A stretch of DNA of 64,000 nucleotides, from contig NC_092234.1 of the NCBI RefSeq assembly GCF_036320965.1, positions 41,809,032 to 41,873,031 on the forward strand. Direction: 5' to 3'. This DNA comes from Panulirus ornatus. Taxonomy: Eukaryota; Arthropoda; Malacostraca; Decapoda; Palinuridae. Position numbers and translations under genes: made by a program. Positions 1-64,000 of this stretch are shown in pieces. Position 1 is the stretch's first letter. Every line of letters begins with the position of its first letter. The notes beneath the pieces are model-generated. The model was given only the letters and a program-made list of their open reading frames with translations, was not told the origin of the DNA and did not search any database.

Positions 1-75
<75 letters not shown>
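1..75. repeat. (AT)n microsatellite
   Basis: Uninterrupted AT dinucleotide tract that runs off the left edge of the window. It abuts the SINE-like fragment at 76-195, which has a second AT tract on its other side. Confidence 0.98.
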
Positions 76-81
<6 letters not shown>

Positions 82-192
82 CAAAAGAGGGAACAGAGAA
101 TTGCGCCAGGTGAGGGTATTCCCTCAAAGGCCCAGTCCTCTGTTCTTAACGCTACCTCGCTAATGCGGGAAATGGCGAATAGTTTGAAAGAA

Positions 193-195
<3 letters not shown>
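76..195 (+). mobile_element. SINE-like element, 3' part
   Basis: About 120 bp that matches the second half of the fuller copy at 22810-23035. Both contain CCAAAAGA-GGAACAGAGAA, then TATTCCCTCAAAGGCCCA, TCCTCTGTT and the terminal CGCTACCTCGCTAA region followed by GCGGGAAATGGCGAATAG. The first half is missing. It is flanked on both sides by AT tracts, as is the copy at 22.8 kb. Calling it a SINE is inference: it is short, non-coding and repeated, and its tail resembles the L2 LINE 3' end, but I cannot see a clear pol III promoter. Confidence 0.75.

Positions 196-279
<84 letters not shown>
195..279. repeat. (AT)n microsatellite
   Basis: Perfect AT tract immediately after the SINE-like fragment. 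Confidence 0.98.
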
Positions 280-281
<2 letters not shown>

Positions 282-501
282 GTTATCATGATGACCCTGG
301 AGACTAGCGATCGTTAAATATAAGCGAGCCAATCAGCAGCCAGGGTTGGTGTTAGGCGAGAGTGAACCCTCCGTCAGGGGTGCCCAGGGGTGTTAACAGC
401 CACCGGTGGAGGTGTCTGCGCCCGTCACACGCCCCGCCACCCCACCACAATGACCACAATCAACCCAGTTATTTCCGCCTCCCGGCTGTGTCCACCACCC
501 C

Positions 502-504
<3 letters not shown>
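280..504. other. No gene seen
   Basis: Ordinary sequence without a supportable coding frame. A CCAATCAG motif (CCAAT box type) at 329-336 is the only recognisable short signal, and it may be chance. Confidence 0.6.

Positions 505-554
<50 letters not shown>
505..554. repeat. (GA)n microsatellite
   Basis: Perfect GA tract of about 25 units. It creates spurious Arg-Glu open frames. Confidence 0.98.
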
Positions 555-556
<2 letters not shown>

Positions 557-1160
557 AGCTACGACGAGGTGTTTGCCTGTGGGTGGTGGTGTTGGTGGCT
601 TTTACCACGACACGTCTTACTTCGTTGAGACAACCGTGTCGTGCTCCCAGCCTCCCTCCCTCCACACGCGACGATCCTGGGTTCATCTGGCACTGTTTAC
701 GACCATTCTCGCAGGTTTCTGTTCAATGCGTCGTTTGTATTTTACCCGATCATGTGTGTCATCTCGCCCGGTAGTACAGTCAACTGTCCTGCCATCTCTT
801 ACCCTGGAATCAACAACCATGTTGTTTGAGAGGCTCCACCCACAGTTACACTCTCCTCACTGAACCACTTCAATCTGTTGTCTCCAGTTCAATTTTACAG
901 TTCTTTCTCGGCTGTAAAGCTGGGGTTCATCCAGCCTCTCGTGGTAGCGCACGTGCTCTGGTCCTGCCTCTCGTGGTAGCGCACGTGCTCTGGTCGGGTC
1001 GTCTTGCTGGTTGAAATATTCTGATGTTTCTCTCTTACGTCTCTGAGTTATGTACTTCAGCCCGTCTGGCTGGTCACCACGCGACACGGCAACATTGTAC
1101 TATGCTTCTCATAGTAAACATCCACAACATTATTTCCCCGTCTCTGGTTATATTATAACA
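555..1160. other. Non-coding stretch with a 32-bp duplication
   Basis: No gene recognised. At 934-995 a 32-bp unit is present twice in tandem, and each copy holds the E-box GCGCACGTGCTC. Confidence 0.7.
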
Positions 1161-1163
1161 TTT

Positions 1164-1184
1164 ATCATCATCATCATCATCATC
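1164..1184. repeat. (ATC)n microsatellite
   Basis: Seven trinucleotide units. Confidence 0.95.
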
Positions 1185-1224
1185 CCATGCATTACTTGGC
1201 TCCACGTTACCATCTGATCACTAT

Positions 1225-1547
1225 GTCCTTCGAATTACAGTATGTCTCACGAATTACAGTATGCTTCAATATTACAGTATGCCCTCCAAATTACAGTATG
1301 CTTCAATATTACAGTATGCCCTCCAAATTACAGTATGCTTCAATATTACAGTATGCCCTCCAAATTACAGTATGCTTCAATATTACAGTATGCCCTCCAA
1401 ATTACAGTATGCCTCAATATTACAGTATGCCCTACAAATTACAGTATGCCCCCTAAATTACAGTGTGCCTCAATATCATAGTATGTCCTTCAAATTACAG
1501 TATGCCTCAATATTACAGTATGCCCCCAAATGATAGTATACCTCAAT
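1225..1547. repeat. 37-bp minisatellite built of two half-units
   Basis: Alternating 18-19 bp half-units that both end in ATTACAGTATG, one with CTTCAAT and the other with CCCTCCAA. Edge copies are more diverged than central ones, as expected of unequal exchange. The open frames here are artefacts. Confidence 0.95.
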
Positions 1548-1711
1548 CTTCCAGTCCCTCACCTCCAGTGATGACCGCAGCTCACATGTGTTTGTAACCC
1601 CGTCCCTGATGGACCTTCAGACAGTGGTACCAGGAAGGTGTTCATCCTTACGTGATCCACTCGCTCAAAATATCCTTCGCTTAATTCCATCCGGCTCGCT
1701 CTTGTCTATTT

Positions 1712-1714
<3 letters not shown>
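1548..1714. other. Spacer, no gene seen
   Basis: Non-repetitive sequence without a coding frame I can support. Confidence 0.5.

Positions 1715-1793
<79 letters not shown>
1715..1793. repeat. (GA)n microsatellite
   Basis: Perfect GA tract of about 39 units, followed by a G-rich purine stretch to about 1840. Confidence 0.98.
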
Positions 1794-1802
<9 letters not shown>

Positions 1803-1948
1803 AGAGTAAGGGAGTGGGGAGGCGTAGGAGGGGAGGGAAGAGTGGCCCAGCCCACGTGGGAGACATCCGCAGCCAAGTTAAACACTTCCAGTCTCATCAC
1901 GTCCTCGACCACCAGCCACCAACACACACATCTGCCTATCACGCCCAC

Positions 1949-2064
1949 GGGTCGAGCTCAAGGGTCGTACCGTCGTGTTCAAGGGCCGTACCGTCGTGCT
2001 TAAGGGTCGTACCGTCGTGCTCAAGACCCGTACCGTCGTGCTTATGGGTCGTACCGTCGTGAGG
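1949..2064 (+). repeat. 21-bp family array (about 5 units), right-arm orientation
   Basis: Tandem units close to GGGTCGTACCGTCGTGCTCA. This is the complement orientation of the arrays at 6.8, 10, 16 and 25 kb. It is one of about 18 locations of the dispersed 21-bp family. No palindromic centre is visible beside it. Confidence 0.95.
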
Positions 2065-2539
2065 CATGAGGAGTGAGGGCGGCAGCAGCCTGGCTGTGAG
2101 GCAGCGCAGACGACCACGTGGCTCCAGTGTAAACAAACACAGCTGTGATGACGCAGGCGCCCTCAAACATAGGCGTCCAAAACCACCACGCCGAACACAG
2201 GGTAACACACGAAGGATGTTACAAAACTCGTCACACAACGGTCACAGCAACACCTTAGCATAACTGTAACATATCTGTAGTACACCTGTAACATCTGTAG
2301 TGCACCTGTCACATTTACAGCCTTGGTGAGTGTGCACGGTAACCCACACTCTACTGTCTGTCTAGCCCACGCCGTCGTAGCATGTGGGCGTCTAACCCAC
2401 GCCATAGCATGTGGGATGATCAACTAAGTGATGGAATTGAACTGAATCGACGAATGATGATCCTACATTCCCGACCGTGAGAAACAGATCAGTACGACGG
2501 ACCGACCGTGAGAAACAGACCCGGTACATACCCGGTGGT
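2065..2539. other. Non-coding stretch with small duplications
   Basis: No gene recognised. A degenerate unit of about 20 bp (ACACCTGTAACATCTGTAGT) repeats near 2265-2312. The motif GACCGTGAGAAACAGA occurs twice about 31 bp apart near 2476-2520. A G tract lies at 2547-2557. Confidence 0.6.
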
Positions 2540-3012
2540 CTTCGGAGGGGGGGGGGGTCTTCACCCCCACAGAACGGGCTGGGCCCAGACTGTTGGGTTG
2601 GGTCGTTGGTCAACCAGGCTGGTTGGTTGGGTCGTTGGTCGACCAGGCTGGTTGGTTGGGTCGTTGGTCGACCAGGCTAGTTGGTTGGGTCGTTGGTCGA
2701 CCAGGCTGGTTGGTTGGGTCGAGCAAGGTGTTGGAAGCCGCAGCCAGACTGAGGCAGGCCCCCAGAGCCTGGCTGGTGTGGTACACTTTTGTAGGTAGTT
2801 GTCCAGTGCAGTCTTGACCTTGTCTACCGTGCAGCATCCCAGGCTGTTTCTGACGGTAGATGGCGGCCAGGAGGTGTTGAAGAGTCTTGGGCCCCGCCCG
2901 CAGGTTTAAGGTCTTCTCTCATCTTGTGTGCCGACGTCGCATCTTTGGATTTCAGAGGTGGTATTCTACACAGCCTTCCATGACGGTCGTGCCAGCAGCA
3001 GGTTATACCCAT
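2540..3012 (-). mobile_element. L1-type LINE 3' end, copy A
   Basis: Read on the minus strand, this gives the C-terminal end of a non-LTR retrotransposon pol protein: WHDRHGRLCRIPPLKSKDA, then TSAHKMREDLKPAGGAQD with frame slips, TAWDAAR, and finally YHTSQALGACLSLAAAS. The same sequence recurs at 7.7, 49 and 56 kb with very high similarity. The copy is 5' truncated and stops near 3012, where it diverges from copy B. It ends in its own minisatellite (2590-2725). It is a dead remnant with no RT domain. Confidence 0.85.
2590..2725. repeat. 31-bp minisatellite inside LINE copy A
   Basis: Four to five units of about 31 bp with the core TGGGTCGTTGGTCGACCAGG. The unit looks like an amplified piece of the LINE 3' terminus, because its complement reads ...VDQRPNQP, which resembles the SNSLVDQ tail of the family. 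Confidence 0.9.
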
Positions 3013-4066
<1,054 letters not shown>

Positions 4067-4274
4067 CATTGATGATGAGAAATACTCCATCCACCAGGGA
4101 TGAATTATGACCATAACCTGTTTATCACCTTACAGATGATGCGTTTCATATATTCTTCCACTGTAGCATACACAATGGTAATGCACGGTGGAATGTAGCC
4201 CGCCTGGCTCATGGTTGTGAGGGCTGGCATGGACGAGACTGATGCTTGTTTACATGATAAGAAAATTACTGGGG

Positions 4275-4530
<256 letters not shown>

Positions 4531-5102
4531 GCTCACACCATCGCCCTCACCTCCCATCTGTTCACATCCTCACCAGAGCATGACACCCACAGCTTGTGGG
4601 AGGCTCGTACATACCTCACATTAATACTACCCCGGATGGCTGGCTGCATCAACCCCTCACACCTCCAATATACTTCTAAGAAGTAGACACCATTCGAAAT
4701 TTACACTTCGACAGAGGAACTGGAGGCCATGCCGTGCCATGCTCCGGCCATGAGCAAGTGTGGCTCTGGACATGTGCCAGAGCCACACACGAGGTGATGC
4801 ACGGCTGACCACACCCGACCTGAGCAGGAGGGTGGCATCATGAAGTATGGTCTCAGAAAGACTTAGAATTTTGATCATGACTTTCTCACAACCCTGTCAG
4901 ACCTCAGGGCTACAGGATCCCTAAGGTCATGTGCTGAAGAGCCAGACATCCAACCCTCCCCTCCCACTTCACCTACACCGTCGAGTTTAACCAAACTCGG
5001 AGACGACTTGAACGACTTTTACGATCAATTTTCAGACGCGCTGAACGCGTACTTACGCTGCTCTCCAAGGATCACTTATAAACCCGCACATCATTCTGAT
5101 AC
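4531..5102. other. No gene seen; contains a perfect hairpin
   Basis: No coding feature is supported. A perfect 12-bp inverted repeat with a 7-nt loop lies at 4758-4788 and is described separately. Confidence 0.6.
4758..4788. other. Perfect 12-bp hairpin
   Basis: GTGTGGCTCTGG, loop ACATGTG, then CCAGAGCCACAC. All twelve pairs match. Nothing around it suggests a known RNA gene. Confidence 0.85.
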
Positions 5103-5150
5103 CAAGTGAGGACTTGGTCAACCAGGCTGTTGGATGCTGCACCTCTTCAA
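5103..5150 (-). mobile_element. L1-type LINE terminal fragment
   Basis: The minus strand reads GAASNSLVDQVLTW, the terminal signature of the L1-type LINEs seen elsewhere in the window. Only the last few codons survive. Confidence 0.6.
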
Positions 5151-5172
5151 CTAGTATACGGTGGAAAACGTT

Positions 5173-5173
<1 letters not shown>

Positions 5174-5225
<52 letters not shown>
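5174..5225. repeat. (AC)n microsatellite
   Basis: Perfect AC tract of about 26 units. Confidence 0.98.
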
Positions 5226-6010
<785 letters not shown>

Positions 6011-6351
6011 CGGAGGTGGAGGGAACAAGGAGAAGAGGGAGACCAAATTGGAGGTGGAAAGATGGAGTGAAAAAGATTTTGTGTGATCGGGGCCTGAACA
6101 TGCAGGAGGGTGAAAGGAGGGCAAGGAATAGAGTGAATTGGAGCGATGTGGTATACCGGGGTTGACGTGCTGTCAGTGGATTGAAGCAAGGCATGTGAAG
6201 CGTCTGGGGTAAACCATGGAAAGCTGTGTAGGTATGTATATTTGCGTGTGTGGACGTATGTATATGCATGTGGGGGGGGGGGGGGGGGGGGCATTTCTTT
6301 CGTCTGTTTCCCTGCGCTACCTAGCAAACGCAGGAGACAGCGACAAAGTAT

Positions 6352-6352
<1 letters not shown>
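6011..6352 (+). mobile_element. L2-type LINE 3' end (pol C-terminus and 3' UTR)
   Basis: The plus strand reads [19 protein letters not shown], then [28 protein letters not shown] and a stop at about 6165. This is the typical C-terminus of a LINE pol protein (GRP-x-WRW-x-DGVK). The 3' UTR that follows contains GGCATGTGAAGCGTCTGGGG, a G20 run at 6272-6291 and the terminal motif GCGCTACCTAGCAAACGCAG, and it ends in a TA tract. The same UTR is found in reverse at 20041-20300. The 5' truncation is typical of target-primed insertion. Confidence 0.85.
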
Positions 6353-6795
<443 letters not shown>

Positions 6796-7129
6796 CAGTG
6801 CGACGGTACGACCTTTGAGTAGGACTGTACGACCTTTCAGTACGACGGTACGACCTTTGAGTAAGACTGTACGACCTTTCAGTGCGACGGTACGACCTTT
6901 GAGTAAGACTGAACGACCTTTCAGTGCGACGGTACGAGCTTTGAATAGGACTGTACGACCTTTCAGTGCGACTGTACGACCTTTGAGTAGGACTGTACGA
7001 CCTTTCAGTGCGACGGTACGACCTTTGAGTAGGACTGTACGACCTTTCAATACGACGGTACGACCTTTGAGTAGGACTGTAAGACCTTTGAGTAGGACTG
7101 TACGACCTTTCAATACGACGGTACGACCG
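6796..7129 (+). repeat. 21-bp family array with a 42-bp higher-order unit (about 16 units)
   Basis: Two variants mostly alternate: one carries CTTTGAGTAGGACTGTACGA and the other CTTTCAGTGCGACGGTACGA. The array therefore shows dimer (42-bp) periodicity. It encodes open frames on both strands only because 21 is a multiple of three. Confidence 0.97.
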
Positions 7130-7399
7130 AGTGGGTTGGTACGATGATACGACAACTCGGTCACGGGCCACTCGCCTTGGTATACACTATTTCTTTTTAA
7201 ATCTGACGACACAAACCTGACAAGAAACATCAATACATCTTCCCTACTCTTCTTCCTCAAGACTCTTCGTCACCTCCGGCTCTGACACCTTCCTCCATGG
7301 CCTCTAACACGAGTCTGGGAACATTGGAAAACATCTTCAGTGTTCCAATCCCTAGGTGAAGGGGGGGGGGGCAGATTACTACCCCCTGTTCCTTACAAG
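7130..7399. other. No gene seen
   Basis: Non-repetitive sequence with a G tract near 7361-7370. Confidence 0.5.
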
Positions 7400-7620
7400 T
7401 AACATTACCAACCTCCTCGGCCAATGAGAATCAACTATACCCAGATTACAAACTTCCTCAGCCAATGAGAACAGGCCATGCTCAGTAGACAACCAAATTT
7501 CCAGTGGAGTTCTCGTTTTCTTCCAGGCCTGGGTCGGTCCGTGGCGGCGGGTAGAGGGAAAGTAAATATGTCCGCCATTTTGTTAACGTGTTCACAGGGA
7601 TGTGGCGCCTTAGACCTAAG
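7400..7620. promoter_or_regulatory. Candidate TATA-less promoter-like block
   Basis: Two CCAATGAGAA motifs lie about 37 bp apart (about 7424 and 7461). Roughly 105 bp further on, CCGCCATTTTG (near 7571) matches the YY1 core in reverse. The block from 7525 to 7575 is relatively GC-rich. These are established features of TATA-less promoters, but no exon or transcript is visible nearby and an L1 LINE copy begins at 7690. Low confidence. Confidence 0.2.
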
Positions 7621-7689
7621 GTGATATTACTCTTTATTCTTACTGGGCCTAAGACGCCCTTGTCTTACCCTGGCCTTGGTGGATAATGG

Positions 7690-8790
7690 TTAAGTCTTCG
7701 GGGGTTTTCTACCTCCACAGCCCGGGCCGAACCCAGGCTGGTTGGCTGGGTCATTGGTCGACCAGGCTGGTTGGTTGGGTCGTTGGTGGAGCAAGGTATT
7801 GGGTTGGGTCGTTGGTGGAGCAAGGTGTTGGGTTGGGTCGTTGGTGGAGCAAGGTGTTGGGTTGGGTGGTTGGTGGAGCAAGGTGTTGGGTTGGGTGGTT
7901 GGTGGAGCAAGGTGTTGGGTTGGGTGGTTGGTACAGCAAGGTGTTGGGTTGGGTGGTTGGTGGAGCAAGGTGTTGGAAGCCGCAGCCAGACTGAGGCAGG
8001 CCCCCAGAGCCTGGCTGGTGTGGTACACTTTGTAGGTAGTTGTCCAGTGCAGTCTTGACCTTGTCTACCGTGCAGCATCCCAGGCTGTTTCTGACGGTAG
8101 ATGGCGGCCAGGAGGTGTTGAAGAGTCTTGGGCCCCGCCCGCAGGTTTAAGGTCTTCTCTCATCTTGTGTGCCGACGTCGCATCTTTGGATTTCAGAGAT
8201 GGTATTTTACGCAGCCTTCCATGACGGTCGTACCAGCACCAGGTTATACCACAATGTAACGTGAGAACCACACCTTCTAGGATGTTCCAGGTATACATGA
8301 TGATATACCTCTCCCGTCTGCGCTTCAGGGAGTAAAGCCTCTGAAATTTCAGCCGTTTCCAGTAATCTAGTTCCTGTACCACATTAATATAGGCTGTGAA
8401 AGGTAATCTGAGCACATTCTAATCCCGCAATTCCGCCTGCCTTGTACAGTTATGTTACAACGCAGCAATATCCATTCAAGTCGTGAAAGAATTAGCGTCT
8501 TGAATAATATCATCATTGGTTTTTCCTGCCTTTTCTTGAAGGTCCGCAGGATCCAGCCTGCCATCCTTCTGCATAGAGCAACAGTTGTTTTGTTGTGTTT
8601 GCTGAAGGTTAGGTCGTTAGACATTATCACTCCGAAGTCTTTCACATTATTCATTTGGTTTTTGATAGCGTCTGTGTCTGTACGGCATTCTGTATTTTGA
8701 TTTCCATTTCTCCATACTAGAGGAGTTGAAACCTATCTCATATGAAATTTATGTCTCTTTGTTGTCTTCCTAGTCCGAGAAAGTCTACCA
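7690..8790 (-). mobile_element. L1-type LINE 3' half, copy B (longest of this family here)
   Basis: Read on the minus strand from about 8790: INFI and DRFQLL with stops; NNVKDFGVIMSNDLTFSKHN (8590-8650); RRMAGWILRTFKKRQEKP; MMILFKTLILSRLEW; LDYWKRLKFQRLYSLKRRRE; RYIIMYTWNILEG; WYDRHGRLRKIPSLKSKDA; then the C-terminal TSAHKMREDLKPAGGAQD, TAWDAAR and LSLAAAS. This is the region after the RT palm through the thumb to the C-terminus of a decapod-type LINE. Frameshifts and stops are present. The 3' end carries a private minisatellite (7735-7975). Confidence 0.88.
7735..7975. repeat. 29-bp minisatellite inside LINE copy B
   Basis: About eight units of the type GGTTGGTGGAGCAAGGTGTT. The terminal unit of copy B has been homogenised differently from copy A, whose units keep GGTCGACCAGG, so each amplification is independent. 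Confidence 0.93.
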
Positions 8791-9413
8791 ACCCTTTCAC
8801 TCCAAGTATTTACCACATGTCTCCTCTTGCCTACACTGTATACACTACAGAATCTTTGAGTCTGCTGTAGTTTTCATCTTTTAGTGAATCCATGTGGATC
8901 ATGAATGGCTTTTGCTATTTCCTACCACACGCTATAGCTACACAACTGCGAATGTTCGAAATAATTGATACCACGCTACACATGTGGTATGGCGAGAGCA
9001 CCTGTAACTTCGCTGAGTTCGTGTGTCATTCATAAAGGCGGTTTGGGTTATCATGCTAACTGTCACTGGGGTTGGGATGAGTCACTACCTCACCCCTGAC
9101 ACAGGGGGGCCTTCCTCCTGCACCCCTACACCGGGCGTGGGGAAGACAGACCCCCACTGCCACACAGGAGCCTGGATGGAGCAGGACACCACGGAGAAAT
9201 CCCATCACCTTCCTTCCCATCATCTGTCTGCCGTATGCTAATGAGTCTAGCTAGGGTCCTGGCCATCACCGCTTCCTCCCCTCCACTTCCCTACAACACA
9301 CCTCGTTCAATGGCTTTTAATCTGCATACGTGTTCTGTCCAGTCACTCATTCCTGCAAGACATTACCATAACATGTACACCACAAGTCAGTAATTAGCTT
9401 ATAAACTCTCCTT

Positions 9414-9415
<2 letters not shown>
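8791..9415. other. No gene recognised
   Basis: May include further decayed LINE sequence up to about 8960, but I cannot align it with confidence. The frame at 9053-9241 begins with a hydrophobic stretch yet has no recognisable product. Confidence 0.4.

Positions 9416-9483
<68 letters not shown>
9416..9483. repeat. (GT)n microsatellite
   Basis: Perfect GT tract of about 34 units. Confidence 0.98.
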
Positions 9484-9484
<1 letters not shown>

Positions 9485-9630
9485 CCGAGCTGCAGCTGTC
9501 AGTCCAGGCTTGCATGCTGGAGGGCGGCAAGAACAGCCTGCAGGATCATGCCAGCCACACGCGGGGGACTGAGGCAACCCCATAGCGTTGTGGGAGGGTA
9601 ATAATAACACGGATGCCTGAAGCTAGGGGA

Positions 9631-9632
<2 letters not shown>

Positions 9633-9704
<72 letters not shown>
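9633..9704. repeat. (GT)n microsatellite
   Basis: Second perfect GT tract, about 150 bp after the first. Confidence 0.98.
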
Positions 9705-9707
<3 letters not shown>

Positions 9708-10017
9708 ACGAGGCTGACAATCCTGATGCCGCCTCCCACACCACCACCACGAAACACACCCGACCATTACAAGGCATTACGCGCCATTACCTGCCATTAC
9801 CGGAGGCACGCGGGGGCGAGTCCATTGTCTTGTGCCAGGGGAGGAAGTGCGCCACCTCCAGGACAAAGCCCTGATGAACCATTGTCAGAGTCTCAGGCCA
9901 TATTTATATATCTACTTGACGCTATTTACGTGGGCGAGAGAGTGTGTGATGGGAGCCATCAGTGGCCACCAGTGGAGACATGAGCTGTGTGTTTGGATGT
10001 CTTCTTATACTCATTAT
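9705..10017. other. No gene seen
   Basis: A short degenerate repeat of GGCATTACGCGCCATTACCT lies near 9770-9805. Otherwise featureless. Confidence 0.5.
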
Positions 10018-10384
10018 GACGATACGACCCTTCAGCATGACGGTACGACCCTTCACAGCATGACGGTACGACCCTTCAGCATGGCTGTGCGACGGTACGA
10101 CTCTTCAGCATGACGAAACGACCCTTCAGCATGACGGTACGACCCTTCAGCACGATACGACCCTTCAGCATGACGGTACGACCCTTCAGTACGACGATAC
10201 GACCCTTCAGCATGACGGTACGACCCTTCAGCACGACGATACGACCCTTCAGCATGACGGTACGACCCTTCAGCACGACGATACGACCCTTCAGCATGAC
10301 GGTGCGACCCTTCAGCATGGCTGTGCGACGGTACGACTCTTCAGCATGGCTGTGCGACCCTTCAGCACGACGATACGACCCATC
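10018..10384 (+). repeat. 21-bp family array (about 18 units, left-arm orientation)
   Basis: Units close to GTACGACCCTTCAGCATGAC, many alternating with GATACGACCCTTCAGCACGA. Several units carry small indels. No palindromic centre is visible at either end. Confidence 0.97.
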
Positions 10385-10424
10385 ATGATAATGTTTCGAC
10401 CCTCGGGTGTCCCCACCATCATCC

Positions 10425-11005
10425 ATATTCCTCGGCCAGGTCCCCATCCTCTGCTAGGTCCCGGCCAGGTCCCCGCGTGTCCCCACCAGCAATCGTCTTC
10501 CTCTTCAAGATGTCCGTGTGTCCCAATCAGCACCTGTGTCCCCCTTCCAAGTACCCTATGTGTCCCCACAACTCCCCGTGTTCCCATGCCAGGTCCCCAT
10601 GTGTCCCCTTCAGCACCCGTCCCCCCCAGCCGTGTTCATAGTCTGCTCCGCCATGTGTCCCCACCACAACCTGTTCTCCCAGCCAGGTCCATGATGTGTC
10701 CCCGCCAGCACGTGTTCCCCGATAAGTCCCCACCAGCACGTGTTCCTCGATGAGTCCCCACCAGAACGTGCTCCGTATGAGTCCCCACCAGCATCTGTGT
10801 TTTCCCAACCAGGTCCCCGAGGTGTCCCCATCAGCACACATGTTCCCGGCCAGGTCCCCCATGTGTCCCCACCAGTACCCACGTCCTCCAGCCAGGTCCC
10901 TTATGTGTCACCATCAACACCCGGGTTTCCCAGGAGGCCCCCCAATTGCCCTCCCCCCCACCCCCACCCGGCCAGGTCCCCCATGTGTCCCCAGCAGCTG
11001 ACTGG
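10425..11005. repeat. Degenerate minisatellite of GTGTCCCCACCAGCAC units
   Basis: Imperfect units of roughly 27-54 bp built from CCAGGTCCCC, TGTGTCCCCACCAGCAC and GTGTTCCC. The long Pro/Ser-rich open frame is a product of this repeat. Confidence 0.9.
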
Positions 11006-11294
11006 CTCACTCCGTCTTATCGACCACGACGGCCGCTCCACCAACCTCCACTCTCCTTCCTCTCCCTCTACCTACATCTCCCTGAATCCTTCTCCCAGCT
11101 CCCCACCCACTCCTCCCTCTCCCACATCTCCCCCTCCTTCACCCAGTCCTCTCCACCGTGTCTTCAGTAACAGCCCGTGACAGTACTGGACACACGCTCC
11201 TGTCACACCGTGACAGTTAACCCGCCCTCCACACACCGTGAGCCTCACCCTCGCTTTGTGTTCATCAGTATATTTCTCAACGACACCAGCAGCG
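11006..11294. other. C-rich stretch, no gene
   Basis: Pyrimidine-rich, with CTCCC and CTCCA clusters at 11040-11150. No supportable coding feature. Confidence 0.5.
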
Positions 11295-11375
11295 AGGCCC
11301 CACGAACGGGGTTCGACTCCCGGGTCCCGAGATAGCGTGAGTCAAGGCTGCCCACCGCGCCAGGGAGTTACCCTA

Positions 11376-11376
<1 letters not shown>
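11295..11376. mobile_element. Possible tRNA-derived SINE trace
   Basis: GGTTCGACTCC at about 11309-11319 matches the pol III B-box consensus, and TGGCGCGGTGGG on the other strand resembles an A box. The two are in opposite orientations, so this is not an intact tRNA or SINE promoter. An AC tract follows. Confidence 0.2.

Positions 11377-11411
<35 letters not shown>
11377..11411. repeat. (AC)n microsatellite
   Basis: Perfect AC tract of about 17 units. Confidence 0.97.
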
Positions 11412-11413
<2 letters not shown>

Positions 11414-11657
11414 CCGGCACCCCTCACAGTCAGGTTTAGTGAGTCAAGTCTAGTGAGTCAGGCAGTGAGTCCCCTCCTCATACACCCTCATTAAATAGGA
11501 TGAGACATGAGAAGGAGAAAGCATCACACAAGAGCCAACAGAACCAGAACAATGAGGCCATTTAACACAAACACGTCAACACAAACACGTCAACACAAGC
11601 TGCACCAACACGTTGTTCACAACTCACACACGAGTCTTGGCGTCCGTACCAGTACGC
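11412..11657. other. No gene seen
   Basis: Contains a 14-bp direct repeat, AACACGTCAACACA, twice near 11570-11597. Confidence 0.5.
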
Positions 11658-11757
11658 ACGAGACAGGACGCACGGACGGACGAGACAGGACGCACGGACG
11701 GACGAGACAGGACGCAAGTGCCGGCGAGACAGGACGCACGTGCGGGCGAGACAGGTT
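11658..11757. repeat. 22-bp minisatellite
   Basis: Four to five units of the type GAGACAGGACGCACGGACGG. Confidence 0.93.
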
Positions 11758-11923
11758 ATAACCACGGACGAAAAACCAGAGCAGACATTGCCATGGTTTC
11801 TGTCATGGCCCACAGGCAACACCCCCACCACCTCGCGTCATCCCCTGGCGCAGCACCACCACACGTCCGGCCTAACCTCACACTCGAATAAATCAACACT
11901 GCTGATCATACTGACAGTTTCTG

Positions 11924-12290
11924 AATCATGATGACGTCCCAATCCTCCTCCCATCCAATCATGATGACGTCCCAATCCTCCTCCCATCCAATCATGATGA
12001 CGTCCCAATCCTTCTCCCATCCAATCATGATGACGTCCTAATCCTCCTCCCATCCAATCATGATGACGTCCTAATCCTCCTCCCATCCAATCATGATGAC
12101 GTCTCAATCCTCCTCCCATCCAATCATGATGACGTCCCAATCCTCCTCCCATCCAATCATGATGACGTCCCAATCCTCCTCCCATCCAATCATGATGACG
12201 TCCCAATCCTCCTCCCATCCAATCATGATGACGTCCCAATCCTCCTCCCATCCAATCATGATGACGTCCCAATCCTCCTCCCATCCAATC
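11924..12290. repeat. 33-bp array with CCAAT plus near-CRE in every unit (11 units)
   Basis: Eleven nearly identical units. Each contains CCAATCATGATGACGTCCCA, which is a CCAAT box followed 6 bp later by TGACGTCC, a 7 of 8 match to the CRE. Single-base variants (TGACGTCT, GTCCTAATCC) mark individual units. Long open frames on both strands are artefacts of the 33-bp period. Confidence 0.97.
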
Positions 12291-12456
12291 ACCGTGGCCA
12301 TGCTGGTCCTTGCCTCAATATACATCAGTAACGACTCTCGTCCCACCAGCTTCCCTAACGGCCATAAGTGAACCAGCTGTAAAGTCATTACGTAATGTGC
12401 TGACACAACCATCCTCACGTATTTGCCTTCAAAACTACTCGTTATTTGTGTTGCTA

Positions 12457-12490
12457 GAGGAGGAGGAGGAGGAGGAGGAGGAGGAGGAGG
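12457..12490. repeat. (AGG)n microsatellite
   Basis: Eleven perfect trinucleotide units. Confidence 0.97.
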
Positions 12491-12634
12491 ACTCCTTGGT
12501 ACACCGCCACAGAGCCAGTCTTCACTGAACCTAGGCAATGGTGACGTCAGCTGGGCGGGGGTAGGCGCTGTGCTGCCCCGCCCAGTAAACTGTTACCACA
12601 CTGGAATACCACAGCCCCGTGGGCACCATGGGAA

Positions 12635-12690
12635 GACCCTTGAGGAATACGGTACGACCCTTGAGGAATATGGGACGACCCTCGGGTACA
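12635..12690 (+). repeat. Diverged 21-bp family relic
   Basis: Two to three units of CCCTTGAGGAATACGGTACG. They keep the CGACCCTTGAG core of the dispersed family but have an altered second half. Confidence 0.7.
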
Positions 12691-12842
12691 TACTGCCCGG
12701 GCATCATGGGTGGTACAGCCACTGTGCCCCTATACAATCATCATCGACACACCCTCAAAACGTTCCGTCGTGAATGCCACGTGCCAGGTGAGCCCACACA
12801 CTACCCAAGCTGGCGGTATGCTCACTAAACAGCTACAATGCT

Positions 12843-13015
12843 CGCCAGCCAGCCAGCCAGACACCCAGACAGATAGTCAACGACCTCGCCAGCCAGCCAG
12901 ACAGATAGCCAGCCAGCCAGACAGATAGTCAACCACCTCGCCAACCAGCCAGACAGACAGACAGCCAGCCTAACAGACAGACAGCCAACCACCTCGCCGG
13001 TCAGCCAGCCAGCAT
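12843..13015. repeat. CAGCCAGC / CAGACAGA tetranucleotide-based repeat
   Basis: Irregular mixture of CCAG and ACAG units with repeated ACCTCGCC inserts. Confidence 0.9.
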
Positions 13016-13296
13016 CTGTCACCACCAGCGGGGCCTCGCATCTCAGGGCACAGTCGGCCAGCTGCAACAAGGACCACCCTCCTCCCACTCCACAACCCCT
13101 CACGCCACCCAGAGTCCCTCACTTCCAGCACCTTGTGGTGTTAACAACAACCACATACAGAGTCGCCTGACTCCCTACAAACACACACAACTTGATATAA
13201 AGTTCTTGTTTCGTCCAATCTTCATCACGTTGACAATATGGCCAACCAGGCCTATATGACGGCAGACGGGTACTGCTGTGGAGTTTGTAATAATCT

Positions 13297-13394
13297 GTGA
13301 TGCTCTCGAACACCTAATTCGTGATGCCCTTGTGGACCTAATTCGTGATGCCCTTGTGGACCTAATTCGTGATGTCCTCGAAGATCTAATTCGT
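13297..13394. repeat. 24-bp minisatellite (4 units)
   Basis: Four units of the type GTGATGCCCTTGTGGACCTA plus ATTC. The outer units are diverged and the two central ones identical. Confidence 0.95.
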
Positions 13395-13495
13395 GCAGCA
13401 TCGAGTACCACGACAGGTTCAACACGGCTGCAGACTCCCCAGGTCAACAGAACCAGGACAACACACTGTAACAACCAGGGTGATAACGACACATA

Positions 13496-13496
13496 G

Positions 13497-13525
<29 letters not shown>
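13496..13525. repeat. (AC)n microsatellite
   Basis: Perfect AC tract of about 15 units. Confidence 0.97.
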
Positions 13526-13527
<2 letters not shown>

Positions 13528-14189
13528 AGGGCAGGCAGACCCTGACCCTACAATACATACAACTCTGTGTAGGTGATGTGAAGTACCACGTAAAGTACAT
13601 ACTACACTACTACATAATAAAATGGCCACTTATACTTTACGCCTCCTGGTCTCATGATTCATGAGCGTACACCGACGTGGTTGAGGCAAGTCGTGTTCTG
13701 TGCTCGATACGGACGTGGGTCTGACACGCATTAACACGTGAGCAGGTCACTAGGGTCCTGAACCCCACTCTCTCCACCATCACCTCACCCATGAGGCGTG
13801 AGGCCTCCTCACACTCGTCACTCCTCATCATCCTCACCCTCCTCCCTCAACCTGCAGACCCCACAATCCTCAAACCCCCGTCCCTCCCTCCCTCCCTCAC
13901 TACCCGAGGCATGGCCGCGGGTCCAAACCCACGTGGGCTGACGGTAATCACCTCGTCCTCCTGTGCCTCACGCCCTCCAGAGGCCAGACCAGGGGTAAGA
14001 AAGCACCAGAAAAGGTTAATGGAAAGATGTGGGACGAGATAATGCATTGTGCGTGACGCATGAGCCTCTCGACAGGTGAATGTAGGCGGGCGAGCGTGTC
14101 AGGTCCCAGCGTGAGGAGATGTGCTCCCCTGAACTACCGCTGCTGCTGGTGAGCGCACGACACGACCCTGCGTGTCCACTGGCCACCTG

Positions 14190-14192
<3 letters not shown>
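13526..14192. other. No gene recognised
   Basis: Contains pyrimidine-rich clusters (13840-13900). No frame with a recognisable product. Confidence 0.4.

Positions 14193-14278
<86 letters not shown>
14193..14278. repeat. (GA)n microsatellite
   Basis: Perfect GA tract of about 43 units. Confidence 0.98.
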
Positions 14279-14282
<4 letters not shown>

Positions 14283-14364
14283 AAGGGCTCAGTTGTAGTC
14301 CTCAGGATCGGTGAGAATAAAACGCAGCCCAGGTATCTGCTGCGTGTGGCAGAGACCGATTACC

Positions 14365-14393
14365 AGGGGAGGAGGAGGAGGAGGAGGAGGACG
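14365..14393. repeat. (AGG)n microsatellite
   Basis: About nine trinucleotide units, abutting the SINE-like trace. Confidence 0.95.
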
Positions 14394-14470
14394 GGGGAGC
14401 CGAGGGAACGGGGGCTAGAAATCCTCCCCTCCTCTTCTATTACCGCAGAATAAAAGAACGAGCCAAGGGA
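14394..14470 (+). mobile_element. Trace of the SINE-like element
   Basis: GGGGGCTAGAAATCCTCCCC matches GGGGGGCTGGAAATCCTCCC in the copy at 22810. The following AAAGAACGAGCCAAGGGAAG weakly resembles the next block of that copy. Confidence 0.5.
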
Positions 14471-15371
14471 AGATTCATCCTCGAAGACTCGGTCGTCTGC
14501 TTCTGCCAAAGCGTAACAAGAAGAACAGTAAAAGAATAAAGTAAATATATTCACACTGCCCACCTCGCAGGACGGTATGGCGTGAGCCAGGCACGACAGC
14601 GTCGCCTCACACTTGATGGTACACAGTTATACAGACGAGGGGGAACATGAGGCAAGCTACACAGGCAGGTCTCAAGCCCCCTGCACTAAGGACATATAAA
14701 TACACAAGTACTCAGAGGTACACATGTGGCAGCTCATAGCTTGCTCCTGGCCGTCTGATCCACCAGGCTGTTGGCGAGTGCAGCTCGTGAGAGAGAGAAC
14801 AAGCGTCACGTCCACATGAATGATACAGGTACAGAGGAAATACAGGGGAAAGAAGGATGAAAAGATGAGGTAGATACAGTACGAGGGTGAGGGAGTGAGG
14901 GTCGAGGGCACCAGAGAGAGGAGGCACGACACAGGGAGAGTCTCCACAACAAGAGGACAAAGGAGTGGGTGAGGAGATGAATGGGCGAGGGACGGTAACG
15001 AAGCAGAGAAAAAAGAAGTTGTAGAATAAATGGGAATTATAAAGAGGGGGAGGGTGGCGTCATCACCAGCACGGCGAACACTGGATGAAACAGCCCGATG
15101 AACCAAGGTCTTGCAGGGGGGGATGGTACAGCAGGAGGAGGAGGAGGGTACCCACGGAACACGTCCCCCTGGCTGTGGTGGTCTCGCACGACGACCCTCA
15201 CCTCCGTCCGTACGACCCCTGACGACCTCCAAGACCCACCACCCTCCTCCATCCTCCACTCACAGTGTCATCCACACATGCTCAAAAACCTTTCCCAAGT
15301 CTTCTGCTCCACCAGCCCCGACGCCTCATCAAATGCCCCACCACTGGTTTCCTCCGTTGTGTTGGCTGATA
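14471..15371. other. No gene recognised; one LINE tail fragment
   Basis: At 14745-14800 the minus strand reads RAALANSLVDQTA, the terminal signature of the L1-type LINEs. The remaining sequence is purine-rich and shows no supportable gene. Confidence 0.5.
14745..14800 (-). mobile_element. L1-type LINE terminal fragment
   Basis: Minus strand SRAALANSLVDQTA matches the ASNSLVDQ tail shared by the family. Confidence 0.55.
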
Positions 15372-15765
15372 ACCTACTAAGCTGACATACTACTATGCTG
15401 TCACTCGCAGATCATGCCAGCTTAAGCTAATGCCACTCTAAGCTTCCATTAGCCCGTGTGGGTCACCAAGATTATATGATGTTACGTGTATGTTAACGTG
15501 TTCGGATCATAGGAAAGCTGATATTGTCCTAAGCTGCTAAAACCCTAAGCTGATACTGTCCTTAGCATAATGCACACTAAGCTGACGCATACAAAGCTTA
15601 AAACGGACTAAATCTACGCCAGCTTATAACACAGCAACTTCATCCTGAGCCTCGCACACGCTGTCATAAGACAGGTTTACCGTGAACACCAACCTGACAC
15701 CATCCGAAGCTGAGGGTCGCCCTAAGCTTACATCGCCCTATGCTAATTCCACGCTAAGCTTTGGC
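15372..15765. repeat. Degenerate CTAAGCT-rich repeat
   Basis: The words CTAAGCT, AAGCTGA and CTTAGC recur at irregular intervals of roughly 15-40 bp. It looks like an old tandem array whose period has been lost. Confidence 0.6.
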
Positions 15766-15862
15766 GCGCGTGACCGCCTGCAGACCAGAAGTACCCCAGA
15801 CGAGGGCAACACTGGGACGATCAACTGGAGTTCCCTCCTTCCGTAGAAAATCATGAGTGACA

Positions 15863-16042
15863 CTACGTGTACAAGACTGGTTCTGCGTTAACTACCATCT
15901 GGTGGTTCCTGGATCATGATCCACGTGTACAAGACTGGTTCTGTGCTAACTACCATCTGGTGGTTCCTGGATCATGATCCACGTGTACAAGACTGGTTCT
16001 GTGTTAACTACTATCTGGTGGTTCCTGGATCATGATCCACGT
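15863..16042. repeat. 58-bp minisatellite (3 units)
   Basis: Three nearly identical units starting ACGTGTACAAGACTGGTTCT, with CTGGTGGTTCCTGGATCATG in the second half. Confidence 0.97.
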
Positions 16043-16117
16043 AATACACGAGACACCAAGCTGGTCTGTCTACACCATCACTGGGTTCTGACAGTATAAT
16101 TTACCTCCTGGCCACGA

Positions 16118-16506
16118 CGCGTGGTACGACCCTTAACCGTGACGGTATGACCATTAGGCACGACGGTGCGACCCTTAACCGTGACAGTACGGCCGTTAAG
16201 CACGACGGTACGACCCTAACCGTGAAGGTACGACCATTAAGCACGACGGTGCGACCCTAACCGTGAAGGTACGACCATTAAGCACGACGGTGCGACCCTT
16301 AACCGTGACAGTACGGCCGTTAAGCACGACGGTACGACCCTAACCGTGAAGGTACGACCATTAAGCACGACGGTGCGACCCTAACCGTGACGGTACGACC
16401 ACTAAACACGACTGTATGTATGAGTGTGGCCTCTGACCTGACCCTGATGAAAGGTTAGGTCAGAGGCTACGTCATCATTGCCAAGGGTCATACCGTCGTG
16501 CTCATG

Positions 16507-16508
<2 letters not shown>
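16118..16508. repeat. Foldback-type element: 21-bp array, palindromic centre, inverted unit
   Basis: The left arm (16118-16413) holds about 14 units of the 21-bp family, with alternate units reading TTAACCGTGACGGTACGACC and TTAAGCACGACGGTACGACC. The centre (16429-16467) has 17-bp arms, GCCTCTGACCTGACCCT and AAGGTTAGGTCAGAGGC, with 15 of 17 positions pairing around a 5-nt loop. The right arm (16484-16507) is one inverted unit, AAGGGTCATACCGTCGTGCT. This locus shows the full architecture most clearly. Confidence 0.85.

Positions 16509-16547
<39 letters not shown>
16509..16547. repeat. (GT)n microsatellite
   Basis: Perfect GT tract abutting the right arm of the foldback element. Confidence 0.97.
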
Positions 16548-16548
<1 letters not shown>

Positions 16549-16672
16549 CTTGCAGTGGTGACCCGTCAGAGGCATTACCGGGACATGGGACCATCTGGGA
16601 AGTTTACTTGTCATGTTGATGGTCCAACAGCGAGAGTACACCAGCTGCACCACCTGCCACGGGCCAGAACCC

Positions 16673-16675
<3 letters not shown>

Positions 16676-16703
<28 letters not shown>
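16676..16703. repeat. (AC)n microsatellite
   Basis: Perfect AC tract of 14 units. Confidence 0.96.
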
Positions 16704-16706
<3 letters not shown>

Positions 16707-16734
16707 CAATATCTCACTCCTTCCCCAGTGTTGT

Positions 16735-16815
16735 ACAGGCTCCGGTCACGGACAATGTCGTGCGTTCCGGTCATAGACAATGTCTCAGGCTCCGGTCACG
16801 GACGAATGTCCTCAT
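16735..16815. repeat. 28-bp triplication at the head of repeat R1
   Basis: Three units of GGCTCCGGTCACGGACAATG. The last one continues into repeat family R, whose second copy at 18597 begins with the same words, so the triplication arose from the R start. Confidence 0.85.
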
Positions 16816-17360
16816 CGAGGCCATGTTTGAAATGAAATATGAAAAGAACTCAAAAGACAAAACTCATTCTTACAGTTTTGGAGGAAGTGGGGGGAAAACC
16901 CGCCTTTAGAAGAGGATTACGTCGTTAAGTGTTGAGGAAGACATGCGAAGGTATATAGTTCCAAAGCTTAGCGGCGTTAGAAATGAAACAGATAACACAA
17001 CGACCCATCCTTAAACTGCCGACAAATAGACAGTAGTAATGTGACGTAGTAGCTCGCCCAGTATGACGTGGTCTAGCTGGCAGCGAGGGCACGCAAGCAG
17101 TAGCAGCAGCAGCAGCGGCCGCCTCTCAGAAGCAAACACCCGAAGTAATACCTGTATAGGAGGGAAGGAGAACCCACAACACCAGAGTAATACTGTACTC
17201 AGACTGGAAGTGATGGTAAGTCGCGCTGCACGGGACTTGATCAAGCAGTGACACAAGAAGTAGACACGACCCTCTTCCTCTCTCTCCAGAGGTGAGGGCA
17301 TTACTCCACACACCAGGACGAATCAGTCCACAGTACAACTGGAGCAAGTGATGGTAGGGA
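16785..17360 (+). mobile_element. Interspersed repeat family R, copy 1
   Basis: Collinear with 18597-19275. Shared blocks include CGGACGAA-GTCCTCATC, CCAAAGCTT, GAAACAGATA-CAAC-GACCCA, CAGTAGTAATGTGACG, GTGGTCTAGCT, CACGCAAGCAG and AAGCAAACACC followed by AGTAATACCT. About 70-75 percent similar by eye. No protein or terminal repeat recognised. A (GCA)n run lies inside at 17098-17120. Confidence 0.75.
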
Positions 17361-17515
17361 ATGTGAACATGACCACCATCTCCTCAGAAGCGCACTCGGC
17401 TTGTTATCTGCGTCACGTGATGTTCCCAAGACCTGGACTGCAGTGGATGCTATAGTGGTATTACAGTCTGTATTGCCTTGAGTGGTTAGGAACGGGGACC
17501 CACACCTGCAGTCAT

Positions 17516-17771
17516 ACAGCTGCACCATCTGACTGGGGCTAGTGGCCAACAGCTGCACCATCTGACTGGGGCTAGTGGCCAACAGCTGCACCATCTGACT
17601 GGGGCTAGTGGCCAACAGCTGCACCATCTGACTGGGGCTAAGGGCCAACAGCTGCACCATCTGACTGGGGCTAGTGGCCAACAGTTGCACCATCTGACTG
17701 GGGCTAAGGGCTAACGGCTGCACCATCTGACTAAGGCCGGGGTAACCAGCTGCACCATCTGACTGGGGCCA
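17516..17771. repeat. 33-bp minisatellite (about 8 units)
   Basis: Units ACAGCTGCACCATCTGACTG followed by GGGCTAGTGGCCA. Each contains the E-box CAGCTG. Edge units are diverged. Confidence 0.96.
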
Positions 17772-17867
17772 GGCTGGACGTGGCTAACATTCTACACATT
17801 ATTCACGACATGACTGGCAACCCCTCCACCAACCTCCTGGTGGAAGGCCTGGCTCCACCTACCAGAC

Positions 17868-18113
17868 ACGACCAGACTCCTGGCACGACCACACGCCACA
17901 CACGACCAGACTTCTGACACGACCAGACTGCTGACACGACCACCCGCCACACACGACCAGACTTCTGACACGACCAGACTGCTGACACGACCACCCGCCA
18001 CACACGACCAGACTTCTGACACGACCACCCGCCACACACGACCAGACTGCTGACACGACCACCCGCCACACACGACCAGACTGCTGACACGACCACCCGC
18101 CACACACGACCAG
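17868..18113. repeat. 34-bp minisatellite with a 22-bp sub-unit
   Basis: Repeats of CACACGACCAGACTGCTGAC and CACGACCACCCGC. Some units carry an extra short CGACCAGACTTCTGACA segment. Confidence 0.94.
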
Positions 18114-18157
18114 TCATCCAGTGTGACTCACTACCACGACAGTTAACAGCCTGGGGA

Positions 18158-18160
<3 letters not shown>

Positions 18161-18231
<71 letters not shown>
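18161..18231. repeat. (AC)n microsatellite
   Basis: Perfect AC tract of about 35 units. Confidence 0.98.
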
Positions 18232-18596
18232 AGGCAGTCAGTCGTGAACCACTCCACCAGTCAGCACCAGCTGTAGCCACGCTCATCTCTCATCAAACTT
18301 GACCAAACAAACAAACTGCAGATGTTGCAAAATATAATCAACAACAGAACAAAAAGTTGTGCACCACAAACATCAGTGAACCGCTGGCAACTACATTCGT
18401 CATGACGAGATAAGGACAATCATGATCAACATAGGTCTGTGCAGACGACAGGTTGCAGATAGTAACAGGATGATGGAGTGAGGCAATCAGTACGACGGGC
18501 CACGTGCACAGGAGGTCCACCTTCACGTAAACACAGGCGAAAGTCTTGACTTCTGCCATTAATTTTCTATTTTCTTTTTTTTTTTCGTTTTTACGT
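18232..18596. other. No gene seen
   Basis: Ordinary AT-balanced sequence with a T tract near 18570-18590. Confidence 0.5.
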
Positions 18597-19275
18597 TGGC
18601 GGCTCCAGTCATGGACGAAGGTCCTCATCAGTGGCGGGTCTTAATTGAGATAATATAAAGTGGTTAGGTTAGGTTAGGTTAGGTTAATGAGAGGAAAAAG
18701 GAAAGATATAGTAAAGTGTTTATGAATTTGGGAGGAAATGAAAAACCTGTCTCGTAAAATGTGCCAGGACATAATTACTGGAAAAGACATGAGAATTCCA
18801 AAGCTTTGAGGTGTATGGAAAGAAGCAGGTATCAAAACGGCCCACGCTTGAGTTGCTGATGGCCATACAGTAATCATGTGACGCAACAGCTCACCCACTA
18901 TTGCGTGGTCTAGCTCGTGGTGTGGGGACACAAGCAGCCACACAGTCATCATGTGACGCAGCAGCTTGTTTAGTATTGCGTGATCTTGCTAGTGGGTTGG
19001 GGGCACACAAGCAGCCACCTCTCGGGAGCAAACACCAGAGTAATACCTATAGAAGAGGGAAAGTGAACCAACATTGTGGCATAGGGAAAGTGATTCAAGT
19101 TTGGAAGTTGGCCCGGGAGAGTTGACAAGTCTGACAGCTTTCGACTCAACTAGTTACACGTAAAGATACAGAGCTAGAACCTGGACCCCAGATATGAGAG
19201 CAGTCACCCCATACAAGGACGGATCAATCCCTTGTATAAACGAAGCAACTAATAGGGGAAAAAAAAGACATTTTA
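18597..19275 (+). mobile_element. Interspersed repeat family R, copy 2
   Basis: Same order of blocks as copy 1, in the same orientation, about 1.8 kb away. It carries a 5-unit TTAGG run (18662-18686). It also carries an internal duplication of about 66 bp: GTGACGCA-CAGCT ... GCGTGGTCTAGCT ... ACACAAGCAGCCAC appears at 18878-18940 and again at 18951-19018. The end contains GGACGGATCAATCCCTTGTA. No coding product recognised. Confidence 0.78.
18662..18686. repeat. Interstitial TTAGG telomere-type repeat
   Basis: Five units of GGTTA. TTAGG is the established arthropod telomeric repeat. The run is short and lies inside repeat R. Confidence 0.9.
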
Positions 19276-19659
19276 CGACCGCTCTACCCTGGGATTTCAT
19301 TCCTTCTACATATTTCCCCTCACGTCCATATGCACGGGTTACATCAGAGTGAAGGAACGTGTACTTAAAGACCACATCTCCATCCTTCCTACACGTTACG
19401 TCTTCCCCTTCCATCACACAACCAGACGCTGACCAGAGGAGCAGCGGGTGTACAACCGGCTGGTCAGGGCCGACCAGAGGAAGTCTCCATGATCGTGGCT
19501 AGCGATCGGTAAAGGTTTGCCACCACCAACCACCAGACCCTCCAGCTAGCCCGGCAGGTGCATAACCCAACCTCAAGCAAGACCTGTGTTATGTTACCGT
19601 CGGTAACGCGAGCGGCGACCGAGATGAATGTACTGGGGGTAGGCACGAAGGCGCTACCT
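19276..19659. other. No gene recognised
   Basis: The word GACCAGAGGA occurs twice (19430 and 19472) around CTGGTCAGGGC. No supportable coding frame. Confidence 0.45.
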
Positions 19660-19860
19660 CCTCCACGTAGCCTGGGGGTACCAGACTTTACCTCTCCTAC
19701 GTAGCTTGGGGGTACCAGACGTTACCACCTCCACGTAGCTTGGGTACATCAAACGTTACCTCCCCTTAAGTATCATAGGAGTACCATATGTTACTTACCC
19801 CTACGTGGCCAGGGGGATACCGTTTCCCCTACGTCGCCAGGGGTACCAGAAGGTACCTCC
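19660..19860. repeat. Degenerate minisatellite of about 36 bp (5-6 units)
   Basis: Units of the type CTCCACGTAGCTTGGGGGTA followed by CCAGACGTTACC. Later units are progressively diverged. Confidence 0.88.
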
Positions 19861-19879
19861 CTGCGTCAGCGGGTTTTCT

Positions 19880-20040
19880 TTTGTTTCCATACTTGATATT
19901 CAAGTTGGAGGGGGGGGGGGCTATGTAGGCCTGCGGAGTACGACTTTCAACAGCTTGATCGACCAACGACCCTACCTAACAGCTTGGGGTCTAACCCGAG
20001 CTGTGGGGGCTGAAGACCTCGGAAGCCTCCACGAGGAGGT
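19880..20040 (+). mobile_element. L1-type LINE C-terminus, plus strand
   Basis: The plus strand reads YVGLRSTTFNSLIDQRPYLT followed by AWGLTRAVGAEDLGSLHEE. This is the terminal peptide of the L1-type LINE in a better preserved form than in copies A-D. It is the only clear plus-strand fragment of the family in the window. It lies tail to tail with the L2 element that follows. Confidence 0.8.
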
Positions 20041-20960
20041 ATCCACGTGCAGTTTCCCGCCTTAGCGAGGTAGCGCCAGGAACAGAAAAAGACAGGACGT
20101 ATTCGTTCATGTCCATTCTCTAGCTGCAATGCGCAGTGCACCGAAACCACAGCTCCCTATCTACAACCAGGCCCCATAGACCTTTCCATGGTTTACCCCG
20201 GACGCTTCACATGCCCTTCTCATTTTTCTCTATCCCGCACACGCCTTTCACCCTCTGCATGTTCAGTCCCCGATCACACATAATCCTTTTCACTCCATCC
20301 TTCTATCTCTAAGTTGGTGTCCTCTTTCTTCTTGTCCCCTCCATGTCTGACACATATATCCTCTTTGTCAACCTTTCCCCTCTCATTCTCCCCATATGCT
20401 TGAACCATTTCAACACACCCTCTTCTGCTCTCTCAACCACATTCTTTTTATTACCATACCTCTCTGTTACCGTTTTATTACTCAGATCGATCAAACCACA
20501 TATTGTCCTCAAACAGTTCATTTCCAAGACTTCCATTCTCTTCATCTATAGCCCACGTCTCGCATCAATATAACAGTCTTGGGACGACTCTACTTTTAAA
20601 CATATCTATTTTCTCCGTCCCCAGATACAGACCTCTCTTTTATTCTTTAATGCTCCCAGAACCTTTGCCCCCTTACCCACCCTACGACTCAATTCCGCTT
20701 CCATGATTCCACCTGCTGCCATGTTCACTCCCAGGTATCTAATGCACTTTACTTCCTCCAAATTTGCTCCATTCAAACTCACCTCAACTAACCTGTCTCT
20801 CAACCCTCCTAAACCTAATCACATTGATTTTATTCACATTTAATCTCAAGTTCCTCCTTTAACCTCCCAACCTCAGCAGTGTCTCACTCGGATGTCCTAC
20901 CACCAGCACTGTATCGTCAGCAAACAGCAATTGACGCCAGCTGATATAAACATGTAAAAT
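20041..20960 (-). mobile_element. L2-type LINE, RT to 3' UTR, degraded
   Basis: The minus strand reads QLLFADDTVLVVGHPSE, which holds the RT catalytic ADD (about 20913-20924), and then RLVEVSLNGANLEEVKCIRY followed by LGVNMAAGGIMEAELS (about 20700-20800). Next come GKGAKVLGALKN and RMEVLEMNCLRTICGLIDLS with WFKHMGRMRGERLTKR (20360-20540). The end of pol and the 3' UTR (20041-20340) match the plus-strand copy at 6011-6352: GATGGAGTGAAAAGGATTAT, GGCATGTGAAGCGTCCGGGG and the terminal GGCGCTACCTCGCTAAGGCG. Frameshifts and stops make it non-functional. Confidence 0.88.
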
Positions 20961-21375
20961 AGCACTGTACTCACTCTCATACTGCCAGCTGAGCAGGTAG
21001 CACATCACAAACTATCGACTTTACCTGCAAAGAAGATTAACAATATAAACAAATGGAACAGTACAAGCTACATGTATCTATAATATACATTCATATCATA
21101 TATACATAATGTATGTGTATCGCATAATTTATTTGATGATCTGAACTTCGGAATGATGTTGTGAAAGTCATACTTCACAGATTTTAATAATGAAACTTGA
21201 AGTCCAGACCAAATACAACTCATACCGGACACAATAAGTGGAGTGAAGAATGACCAAAATGAGGGTAAGGGAGTTTCCTCAAGAGGATAATCATAAATCA
21301 CAAAAGGGAAAAACGGATGTGACGAATTAGAGCAGTGAAAGAAAACGTACCGCGGGAAGTCAACATGGTTATTTT
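20961..21375. other. AT-rich stretch, no gene
   Basis: AT-rich, unlike most of the window. No repeat or product recognised. Confidence 0.5.
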
Positions 21376-21645
21376 CTATCCCACACTGGTATGAGCGGAT
21401 GTAGGATACATGCCATGATAAGCAAAGATAAACACAGTTACCTGGAACGTCCCTTGAGGATAACTTCGGGAGGTCATTTTCCTCGTCGCCGAAGCCTTAA
21501 GGTAGCCACCGACTCCGTGACCCAGCAGGTCAAGTCTTGTCTTAGTGACCAGAGTCTTGGCTGATCCACACAACCCGCCTTGCTGGACAGAATACGAGGC
21601 AGCTTGGGTTATACGTAAGCTTTCCAACAACAACATAGTAATCAC
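21376..21645 (-). CDS. Unrecognised small open frame, possible exon
   Basis: The minus strand has an open frame free of low-complexity sequence, with an ATG at 21634-21636: MLLLESLRITQAASYSVQQG, then GLCGSAKTLVTKTRLDLLGH, GVGGYLKASATRKMTSRSYP and QGTFQ. The codons for TFQ are followed by GTAACT, so ACGTTCCAG|GTAACT would serve as a splice donor near 21441. The Arg/Ser/Thr-rich, acid-poor first part could be a mitochondrial presequence, but I do not recognise the family. It could equally be chance. Confidence 0.2.
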   Translation of the reverse strand: MITMLLLESLRITQAASYSVQQGGLCGSAKTLVTKTRLDLLGHGVGGYLKASATRKMTSRSYPQGTFQVTVFIFAYHGMYPTSAHTSVG

Positions 21646-21887
21646 TTCTCATTTCCCTGTATCGTAGATCTTAACCATAAACACTGTAACATTATCAACG
21701 AAGTGTTTGTACTCCGTTCATTCATGCCCCATGACCCAGAGTGCCAATATCCTGTTCGTTAGGTCAATATATACTTCATCATGGATGTACATGTGAGTAC
21801 TAACTGGAGCTCAAACTTCTCATATATAAGTGTAATTCATATAAATCGTCTTCTTGTCTGTTTTACAGACAATGGTTATCATACCCA

Positions 21888-22115
21888 TGGGTCGTATCGT
21901 CGTGTTCAATGGTCGTACCGTCGTGTTCAAGGGTCGTATCGTCGTGTTCAAGGGTCGTATCGTAGTGTTCAAGGGTCGTAGCGTCGTGCTCAAGGGCCGT
22001 TCGTCGTGTTCAAGGTTCGAACCATCGTGTTCAAGGGTCGTACCGTCGTGTTCAAGGGTCGTACCGTCGTGCTCAAGGGTCGTACCGTCGTGTTCAAGGG
22101 TCGTATCGTCTTAAT
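21888..22115 (+). repeat. 21-bp family array (about 11 units), right-arm orientation
   Basis: Units GGGTCGTATCGTCGTGTTCA, with GTATC and GTACC variants. One unit near 22003-22013 has lost bases. No palindromic centre is visible. Confidence 0.96.
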
Positions 22116-22545
22116 CAAATATATCTCAGTCCAGTTTTTGGTGATAATGAAGTTTACCATCTGTATCAACCTCAGCATATCAGGTAAATTAAAGTTAAGA
22201 AACATTAATTATAAAGTCTACTTTTAATTTATCAAGTAAACATCACCTTTTCCCGATGGCCAGTAAAAAGCAATATCACATGATCGGCGTCCACACCAGG
22301 CCAACCATTCCACGTAATACAGATAAAAATGAAGTTTTAGGACAAATTATTTAAAAAAAAAAAATCCAGCTAACATCAGTTGTGTGTCTCATGTATGATG
22401 ATGGGTCCGGTGAACGCGTTACCTCAACGTGTGTGTTGCTGTGATGCCGGCGGAGTCATGCGTGACACACTGCGGTAGACAGTAACACGTAAGAACGTGT
22501 GACTGTTAACAAGAGTAACAGCAGCAGGTGGAAATGTAATGTGAC
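22116..22545. other. No gene seen
   Basis: AT-rich sequence with a short A tract near 22350-22363. Confidence 0.5.
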
Positions 22546-22670
22546 GCCAGGGTAGCGGGCGCGCGGCGCGTCCCCCGCGCACGCTTGGCGGGCTCTGTGG
22601 TCGCCTGCACAACCCACCAATCAGGCCGGGTCTGAGGGCAATCAGGCGCGTACGTCAGCGATTGACTCAA
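22546..22670. promoter_or_regulatory. Small CpG-rich block with CCAAT and CRE-type motifs
   Basis: GCGGGCGCGCGGCGCGTCCC and following sequence form a dense CpG patch in a CpG-poor neighbourhood. Within 100 bp there are ACCAATCAG (CCAAT box), TACGTCA (CRE half-site) and TGACTCAA (AP-1 like). It could be a short promoter or CpG island. No exon is evident next to it. Confidence 0.25.
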
Positions 22671-22721
22671 TTTTCACTGGTTATAACGAAGAAAAATACA
22701 CGGAAATTGTAGATTACACGG

Positions 22722-22722
<1 letters not shown>

Positions 22723-22809
<87 letters not shown>
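22723..22809. repeat. (TA)n microsatellite
   Basis: Perfect TA tract directly before the SINE-like element. Confidence 0.98.
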
Positions 22810-23140
<331 letters not shown>

Positions 23141-23337
23141 CCTGTAGTAATAATGAGAAATGTGTACAGTTTGGGAAAACTTGAGCAGAGTACAAACAAG
23201 TTGACTTTCATCATGAATCAATACAGAGCGCAATTTTGACATTGGCAGACCTAGAGGAGGAGGAGGAGGAGGGACATATTCCTCTGAACGCCCTCCAGCA
23301 ACTCCTGTGACGTCACCACCACAGCACCGCACTTCCG

Positions 23338-23395
23338 GCCGATGATTGTGGTGGTAGTGGTGGTGGTAGTGGTGGTAGTAGTGGTGGTGTGAATC
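23338..23395. repeat. (GGTGGTAGT)n repeat
   Basis: Irregular GTGGTG and GGTAGT units. An AGG run also lies at 23254-23272. Confidence 0.9.
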
Positions 23396-23550
23396 TCGTT
23401 TGTCGACTGTAATGTCGTCTTGCTGGCTCATGGATTTACGTGTGGATAAACTTGCTCACACCACTGGAGTAACTTGAACCCAACTTTACAGTACAGGGGA
23501 TTTAAGACACTTGTGGCCCAGCGGTAAATCGTGGCCCCTCACGTGAACAC

Positions 23551-23669
23551 ATTGAGACTTGGGTGTATGCAGTGAGACTTGGGTTTATACAGTGAGACTT
23601 GGGTTTATACAGTGAGACTTGGGTGTATGCAGTGAGACTTGGGTTTATACAGTGAGACTTGGGTTTATT
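23551..23669. repeat. 20-bp minisatellite (6 units)
   Basis: Units GTGAGACTTGGGTTTATACA. Two variants, TTTATAC and TGTATGC, alternate in blocks. Confidence 0.97.
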
Positions 23670-23745
23670 AACTGGAATTTAGGGAATCTGTGAATGCGAA
23701 AGCAACTTGGAAGTCAAGGGCACTTCATGGAAAGCCATGGGTAGG

Positions 23746-23748
<3 letters not shown>

Positions 23749-23826
<78 letters not shown>
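23749..23826. repeat. (GA)n microsatellite
   Basis: Perfect GA tract of 39 units. Confidence 0.98.
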
Positions 23827-23828
<2 letters not shown>

Positions 23829-24054
23829 GAAGCTGGCCTGGGGTATACCCACAGCGAGACATGGAACATACCCAGATGTGGAGCCTGGCCTGTGGGGAGA
23901 ATTCCCCTTGGCGAGCGAGTGTTTCCCCCTACACCAGACTGACTGCCCATGCTGTTCGCGTCTGCATCCAGCGTGTCCACACACCCACTATAATCAGGTC
24001 ATCAAGTCGTTCCACCTGAACCATTCAGCTCTTACCTCTTTACACGCGAGGTCA

Positions 24055-24150
24055 CGACCCTTGGATACGATGGCCCAAGCCTTTCACCTGACCCTCAAGA
24101 CTTAGGTCAAGAGCAAGGCCGAAATACTCGAGGGTCAAGCCGTGGTGCTC
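24055..24150. repeat. Foldback centre of the 21-bp family, nearly bare
   Basis: ACGACCCTTGGATACGATGG, then a palindromic centre with CACCTGACCCTCAAG against ACTTAGGTCAAGAG, then ATACTCGAGGGTCAAGCCGT. There is one unit at most on each side. It shows that the palindromic centre exists independently of long arrays. Confidence 0.75.
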
Positions 24151-24155
24151 ACAGA

Positions 24156-24199
24156 GGGGGGGGGGGGGTACGCACATGCATTTTCCTGCTTCATAAGGA

Positions 24200-24255
<56 letters not shown>

Positions 24256-24318
24256 TCCGCCACACCGTTCATTACACAAGTATTTCCAGGCGTGGGTTGT
24301 GGGGGGGGGGGGGGGGGT
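24156..24318. repeat. G13 run, (AC)n tract and G17 run
   Basis: G homopolymers lie at 24156-24168 and 24301-24317, on either side of a perfect AC tract at 24199-24254. Confidence 0.96.
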
Positions 24319-24903
24319 CCAGGCCCTTCCAGTATACATGCAGCCTCCAGCCAGCGGAGAGCGAGTACCCTTGAGCCCCCGTCAGTAATTCATGATCAAA
24401 TGAAGCAGTTCGGGGCGGCTATGATCTCCGTGCTGGTCTCCAGGTTTACCTCGTCTTAAAGCACATGTCTCCATCCGCCACACACAGACGCATCATTAAG
24501 GCTGGGTTCTGGTTCTCGCCTCGGCCATATAGTCTCAGAACTCCAACCTCCCGTCAGTCATCACACACGACGCCACCATCGCTTTGCGTCACCGGCAAAT
24601 GAGATCAGAGTGACACTACGTCATCCAGGAAGTTACAGGTCGCGTCACGTGTTTACAGGTCGTGTCACGTGATGCGCTGAGTCTCATGGTGCCACGTGCC
24701 CGGGGTGTGCTGCTTCCAGTGTCGCACTATGGATGGGGAGGAGAGTTGACGGTGACACAGGGGCTGGGGTCCTGGGGTCCAGTTGGAGAGGCGGAGCGCG
24801 GTCGGCAGCCACTCAGGAACCCAGGTAACATGGTCGCACCTTTAATCATCTACGCCTTTTTCTGAACTGACTATGACTGCGTTATGTTGCCCCTCTTCTC
24901 CCT
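24319..24903. other. No gene seen; E-box duplication
   Basis: At 24634-24672 a 22-bp unit, TTACAGGTCGCGTCACGTG plus a few bases, occurs twice, and each copy holds the E-box CACGTG. No coding feature recognised. Confidence 0.5.
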
Positions 24904-25240
24904 GAGTACGACGGTACGACCATTGAGCACGACGGTACGACCATTGAGAAAGACGGTGCGACCATTGAGCACGACGGTACAACCCTTGAAGAAGACGGTA
25001 CGACCATTGAGCACCAAGATGCGACTATTGAGCACGACGTTACGACCCTTGAGCAAGACGGTACGACCACTGAGCACCAAGGTGCGACCATTGAGCACGA
25101 CGGTGCGACCCTTGGGCACGGCGGTATGACCCTTGAGCACGACCCTTGAACACGACGGTACGACCTTTTCACCATAACGGTACAACCTATGGCCTTCGAC
25201 CCGAACCTCGAGGGTCAGGTCAGAGGTCACTCCTTCAGGG
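24904..25240. repeat. 21-bp family array with foldback half-centre
   Basis: About 13 units in left-arm orientation, such as GGTACGACCATTGAGCACGA, with many variants (AAGA for GCAC, TGCGAC for TACGAC). The array ends in a centre, GGCCTTCGACCCGAACCTCG followed by AGGGTCAGGTCAGAGGTCAC. AGGTCAGAGGTCA at 25217-25229 is an exact DR1 nuclear-receptor site. Confidence 0.9.
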
Positions 25241-25574
25241 TCGTGCACACTGTGAGCAGGACAACATTAACATCCACCCGTCCATTACGTGTCTATATGG
25301 AAACCGACCTTTGATCTCATATGACCAGCTTCCTGGCGTGGAGGCGGTGGCTCACGCCCGGTGTAAAGTTCACCTTCAAAGGTCACGCCCGTCAATGTTT
25401 TACCCTCACTACCAACTGAGGAAGCAAAGCCATTAACGACTAAACCAAACAGGTCATCGCTAACCTCTGACCTCCAACTACCAGGCTCCCCGATCTAAGG
25501 CCGGGTGATTTAGGCTGCTTGTAAAGGTCACACCGCGGGATATCAACGTTTAAAGTTGCACTGCTTTAAGGTCA
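25217..25574. promoter_or_regulatory. Cluster of AGGTCA half-sites
   Basis: Seven exact AGGTCA/TGACCT words lie at 25217, 25224, 25380, 25451, 25468 (minus), 25525 and 25569, plus AGTTCA at 25367. The first two make a perfect DR1. Such a cluster is what an RXR/USP, HNF4 or COUP-type responsive region would look like. Function is not shown. Confidence 0.35.
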
Positions 25575-25794
25575 GGGGAATACCATGGGACCCATCCAAC
25601 CCCCCCAACGAGAGGGATGGCTGACTAATAGTGTACCATGATGGAGGCTGAACCATTCCTGGTGATCCCATCAACCCCCTCCCCCCCCCCCCACCTGCAG
25701 TAACTCCCTCAATACCTCCATCAATCCTGTCACGTCGTCATCATCATGTCTCATCCACACACACACCCCCCCACCCACCCAATCCCCTTTCAAT
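25575..25794. other. No gene seen
   Basis: Contains a long C run at about 25677-25691 and short CAC repeats. Confidence 0.6.
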
Positions 25795-25990
25795 TCCATC
25801 CGGCCTTCATCAATCCCGCCCGTCCTTCATCAATCCCGCCCGTCATTTATCAATCCCGCACAACCTTCATCAATCCCACCCGTCCTTCATCAATCCCGCC
25901 CGACCTTCATCAATCCCGCCCGACCTTCATCAATCCCGCCCGGCCTTCATCAATCCCGCCCGGCCTTCATCAATCCCGCCCGGCCCTCAT
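25795..25990. repeat. 18-bp minisatellite (about 11 units)
   Basis: Units TTCATCAATCCCGCCCGG. The Pro/Ser-rich open frame here is produced by the 18-bp period. Confidence 0.97.
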
Positions 25991-26590
25991 TAAGCCTAGC
26001 TCTCCCGACATTAAAAGACCCTGTGTTTACATCCCTCACTGTCATAATCACATAATAATAACAACAACAGATGTCCACCATGACGTATATCCAACCCAAG
26101 ATAATCACAATATGCGAGAAGCTAAAAGGAAAAACATATTCGTAATTCTAACTAATGATCGAACTAAAAATGGCCTCATTTAGGAGGAAGTAATCAGCTG
26201 TAGTGCATCCCGCCCCGCAGCAGCCAATGAAAACCCTGGAAAAGTAACCTTCCGGCAGCTGTGTGGTCGACGCGACCGTTACGATCCTCCGCCATGATGG
26301 CCCACGTCACCGGGAGGAGGAGGAGGAGGAGGCGATCCCGCGCCCCTCCGACGCCGAAAATGGCGTCGGTACCGAGAGCAATCCGTCCCTCATTATCGTA
26401 CGTGAATTACCCGTGGGAGGTGGTACTCTGGGAGGCAAGTGAGGTACTACATGACCAGTGGAAGATGATACCAAGATTACGATGAGCAGTGGTTCTTAGG
26501 TACACATACTAACACATTTCCTCGACCATGTGTGTATACTAAGTTTGACCGGTGATCTGGGGGCATTAGTATGCTAAACACGCCGAATCG
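25991..26590. other. No gene recognised; contains a perfect hairpin
   Basis: Includes an AGG run (26313-26333) and a perfect 8-bp hairpin at 26348-26369 (CCGACGCC, loop GAAAAT, GGCGTCGG) in a CpG-rich patch. No product recognised. Confidence 0.5.
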
Positions 26591-26690
26591 ACTCAAGGGC
26601 ACGACGGTAAACCCTTGGTAAAGGTCAGGTCAAGGGCGGGGTCATCATACCCCAAGGGTGGCATCATCGCCCTCAGGTGATTAACGTAGA
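26590..26690. repeat. Relic of a foldback centre
   Basis: CTCAAGGGCACGACGGTAAA, then AAAGGTCAGGTCAAGG and GGTCATCATACCCCAAGGGT. It keeps the array unit, the AGGTCA centre and the start of the right arm in decayed form. Confidence 0.65.
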
Positions 26691-26863
26691 TAGATACAGT
26701 GGTAGACATCAAGCATGTAGTCCCTCACCATCACGACCTCACTCTGCTGCATCAAGGACGTCTTCATGATAAGACACACCTTACGTGAGGTATGAGGTCA
26801 CCCACCACACACACACACGACCACAACAACGACTTGAATGACACACGGAAGTAACGACAACAA

Positions 26864-26951
26864 CAATAATAATGATAATAATAATAATAATAATAATAAC
26901 AATAATAATAATAATAATATTATAAAATAATAATCATAATTATAACAATAA

Positions 26952-26993
<42 letters not shown>

Positions 26994-26995
26994 GG
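26864..26995. repeat. (AAT)n microsatellite, interrupted
   Basis: AAT units with several interruptions (CAATAAT, TATTATAAAAT). Confidence 0.97.
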
Positions 26996-27059
26996 TCGTG
27001 AGTCATGTGACACACATGACACCCTAATGTGTCATACGTGACACCACTGAACACGTGTC

Positions 27060-27640
27060 ATACGCCCCAGCATTGTGTCTCCCCACCCATCCAGTCTCCC
27101 CTCTCCACTTCCAGTCCAGCTCCCTCCTTCCCACTCCACCAACCCCATCCTTTACTCTCATCCTTCCCTCACTATACACCATCCTTCACTCTCACCTCCA
27201 TCATCCCTCCCACAATATACACCATCCTTCACTCTCAGCCCTCCCTCACTATACCTAGACGCTCTCCATCTTCCCCTCTGTCCATCTATATATCTTAAGG
27301 GTCCACCATCACCCTCCCTCTTCCTGTCCTAACATTCCATCTATATCCTTTCCTCCTTCCTCCATCTTTAGTTTCCATCTCTATCTAGTCTCCATCTCTC
27401 CTTCCCTACTCCCTCCTCCATCTCCTACTGACATTACCCCTTCATCCACCACCCCTCACCCACCCCTTACCCAGCATCAATCTATTCATCCACTGAAGCC
27501 ATTAACCCTTCAACCATTATCCCCAGCCATCTACCACTCTCCTTCATCCATTCATCTTTCATCCACTTCCTCATTCATCCAACCCCTCAACCAACTCACA
27601 CATCCACCCTCCTCAACCTCCACCCCTTCATCCACTCCCC
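27060..27640. repeat. Pyrimidine-rich low-complexity stretch
   Basis: Dense CCTCC, CATCC and CACTC words. Short units such as CACCATCCTTCACTCTCA repeat at 27175-27235. No gene. Confidence 0.8.
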
Positions 27641-27817
27641 TGGTCTGCCTGGCCACCTCCTGGCAACACTCGGCTCCCCCAGCATACAACACGTCGCTAG
27701 CAACACACCGACAGTAACAGCTTACTGGATCAAGACCTACCACAAGAGTGTCCCTGGGAGGGTAATAGCCAGGTGCTGCTTTACTTCTGTGTAAAGAATC
27801 TCTCACTGATCCACTGC

Positions 27818-27819
<2 letters not shown>

Positions 27820-27895
<76 letters not shown>
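27820..27895. repeat. (CT)n microsatellite
   Basis: Perfect CT tract of 38 units. Confidence 0.98.
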
Positions 27896-27898
<3 letters not shown>

Positions 27899-28500
27899 AG
27901 CCAGCAGTTGGAGGTCACCTGTTTATGTTACGTGGGGGTCACTGCAATCAGGGATGACCCATGACCCTTACTACATACACCATCAAGGTCTCCCTATTTT
28001 TCACTCATCAAATCATAGTGAGTCGCGGGGGCTCATCTCCATCCCCACTACCCGTTCTTAAGAGTGACCTACCACTACAAACCGTTCAGGTCCACAAGGC
28101 TACGCCTTAACTACACCCACGGTGATTCAGTACATAAAGGAGGTGTTCATATCATGCAATTATTCACCACAGGAATTAATCTATATCATGTTCTATATTT
28201 GCAGGGGGGACTCACCTCAGACCCGCCGTATATTGATTAGTTACCTTGTCTTCACCAACATAAGGCGTCCGTATGTGCCCCTGATATCATTATGTTGTGT
28301 CTTACAAGTTTGTGAATACAATTAAAACAATGATTCTCTCATCATACCACAGTGAGGAAGACACCCACATGAATACCAATACACATCTCTCTCTCTCCTC
28401 TGGCCTCCAAAGTGGTGGTTGAAGTGATTCCATCCGTTCCCGGTAGGTGTAACTGCAGGCACTCAATGCTCTTTACATATTTTCAAACTGTGCAATAACC
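27896..28500. other. No gene recognised
   Basis: Low-repeat sequence. An AATACAATTAAAAC stretch near 28315 resembles a weak poly(A) signal, without a coding frame before it. Confidence 0.4.
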
Positions 28501-28509
28501 TCCGCACAC

Positions 28510-28540
28510 CCGCGGCTATAAAATGGCGGCGTTAGCACAC
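28510..28540 (+). promoter_or_regulatory. TATA-box and YY1-type motif
   Basis: GGCTATAAAATGGCGGCGTT combines TATAAA with AAAATGGCGGC, an exact YY1 consensus. It lies just before a decayed LINE fragment, so it may be a chance match. Confidence 0.15.
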
Positions 28541-28589
28541 AAGCGCTCCAGGCTGGAGAGTGTAAATGGCTCCAGGGAATGTCATTACT

Positions 28590-28690
28590 TGTCTCGCCTT
28601 CCGGGTTCGCAGGATCCAGCCTACCATCATCTGGCTACTGTCAGGGGGGTCTGTCCTGTTCTACTTGTGGATGATGAGGTCATACGAAGG
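28590..28690 (-). mobile_element. L1-type LINE short fragment
   Basis: CGCAGGATCCAGCCTACCAT closely matches CGCAGGATCCAGCCTGCCAT at about 8540 in copy B, and surrounding words align loosely. It is the antisense of the RRMAGWILRTF region. Confidence 0.6.
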
Positions 28691-28937
28691 TGTACTAGGA
28701 ACTCACACAGCAGCACTCCACTGTGTCCTTAGCTGAGATGGTGTGTGTGGGGGGAGACTCACTTCTTGTGGTGGTACAAGAAGAAAGGATTATAAAACAA
28801 GTCATGGAGATGTTTTTTCTTCTTTTTTCTTCGCTCTCCTTCCATCTTGTCCTGATGTACGTACAATGCGTCTCGTATCGTTCTCGTTGTATTCTTGTAT
28901 CTCGAAATGATCCGAGGAGCTGACGTTTTCCCGGCGA

Positions 28938-29362
28938 ACATCAGTGGTAACCAGTAACACTCCCCACATCAGTGGTAACCAGTAACACCCCCCACATCAG
29001 TGGTAACCAGTAACACCCCCCACATCAGTGGTAACCAGTAACACTCCCCACATCAGTGGTAACCAGTAACACTCCCCACATCAGTGGTAACCAGTAACAC
29101 TCCCCACATCAGTGGTAACCTGTAACACTCCCCACATCAGTGGTAACCAGTAACACTCCCCACATCAGTGGTAACCTGTAACACTCCCCACATCAGTGGT
29201 AACCAGTAACACCCCCCACATCAGTGGTAACCAGTAACACTCCCCACATCAGTGGTAACCAGTAACACTCCCCACATCAGTGGTAACCAGTAACACTCCC
29301 CACATCAGTGGTAACCAGTAACACTCCCCACATCAGTGGTAACCAGTAACACTCCCCACATC
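28938..29362. repeat. 29-bp minisatellite (about 14-15 units)
   Basis: Units ACATCAGTGGTAACCAGTAA plus CACTCCCC. Only two positions vary: CTCCCC or CCCCCC, and CCAG or CCTG. Very homogeneous, hence recently expanded or converted. Confidence 0.98.
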
Positions 29363-30289
29363 TCTGCCAGCAGCCATTCTCCGGCATCTTCGAAACATGA
29401 AACGATTCATTTCCATCTTAGAATCTTATCTTAATAATAACTTGTAACTCCGGTTGTTGTTATCATCTCTGGAAGATTTACGACTGAGAAACAGCTGAGG
29501 TCCAGACCAGCACAGACCACCTCCCTCAGGAAGAACAGAAGTCTGACTGTGTTGGCACGAGATTTACAGACTGGTTTATAGCAACACATGCAGATGTGTT
29601 GGTTGGCAAACAGTACGTCTATCCTGCCACTTCTCCATTCATCTGCTTCCCCCACACTCTCATTTGACTCTAGCACGGTATACATCGAAGACTCTACTGG
29701 GGTATTTCGTACGATCTCAAATGCCACAAGATTTTACCTCAGAGTTGAGGAACCTGAAGAAAAAGATATGATTTATTTCCAGTCTGAGGTCTGAGGTCTC
29801 CTTGCTGCCTGACTGCATCAAGTCAGTCACTTTACTTACACGAAACCACTGATTTTATGTCTCCTGTATGTGTGGTAAAGCGACGTGGATGACTCCCCTG
29901 GCTCTGCGATAACATAAGAGTCCAATCTCTCGACCACAGGCGATGTTCAGTGGCACCAGTAGCCCGTGGAACTAATATGAATTTCTCGATGGCGTAGGAT
30001 GAATGGGTGTGTTGTCAATGATCTTTCTCCGGGTCCCCCCTCCCACACATGGGTTTAACGGCGAAACCAGATCTGTGATCCATATTAGGGTCACTGCACG
30101 GAGGAAGTCACTGGCGTAGTGTATCTCTGGTGATCAGTGAACAGTGACTCACTGTTCCGTTAGCCAACACCCTCTACTGAACCATCATGATGAGCGTACG
30201 TGTTCCCTTCCCTAGTGCACGACACATGGTAACCCGCCTTTGGCGTCACACTGATATGAGATATTCTCTCGCACCATTGGTTCACTCCG
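29363..30289. other. No gene recognised; one clean open frame
   Basis: The minus strand at 29431-29727 has a 98-codon frame of mixed composition, including SGRIDVLFANQHICMCCYKP. I do not recognise it and it has no supporting splice or promoter signals. Confidence 0.3.
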
Positions 30290-30450
30290 CCTCCCCCTGC
30301 TCTCGAACCAATGGTTCATTCCTCCGCCTCCTCCTCCTCCTCTTGCACGGCTGGTTCATTCCTCCTCATCTCCCCTCCCGCACGAGTGTTTTACTCCTCT
30401 TCCTCCTCCACCTCTCGCACGAGTGGTTCATTCCGCCACATTTCGGTACA
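30290..30450. repeat. Degenerate minisatellite of about 45 bp (3-4 units)
   Basis: Repeats of GCACGAGTGGTTCATTCCTC with variable CCTCCTCCTCC inserts. Confidence 0.8.
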
Positions 30451-30547
30451 ACACTTCTAGTTTTCGGTTCATTTCTCAAAGTGCCCGGTACCGACCACAG
30501 CAGCTTCGTACCAAGTGGTTTAGGGCCTTCTCCCTGGGGGAAGCCAT

Positions 30548-31275
30548 ATATCCACCTCGTCTGTGAGAAAGGAAACCTTAGATCCACCTCGTCTGTGGAG
30601 AGGAAACCTTAGATCCACCTCGTCTGTGAGAGTGGAAACCTTAGATCCACCTCGTCTGTGAGAGTGGAAACCTTAGATCCACCTCGTCTGTGGGAGTGGA
30701 AACCTTAGATCCACCTCGTCTGTGAGAGTGGAAACCTTAGATCCACCTCGTCTGTGAGAGTGGAAACCTTAGATCCACCTCGTCTGTGGGAGTGGAAACC
30801 TTAGATCCACCTCGTCTGTGAGAGTGGAAACCTTAGATCCACCTCGTCTGTGAGAGTGGAAACCTTAGATCCACCTCGTCTGTGGGAGTCGAAACCTTAG
30901 ATCCACCTCGTCTGGGAGAGTGGAAACCTTAGATCCACCTCGTCTGTGAGAGTGGAAACCTTAGATCCACCTCGTCTGTGGGAGTGGAAACCTTAGATCC
31001 ACCTCGTCTGTGAGAGTGGAAACCTTAGATCCACCTCGTCTGTGGGAGTGGAAACCTTAGATCCACCTCGTCTGTGGGAGTGGAAACCTTAGATCCACCT
31101 CGTCTGTGAGAGTGGTAACCTTAGATCCACCTCGTCTGTGAGAGTGGAAACCTTAGATCCACCTCGTCTGTGAGAGTGGAAACCTTAGATCCACCTCGTC
31201 TGTGGGAGTGGAAACCTTACATCCACCTCGTCTGTGGGAGTGGAAACCTTAGATCCACCTCGTCTGTGGAAGTGG
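30548..31275. repeat. 32-bp minisatellite (about 22-23 units)
   Basis: Units GTGGAAACCTTAGATCCACC plus TCGTCTGTGAGA. Two main variants, GTGAGAG and GTGGGAG, are interspersed. Because 32 is not a multiple of three, frames are quickly closed. Confidence 0.98.
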
Positions 31276-31277
31276 AA

Positions 31278-31485
31278 GCAACACGACAGTACGACCCGAG
31301 AGCAACACGACGGTACAACCCCAGGGTATGGTGTCGTGACTTTCGACCAGACCCCCAAGGATTACGTTAAAGGCCAGGTCATCATATCCAAGAGTCGTCC
31401 CGTCGTGTGCGAGGGTCGTACCGTCGTAACCAAGAGTCGTCCCGTCGTGTGCGAGGGTCGTACCGTCGTAACCAAGGGAGGCATG
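31278..31485. repeat. Foldback-type element of the 21-bp family
   Basis: The left arm is short (ACGACAGTACGACCC, ACGACGGTACAACCC). The centre has TTTCGACCAGACCCCCAAGG against ACGTTAAAGGCCAGGTCATC. The right arm (31390-31480) alternates AAGAGTCGTCCCGTCGTGTG and GAGGGTCGTACCGTCGTAAC, giving a 42-bp higher-order unit. Confidence 0.82.
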
Positions 31486-31559
31486 GCCGTGGTTGCAGCG
31501 AGCGTGTGGTGCAGCGGGCGGCCTCTGCTTCAGGGGGAACACTCCTTCTCCCTGCCCCT

Positions 31560-31800
31560 CTCTCTGTCTGCCTCCCTCTCCTGCAACCTACCCACACCAC
31601 ACCACCCCGTCCGTCTCCTTCACTGTCTGTCTGTCCACCTTCCTCTGTCTGTGAGTGTCTGTATATCTATCTGTCTGTCTGCCTGTATATCTATCTGTCT
31701 GTCTACCTTCCTCTGTCTGTGAGTGTGTCTGTATGTCTCCCTGACCGTCTGTCTGTCTGTCTACCTTCCTCTGTCTGTGAGTGTGTGTGGGTCTGTCTGA
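31560..31800. repeat. (CTGT)n-based compound repeat
   Basis: CTGT units interrupted by CTACCTTCCTCTGTCTGTGA, a block that itself recurs three times at about 50-70 bp spacing. Confidence 0.9.
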
Positions 31801-31912
31801 GCCACCAGGAGGAGGTGAGAGTGAGGGGCGGTTCTCAGGGCCTCGTCGTGGTGCCGTCCGGTGCGGTGTGGGCGGCGGGCTCTGCCTCCCATCCAGCGGG
31901 CTCTTCCTACGT

Positions 31913-31913
<1 letters not shown>

Positions 31914-31984
<71 letters not shown>
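31914..31984. repeat. (GT)n microsatellite
   Basis: Perfect GT tract of about 35 units. Confidence 0.98.
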
Positions 31985-31986
<2 letters not shown>

Positions 31987-32059
31987 CCCCGGGAGAGGTC
32001 GGTTCTTCCCCCATCGTCCCACCGTAGATCTGTAGTATTGATCCCACTACACCAATCTG

Positions 32060-32063
<4 letters not shown>

Positions 32064-32138
<75 letters not shown>
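32064..32138. repeat. (CT)n microsatellite
   Basis: Perfect CT tract of about 37 units. Confidence 0.98.
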
Positions 32139-32141
<3 letters not shown>

Positions 32142-33060
32142 GCAAGCCTTAGCCCTCGCCTCAGCCTCCTCCCTCCCACCTCCCTCTCCCGCAAATTTTA
32201 GGGGTGCGGGGAGGGGTGGTGTGTCCACTTTCCGTATGATTTCGTAGGGCTGTTCTAGGACCCCGGCCGTTCGACCAAGGCTTCCCCCCGGTGTGAGGCG
32301 CCCTGGTCTACCGGGGTGGGTGTTGGTGCAGGTCCCGCGGTGATCCTGATGTCAGAAGGTTAAAAATACGGCGACCTCTGGTATTCACTGAAGCTGCTAT
32401 TCTTCCCAACATATCTGGCCCACATTGGGTTCAAACTGTACATTCTGCGTTGCCTGTATTTCCAGCAAGAACTTACCTTTACACAGAGATTAAGAACTGA
32501 GCCTTTCATTATTTTTCCTGTGCATATTTCATGCGCAGCAGGGCGGAATACGGGCCGCTCACATCCACCAGCACATAACGAAAAAGGAGAGTGTAACATC
32601 AGGGTATAGCAACGCTAGGCGATCTCATCCTCAGAGAACACAACGAACTGCTGTTGATTGTACGATGATGATTGGCTGGGTTCTGCCACACTTCAGGACG
32701 ACATAAACGAAGCCAAATGTGACAAATTTCGAGGCACTCATGCTGTTGAGAATAGAAGACTTGCATGGAGATGATATCATTATTTCCCAACACGAGCGAA
32801 TCTGTTTGGTGTTGGAAAATACACAAAGACCCTCCCACACTCCTCCGCTCTCATGCTGTCAAAATCAAAATTGCTGGGGCGACGGTTGAAATTAGACCTC
32901 ATTCGCAGGAGAGCAGACACGAGAAATGTACCACAAATATACACTGGGAAATATACAGGGAAGGTCTGATCCCCCAGCCAGTCTACACTCGCAAATCATT
33001 CCCCACCGGGACAACAAGACATGAAGCACTGCGAAATATAACAAGTGAAACATAAAGAGA
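32139..33060. other. Longest low-repeat stretch; no gene recognised
   Basis: From about 32345 to 33060 the base use is balanced and there is no tandem repeat, which is rare in this window. Several open frames of 70-96 codons exist on both strands. One is on the plus strand at 32765-33055 and another on the minus strand at 32599-32838. None shows a family I know. It could be a decayed mobile element or a unique region. Confidence 0.35.
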
Positions 33061-33339
33061 AAATATCATTGAACTCCGGAGACTGAGTGTACTCTTGACT
33101 GTACCAGGAAATGGTAGACACATTACGGATGAATGAGTGAGTAAAGTGAGCGACTTACATGATGATCATCTTGCTAATGCACTCGTTACGTCAGGCTGCA
33201 GAGCACGTGTGTTGGGGAACTCACACAGGAGCAGGATAACCTGGTCCATAACCCAGCTCTGAGGCCATACACCAGCCCCTCACAATGAAGGTAAAAGAAG
33301 GTAAGAGTTAGTTAAAGCTGATGCCTGAAAAGGGGAAGT
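33061..33339. other. No gene seen
   Basis: Ordinary sequence leading into the minisatellite. Confidence 0.5.
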
Positions 33340-33344
33340 GTGTA

Positions 33345-33520
33345 AGGTAAAGGGTCATCCACCACTGGAGGCTACAGTAAGGGAAGGCATCCACCACCAC
33401 TGGATGCTACATTAAAGTAAGGGGTCATCCACCACCACTGGAGGCTACAGGAAGGTAAGGAGTCACCCTCCACCACTGGAAGCCACTGGGAGCAGTTAGG
33501 GGCCACCCTCCACCACTAGC
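33345..33520. repeat. Minisatellite of about 38 bp (4-5 units)
   Basis: Units GGGTCATCCACCACCACTGG plus AGGCTACAGTAAGG, increasingly diverged toward the right. Confidence 0.9.
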
Positions 33521-33654
33521 GTGGAGGAGCACCTCCTTCTCGGGTGAGGTGAGGAACGTAAAAATAAAGACGTAATTGAGAAAGCTTGTAGCTCTCCCCC
33601 GGCCTCTCCCAGCCCAGCCCGCGTCACTCCCAGGAGTGAGAGGACGAGGAAGGA

Positions 33655-33757
33655 GACTACGACCGGGAGGAGCAGAGAAGACGAGGACCGGGAGGAGCAG
33701 GGAAGACCTTGGACCGGGAGGAGCAGGGAAGACCTTGGACCGGGAGGGGCAAGGCAG
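33655..33757. repeat. 26-bp minisatellite (4 units)
   Basis: Units ACCGGGAGGAGCAGGGAAGA plus CCTTGG, with one shortened unit. Confidence 0.93.
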
Positions 33758-34145
33758 ACGAGGCCGTCCGGTGATCCACGTGAGGCACAGGGGATCATCC
33801 TTGGCAGGCCGTGTCATGGTGTGCATCCCTCCCGCCTGGGGCAGTGTGAGGCCCGGGTCCTGCCTGGCCCCTACGTCGGGCAGGGTCAACCTTTCCCGTC
33901 TGAGTCAGTCAAGTGAGGTGCTCCTCAGGGTGCTACTCTATCCCTACCTTCATTCTTCCCTCCATACATCTGATGTGAGGAGGAATGAGAAACATGAGGA
34001 GCGGGATGAAGAAAATGAGGACAGATACATATGAGACGGATGGAAACATGAGCATATACAATAAGACAATTAAGACAATGAATAAGGAACAGAAAAAAAA
34101 GAAAGAAATGGAGACAAGAGGAATTACAGACGATGAGGAAAAAAA
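33758..34145. other. No gene recognised
   Basis: Purine-rich toward the right. No supportable product. Confidence 0.4.
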
Positions 34146-34275
34146 GAGGTATGGAAAGGAGGAAGAGGAGGAAGAGGAGGACCAGCAGGAAGAGGAAGAA
34201 GAGGACCAGCAGGACGAGGAAGAAGAGGAAGAGGAGGACGAGGAGGACCAGCAGGAGGAGGCAGAGGAGGGTGAG
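34146..34275. repeat. Purine tract (GAA/GGA)n
   Basis: GAGGAAGAGGA and GACCAGCAGGA units form a strand-asymmetric purine tract. It would read as poly-Glu in one frame, but I see no gene around it. Confidence 0.9.
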
Positions 34276-34440
34276 GACCCTTCCCCAGGAACGCAGGCCT
34301 GGCGGACACTGGATGACGTAACTTCCCTGCCAGAGACAGTACGTCAGGGGCACCAGGTCTCACCCGTCCGGGGTGAGGAACACAAATGTCTGTCTGCGGC
34401 TGTGTGTGCATGTATGAGACAGACAGACAGATAGACAGAG

Positions 34441-34630
34441 AGAGGGTCTCTGCCCTTCCACCAGACCCAGACAGAGGGGTCTCTGGACTTCCACCAGACC
34501 CAGACAGAGGGGTCTCTGGCCTTCCACCAGACCCAGACAGAGGGGTCTCTGGCCTTCCACCAGACCCAGACAGAGGGGTCTCTGGCCTTCTACCAGACCC
34601 AGACAGAGGGGTCTCTGGCCTTCCACCCGA
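34441..34630. repeat. 34-bp minisatellite (5-6 units)
   Basis: Units CTTCCACCAGACCCAGACAG plus AGGGGTCTCTGGC, nearly identical. Confidence 0.97.
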
Positions 34631-34747
34631 GCGTGACAGTCGGGTCTGTCATAAGGGAGGAGCGGGAGGTGACATCACCAGGCCAGGACGGTGCCAAGGT
34701 CGAGTTCCCCCGGCTGAGCAGGTCTACCCCGCCTCCCCCCACCCTCC

Positions 34748-34855
34748 CCCGGGTACGACCTTAGGGTATGATGACACGACCTTTGACCCGACACTGGAGG
34801 ATCAGGTCAAAGGCCAAGCCATTATGAGTAAAAAGGCCGTAACACAGCGGTAATG
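34748..34855. repeat. Foldback centre of the 21-bp family with a DR1 site
   Basis: GGGTACGACCTTAGGGTATG on the left, then ACGACCTTTGACCCGACACT against GGATCAGGTCAAAGGCCAAG, then ATTATGAGTAAAAAGGCCGT. AGGTCAAAGGCCA at 34804-34816 is a one-mismatch DR1. Confidence 0.78.
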
Positions 34856-35054
34856 AGGTGCCAGGCAGCGAGTGTGAGGGACGAGGACCAGGACCTCATA
34901 ATCTTCAGCAAGATGTTGGCTCCTCATTCCCTCATGAATGGGGGGCAGGTATCTGATCTCTTAACCCCCCCCCCCCCAACCCCGCGACTGGTCTGCCCAT
35001 CAGAGGAGGGCAATCAGGTCACCATCTTGAGCAAGAATATCAGGTTAGTACACA
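34856..35054. other. No gene seen
   Basis: Contains a C run at 34965-34977. Confidence 0.5.
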
Positions 35055-35075
35055 CACGTGTGTGTGTATGTGTGT

Positions 35076-35110
<35 letters not shown>
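35055..35110. repeat. (GT)n microsatellite, interrupted
   Basis: GT tract with ATGT interruptions in the first half. Confidence 0.95.
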
Positions 35111-35112
<2 letters not shown>

Positions 35113-35139
35113 AGCCACTCCTGGTGCAGCAATTAACCT

Positions 35140-35345
35140 GTAACTTACCTTATCTAACCTAACCTTACGTATAACCTTTACGTATAACCTTACTTTACCT
35201 TACCTTACCTTACGTTACCTTACGTTACCTTACCTTACCTTACCTTACTTACGTTACGTTACCTCACCTTACCTTACCTTACCTTACCTAACGTTACGTT
35301 ACGTTACGTTACCTCACCTTACCTTACCTTACCTTACCTTACCTG
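35140..35345. repeat. (TTACC)n pentanucleotide array with TTACG variants
   Basis: Pentamers CTTAC and GTTAC alternate in blocks, and the left edge holds CTAACCTAAC. The edge word CCTAA is the complement of TTAGG, but most units are CCTTA, so this is a telomere-like variant and not a telomere. Confidence 0.92.
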
Positions 35346-35799
35346 CCCCACAGTCACCCGCTGGTCGTCCAGGATGACGGCCTCTGTCATATCTACCTCA
35401 ACATTTCAGTTGTCACCATCTCACGAAAATGCGTCACAGAAAACGAGGGTTGGAGTGGTTACACGTTTGTTCGATACAGGAATAATAACATTTCAGGAAG
35501 GAATGGTCCGGTACAGTACAGCTAGGACGATACAGCGAGAGCGGGGAGGGGCGTGGGGGAGGGAGAGAGGGAGGGATACAGAAGTGACGGAGGGGGCCAG
35601 GTGATGCTGGCCACGGGTGTGTTGCAGGTGGGGAGGTGCGGGGCAGGGGGAGGGGGCCCCCACCGTGGGTGGGGGGGTAGAGCAGGAAGATCCGCTTGAT
35701 TGAAACAATGAGGCCTGGGGCCCTGCCTCACCCCCTCCATCACCATCACTGCCACGAAGAACTCTCCAACACTGAAGCCACCACCATCACCAACACTGC
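35346..35799. other. No gene recognised
   Basis: Includes a G-rich block near 35535-35690. No product identified. Confidence 0.4.
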
Positions 35800-35804
35800 C
35801 ATCC

Positions 35805-35900
35805 AGTACATTACATTACACCAGTACAGTACATGTAATGACTAACATCACACCAGTACAGTACATGTAATGACAGTAACATTACATTAGAACAGTACAT
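35805..35900. repeat. Degenerate repeat of CAGTACAGTACATGTAATGA
   Basis: Two to three units of about 45 bp with ACATTACACCAGTACAGTAC. Confidence 0.8.
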
Positions 35901-35951
35901 TTACAGATATAACAAGGTAAGGGTCCAGAAATGAACAAACCACATACAAAT

Positions 35952-36098
35952 AGTATCTACCACGTGTCACAACAAACAAACAATATCTACCACGTGTCAG
36001 AACAAACAATATCTACCACGTGTCACAACAAACAAACAACATCTACCACGTGTCACAACAAACAAACAATATCTACCACGTGTCACAACAAACAAAAC
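35952..36098. repeat. 31-bp array with an E-box in every unit (5 units)
   Basis: Units ATCTACCACGTGTCACAACA plus AACAAACAAT. Each carries CACGTG, the palindromic E-box of bHLH factors. One unit is 4 bp shorter. Confidence 0.95.
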
Positions 36099-36752
36099 TA
36101 TTAGCATCTCATACTCCAAACATCAACAAAACAGGTTACATTTCATGACATTTCATTCAAGCAATTACTACATTGCAGCAGAAAACACGGGGTTTCAGAT
36201 GAATGAAGGCGTTACGACTGAAGGCTTGGCTGAAGCCTGGCGTAAATTACAACAGTACACCTTCAAATGTACGACAATCCAACATTTTCTCTGAATCATT
36301 CCGTTGATGTGACAGTAAACACCAGGTGTTTTTGAAATCTTACGAAACGGATTATAGAGTAAATATTTACAAGTTTATGAACGATTGGACAGTAATAACA
36401 CGAGTGGTTGTACCATCAGTTGTGAGGGAACGATGCAATTAAGGAATATAACAATATGTCTTCCCTCCAGATCCCTGGGAGGAAGAGAAAGTATATATAA
36501 TGTGTTGGCTGACCGACTGGAAACATAGTGTACTGGAATTTGAGAAGGTCAGGCTAGCGTGGCGCGTTCCATGTGAGGTGTGAGGCGGCTTGCCACGTGC
36601 GAGGGGGCGCGTGCGTGTGTGTAGTGAGGGAGGGAGTGTTACCGCATGGGTGGTAGTGAGCTGGGGGGAGGTGTGTGTGTGTGTGTCACCCCCCAACCCT
36701 ACAACCCCCTCCAGCTGAACCCCAGATGACCACACATTACCACACTGTATTA

Positions 36753-36755
<3 letters not shown>
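36099..36755. other. No gene recognised
   Basis: AT-rich to about 36480, then G-rich with a short GT run at 36671-36686. Confidence 0.4.

Positions 36756-36800
<45 letters not shown>
36756..36800. repeat. (GA)n microsatellite
   Basis: Perfect GA tract of about 22 units. Confidence 0.98.
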
Positions 36801-36803
<3 letters not shown>

Positions 36804-37111
36804 ACATGATGGCGCCACCTTCCATCAACAGCTCTATCATCACCTCCAAGTGTCTGTAATTGTGAGGATTATAAACAATTATCAGAAATTCCTTAATTCT
36901 GTGACATTCTTTTTTTTTCCCTCCCAGTGTTGATGTACGTTAGTCCTGTACACTGTGTACTCCTGTCACCACATTAACAATCATCCCTCATACTGGGTGG
37001 TTGTGATAGTCTTCTAACTATGTTCATGTCCCACCTGGTTCAGCATGAGATGACATAATGTTGTACCATGTAAACGATCTAACACTAACAGTTTCTCTCC
37101 AATAAACTTAA
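36801..37111. other. No gene seen
   Basis: AT-rich sequence without repeats. Confidence 0.5.
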
Positions 37112-37113
37112 AC

Positions 37114-37164
<51 letters not shown>
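37112..37164. repeat. (AAT)n microsatellite
   Basis: Perfect AAT tract of about 17 units, abutting the largest 21-bp array. Confidence 0.97.
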
Positions 37165-37167
37165 CAC

Positions 37168-37722
37168 ACGTACTGAAGGATCGTACCGTCGTACTGAAGG
37201 GCCGTACCGTCGCAATGAAGGATCGTACCGTCGTACTCTACGATCGTACCGTCGTAATGAAGGACCGTACCGTCGCAATGAACGATCGTACCGTCGTTCT
37301 GAAGGACCGTACCGTCGTAATGAAGGATCGTACCGTCGTACTCTACGATCGTACCGTCGTAATGAAGGACCGTACCGTCGCAATGAACGATCGTACCGTC
37401 GTTCTGAAGGATCGTACCGTCGTAATGAAGGACCGTACCGTCGTACTGAAGGACCGTACCGTCGTACTGAAGGACCGTACCGTCGTACTGAAGGATCGTA
37501 CCGTCGTAATGAAGGACCGTACCGTCGCAATGAAGGATCGTACCGTCGTACTGAAGGATCGTACCGTCGTACTGAAGGATCGTACCGTCGTACTAAAGGA
37601 CCGTACCGTCGTAATGAAGGATCGTACCGTCGTACTCTACGATCGTACCGTCGTACTGAAGGATCGTACCGTCGTACTGAAGGATCGTACCGTCGCACTC
37701 TACGATCGTACCGTCGTCCTCC
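37168..37722 (+). repeat. Largest 21-bp family array (about 26 units)
   Basis: Units GAAGGATCGTACCGTCGTAC and near variants (GGACCG for GGATCG, CGCAATGAA, CGTACTCTACG). The period is very regular. It leaves open frames of more than 200 codons on both strands (T-V-V-x-K-D-R and the reverse R-R-Y-D-P-S-V), which are not genes: they start and end with the array and contain nothing else. Confidence 0.98.
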
Positions 37723-38099
37723 AGTACCACAGTGACGGTCGTGGTGGCAGCAGTAGCACTCTGGGCCTCCCGCGTGTGCCGCACACACCGACCATGTCTT
37801 CCTTCCCTGACGCAGGCGATGATCAGCTGAGCCAGACGGTGCCGGTACCCCAGTGTTGCATCGCCCCGCTACATTAAAATGTTTTCCAATACCCGGCACC
37901 GCCACCCGCCATCATGGGCACGTATCCCAACTCCTGTACGACCAGTACGGAAATATGAACATCGTCAAACGTGTCCCACAGTGTTCTGGGACGGTGGGTG
38001 ATGACGTCAGCGATGACGTCGGAGGTCCCGTTGAACACCAACACTACGTTTTCTTCGTAAAGCGTTGCCGTAAAGCAGTGTACAGGTCCGGGAGGTAAT
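37723..38099. other. No gene recognised
   Basis: Moderately GC-rich. GATGACGTCAGCGATGACGTCG near 38000-38022 contains one perfect CRE (TGACGTCA) and one near-CRE. Confidence 0.45.
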
Positions 38100-38550
38100 T
38101 TACACTTCCAAATGGAGATTTACAGCCTTGGAATCCGGCTTACAACCCTGAACAACAATTTACAACCTGGATCTCTGATCGCTAGGTTCCATTACCTTGA
38201 TTTACGTGCCTCTTACAGCGATATACACTGATTTACAACTCCAAGTTGTAAAACACGTGAGTATATGGCGATTTACAGCCTCATTTAGCTGTTCACTGCT
38301 CCATACTGCGATTTACAGCCCCTGCTGGCCATCTACAACCCCATCTACCTATTTACAGCCTCACAACTTACATCCTAATATGGTCATTTACATCTCCTCA
38401 CCACGATTTACAGCCTCATACGGCTATTTACAACTGTGCACCACGACTTTCAGTCCTATATGGCCAATTATACAGCCCCACACCACGATTTACAGCCCTC
38501 TAACTACTTACAGCCGCGCACCAAGACTAACAACCTATATGGCCATTAAA
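38100..38550. repeat. Degenerate ATTTACAGCC repeat
   Basis: The word GATTTACAGCC or a close variant recurs more than ten times at about 17-35 bp spacing, with CATATGGCCA between. An old, decayed tandem array. Confidence 0.75.
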
Positions 38551-38690
38551 CCTCGACTGCTGGCACACCTGCTCACGACTCCTCACTACAGATACCATTC
38601 CTCATCCTGTCGCCAGGCGTCCTCACCCATACAACACCACACACTGCTCAATGACATGTACTACCTGGTGTCCCGTGTGTCCTCTGGCCC

Positions 38691-38962
38691 TCACAACCTC
38701 AGGTGTTGTGTTGTGTCACAACCTCAGGTGTTGTGTTGTGTCACAACCTCAGGTGTTGTGTTGTGTCACAACCTCAGGTGTTGTGTTGTGTCACAACCTC
38801 AGGTGTTGTGTTGTGTCACAACCTCAGGTGTTGTGTTGTGTCACAACCTCAGGTGTTGCGTTGTGTCACAACCACAGGTGTTGTGTTGTGTCACAACCTA
38901 AGGTGTTGTGTTACAACCTCAGGTGTTGTGTTGTGTCACAACCTCAGGTGTTGTGTTGTGTC
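38691..38962. repeat. 25-bp array of hairpin-forming units (about 11)
   Basis: Units CACAACCTCAGGTGTTGTGT plus TGTGT. Each unit has CACAAC and GTTGTG as arms around a 7-nt loop. One unit is shortened near 38900. Confidence 0.97.
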
Positions 38963-39054
38963 CACACGTGGCCCAGGACCGACCCTCTCCCGGCGAGAGA
39001 ATGAACATATAACGAACTCTCCAAACCTGAAAGTGTTCTACGATATCAGTTAAC

Positions 39055-39056
<2 letters not shown>

Positions 39057-39094
<38 letters not shown>
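39057..39094. repeat. (AC)n microsatellite
   Basis: Perfect AC tract of about 19 units. Confidence 0.97.
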
Positions 39095-39099
<5 letters not shown>

Positions 39100-39392
39100 T
39101 ACATATACCTTACTATACCTTCCCACAACAAGACACAATAACACTCAGTGTAAATTACTTTACAGGTGATCTTCAAATTAAGTACAATGTTACAACAGTT
39201 ATGAACACGTGGTGATACATAGGGTAATCACTGTACTGTACGTTACAGTCGCGGGTACAGAGCAGACCGCCCCTGCCTGCTCCACACCCACAAACGCTCC
39301 CACCAGAATATCTGACGAATTAACTTATGACCCAGCGAGGCGCACGGCACCAACCCCTGAGGGTTTTATTGTGGTTTGGTTAAGAATAACCC

Positions 39393-39394
<2 letters not shown>
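39095..39394. other. No gene seen
   Basis: Ordinary sequence. Confidence 0.5.

Positions 39395-39483
<89 letters not shown>
39395..39483. repeat. (GA)n microsatellite
   Basis: Perfect GA tract of about 44 units. Confidence 0.98.
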
Positions 39484-39486
<3 letters not shown>

Positions 39487-40375
39487 TGTGTGTGTTAGCG
39501 AAGTACAGGTTTAAATAGTGTGTGGGCCCCGACCTGGGGAAAACACGTCATCGGGCCTTTTGTGTTTTTTCCTTCCCACAACAAAAGAGACGAATTCACA
39601 GCGCACTCCAGGCCAGTCTGGGTGATTGATTTGTGCAGGTCACCCTGGCAAATATACTGTGCACCCCCATGCTCATCCTGCCAGCGGTAGCGCTAAAGGA
39701 TTACAGCAGGTCACAGAGGGTCTCACTCAGACCCCAGCGGCTCGATGTGACATAATATGTTATAATTCATAACAGGTATTACAGTACATACATGTGTTGA
39801 TAATGCCTAGGGGACAGTGAATCAAATATTCAACAGTATACATAGTTCATTGTTCACTACGGCAGAACAACAATGATTGCATTACACAACAAGGTATATA
39901 AGAATAGCACTATTTACAATGAACAAAGTCTGGGTGTATACGTATATCTCAAGCACCCAAGGTCGACCACAGCTTGACGATGGAATGTTTTCCCGGGTCT
40001 TGTCGTGTTCGGTAACACTCGTCTCTCAGACCCGCTGGTCTGACACCACTCAAGGGCTACATACATTGTTGTGGTGTGTAAGTGTGTGTGTGTGTGGCAG
40101 TCGTGAGGTTGGCCGACTTTACGTCATGCCTACCAACAGTAGGAGGCATACTCTCCTGCGTTGACTAGCCACAGCAAAGTGACATCTCCCGCTGGTGGAG
40201 CCATTGTACACACACACGAGGTCCCACTTGCATGATAACATGATGGACCTGCCTCTGTTCAGTTCATGTCACTGTAAGTCAAAGAGAATTGTTCTAGTTC
40301 TTATTAACTCATTGTTCTGAGGGTACTTGAAGGTCGACCCTGACGACATGTAAGCACAGAGGAGAGTATTGACCC
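39484..40375. other. No gene recognised
   Basis: Low-repeat, AT-balanced sequence leading to the candidate exon at 40.4 kb. Confidence 0.4.
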
Positions 40376-40714
40376 GTGTGTTCAGTAGTTTGCTATCTCT
40401 GTAGGGGTTGGCATGAGAGGACTGAGAGGGTGTTCGTAGGGTTTACTATCTTCACACGCTCTACTGACGGTGCAGTTGGCGTATTCCGTCCATTAAAATG
40501 TGCTTTCCAATTCAGTCATGCGCCGCGGGCAGTTGCTGGGGCAGACTGGAACAATTGCAGCATCGTGCGTGACAGACCACAAAGTATTCCAAAGTTCCAT
40601 GATATAAATACTTATGAGTTGTGGGTCATTGCTTGTGGCGGTCGACGTTCTATTTATTTGGGATCATCTGGGATGTGTTATACCAGGTCTCCAGATCCGT
40701 CCAGGTGGAGGTGA
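40376..40714 (+). CDS. Candidate internal exon, weakly like a farnesoic-acid O-methyltransferase-type domain
   Basis: An open frame of balanced composition contains FRPLKCAFQFSHAPRAVAGA, then DWNNCSIVRDRPQSIPKFHD and YELWVIACGGRRSIYLGSSG. TTTGCTATCTCTGTAG (ends 40403) is a good splice-acceptor form, and GGTGGAG|GTGAGAAC at about 40712 a good donor, so an exon of roughly 40404-40711 is possible. The order WNN-x-SIVRDR, a spacer, then W-V-x-x-GG-x-x-x-x-x-G loosely recalls the Methyltransf_FA domain of arthropod secreted proteins. The match is impressionistic; it may be a random frame. Confidence 0.25.
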   Translation: MCSVVCYLCRGWHERTERVFVGFTIFTRSTDGAVGVFRPLKCAFQFSHAPRAVAGADWNNCSIVRDRPQSIPKFHDINTYELWVIACGGRRSIYLGSSGMCYTRSPDPSRWR

Positions 40715-41393
40715 GAACTGGTAGACAGCTACCAGTTGGTCGTTATGAAACTACCACACACTACCAGGCTGGTAGACCTCGTCCCTCCCGGACAAGCGGG
40801 AGAGGTTCAAACTTTGCCTTGGGCGAGTTGGTGTGGGAGATGTGAACTTCGGTCGGTCCAGGACGGTGATCGCTGAGCACGTCAGGAGCAATGATGGAAG
40901 AGCGGGTAGCATGACAGATGTTCCGCCCTACACACTGACATCAAGGATCCCGCCGTGGTCGTGAGGTGGCTCTACGCACGCCCCCCTACCAGCCAGCTGT
41001 ACACACATGATCAAATACATTCAACAGTGTTACCAGCTGCTGCCCATTAGGGTTAGCGTGGCTAGAGTTACCAATTACTGTAAGTCTTGCATCAAAATCC
41101 CCTGTCAAGAATTCCTGCTGGTGCATATTAGTTCATGCTATCAACTGTGGAGTTAAGAGCACGGCCCTTAATACCACAGTACTGCACTCAACGACATCCA
41201 AACCTCTAAACACTTACAGCAACATGGGCCAGAGTCTGCCCTGACGTACACACACAGTACAGCAGACGTGAGTTACGTGGTGATAACACAGGAGGGTGAT
41301 CTGAGTGGCACCGACCCAGCAGGAACACTTATGTTCCCACAGGCACTGTGTTACATCTCTGGCCTCTGTGGTAACTTTATTGTGAGGGTCGCG
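40715..41393. other. No gene recognised
   Basis: Low-repeat sequence after the candidate exon. No further exon recognised. Confidence 0.4.
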
Positions 41394-42318
41394 TTATTTC
41401 CTCCCCCTCAAGCATGGGTTACTTCCTCCTCAAGCATGGGTTACCTTCCTCCTCAAGCATGGGTTACCTTCCTCCTCAAGCATGGGTTACCTTCCTCCTC
41501 AAGCATGGGTTACCTTCCTCCTCAAGCATGGGTTACCTTCCTCCTCAAGCATGGGTTACTTCCTCCTCAAGCATGGGTTACCTTCCTCCTCAAGCATGGG
41601 TTACCTTCCTCCTCAAGCATGGGTTACCTTCCTCCTCAAGCATGGGTTCCTTCCTCCTCAAGCATGGGTTACTTCCTCCTCAAGCATGGGTTACCTTCCT
41701 CCTCAAGCATGGGTTACTTCCTCCTCAAGCATGGGTTACCTTCCTCCTCAAGCATGGGTTCCTTCCTCCTCAAGCATGGGTTCCTTCCTCCTCAAGCATG
41801 GGTTACCTTCCTCCTCAAGCATGGGTTACCTTCCTCCTCAAGCATGGGTTCCTTCCTCCTCAAGCATGGGTTCCTTCCTCCTCAAGCATGGGTTCCTTCC
41901 TCCTCAAGCATGGGTTACCTTCCTCCTCAAGCATGGGTTACCTTCCTCCTCAAGCATGGGTTCCTTCCTCCTCAAGCATGGGTTCCTTCCTCCTCAAGCA
42001 TGGGTTACCTTCCTCCTCAAGCATGGGTTACCTTCCTCCTCAAGCATGGGTTACTTCCTCCTCAAGCATGGGTTACTTCCTCCTCAAGCATGGGTTACCT
42101 TCCTCCTCAAGCATGGGTTCCTTCCTCCTCAAGCATGGGTTACCTTCCTCCTCAAGCATGGGTTCCTTCCTCCTCAAGCATGGGTTACCTTCCTCCTCAA
42201 GCATGGGTTCCTTCCTCCTCAAGCATGGGTTACCTTCCTCCTCAAGCATGGGTTCCTTCCTCCTCAAGCATGGGTTACCTTCCTCTCTTCAAGCATGGGT
42301 TACCTCCTCCTCAAGCAA
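41394..42318. repeat. 22/23-bp minisatellite (about 41 units), largest array in the window
   Basis: Units CCTCCTCAAGCATGGGTTAC plus CTT. Three unit types, ...GGTTACCTT, ...GGTTACTT and ...GGTTCCTT, are mixed. The 22- versus 23-bp lengths shift the reading frame from unit to unit, yet all three plus-strand frames stay open for 300 codons or more because no unit contains a stop in any frame. These are not genes. Confidence 0.98.
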
Positions 42319-42964
42319 TGCTCCCACTCAGGGGTGTGTGTAGAGAGGGAGTCTAGTATCGTGAGCCACTGTAATGTCAGTATTCCAGGTACATTCTTGA
42401 GCTGTTCTACACACACAAAATGGAAGTTTCTGCGCCAGTAAAGACGAAAAGCTTTCTCATGAGTGTTATTTATTACCGATGCGGACGAACCCCTCACTCA
42501 CTCACTCACCCGCTGACCCAGGTGTACACTCCACTCAGGGAAGAGGGATGGGTTGGGTGTGAGGTACGATGACGGAGGGAGGGAGGGAGGAGAGGAAGGC
42601 AACATCTGACACGTCCCTCCACACGACACACGGCGGACAGCTGAGGGATGAAGACCCTACACTAGCCTGGGACAGTCACTCCTAAGTACATTCTCATTCA
42701 ATGACCCACTGTCTCGTAGTGGTGGCGCTCCTGAAGTTAAAGACGTCCTCCTTGGACGCTTCTGAAGATGGGGGGAGTGCTTCCCGGACGCCCTCCTGTA
42801 CCTGGGGTTACCCTAGACCTCCTCTGCATCTCGCAGCAGGGAAGAAGACCTTACCCAGCTGCTGGAGGGAGTGCTGTTACCAGACTAGGTTTTAACCTGA
42901 GCATCAAAATAGAATGTCTTTCAGTACATCCCCGACTCACTCTCTTCAGGAAATAACGCTGTAA
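42319..42964. other. No gene recognised
   Basis: Contains GGGA repeats at 42571-42592. No supportable product. Confidence 0.4.
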
Positions 42965-42967
42965 GCG

Positions 42968-43006
42968 TCCAAAGCTTACATCAAAGCTTACATCAAAGCT
43001 TACATC
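42968..43006. repeat. 12-bp repeat CAAAGCTTACAT (3 units)
   Basis: Three perfect units, each with a HindIII-type AAGCTT word. Confidence 0.95.
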
Positions 43007-43295
43007 AATAGAAGCAGCTCCTTTGAAAGCGCTTTCTCAAGAGACCCTGAAAGTCCCCCGCTTGCAGTCACGCACTTAAAACTTGCACTTGCGAAAGGAA
43101 AACAGACAGAGCGACACTTACTTCTACCAATGTAAGTATCATCAGGCAGACTTACAACTGGTAGCAGGGGCTCCTCTCTACCCACGCAGGTCGGCCACTA
43201 CAGGCTTCAATGTCAGGTAGCCACCTGGACTTAGAGACTTTCCGTTATTGCGGTCTGCATGTCAAAAGAACTTCTATATATGGTTATGTACACTC
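43007..43295. other. No gene seen
   Basis: Ordinary sequence. Confidence 0.5.
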
Positions 43296-43545
43296 GTGCA
43301 CGACGGTACGATCCTTGAGCACGACGGTACGGTCTTCAGCACGACGGTACGATCCTTCAGCACGACGGTACGATCCTGAGCACGACAGTACGGTCCTTGA
43401 GCACGATAGTACGGTCCTTGAGCACGAAAGTACGATCCTTGAGCACGACAGTACGGTCCTTGAGCACGACGGTGCGATCCTTCAGCACGACGGTATGACC
43501 CTTCAGCACGACGGTACAATCCTTCACGATCCTTGAGCACGACGT
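43296..43545 (+). repeat. 21-bp family array (about 12 units), left-arm orientation
   Basis: Units GTACGATCCTTGAGCACGAC with TACGGTCC variants. Several units have lost 1-3 bases. About 175 bp further on, TCCTTGAGGGTCGACCTCCACCTGACCT (43721-43748) looks like a remnant of a foldback centre. Confidence 0.96.
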
Positions 43546-43799
43546 TACGTTCGCTCTGTCGCACTCAAAATGTGAAATCATTTACTACCGTTCAGAGAAG
43601 CGCTATACACGCCACATTAACCTCAAGCCACCATCAGAACATGACACCATACAACGTAAACACACCACACAAACATGTCTCTCAAAAGTCTTAATAATAA
43701 TCCAGTAATTCCTACGCTTGGTCCTTGAGGGTCGACCTCCACCTGACCTACGTGTAAATAATGGGTGGTCTTGGGGAGCGCGGGCGCGCGAGCCTAGTC
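43546..43799. other. No gene seen
   Basis: Only the possible foldback-centre remnant near 43725-43750. Confidence 0.5.
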
Positions 43800-43865
43800 C
43801 CCCCACGCCCCGCCCCGGCCCGCCGCACCCCGCCCCGCCCCGCCCCGCCCCGCCCCGCCCCGGCC
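43800..43865. repeat. (CCCCG)n pentamer, GC-box rich
   Basis: A run of CCCCG/CCCGC units gives many overlapping GC boxes (CCCCGCCCC) beside GCGCGGGCGCGCG. It could bind Sp1-type factors or form G4 on the minus strand. It may equally be a simple expansion. Confidence 0.93.
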
Positions 43866-44275
43866 GACAGTACAACAGCACGAGTTGCCTGGCGGCTCAC
43901 CGTGAGGCATAACCCTCGAGGCCGAGGCAGACGTACAGAGCAGGATCTCCAGGACCCAGGGAGCATCCTCGAGGTGTCTTTCTAAGATCACAATGACGTG
44001 CCAGGTTGGTGCTGTCGGTCCATAGTTTCCTGAGTGGAGTGGGGCGGTGTGGGGCACCAGTGTCTAACTCGAACATCATACCCGAATCTAGATCAAATTG
44101 CCAGTGATTGGTCCCAGCAGGTGACCTCACCTGACCTAATAATCCCCAGACAAATACGTGGTATTACCTCGTGACGTCAATCCTCGAGGATCGGCTGTGG
44201 CGAATCATAAGCTGCCGCTGTAATTATACATGACCTGAACCCTTCTAGAAAAAGAGTCGCTCTCACTCCACCAAC

Positions 44276-44276
<1 letters not shown>
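43866..44276. other. No gene recognised
   Basis: No coding or RNA feature seen. Confidence 0.45.

Positions 44277-44347
<71 letters not shown>
44277..44347. repeat. (GA)n microsatellite
   Basis: Perfect GA tract of about 35 units. Confidence 0.98.
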
Positions 44348-44349
<2 letters not shown>

Positions 44350-44559
44350 TGTCAGCTGGCGACGTTCAGCTTCTACGACCTGGCCTTCCTGACTCATACA
44401 TGCCCTGGTATCACCGCTAGGGAGGCAGTCAGTCAGGTGACTCACTCAACACAACAAGTGCACCACTCCATCTGTATCTGAATCCTTGGCCTCATGACTC
44501 CAGACTTAAGCCGTCCTAAGGGCGCCTCCTCCGTCAGTAGATGTCCCTTACATGACTTC

Positions 44560-46115
44560 TGACGTTTCATCATCGTGCCAGGCTTCCTTGTGGCGCCTCA
44601 TCTCTGACGCCTCCTACCACCACCAGCGCCGGGAGGCTCCTTCGCCAAGACCATCTATTATGTCCCGACCTGTGACGGGGGCGTGTCTACAGTTTATTGT
44701 CGAACTGTCGTGTGAGGGTGGACAGGTTCAGCGAGATGTGGGTCTCTTGGTAGGTGGAGTCAGAAGGTCCCAGGATGATTCTGCACGTCCTTTTTTCTGC
44801 ATTGTCTCTCTCGCTGGTCCCTCTGTGTGGCTACTAGTAAGGAGTACCAGGCTGGGGAGGCAGAGGCAAGACATTCCTGAGCTGAACTGGCGGGTATAGA
44901 CGGGAGGAGGAACATCTGATGATATGGACTCTTCTTGACTACCCGGAGGATGTCAGGGCCTACTGTGATGTGATGTCAGGGGGCGCCATGATGTTGTCTG
45001 CGCCCATGTTGATGTGCATCATCAGAGTCTGAGTGTGGTTGATGGTGACGTCGTGGGCCGTGGTCCATTCCTGAAGGTTGCTGATGATGTGCTGAAGTGC
45101 ACTGAAGTCAGGAGAGTTGTTGTTGACAGTGATGCCAAAGTTGGAGTCATCTACGTATTTCCAGGGATGGTCTGCGTCCCACAGGGCGTCACTGGTAAGG
45201 ATGAGTAAGAAGAGCGGCCCCATCTTGGCGCCCTGTGGTACACCGCAGTGAGGTCGATGTGGCTCCCGTACAGCGGACGGCTCGGCGTCGCCCGGCCAGG
45301 AAGTCCGCCAGCCACGAGACGAGGTCGACGGCTGTCTTTATGATGAAGTCGACCATGTCGCGAGCTTTATCTATTATGTGTACGCTTGAGGGGTTTACTG
45401 TTTAGGAAGACGTCTCTTGGGTTATCATCTGTAATGTGGTTTTTGGTTCACTGAACACCGATTCATGTTGCCTCTCTACAATCTCACTCACTCACTTCTC
45501 TCGGCAGTCGTACGCAAGTATGTGTTCTTCCGTCTTCAGTAGGCCAGTGGAGTTTGTAGTTCCGGATTTGCGTTTTGCATACGAGTAAAAGTATTCTGGG
45601 TCATTTCTTATTTCACTTGTAGCTTTCTGTGTTTCCTGATATTCACACATTTCAAGGTTGATGTCTGATGATTCATACGCTGGATGTGTTATGGCTTCTT
45701 TATGTCTGCAGTTCTTTTTCGCTTCGTGTCAAGTGTTGGTGTTGTTCGTTCTAACGCCACACCTCTCGTGGTTTCCTCCTCTCGCTGGTGTGGTGTATGT
45801 CTCCTGCGTGTGTGGAGCACCAGAGTGGTCATGTTATATACACATTCCTCCTCTGGTTTACCACTCAGTAGGGTTTACCGTCGTGTCTCAGGCATCTCAT
45901 TGATCACATCATCCCACTTGATCCGTCTACTGTTCAAGCTGAAATGACTGTAAACATCACGACTGCTACGTGAGTTCTGAGCAGGAGGTTTAGCATGCAA
46001 ACTCGTCATTACATCCAGCAGGTTGTGATCAGAGTATACAGTGTTTGACACCATAATGTCACATATTAAGTCCACATCCTTTATAAAGATTAAGTTCAGA
46101 TTCTATTTCTTCTGG
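44560..46115 (-). mobile_element. L4-type LINE: endonuclease end, linker, RT and C-terminal region, degraded
   Basis: Minus strand, in order. VSNTVYSDHNLLDV (about 46010-46050) holds the SDH motif that closes the AP-like endonuclease domain. The linker with DPEYFYSYAKRKSGTTNSTG (45550-45610) follows, then RQHESVFSEPKTTLQMI. The RT palm has CGVPQGAKMGPLFLLILTSD, then WKYVDDS with the catalytic YxDD (about 45140-45160) and DFSALQHIISNLQEWTTAHD. The end has SPAWYSLLVATQRDQRERQC (44800-44850) and ISLNLSTL. Stops and frameshifts between blocks make it a fossil. The family differs from L1, L2 and L3. Confidence 0.88.
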
Positions 46116-46379
46116 TAGGATCCTTTTTTTTTTCTTTTATCTTTATTGCAGCTGTTCGCCCGCTCTGCTTCCTGGTGTCAGCAGTTTCAGCTGGGAGGCC
46201 CTAAAGACAGTCTCAAGTACCCCTCATTCTCAGCCCTCGAAATCCATTCCATTCTGGTTTGGGACTAGCAAGGTCGCCCTGAGCCTACAGCACCCACCCA
46301 AGCATTCCTCTGCTGCATCTACATGTCACTCCTGCTCCAGACCAGGTAAATAATACCTACAATATCTGACCTGCTACAC
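46116..46379. other. No gene seen
   Basis: T-rich at 46128-46150 next to the LINE, otherwise ordinary. Confidence 0.45.
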
Positions 46380-46762
46380 AGACTCCCAGGCCACTCAATC
46401 TTCCTCCAAAATAACCGATCTTAATCCTGGAGGTTCCAGCCCACTGGGAGTGTTGCCCAGGCGTATCCCGCAGCACAACCCTCACATCCCACCTCTGCAT
46501 CACCCTTCCGTAGAGGCCAGACTCTCCTTGCTCCTCCACCCCTTCCCCCAGTAACTCAGCCTCACCCTGCTCCCCTGTCATCCCTACCCCTTCCCAGTAA
46601 CAGCCTCACCTTGCTCCCCTGTCACCCCAGCCCTCCCCAAGTAACATAGCCTTACCCTGCTCCTCTACTCCCCTTCTCCCCAGTAACTGAGCCTTACCCT
46701 GCTCCTCTACCAGCGCCCACCCACAGTAACTCAGCCTCACCCTGCTCCCCTAACCTGCTCCC
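46380..46762. repeat. Degenerate minisatellite of about 49 bp (5 or more units)
   Basis: Units with CCCAGTAACTCAGCCTCACC and CTGCTCCCCTGTCACCCC. Spacing varies with C-rich inserts. Confidence 0.85.
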
Positions 46763-46763
46763 C

Positions 46764-47338
46764 AGAGGCTAAAGCTTGCATAAAAGTGGGGTGTGACCGG
46801 GAGTGTACATGCCTCCCCTTGACGGAGGGCCGGGGAGAGCGGCTGAGCGGGAGAGGTTGTGCTGGTGATGGAGGGAGAGAGGGAGGTAGACTCCCACAGC
46901 CTCCTGGGTCTCAAGGCTATAGTCTTAAAGGGGAACTACTGTGCCTTGCTGCTGCTGCTGCTGGTACTCTCTCGCTATTACCATCTCCACCACTGCTACT
47001 GTTCCCGCTGCTACTTGTGCTACTCCCTCACCACCGACCATCGCCCTCCCGTCGCCACCACTACCACCACTGTGCCACACATCCACTGTTGTGCGTCTGG
47101 TGGCCGTGTTAAGTTGGCTGTGTTACCACTGGTGTTGTGTTGTGTTATCATCGGCCGCTGTGTTGTGTCGTCACTGGCAGCAGTGTTGAATTGGGACTTC
47201 CCTGGACGTTCCTCCTCCTGGGATCTTATCCCAGCGCGCGGGAGCCTCGCCCCCCCCCCACCCCCCAATCCATCAACCAGGCTGTTACTGGCATCAGAAG
47301 ACAAACCAGAGTCCCTCATCCCCCTTCCTCCAGACTGA
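46764..47338 (+). CDS. Candidate 5' exon with hydrophobic segment, unrecognised
   Basis: GCATAAAAGTGG at about 46769 resembles a TATA box. About 95 bp later an ATG (46868) opens a frame MEGEREVDSHSLLGLKAIVL followed by KGNYCALLLLLLVLSRYYH, which has a hydrophobic run like a signal anchor. The frame stays open to 47338 but becomes low-complexity (Thr, Cys and Pro runs). No family recognised, and the right part is partly covered by a LINE tail relic at 47262-47300. Probably not a gene. Confidence 0.15.
47262..47300 (-). mobile_element. L1-type LINE terminal fragment
   Basis: The minus strand reads DASNSLVDGLGGG, matching the SNSLVDQ tail of the family. Confidence 0.5.
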
Positions 47339-47382
47339 CTTATGTAACACTTCTGGAAGGTCGCACCCGACTACCGCACGTC

Positions 47383-47515
47383 CTTAAGTCTCACTCATCA
47401 AGTCCCCCTCGAGTCTCACCCATGGGGTCTCCCTCGAGTCTCACCCATGGGGTCTCCCTCGAGTCTCACCAATGGGGTCCCCCTCGGCTCTCGCCCATGG
47501 AGTCCCCCTCATATA
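47383..47515. repeat. 26-bp minisatellite (about 5 units)
   Basis: Units CTCGAGTCTCACCCATGGGG plus TCTCCC, diverged at both edges. Confidence 0.94.
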
Positions 47516-48024
47516 AGGCTGCGACACGCTCCAGGACCCCAGGTACTGACGATGGCTGGAAGGTGTTGAGCCACACAACTCCAGGTCTTGTGTCTAGCCC
47601 ATGAACCATGCCCTTCTACTACGTGGTCCATCCTGAGGTCTGATCCATCAGGAGACCTCCGGCTCAGGTCTTGCAGCAGGGGTCTTCTACACCCAGAGCC
47701 CCGGCTGTCTGCATCCATGTGATGTGGTCTGAAACATTCCTGAAGTATCGTCTTTCAGATATGCAGAAGACACACTCCAGACTTTATCTCTGCCACAGTA
47801 TAACCAGATCTCCTCTGACAACACCAGACACAGGAAGGACCTCGCTGGTATACCCGGCCACGTCTTCCCCTTCAGGCTGGAGTCATGCTGAAGGACCAGT
47901 CTGTGGTCATCACTACGGGCCTACCCTCACCAACTAGACAGGAGAGCACACATGGGCCTTCGTACCCACTGTGTACGGTACCTCATACGTTTGCCTCACA
48001 ATAAGTCTAGCGGGAGCGTCCACC
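47516..48024. other. No gene recognised
   Basis: Low-repeat sequence without a recognisable product. Confidence 0.4.
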
Positions 48025-48322
48025 TTCAATATCCAGCTTGAGCGTCCAGCTTGAGTGTCCAGCTTGAGCGTCCAGCTTGAGCGTCCAGCTTGAGTGTCCA
48101 GCTTGAGTGTCCAGCTTGAGCGTCCAGCTTGAGTGTCCAGCTTGAGTGTCCAGCTTGAGCGTCCAGCTTGAGCGTCCAGCTTGAGTGTCCAGCTTGAGTG
48201 TCCAGCTTGAGTGTCCAGCTTGAGTGTCCAGCTTGAGTGTCCAGCTTGAGTGTCCAGCTTGAGTGTCCAGCTTGAGTGTCCAGCTTGAGTGTCCAGCTTG
48301 AGTGTCCAGCTTGAGTGTCCAG
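48025..48322. repeat. 13-bp minisatellite GAGTGTCCAGCTT (about 23 units)
   Basis: Units differ almost only at the fourth base, C or T (GAGCGTCC or GAGTGTCC). The C form is confined to the left half. Consistent with CpG to TpG change and local homogenisation. Confidence 0.98.
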
Positions 48323-48416
48323 GCGCCCTAGAAACGGACTGCAATCGATGCCACAATACGTACATACGTGCGTCTACCAGCAAGTGACCGTAGTGTGACC
48401 TGCCTTACAATGTAGA

Positions 48417-48417
<1 letters not shown>

Positions 48418-48491
<74 letters not shown>
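48418..48491. repeat. (AT)n microsatellite
   Basis: Perfect AT tract. Confidence 0.98.
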
Positions 48492-48494
<3 letters not shown>

Positions 48495-49039
48495 TAAATA
48501 ACACTTAACCTGGTGACTCCGCAATGAGTAAAATGTAATCTCATTTGCATGAGAAACTCATATGCAAAACTTGAATGGGGTTAAGCCTTTTACACATCTG
48601 AATAACTGGACGAAGAGCAAAGCTATATTTAGAGTGACCCTGACCTCTTGACCTAAGAATGCTGGACAATTTCTGAGGGGAAAAAAAATACTTTCTTAAC
48701 TCGATGAGGCTATTTACATACAGTGTATGGATAGGATTTTCCTCTCTGTGTGTGCGAAATCATACACCAAGACTGGGTATATCTCAAATGTCCAAGTTGG
48801 AATCACGGCTTTTGTGGAACAAGTACGACCTCTGACCCGCTCCAAGCGCACGCCGTTTCCCCCACCTCCGCTGGGGCAACCCACACGCCAAGTTTGGATC
48901 ACGTGCACACACCAGATGTAGACATGTTGCGACGAAGCTAACTGTATCCAGAACACAGACGTGTTGAGCCATCGAGCACCATGAAATTTCAACCTGCTGC
49001 CCACCATCACAGAACACAACACTCACCCAACCTGCTAAC
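48492..49039. other. No gene recognised
   Basis: GTACGACCTCTGACCCGCTC at 48821-48840 resembles a 21-bp unit joined to a foldback-centre remnant. Otherwise featureless. Confidence 0.45.
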
Positions 49040-49700
49040 CACACAACTTGCTGGTGGGTTGGGTCGTTGGTTGAGCAAGGTGTTAGGCTGGGTCGTTGGT
49101 CGACTAAGGTGTTGGGTTGGGTCGTTGGTGGAGCAAGGTGTTGGGTTGGGTGGTTGGTGGAGCAAGGTGTTGGGTTGGGTGGTTGGTGGAGCAAGGTGTT
49201 GGAAGCCGCAGCCAGACTGAGGCAGGCCCCCAGAGCCTGGCTGGTGTGGTACACTTTGTAGGTAGTTGTCCAGTGCAGTCTTGACCTTGTCTACCGTGCA
49301 GCATCCCAGGCTGTTTCTGACGGTAGATGGCGGCCAGGAGGTGTTGAAGAGTCTTGGGCCCCGCCCGCAGGTTTAAGGTCTTCTCTCATCTTGTGTGCGT
49401 CGCAGCAGGTTATACCTCAATGTAACTTGAGAACCACACCTTCTAAGATGTTCCAGGTATACATGATGATATACCTCTCCCGTCTGCGCTCCAGGGAGTA
49501 TAACCTCAGATAGGTCCCAATAACTCAGTTCCTATTCCACAATAATGTGGGCTGTGAAAGATCTCTCAACACTTAATAATTCCACAATTTCGTCAGCCTT
49601 TTAGGATGATATTAAAAAACAACAATACTGAATTCGTGAAAGAATGAGCTCCTTGAATATCAACATCATTGTTTTGTTTTTTTCCCTTGTCTTTAAGGTC
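49040..49700 (-). mobile_element. L1-type LINE 3' end, copy C
   Basis: Closely similar to copies A and B from the terminal minisatellite through LSLAAAS, TAWDAAR and MREDLKPAGGAQD. A deletion near 49399-49402 then removes about 65 bp present in A and B. The alignment resumes with RRRERYIIMYTWNILEG and ends in decayed sequence near 49700. A non-functional remnant. Confidence 0.85.
49050..49200. repeat. 29-bp minisatellite inside LINE copy C
   Basis: Five units like those of copy B (GGTTGGTGGAGCAAGGTGTT), so copies B and C share a later unit type than A and D. Confidence 0.92.
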
Positions 49701-50925
49701 CAATGACCACAAACTCGATGGTGTTCATCTTCTGGACACACGAGACAATACCAACTGGTCAGGACAACATCCTCCACACATGTTTACGTTGCTCTTACTC
49801 ATTGTTTACCTTAACCTCTCACCAGTAGGCCTCTCCTTCAGCCTCTCCGTCAACACACACGGCGGTAGGACCAGGTCATCACGGAGGGTTACCTAACTGG
49901 CAACAGCGGCTCTGTTGACGCCAGCCAGTCACCACAACACACGTCTGAAGGTGCGGGGATGTACGTACGTGTGGCAACCAAGTGTTGACGAACGAACGGT
50001 GTTGCAATACGTTCCTCGACCCTACGTGTGTACGTTCATCATGGGCCACCATTCCCCTACACTACCTTCCTCCTCCCCTCACCCGTTAATACCGCCACAC
50101 CCCAGTCTCATACTACCCACAATCCCCTCTCATACTACCCTAAATGCCCCCGTCCTGCATCCCCTCCACATCCCTGTCCCTTAGTAGCCAGTTTCTCCTC
50201 GTGTTCCACCCAGCCCCCCTGCTGTATCACGGTAACCCCTCCCTCCTGTCGCTCGTTAAGCCGCCCCCTCCCCCAGAAGCCACACTTCCCCCTTCGTGTT
50301 GTCTCCCCAACATCCCCCTCCCCTCGTGGCGGGGCAGTGTTCCAACTTCCCATAATATCCTCCCCACTTTGTACCCTCTCTTACTTTGTCTAACCCTCTC
50401 CCCTCCCACCAAGCCTCTTGTGCCCTCCTTACCTACTCTCCCCATCCCTCTCTCAACACCAACCCCTCCTCCCCTCCCCCTCCTCCTCTCCCAACCTGCA
50501 GGAGGCGGATCAGCCACGAGGGGAGGCTGACGTCATCATCAGGACCAACTAACACGTCACACATCCGGAGGCCACAGTCACGCCTTCCCTACACCCGGGG
50601 AATCTCTCACGCCAGAACACGTAACGCACACCTCATGAGCCCACTCCTCCAGGCACTCAAGACCAGGCAGGCACTCAGGACTTCGTCATATGTTCACACG
50701 TCATCAGGAACACCTGCCTCCTGCGGGTGCTGTGGCCAGGGTTAACGTCTGAGGCACGAGAGATCCCGGGATGCGACCGGCGGCGGCGCCCAGCCAGTGC
50801 CTGCTGGGGCGGGAGGGAGACGCCAGGCACCAGACCTGGTATAGCTCGCCTGACCTGGAGGAACACGACTCTCCCGCCAGAGCCTCACATGACCAACACA
50901 TTGTAAACACACGGGACAACACAGG
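49701..50925. other. No gene recognised; C-rich low-complexity block
   Basis: 50040-50500 is C-rich with CCCCTCC words and gives spurious Pro/Ser-rich frames. A GTACGTACGTGTG stretch lies at 49962. No supportable product. Confidence 0.45.
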
Positions 50926-50992
50926 GACGCCCTGGGACACCCTGGGACACCACTGGGACACCCTGGGACAACACTGGGACACCATGGGACGA
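50926..50992. repeat. 11/12-bp repeat GGGACACCCT (about 6 units)
   Basis: Units TGGGACACCC and TGGGACAACAC. Confidence 0.9.
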
Positions 50993-52362
50993 AGATTAAT
51001 AAAAATCTGGGTCGATGATGCCACAACACCACAACACTCACGCGTGTTGTAATTAGCGACATGACCAGCCGGACCTGACCACCCTAACAACCCAGGCTCC
51101 GTAACCACCAGGGACCACCCAACGGAGGGGTTGTGGTTGTACCTTCATCCTCCACCACCCCCTTCAACCCCCCCACCCCTGAAGTGGGTACACGAGCCGC
51201 CAGGACGAACAGTCTGCTGGATCAGCGAGGAGTCAGCCAGGGAAGCCCGGACGCAGCAGGAACGCCCAGACAAAAACGCCATCAGGGGGATAATTCCAGA
51301 GCCACTAATACACCAGCAGGAGGGAGGAAATGGAGAGGGATGCCAGGCAGCGCTCGACGAAGGAGCGCCCCACGATTACTCCCTCCTGTATTAAAACAAA
51401 AAGATGGGCACTTAAGGTAAGAAAACGTGGGCGATAAAAAAACGGACGTAAAGAAACCCGAGGAGAGGTGGCTGGGGAGAGGCGCTCTCACCTCTCCCTA
51501 CCCACCGCCTCTCACTTGAACGGTTCCTGTCATGAACACTCTCACCGGACGGACCCCCTTCTCATTACCACTCTCCCAGGCCGGATCCTCGCACCAACAC
51601 TCTCACTTGATGTAACCTCTCGCTACCACTCTCACTATCACTCTCACTGGACGGACCCCTCTCATCACACTCCCCAAGTGAAGATCTCACACATCCAAGC
51701 ACTCACCATCATTCAACCAGGTCGATCTCTTTCTCCAACACCAACACTCCCTCTGACCGCCTCCCCCCCGACCCACTTCCCCAACACTCAGACCAAACCC
51801 CTTCACCAACGCCCACCTGGACCATCTCCCTCGCTGGCCCCTATCCTCCCCATTCCCGTCTCCCCGCTGGGAGCGCAAAAAGTCTGGAGTTTTGGACGGA
51901 TTTAACGAGAGACGCAATAATTTTTTACGGGAGGAAGACTTGAACATTTTAGGACGTGGTCGATGTGGCCAGCCTGAACTGACCTGGCCTGACCTGGGCC
52001 ACGCCTGGTCATTACTCCCAACCTTACGTGGGTCAGGAGAGGTGGGGTGAGGGGAGGAGAAGAAGCAGGGGTGGGGAGAGGGAAGACAACACAATCCTGA
52101 GCCAGGGTGGATGATGGGGAGGCAGAGGGGAAGGGCAGGACGGGTGTGGGAGTCAAGAGCGACGGGAGGGGTTAGGGAGGCAGGAGATGGTGGGTGGGAG
52201 GAGTGGGAGGAGGTAGAGGTGGATGACGGGCAAGGGAAAAGACAGTGGCAGGTGGAGGAGGCCACTGTGGGGAGGGAGGGGGCAGGTAAAGGCAGCTTGA
52301 GAGGGAGGGAGGAAGGGTCGGGGAGGGGACCGGTGGCCAGAGGTAAAAACATACAAACTCAC
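50993..52362. other. No gene recognised
   Basis: 51130-51180 and 51480-51860 are C-rich, with repeats of CACTCTCACCGGACGGACCC. 52030-52340 is G-rich with GGGAGG words. The open frames follow base composition and have no recognisable domains. Confidence 0.45.
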
Positions 52363-52369
52363 AAACACA

Positions 52370-52424
<55 letters not shown>
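52363..52424. repeat. (CA)n microsatellite
   Basis: CA tract of about 30 units; the left edge has CAAACACA variants. Confidence 0.97.
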
Positions 52425-52427
<3 letters not shown>

Positions 52428-53399
52428 GGACGCGTCTTAATGTTGCCCTTGTTACCAGCGGAGGAGGAAGTCTGCTCCCTCCCTCCAGGCTACACTAACT
52501 GTACCCGTACATTACACTACCTTCAGCCTGTACACTACACCAGGACCTCCCATCCCACTAGGTCGGGGGTTCGTCAGGACCAGCGTTGTGGGGATCATCC
52601 CACCATGCTGAGTCAGTCAGTGAATATTTACATTCGTGCTCACATAACAACAACCCCCCTCCCACCTTCCGGAGCCATGCATGTACCCCTCACCCACACC
52701 ATCCACTGACGAGCTCTGTCTGTACACAACCAACAACTAAAACATGTTAAGTGAATAAATGAATTATATCTTAGAACATCCTCACTAACTGTCCTTCAAA
52801 TGTGACTGGATAAATATGCAAACAATGTGTGTAGTCCTTGCCTCATCTGGTAAGGGAAAGTCATTCCAACAATATGAATTATGTAAAAGACCACAACGTG
52901 TAAATTGCAGGTACTTAACCAATTACATCACTTAATGTCTCAACTTATCTTTTTCTACTCTCATGCTAATTATGGCACACTTGGAGGACTGAGGTTATGT
53001 ACTTTGTTTACATGAGCGTAGAACTGCTTTCCGTTTCCTCGTATTATGGATGATCCTCGGGCCTGGCGGAGCTCCATGTGAGACAGAGGCTGCGCTATGT
53101 AGCGCGGGGCAGCATGCTCCTGATGGCTCCTGGTCTACTGAATGGTCGTAACCTTTGATGCAAGACATTATGAGCAATGAATACATGAGGACTACATATG
53201 AGGGCCAGCTAGCAGGTGACCTGAGGGTCCATAAAAAAAAAGGTTATCAGCATAAGCAAATCCATCAAATGAGTCAAATAAACCAAGCTAATGACAGTGG
53301 TAGAAACACGAGAGCAAATCACCACCCACCTCTCCCTCTGGCTCAACACCCGACAGGAGAAAGATGTGAGCAAGACGGTGTGACCCGCACAGGATAACC
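52425..53399. other. No gene recognised
   Basis: Relatively repeat-free and AT-balanced from 52700 to 53400. No product recognised. Confidence 0.4.
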
Positions 53400-53615
53400 T
53401 AACCAGTCAAAGGTCAGACGCTCATACCCAAGGGTTCGTGCTCAAGGATCGTACCGTCGTGCTCAAGGGTCGTACCGTCGTGCTCAAGGGTTGTACCGTT
53501 ATGCTCAAGGGTCGTGCCGTCGTGCTTAAGGGTTGTACCCTAGTGCTCAAGGGTCGTACCCTCGTGCTCAAGGGTCGTACCCTCGAGCTCAAGGGTCGTA
53601 CCCTCGTGCTCAAAG
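53400..53615 (+). repeat. Right half of a foldback element: DR1 centre plus 21-bp array
   Basis: CCAGTCAAAGGTCAGACGCT (DR1-type, about 53405-53417) is followed by CATACCCAAGGG and about 8 units of GGGTCGTACCGTCGTGCTCA. Later units change to GTACCCTCGTG. The left arm is missing. Confidence 0.88.
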
Positions 53616-53696
53616 GGTTAAATGCATAAAACGATTTGTAAGGAAGACCTTAATGTCGTCGTGTGATCTGAGAGGAACTAATTATGCAACACCAGC

Positions 53697-53812
53697 TTCA
53701 CCCCTACATGTACCAATACCTCCCCTACATGTACCAATACCACCCCTACATGTACCAATACCTCCCCTACATGTACCAGTACCTCCCCTACATGTACCAG
53801 TACCACCTACTG
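53697..53812. repeat. 21-bp minisatellite of a different family (5 units)
   Basis: Units CCTCCCCTACATGTACCAAT plus A. It shares the period but no sequence with the dispersed 21-bp family. Confidence 0.96.
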
Positions 53813-53937
53813 GTGCAGGGGGGCGCCTGGCCAAGCCACTCAGTAACCAACACTCTTAACCCCTCCCTCCCTCGCACCCTCTTTAGTGCGTATTTCCTGT
53901 TTGTTTTTCCGTCGCTGCAACACTTCATCACTTCACC

Positions 53938-53990
53938 TCCCCCACCACCACCACCACCACCACTCCCTCCTCCTCCTCCAACTCCTCACT
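53938..53990. repeat. (CCA)n and (CTC)n runs
   Basis: Trinucleotide-rich pyrimidine stretch before the CT tract. Confidence 0.85.
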
Positions 53991-54058
53991 CTTGCTACCC
54001 TCCCTCCCTCCCCACCTCTCCTTCCCTCCTGCACCTGTTGTCGAGTCTTCTGCTGGTC

Positions 54059-54061
<3 letters not shown>

Positions 54062-54138
<77 letters not shown>
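54062..54138. repeat. (CT)n microsatellite
   Basis: Perfect CT tract of 38 units. Confidence 0.98.
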
Positions 54139-54141
<3 letters not shown>

Positions 54142-54619
54142 TTCCATAGACCCTACCGCCTTCCCATTTTCTTACCTCTGTCCACGTCCATCTCCTCCTC
54201 CTCCTCCTCCTCCAGTCCGTCTCTCTCGTCGCCTCCACAACACAACCTGTCCACACACGTCGCCCCCTCATCCCCCCTGAGGCTAACATCCATCTCCCCC
54301 TCCCCCTGCCCCCCTGCTCCCTCGTTATCCCCACCACCAGTGGGATGGCACAGTTCCCACGCCAGGGATATATCCCAGGGCGGTGGCCTGGCCCGCCCGG
54401 GACGTATCCCTCACAGTATCTTAATATCGTCTCCCCCTCACACCCAGCACGTCGTCCCTCCCTCCTCACGCCGTCCATCCCTCCTCACGCCGTCCCTCCC
54501 ATTCCATCCACCGTCCTCCTAATGGGATGGGTAGGTGGCAGTGCACAGCTTCACCACACGCGTTCCGTTCTCTTCCATCGCAATCTATATTTTGTCTTAC
54601 ACGCACACACTACGCACTC
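54139..54619. other. C-rich low-complexity stretch, no gene
   Basis: CTCCTC and CCCCTCC words to about 54520. No product recognised. Confidence 0.5.
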
Positions 54620-54657
54620 TAGGACGAATGTTGGGCACGGTTCGAAACCCGACACGT

Positions 54658-54703
<46 letters not shown>
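54620..54703. repeat. (CA)n microsatellite preceded by a B-box-like word
   Basis: CGGTTCGAAACCCG at about 54634-54647 resembles a tRNA T-arm (B box), and a CA tract starts at 54660. No A box or cloverleaf could be found, so I do not call a tRNA. Confidence 0.6.
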
Positions 54704-54706
<3 letters not shown>

Positions 54707-54784
54707 TGATCTAAACTTATCATAAACAGTACATATAAAACTGTTGCGACTCAGCGTAGGAGTGACTTAAATCCTGGCCTTTAC

Positions 54785-54985
54785 CGGTACAACCCCTTAC
54801 GTATGACGTTACGACTTCTCAGCCTGACCTTTGACCCTCATACCCAATGGCCGTACCGTCGAGCTTAAGGGTCGTATCGTCATGCTAAAGGGTTGTACCA
54901 TCGTGCTTAAGGATCGTACCGTCGTCTCCTGGATCGTACCGTTGTGCTCCATGATCGTACCGTCGTGGATGGCACCGTCGTGCTG
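54785..54985. repeat. Foldback-type element of the 21-bp family with a near-consensus DR1
   Basis: The left side is short (ACGTATGACGTTACGACTTC). The centre holds TGACCTTTGACCC (about 54825-54837), whose complement GGGTCAAAGGTCA is a standard DR1. The right arm has about 6 units of AAGGGTCGTACCGTCGTGCT with variants. Confidence 0.85.
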
Positions 54986-55329
54986 GTAGGGGTAGGACCC
55001 GTCCGCCGTGATGGGAAGGAGAAATGTAAAATCCTGGAGGTGTTGGTCGGGCCGGGCGGGGCGTCACGCCTGACACGTTCCCTGGATGAAGTGGATTTTC
55101 CAGAGCATTTCCCCCTCACCGTGGGTGGAGGAGGCTGGCTGGAAATCCAGGCCGTGATTAGCGAGGGGAGGCGTGGCAGGATGGCTGGACCCAGGGCAGG
55201 GGAGGAGGGAGATGACGTCGGAGGGGAGCAGAGGAGAGCAAGCGGGTGCGGGGGAAGGAACGGTGTGGGGAGACATTCCTGTGTGACACCCCAGCCTGTG
55301 TTTACAGGCTTATTTCTAACCCCGGAGCT
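54986..55329. other. No gene recognised
   Basis: G-rich sequence without a recognised product. Confidence 0.4.
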
Positions 55330-55430
55330 CGGGCTACTTGATGGCCTAAACTACAGCGTTGCTCCTCTGATCAGTCAGGTTGTTAGAGGCAGCCTGCATG
55401 CCTCGTGGGCCAACGCGCGTGTGTGTACAC
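55330..55430 (-). mobile_element. L1-type LINE terminal fragment
   Basis: The minus strand reads VGPRGMQAASNNLTDQR, matching the YVGLRAASSNSLVDQR type tail of the family. Confidence 0.6.
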
Positions 55431-55974
55431 ACCACGTCCCTCACTGGTCACACTGTCATCATGCAACCACAACACTGCTCCTCTATAGCCAGCCAGACGG
55501 ACGTCACGAACGGCTCTGCGTCAGTCGGTCTGGACGCCCGCATGGAAGGGTAGGCAGACAAGCAGAGCAAGATACGAGACGTGGAGCATACAGAATCAAA
55601 GGAAAGGAACTTATAACTCACGTATGGGGGCGATAAGCACGATCAAACCATGATAATAAGAGCATAAGACGTGGTAAACAAGGTAGAGATACTGATGATA
55701 AGGGATCGACATAGAACGTAAAAGCAAACACAAGCGAAGACGAGACGTTAACATGAGCGATGACTTAAGTAGACGGTATCTTCGTGGGACACAACTAACA
55801 CGTATGTATGATACCAAACATCCTGATCTACTTCGTGAACCAACACACACCACACGAGGGTCACGTGCTCACCTACGCCAAGTCCCGGATACAGAAATAA
55901 TACGCAAGTGAAAATGCAAACTTGATGCACAGTGGGGATGATATCTGAGGAATACAAAGGAATTCAAGGCTGGT
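55431..55974. other. No gene recognised
   Basis: Ordinary sequence before LINE copy D. Confidence 0.4.
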
Positions 55975-56870
55975 AAAGTCTTCGAAGGTCTTCACCCCCA
56001 CACCCAGGGTGTAGGGTTGGGTCGTTGGTCGACCAGGCTGCTTGGTTAGGTCGTTGGTCGACCAGGCTGGTGGGTTGGGTCGTTGGTCGACCAAGGTGTT
56101 GGTTAGGTCGTTGGTCGACCAAGGTGTTGGTTAGGTCGTTGGTCGACCAGGCTGGTTGGTTGGGTCACTGGTCGACCAGGCTGGATGGTTGGGTGGTTGG
56201 TCGAGCAAGGTGTTGGAAGCCGCAGCCAGACTGAGGCAGGCCCCCAGAGCCTGGCTGGTGTGGTACATTTTGTAGGTAGTTGTCCAGTGCAGTCTTGACC
56301 TTGTCTACCGTGCAGCATCCCAGGCTGTTTCTGACGGTAGATGGCGGCCAGGAGGTGTTGAAGAGTCTTGGGCCCCGCCCGCAGGTTTAAGGTCTTCTCC
56401 CTCTCATGTCGTGCATAAGGCCACCTCTGGATTCCTGAGTCGTTATCACACACGCCAGAACTTATACTAGTTTTCCAGAGGATATTCAGCGCAAGTGTCA
56501 TGCATTTCTTCACAAAGACTGAGTTGCACGAGCCCAGGGTCTAGGGCTGAGTGCAGGGGTATGCTCTCAATGGCACCTCTCGATATCTTGCGAGGGTGAT
56601 TTCTGCTGTGTATGCTCGGGTGAGGGAAGGGGTACTGCGGTGTAGGAAGAAGTCTGTTGAGTCATTCATCTTCAATGTGGTTTTTGGCTGAGCAAAATAC
56701 CGATTCATATTACCTATTTAGGATCTTAATCATCTCCAGGCAATCGTCTGTAAAACATCTTCTTCTGTTTGATCTCTATCAACGGAGTTTTGTGGTCTTA
56801 CATTTGCACAAAGCGACACAGTAATGAAGTTTTCTCTCTATGTAACAACAACATGACCTCTGTGACCTTA
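55975..56870 (-). mobile_element. L1-type LINE, copy D, internally deleted
   Basis: The minus-strand end (LSLAAAS, MREDL region, LNLRAGPKTLQHLLAAIYRQ) matches copies A-C. Further in, ALNILWKTSISSGVCDNDSG and GIQRWPYARHERE correspond to the thumb region. Beyond that the frame reads NSVDRDQTEEDVLQTI and MNRYFAQPKTTLKMNDSTDF, which parallels the endonuclease-RT linker of L4 (RQHESVFSEPKTTLQMI). The RT palm is therefore missing between linker and thumb: an internal deletion. Terminal minisatellite at 56010-56215. Confidence 0.8.
56010..56215. repeat. About 30-bp minisatellite inside LINE copy D
   Basis: Units TTGGTCGACCAGGCTGGTTG with GGTTAGGTCG or GGTTGGGTCG. It keeps the GTCGAC word seen in copy A. 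Confidence 0.92.
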
Positions 56871-57227
56871 ACCTTGTGACCTGTGAGAAACAGCGGCGCT
56901 ACAGCGGCCATACCTGTCCCCCCCCCCTCGGGTGCTGAGAGTGAGCGTTGCGTGTCGTCGCCGGCACCAGTGAGTTATGGTGCCGACAGAATGGATGAGA
57001 AATGCAGCAAGACGCATCCCCCCGGTGGCCCTCGCCTCCATAATAGCGAACATAAAACCCCGGGAAAAATGGTAGTCAAGAAGCGTTGCCCCATACAGAC
57101 GGCGGGGACATCACACGACAACCACCACCTTCACAACGTAAATCTTAACACCCGGAAAAACACGCGACGCGGCCCAACAGCCTCACCATGAGCGACACAA
57201 CACGTCCGGGAGGGAGGAGGAGAGACA

Positions 57228-57228
<1 letters not shown>
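56871..57228. other. No gene recognised
   Basis: A C run lies at 56918-56926. A 103-codon open frame (56883-57191 plus) has no recognisable domain. Confidence 0.35.

Positions 57229-57262
<34 letters not shown>
57229..57262. repeat. (CA)n microsatellite
   Basis: Perfect CA tract of about 17 units. Confidence 0.97.
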
Positions 57263-57264
<2 letters not shown>

Positions 57265-57347
57265 AGACTGTAAACACCCCGTAAAGCCCTACTGACGACG
57301 GAGTCTTGCGAGAGACGTACGTCCATCGTCGCTGGCATCTCTTAAGT

Positions 57348-57868
57348 GTCTCCCTGAGCCAGGGAGGGTAGGGCGGGGATCCCTGAGCCAGGGAGGGTAG
57401 GGCGGGGATCCCAGAGCCAGGGAGGGTAGGGCGGGGATCCCAGAGCCAGGGAGGGTAGGGCGGGGATCCCAGAGCCAGGGAGGGTAGGGCGGGGATCCCT
57501 GAGCCAGGGAGAGGACGACGGGGATCCCTGAGCCAGGGAGGGTAGGGCGGGGATCCCTGAGCCAGGGAGGGTAGGGCGGGGATCCCTGAGCCAGGGAGGG
57601 TAGGGCGGGGATCCCTGAGCCAGGGAGAGGACGACGGGGATCCCTGAGCCAGGGAGGGTAGGGCGGGGATCCCTGAGCCAGGGAGGGTAGGGCGCGGATC
57701 CCTGAGCCAGGGAGGGTAGGGCGGGGATCCCAGAACCAGGGAGGGTAGGGCGGGGGTCCCTGAGCCAGGGAGGGTAGGGCTGGGATCCCAGAACCAGGGA
57801 GGGTAGGGCGGGGGTCCCTGAGCCAGGGAGAGCACGACGGGGCTCCCTGAGCTAGGGAGAGTAGGGCG
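57348..57868 (+). repeat. 29-bp array of G-quadruplex motifs (about 18 units)
   Basis: Units CCCTGAGCCAGGGAGGGTAG followed by GGCGGGGAT. GGGAGGGTAGGGCGGGG or a near form satisfies the canonical four-run G4 rule in about 14 units. Three units read GGGAGAGGACGACGGGG or similar and break it. The complementary strand encodes an artefact Pro-rich frame. Confidence 0.98.
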
Positions 57869-58254
57869 GGGGTCGGTAATCTCAATAACCGTACAGTACA
57901 GGAGGCACTACCACGGAGACGGACGGCCTTGGGTACCCACGTCTCTGGCAGGAAACAACAGAACATCGTCAAGCAAGAATAATAACAAGAGCAGCAGCGG
58001 CGGCGTCTGAGGTGCACCACTCATACAACCCCAGATAATAATCATTAACTCAACAGCACCACGTTTTCTACATCTCAAGACCTTCCCAACATAATCAGAG
58101 AGCCACGTTTTCTGTATCAACCAACAACAACAACAACAACCAATGAGAACAATGGCGATAAACAACCCAATTATAACACAGACGGTTGTAAAGGTAGCAT
58201 CCTTCTATATATTCTATCTCGTTTATTCATTTATCATACTTTGTCGCTGTATCC
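57869..58254. other. No gene recognised
   Basis: Contains a CAA run at 58122-58140. No supportable product. Confidence 0.45.
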
Positions 58255-58256
58255 GA

Positions 58257-58630
58257 GGGAAGGAGAGAAGCAACAGGGTGGTGGAGTGTGAGGGAAGGAG
58301 AGGAGCAACAGGGTGGTGGAGTGTGAGGGAAGGAAAGGAGCAACAGGGTGGTGGAGTGTGAGGGAAGGAGAGGAGCAACAGGGTGGTGGAGTGTGAGGGA
58401 AGGAGAGGAGCAACAGGGTGGTGGAGTGTGAGGGAAGGAGAGGAGCAACAGGGTGGTGGAGTGTGAGGGAAGGAGAGGAGCAACAGGGTGGTGGAGTGTG
58501 AGGGAAGGAGAGGAGCAACAGGGTGGTGAGCAACAGGGTGGTGGAGTGTGAGGGAAGGAGAGGAGCAACAGGGTGGTGGAGTGTGAGGGAAGGAGAGGAG
58601 CAACAGGGTGGTGGAGTGTGAGGGAAGGAG
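58257..58630. repeat. 35-bp minisatellite (about 11 units)
   Basis: Units GGAGCAACAGGGTGGTGGAG plus TGTGAGGGAAGGAGA, nearly identical. One unit near 58520 is truncated to GAGCAACAGGGTGGT. Confidence 0.98.
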
Positions 58631-58774
58631 CTTGCCCCTGCGTGCCTCGACCACTTGAAGGACACGCAGAACTCTGCTCAATTACGGGAAATAGTTACAA
58701 CATCAGGAGGTCCCCAGATGATGGGACGTGACGTTCTGCTACATGAGCAGCGGCCGGCACTTTAAGGATGGGTT

Positions 58775-58950
58775 GGTCGTCGGCAGGGGAGAGGGTCTGA
58801 ACTGGCAGGGGCGGTCTGGTCGTCGGCAGGGGAGAGGGTCTGAACTGGCAGGGGCGGTCTGGTCGCCGGTAAGGGGCGGTCTGGTCGTCGGCTAAGGAGG
58901 TCTCAACTGGTAGAGGTGGTCTGGTGGCCGGTGAGGGGAGGTCTTAGGCG
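58775..58950. repeat. Minisatellite of about 43 bp (4 units)
   Basis: Units GGTCTGGTCGTCGGCAGGGG plus AGAGGGTCTGAACTGGCAG, diverged toward the right. Confidence 0.92.
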
Positions 58951-59029
58951 GAGTTAATTCCCAGAGACCTGGTCATGTATGGTACCATGGTGTCATGAAG
59001 TGGACATAGCAATCCACGGAAACCACTCG

Positions 59030-59165
59030 AGCACGAGAGTACGACCCTCGAAGACGACAATGTGACCCCCTAGCACGACAGCACGACCCTGAATCACGAG
59101 GGTACGACCCTCAGTCATGATGGCCTGGCCTCTGACCACAGGGTCAAATGACAGGTCGAGGCCAC
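59030..59165. repeat. Foldback-type element of the 21-bp family
   Basis: The left arm has three to four diverged units (ACGAGAGTACGACCCTCGAA and similar). The centre has GATGGCCTGGCCTCTGACC against ACAGGTCGAGGCCACCATC, an extended imperfect palindrome. The right arm is reduced to CCCTCAGGAG. Confidence 0.8.
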
Positions 59166-59684
59166 CATCCCTCAGGAGTCGACCGGTCGTGTTGAACGTA
59201 CACACGACCAAGTCGTCGTCAGTAAGCAACACCGGGAATGTATTAATCTTCAGGCAGGAAGAACATTCACCTCTTACAAACCACACATGATAATTCCCAC
59301 ACACAAGCACAGATCGTGCACTTACACGCAGGTTGGCGAGTACACACACAGACGAACATAAACACCGCCTCCCACACAAACAAGCAAAAAAGAAACTAAA
59401 TCTTGAGACTTAATTGAATCTTCCTCTTTTTTTTTTTCTGAAGTTGACAAGATTAAGTATGATTTACTTCTTTAACATCCACTTATTTATTTATTACGTG
59501 GGTCAAGGTGGTCTGCTCCTACAGACAGACGGACTGACGCCATGCATGTTACCCCCCCACCTCCCCCTGGTTACCCAGCCAAGTGTCATGTGAGTCAGAC
59601 AGTCATGTCGTCAGGCCGGGAGGGGGGGCTGACCCAGGCACAACGGACGCGTCTGTCCTCGACCCGCACCAGCCAACATCACCC
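59166..59684. other. No gene recognised
   Basis: T run at 59428-59438. No product recognised. Confidence 0.45.
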
Positions 59685-60003
59685 GTAGTACCATCTACCA
59701 CCACGGTGTCATCTACCAACATGGTGTCATCTACCATCACGGTGTCATTTACCATCACGGTGTCATCTACCATCACGTTGTCATCTACCAACATGGTGTC
59801 ATCTACTATCACGGTGTCATCTACCATCACGTTGTCATCTACCATCACGGTGTCATCTACCATCACGTTGTCATCTACCATCACGGTGTCATCTACCATC
59901 ACGGTGTCATCTACCATCACGGTGTCATCTACCATCACGTTGTCATCTACCATCACGGTGTCATCTACCATCACGTTGTCATCTACCATCACGGTGTCAG
60001 CTA
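59685..60003. repeat. 18-bp minisatellite (about 17 units)
   Basis: Units CATCTACCATCACGGTGT. Variants GTTGT for GGTGT and CAACATGG for CATCACGG. The long Ser/Thr/Val open frame is an artefact of the 18-bp period. Confidence 0.98.
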
Positions 60004-60159
60004 TGATGGCATGCAGATGACGCCCCCGCTGCTAGTCATGCACACAGCGACGTGCTCATGCATTCATGACAGCATTATGATGTACATGTTTCTGTGCCAT
60101 GCCGCACATCGCCCCCTCCCCCTCTATCCAGGGTACAGGTCAAGGGTGTTGTGCCCTGG
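60004..60159. other. Spacer, no gene seen
   Basis: Ordinary sequence. Confidence 0.5.
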
Positions 60160-60395
60160 GAGCAGTACGACCACGGTACGACCCTTGAGCACGAAAGTAT
60201 GATGCCCTGAACTCTGACCTGTCCCTTACAAGTCAGGTCAAAGGCCAGGCCATTATACTTGAAGGTTGTACTGTCGTGGTGCGGCTAAGGGTCGTACCGT
60301 CGTGGCCATGGGTCGTACCATCGTTTCCCAGGGTCGTACCGTCGTGGCGTGGCCAAGGGTTGTACCGTCGTGAGCATGGGTCGTGCCATCATGTT
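60160..60395. repeat. Foldback-type element of the 21-bp family with DR1
   Basis: The left arm has one to two units (CGGTACGACCCTTGAGCACG). The centre has CTCTGACCTGTCCCTT against AGTCAGGTCAAAGGCCAGGC, with AGGTCAAAGGCCA at 60235-60247. The right arm has about 5 units of AAGGGTCGTACCGTCGTGGC. Both arms and the centre are present. Confidence 0.88.
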
Positions 60396-60474
60396 GGCTT
60401 CACTGGCTTTCAGCAGTGATGCCAACTTCCTGATCGGTGTTCACACCCTGCAGGAGACCCGAGGGAGGACCCCG

Positions 60475-60530
60475 GCAGGAGGAAGAGGAGAAGGAGGAGG
60501 ATGAGGAGGAGGAGGAGGAGGAGGAGCGTC
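60475..60530. repeat. (GAG)n purine tract
   Basis: GGAGGAAGAGGAGAAGG then GAGGAG units. Confidence 0.94.
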
Positions 60531-60667
60531 CGTCCCGAGGTGCCACATTCGCCTCACAGGTTCGTGTCATTTGTTACGTTACTGTGTCGGACGTGTTCCA
60601 GGACCCCGACCCCCGTACACGGCCAATGACCCCCCCTAGCTTCATCTGACTGGGTGCCTGGAGCTGA

Positions 60668-60669
<2 letters not shown>

Positions 60670-60744
<75 letters not shown>
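60670..60744. repeat. (CT)n microsatellite
   Basis: Perfect CT tract of about 37 units. Confidence 0.98.
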
Positions 60745-60747
<3 letters not shown>

Positions 60748-60934
60748 CACAGACGTACGTCACAATGCAACCTCACCCACCCCGTCCGCCACACGTATAT
60801 AGGCAAGGGGTGACACATTCCCCACACCTGGTCTCGACCAGGTGACTCCACTCCCTCCACATCCTGGGGTCACACTGCTGCTCCTCCTCCTGCTGGTCAC
60901 TCCAAACCCCATCAAGCCTACAGTACATCCACTT

Positions 60935-61130
60935 ACACGATCAGCCTACATCAACGTACACGATCAGCCTACATCAACGTACACGATCAGCCCACATCAA
61001 CGTACACGATCAGCCTACATCAACGTACACGATCAGCCTACATCAACGTACACGATCAGCCTACATATGTACAACGTACACGATCAGCCTACATCAACGT
61101 ACACGATCAGCCCACATCAACGTATACGAT
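60935..61130. repeat. 23-bp minisatellite (about 8 units)
   Basis: Units ACGATCAGCCTACATCAACG plus TAC, with CCCACATC variants and one insertion. Confidence 0.96.
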
Positions 61131-61304
61131 TAATGTTAACCTTCACTAATACCTGAGATGTCTTACTAATACGGTCTTTATCAGTCCTCTACTTCACTAT
61201 AGGATTGCCTAAGTACCGGGTAATACTACAGGAAGGTGACTACAGGTCATACTACAGGAGGAGGGTCAGTATAGGTAACCAGAGTACCGTCATCATTAGT
61301 GTTG
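61131..61304. other. Spacer, no gene seen
   Basis: ACTACAGG repeats three times near 61224-61260. Confidence 0.5.
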
Positions 61305-61465
61305 TGTCACTGGTCTGGGAGGGTCTGGAAGAGGGTCATCACTGGTCTGGAAGGGTCTGGAAGAGGGTCATCACTGGTCTGGAAGGGTCTGGAAGAGGGT
61401 CATCACTGGTCTGGAAGAGGGTCATCACTGGTCTGGAAGGGTCTGGAAGAGGGTCATTCATCATG
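61305..61465. repeat. 32-bp minisatellite (about 5 units)
   Basis: Units GGTCTGGAAGGGTCTGGAAG plus AGGGTCATCACT, one unit shortened. Confidence 0.96.
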
Positions 61466-61837
61466 TTATCTCTGATTATGAGGACTGTCATCCCCCACAG
61501 TCATCATCACTAACAAGACCACTGTAGTGCCTATGTGATCATCATCAGTGTGTGTGGTCTTCAGCCACGACGCGAGGCAGACCCTTCACCACCAGACCCC
61601 CGAGTCAGTGCCCCTCCTGCGCGCCTCCTCCTGCGGTACTTGTCGACGCCTGGCCATCATACACATTATGGACGGCCTCCGAGTCCTTTGAGGGCGAGCC
61701 ATCCATAAACGTCAAGTTGCGGCCACAATCATTCCATTTTCCAGCTCTGGCCACCACACGGAACAAACTCTCCTCCCATTTTTTATCTCCATGCTCAAGG
61801 TTCCCTTGCCTCCTTACAGTACCTTGTTGTGGTAAGA
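61466..61837. other. No gene recognised
   Basis: No recognised product. Confidence 0.4.
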
Positions 61838-62356
61838 CCCCTGGCACTACTGCAGGGGCGGCTGGCGTTACCTCACCCTGGCACTACTGCAGGGGCGGCT
61901 GGCGTTACCTTACCATGGCACTACTGCAAGGGCGGCTGGCGTTACCTCACCCTGGCACTACTGCAGGGGCGGCTGGCGTTACCTCACCCTGGCACTACTG
62001 CAGGGGCGGCTGGCGTTACCTCACCCTGGCACTACTGCAGGGGCGGTTCCGTTACCTCACCCTGGCACTACTGCAGGGGCAGCTGGCGTTACCTCACCCT
62101 GGCACTACTGCAGGGGCGGTTGGCGTTACCTCACCCTGGCACTACTGCTGGGGTAGCTGGCGTTACCTCACCCTGGCACTACTGCAGGGGTGGCTGGCGT
62201 TACCTCACCCTGGCACTACTGCAGGGGCGGCTGGCGTTACCTCACCCTGGCACTACTGCAGGGGCGGCTGGCGTTACCACACCCTGGCACTACTGCAGGG
62301 GCGGCTGGCGTTACCTCACCCTGGCACTACTGCAGGGGCGGCTGGCGTTACCTCAG
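61838..62356. repeat. 38-bp minisatellite (about 13-14 units)
   Basis: Units CTGGCACTACTGCAGGGGCG plus GCTGGCGTTACCTCACCC. One unit (62041-62075) has a 3-bp deletion. Long open frames are artefacts. Confidence 0.98.
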
Positions 62357-62789
62357 GTGTGGAGGCGCTGGCGGAGGCGGTGGTCTGTACTGTGACATTA
62401 ATGATGGGTTGGCGAGAACACAGCGGGAGTGGGCCGGTCCTCGCCCAGGAGAGCAGCGGCCGCACCACAACATGGAAGGAGGAGAAGGGAAAATGATGGC
62501 ACGACGCGTGGAAGGCCAGACATCGAGGTGGGGGAGAGAAGACCACTGCGGGGGAGCCACGTGTGGACGAAGGTGAGGGAACTGCTTGAGGAACCTCATT
62601 CATGAGGCAGGCAGGTCAGTCTGTACGGTCAAAAGCCCCGAGCTGACCCAAGCCTTCCAGCACGAGAGCCTGCCAGTCACGCCCACAGACAAGTAAAGGA
62701 AATGGCAGAGCCTGAGTGAGGCGTACTCAGGAGGGATACTGACAAGTACACAGACGAACAACGTCGTCATATATGGACGAATACTTTCA
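62357..62789. other. No gene recognised
   Basis: No supportable coding feature. Confidence 0.4.
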
Positions 62790-62925
62790 CTCAGTCTCGT
62801 CCTCGCTAACCACTGCAGCCCCGTCCTCGCTAACTACACCAGCCCCGTCCTCGCTAATCACTGCAGCCCCGTCCTCGCTAACCACACCAGCCCCGTCCTC
62901 GCTAACCACACCAGCCCCCCTCCCC
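62790..62925. repeat. 24-bp minisatellite (about 5-6 units)
   Basis: Units CAGCCCCGTCCTCGCTAACC plus AC or ACTG. Confidence 0.95.
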
Positions 62926-63329
62926 TCACTTTACTAACCACGCAGGGAATCATCAAAATCCCAACTACAGTGATGAAAACAAGTCGTGGTCTGGGACCTC
63001 GAACCTCCGCGCCCCCGGCACTCTCCCTCCTCCCCTCCCCTCCCTCTCCAGAACCAATCAGTGCGAGGATAATGAGAGCTGACGAAGCTGATGGAGGCAG
63101 CGGGCAAGGCGGTGGTGGGACGGGAGGGGGGAGGGGGGAGAAGAGTGGGGGAAAACGGAGGGGGAGGGAGGGAGGGGAGGAGCAGAAAGAGGAGTGGGCG
63201 TGGTCCTCCTCAGGTGACGCCCACCAGGGGCGAGCGAGGAAGGGGGTGGGGGGTGGGGGGGAGGGTCGTTTCTTCCTCAGGTGGATTTCGGCTGACCACA
63301 AGTTGTACTCCGAGGATCACTGGGTGTGG

Positions 63330-63331
<2 letters not shown>
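62926..63331. other. G-rich stretch, no gene recognised
   Basis: 63108-63270 is dense in GGGAGG and GGGGG words. It contains several potential G4 motifs and no recognised product. Confidence 0.5.

Positions 63332-63413
<82 letters not shown>
63332..63413. repeat. (CT)n microsatellite
   Basis: Perfect CT tract of about 41 units. Confidence 0.98.
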
Positions 63414-63416
<3 letters not shown>

Positions 63417-63699
63417 ACGGCCGGGATCTTCGCTACCCACGCCTTCCGCCAAACTCCCCGGCAGACAGTGAGTGTGCGTCGTGAGGAAATATTTCTCATT
63501 TCTCCCTGCTCAGCGCCTCGGCCCTCCTGACGCAGGTGTGGTTACGACCTGACGTATCCTGGTCACAGCAGAGGTAACCATCCCTGGCATGGCCTCCTCC
63601 ACACGTGCCTCCCTCAGGATACGTGCGACTCACGCCACGAACAATGAGTCACGGTTTACTAATGACGTTCCCCAGTCGATGGTCCGTCGGACTTGACCT
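63414..63699. other. No gene seen
   Basis: CTCATTTCTCCCTGCTCAG near 63495-63513 resembles a splice acceptor, but the frame after it closes within a few codons. Confidence 0.4.
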
Positions 63700-63935
63700 C
63701 TGGATCACGATGGTCTGATGGACTGGCCTTTAACCTGACTCTTCAAGGGGTCAGGTCAAAATCCAGGCCGTCATACTCGAAGACTCATACCGGTCGCACT
63801 CGAGGGTCGTACCCGTCTTGCTTAAGGGTAATACCCGTCGCACTCGAAGGTCGTATCCGTCGCACTCGAAGGTCGTACCCGTCGCGCTCAAGGGTAATAT
63901 AACCATCGCACTCGAGAGTCGTACTCCCGACCTAC
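63700..63935. repeat. Foldback-type element of the 21-bp family
   Basis: The centre has ACTGGCCTTTAACCTGACTC against GGGTCAGGTCAAAATCCAGG. The right arm has about 6 units close to CTCGAAGGTCGTACCCGTCG, a variant in which CCGTCG has become CCCGTCG. The left arm is missing. Confidence 0.82.
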
Positions 63936-64000
63936 AGAGCAGGAGGCGGCGTTTTAACTTATGCCCGTAAAAAGCGGCCCACCAGAGCACAATAAAACCC

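What the first reader, a model, noticed from the sequence alone, without database searches (positions are those of the whole stretch)
16118..16508. Foldback architecture: 21-bp array, palindromic centre, inverted array
At 16429-16467 the arms GCCTCTGACCTGACCCT and AAGGTTAGGTCAGAGGC pair at 15 of 17 positions. Left of it are about 14 direct 21-bp units, right of it one inverted unit. The same centre appears at 24.06, 25.19, 26.60, 31.33, 34.76, 53.41, 54.82, 59.11, 60.20 and 63.71 kb, with left arrays always in one orientation and right arrays in the other. Established knowledge: Drosophila FB elements have inverted repeats made of short tandem units. Inference: this is a non-autonomous foldback-like element family, possibly undescribed.
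Basis: partly seen in the sequence, partly recalled or inferred. Interest (0 to 1): 0.9.

Follow-up and report, generated by a model that had tools for sequence, protein, structure and literature searches.

The report
Palindromic repeat family with one-sided arrays
This stretch of DNA holds at least ten worn copies of a short palindrome whose arms carry 21-base units, likely the remains of a small mobile element that could not move by itself, and in most copies only one arm has a long array of the unit, probably grown after the copy landed; it is a modest addition to known foldback-like repeats.

Summary
At 16118-16508 there are 14 direct 21-bp units, a palindromic centre whose arms pair at 15 of 17 positions, and one inverted unit. 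Of 11 centres, 10 have at least one arm above the score threshold and 6 have both; the one at 54.8 kb is doubtful. Seven further arrays have no centre that scores above chance. The inferred ancestral unit is a palindrome of about 109 bp: per arm a 32-bp core, AGGGTCAGGTCAAAGGCCAGGCCATCATACCC, then outward one unit, AAGGGTCGTACCGTCGTGCTC.

It departs from a classical foldback element. Arrays are one-sided: 15 of 18 loci have three or more units on one side, 0 of 18 on both. Units resemble others of the same array far more than units elsewhere, so arrays grew or homogenised locally. The two arms of a copy are no more alike than arms of different copies: the hairpin decays and is not maintained. 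Target-site duplications were sought and not found, a sharp common boundary is unproven, no flanking sequence is shared, and copies outside the window could not be searched.

Best reading: a dead, non-autonomous palindromic (MITE-like) transposon family with one-sided amplification after insertion; foldback in geometry, membership not shown.

The parts
16118..16418 (-). left array of the focal copy: 14 units of about 21 bp (outward consensus AAGGGTCGTACCGTCGTGCTC lies on the - strand), with 41/42-, 83- and 124-bp higher-order periods
16429..16467 (.). palindromic centre of the focal copy, arms pairing at 15 of 17 positions; strongest fold of the 11 centres (z -5.9)
16483..16503 (+). single inverted unit to the right of the centre, 20 of 21 identical to the unit consensus; (GT)19 begins 6 bp later
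24039..24155 (.). short copy, about one unit per arm; left arm above threshold
24902..25260 (.). copy with 13 units on the left and about one on the right; right core arm above threshold
26577..26680 (.). short copy, right core arm well kept, left core arm largely lost
31277..31480 (.). copy with 2 units left and 4 right; both arms above threshold; abuts a 32-bp tandem array
34743..34852 (.). short copy, both core arms above threshold, about one decayed unit per arm
53365..53620 (.). copy with one unit left and 8 right; right arm above threshold
54777..54990 (.). doubtful centre (no arm reaches the threshold) with about 7 units on the right
59023..59200 (.). copy with 4 units left and one right; both arms at or above threshold
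60155..60398 (.). copy with 1-2 units left and 6 right; both arms above threshold
63690..63940 (.). copy with at most one unit left and 7 right; both arms above threshold
1945..2061 (+). array of 5 units without a centre above chance
6796..7128 (-). array of 16 units (42-bp dimers) without a centre above chance
10016..10385 (-). array of 17 units without a centre above chance
12625..12745 (-). array of 3 units; by eye followed by both outer parts of the centre with the inner part missing, but not above chance in the test
21868..22115 (+). array of 10 units preceded by GGTTATCATACCCATGGGTCG, a possible outer end of a right core arm (fraction of random stretches as good 0.057)
37167..37717 (+). 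longest array, 26 units, directly after (AAT)17; no centre
43298..43543 (-). array of about 11 units without a centre

Best explanation
This is a dispersed family of palindromic repeats with 21-bp units on their arms, likely the dead copies of a small non-autonomous MITE-like DNA transposon that would have been moved by a transposase made elsewhere, and whose end unit was probably amplified in tandem in one arm after insertion. Shown: the palindromic core, its repeated occurrence, the consistent unit orientation, the one-sided arrays, the local relatedness of units, and the independent decay of the two arms. Inferred: that the ancestral form was about 109 bp with one unit per arm; that the copies spread by cut-and-paste transposition; that arrays grew later by replication slippage or unequal exchange, often in steps of two units; and that arrays rarely grow on both sides because a long perfect palindrome is unstable in replication.
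For: Dispersed related copies: 16 arm hits at score 30 or more, simulated maximum 30 in 1 of 20. In 13 short arms similarity to the unit runs out about one unit beyond the core: 0.80, 0.64, 0.51, 0.42, 0.24 per successive 7 columns, then background 0.25-0.29. No sequence is shared outside: blastn of the 800-bp flanks of 18 loci, tandem repeats masked, gave 8 rows, all overlaps of the same DNA between neighbouring loci. The core has no polarity with respect to the array: same-side versus cross-side arm identity 0.598 v 0.587 (8 copies, p 0.125) and 0.650 v 0.647 (6 copies, p 0.44), as expected if either arm can expand. Local growth: nearest neighbour of a unit lies in its own array for 104.4 of 154 units, shuffled labels mean 12.8, largest 22.7 of 200; identity within arrays 0.80, between 0.717; lag-2 identity 0.858 above lag-1 0.810. 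One-sidedness: 0 of 18 loci with three or more units on both sides, chance 0.0038 from 7 left and 8 right. Age: arms on average 0.746 identical to the core. The mirrored consensus folds as one hairpin, -74.7 kcal/mol as DNA (trivial, since its arms were mirrored by construction).
Against: No target-site duplication signal for lengths 4-10 at three tolerances (p 0.19 to 0.92); a simulated 8-bp duplication of the arms' age would give 65 matches, sd 3.3, against 53 seen and 50.9 expected, so duplications of 8-9 bp are unlikely unless the assumed ends are wrong by more than 4 bp. End phase is not clearly fixed: 13 of 29 ends v 0.44 expected, 8 of 13 v 0.40, p 0.09. The drop is gradual, and those arms were chosen for lacking a second unit. 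One-sidedness among the 11 centred loci alone is not significant (0.12), and the 7 centreless loci are one-sided partly by definition; unit numbers were counted by hand. Only one genomic window was available.
Confidence: 0.55

Rival explanations
1. A true foldback element family (FB/Tm1/Tetris type, mostly Mutator-related): tandem units were part of both terminal inverted repeats of the mobile form, and most copies have since lost units or an arm.
For: Same geometry of inverted tandem units with a central domain. In Tm1 the repeat number differs between the two ends of one element and many copies are MITE-like, senescent or lack duplications (PMC3169594, passages and first part of Discussion). 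Seven arrays have lost, or never had, a centre.
Against: 0 of 18 loci keep arrays on both sides; units are related by locus and not by position; 8-9 bp duplications, found in 45 of 53 complete Tm1 elements (8-10 bp), are absent here by test; no terminal motif: of 9 k-mer tests of the flanks one gave p 0.016 (GAGG in 10 of 29), the others 0.45 or more.
Confidence: 0.2
2. The palindrome and arrays spread without a transposase, for instance as satellite-like DNA through extrachromosomal circles or template switching, so that the copies have no defined ends.
For: No duplications, no fixed end phase, seven arrays without a centre, and the elements lie nearer to microsatellites than random placements (median 335 v 698 bp, 0 of 2000 as near, post hoc).
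Against: Every copy is built around one centre with about one unit kept on the short side; random fragments of an array would seldom keep the centre.
Confidence: 0.15
3. A Helentron-type non-autonomous element (HINE): tandem array plus a 3' palindrome, no target-site duplication, inserted in either orientation, which would make arrays look left- or right-sided.
For: One-sided array next to a palindrome, no duplications, microsatellites nearby; HINEs combine these (PMC7492417, passages).
Against: HINEs have conserved left and right modules with subterminal repeats; no shared flank was found and the core shows no polarity.
Confidence: 0.07
4. A hairpin kept by selection, as a structured RNA or a protein-binding DNA site.
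For: The core holds AGGTCA-like half-sites in a DR1-like spacing (AGGTCA A AGGCCA; motif recalled, not from a call).
Against: Arms of one copy are 0.648 identical, arms of different copies 0.650, permutation p 0.57 (8 copies), so there are no compensating changes; only 4 of 11 centres fold with z of -2 or lower; no Rfam match; columns of the DR1-like stretch keep the consensus in 16.8 of 22 arms against 16.3, 15.0 and 16.1 in the other parts (hand tally).
Confidence: 0.03

Closest known systems
Tm1 Mutator/Foldback family of root-knot nematodes, MITE-like class (PMC3169594; passages and first part of Discussion seen)
   Same: Short tandem units (about 14 bp there, 21 bp here) in inverted terminal repeats around a small centre; unequal unit numbers at the two ends; mostly decayed non-autonomous copies.
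   Different: Tm1 has 7-bp terminal motifs, 8-10 bp duplications in 45 of 53 complete elements and an autonomous MULE partner; none of these was found here, and here arrays occur on one side only.
Tetris, foldback transposon of Drosophila virilis (PMC4079207; abstract, outline and passages seen)
   Same: Tandem repeats inside terminal inverted repeats that expand into longer satellite-like arrays.
   Different: About 220-bp units, larger modular repeats with outer, tandem and inner domains, 8-10 bp duplications.
Drosophila FB elements (recalled; named in PMC4079207 passages)
   Same: Inverted repeats made of short tandem units.
   Different: Much longer arms, arrays in both arms, 9-bp duplications (recalled).
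Cg_HINE Helentron-type elements of the Pacific oyster (PMC7492417; passages seen)
   Same: Tandem array, palindrome and microsatellite close together, no duplications.
   Different: Conserved left and right modules with subterminal repeats; not found here.
Palindromic MITEs in general (recalled)
   Same: Small, non-coding, inverted arms, many dispersed copies.
   Different: MITEs are normally flanked by short duplications, not detected here.

Membership tests
Foldback elements (FB, Tm1, Tetris) | Inverted repeats flanking or forming the element | tested here: met
   13 of 13 unit clusters beside centres are inverted with respect to the centre; core arms inverted, both above threshold in 6 of 11
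Foldback elements (FB, Tm1, Tetris) | Tandem units in both terminal repeats | tested here: not met
   0 of 18 loci with three or more units on both sides (hand count)
Foldback elements (FB, Tm1, Tetris) | 8-10 bp target-site duplication | tested here: not met
   permutation test on 11 centred copies, k 4-10, p 0.19-0.92; power simulated for 8 and 9 bp; rests on hand-set ends, tolerance up to 6 bp
Foldback elements (FB, Tm1, Tetris) | Fixed outer terminus | tested here: inconclusive
   13 of 29 v 0.44; 8 of 13 v 0.40, p 0.09; short arms end about one unit out
Foldback elements (FB, Tm1, Tetris) | Autonomous partner with the same ends | tested here: inconclusive
   No transposase among 10 of 318 non-repetitive stop-to-stop stretches of 60 aa or more; genome not searchable
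MITE | Short non-coding palindromic or inverted-repeat element in many dispersed copies | tested here: met
   10 of 11 centres with an arm above threshold in 64 kb; inferred length 109 bp
MITE | Target-site duplication of fixed length | tested here: not met
   lengths 4-10; lengths 2-3 not tested
HINE (Helentron-type) | Conserved left and right modules outside the array | tested here: not met
   no shared flank in blastn of 800-bp flanks; no recurrent flank k-mer beyond one weak 4-mer
HINE (Helentron-type) | Element polarity (array on a fixed side of the palindrome) | tested here: not met
   core arms show no array-side signature, p 0.125 and 0.44

The most novel reading that the evidence does not exclude
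Each inserted copy of a perfect palindromic transposon seeds a new minisatellite from its own end unit, and growth is confined to one arm per copy because double-sided growth makes a long palindrome that replication removes: a natural one-arm rule for palindrome stability, readable from thousands of copies in one genome.
Probability: 0.3. Interest if true: 0.5.

Novelty: new member of a known kind. Interest (0 to 1): 0.3.

Why it matters
If genome-wide data bear it out, the family would show how a dead palindromic element becomes the seed of many independent minisatellites, and whether palindrome instability limits array growth to one arm. Otherwise it is one more decayed repeat family in a repeat-rich genome. 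The sequence did not turn up in the open paper library by six sequence strings, which says little, since repeat sequences are seldom printed.

Tried and rejected
Fixed end phase: looked convincing by eye, but two automated tests with matched nulls were not significant, so it is not claimed. Target-site duplications: none. Larger carrier element: no shared flanks. Helentron-type polarity: none. Maintained hairpin: no within-copy excess of arm identity, weak folds in 7 of 11 centres, no Rfam hit. Nuclear-receptor-like half-sites in the core: no extra conservation by hand tally. Centre remnants at the seven centreless arrays: none above chance. Recurrent flank k-mers: 1 of 9 tests at p 0.016, not pursued.

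Searches that led nowhere: exact patterns in viral contigs and genome contigs gave 0 matches; these collections hold viruses and prokaryotes and say nothing about eukaryotes. The translated array found one low-complexity protein of unnamed source (P0001, E 3e-7, 37% of query covered), taken as no evidence. Two retroelement-like fragments found no relatives, so the host is unidentified. Paper searches: foldback element with crustacean or tandem repeats, foldback transposon terms, foldback with decapod (0 papers), palindromic MITE minisatellite, foldback with crustacean (5 papers, listing only, none on such an element by title).

Full report
What is there. The focal locus is as described: 14 units of about 21 bp, a centre with arms pairing at 15 of 17 positions, then one inverted unit. 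The window looks eukaryotic: 50 clean microsatellites of at least the sizes searched, many minisatellites and no long non-repetitive ORF. The host was not identified; (GGTTA)5 at 18662-18686 would fit an arthropod telomere repeat, which is recalled and weak.

The family. Eleven centres were read. A 33-base half-arm finds 16 arms with score 30 or more; 1 of 20 simulated sequences reaches 30, none more, and the reversed window has none. Six of 11 centres have both arms, four have one, and 54.8 kb has none. The core reads outward AGGGTCAGGTCAAAGGCCAGGCCATCATACCC and is followed by the unit AAGGGTCGTACCGTCGTGCTC; the 22 arms are on average 0.746 identical to the core. Seven more arrays carry the unit without a centre above chance. 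Two isolated single-unit matches (15209, 21444) were not counted as loci.

Arms decay independently. In the 8 copies with two alignable arms (26.6, 53.4 and 54.8 left out beforehand) the arms of one copy are 0.648 identical and arms of different copies 0.650, permutation p 0.57. So neither gene conversion nor selection keeps the hairpin. Only 4 of 11 centres fold with z at or under -2.

Arrays are local and one-sided. Of 156 units in 16 arrays, 154 in 15 arrays were compared: the nearest neighbour lies in the same array for 104.4 of 154, against 12.8 on average and 22.7 at most in 200 label shuffles; identity is 0.80 within and 0.717 between arrays, and units two steps apart (0.858) are more alike than neighbours (0.810), which points to growth by dimers. 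By hand count, 15 of 18 loci have three or more units on one side and none on both; chance 0.0038 over 18 loci but 0.12 over the 11 centred loci. The core shows no signature of the array side.

Ends. In 13 short arms similarity to the unit falls from 0.80 to background within about one unit and a few bases, but these arms were chosen for being short. Automated calling of the end phase gave 13 of 29 against 0.44 expected, and with local unit profiles 8 of 13 against 0.40, p 0.09. Target-site duplications of 4-10 bp were not detected in 11 copies (p 0.19-0.92 over 21 settings), while simulated 8- and 9-bp duplications of the arms' age would give about 65 and 72 matches against 53 and 53 observed. 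Flanks share nothing.

Interpretation. The simplest account is an old non-autonomous palindromic element of about 109 bp with one unit per arm, whose copies have decayed, and in most of which one arm has grown into a minisatellite. Dispersal, the ancestral form, decay and local relatedness of units are shown or follow closely from the calls; transposition, timing of growth and the instability of double-sided growth are inferred. Foldback elements (Tm1, Tetris) are the nearest known kind, read here in abstract and passages, but two of their defining features were tested and not met, so the family is not filed there.

Limits. A single window; ends set by hand; a query read from the same copies; no genome search; only 10 of 318 ORFs tested for domains, of which one gave a sub-threshold reverse transcriptase and one a chance match.

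Noticed in passing
2735-3017, 7977-8258, 49203-49398, 56217-56399: Near-identical repeat copies (96.8-100% in the pairs listed); the first three follow arrays of a 29-bp unit (TGGGTCGTTGGTGGAGCAAGGTGT-like), possibly the end of a young retroelement.
   Followed up: partly
44963-45337 (-): Reverse-transcriptase fragment, RVT_1 at E 2e-4 but under the curated cut-off; no relative found in the protein search.
   Followed up: partly
whole window, 18 loci: Elements lie nearer to microsatellites than random placements (median 335 v 698 bp; 3 ends within 20 bp v 0.45 expected, p 0.0125). Post hoc; the null avoids microsatellites, which biases it outward.
   Followed up: partly
30539-31277, 41402-42317, 11924-12291, 28938-29362, 48014-48322: Long, clean minisatellites of other units (32, 23, 33, 28 and 13 bp); the first abuts the copy at 31.3 kb.
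   Followed up: no
77-183 / 22928-23034 and 6006-6133 / 20228-20354: Two further dispersed repeat pairs, the first beside (AT)n, the second inverted.
   Followed up: no
core of the centres, e.g. 60229-60245: AGGTCA-like half-sites in DR1-like spacing in each arm (motif recalled); no extra conservation seen (hand tally).
   Followed up: partly
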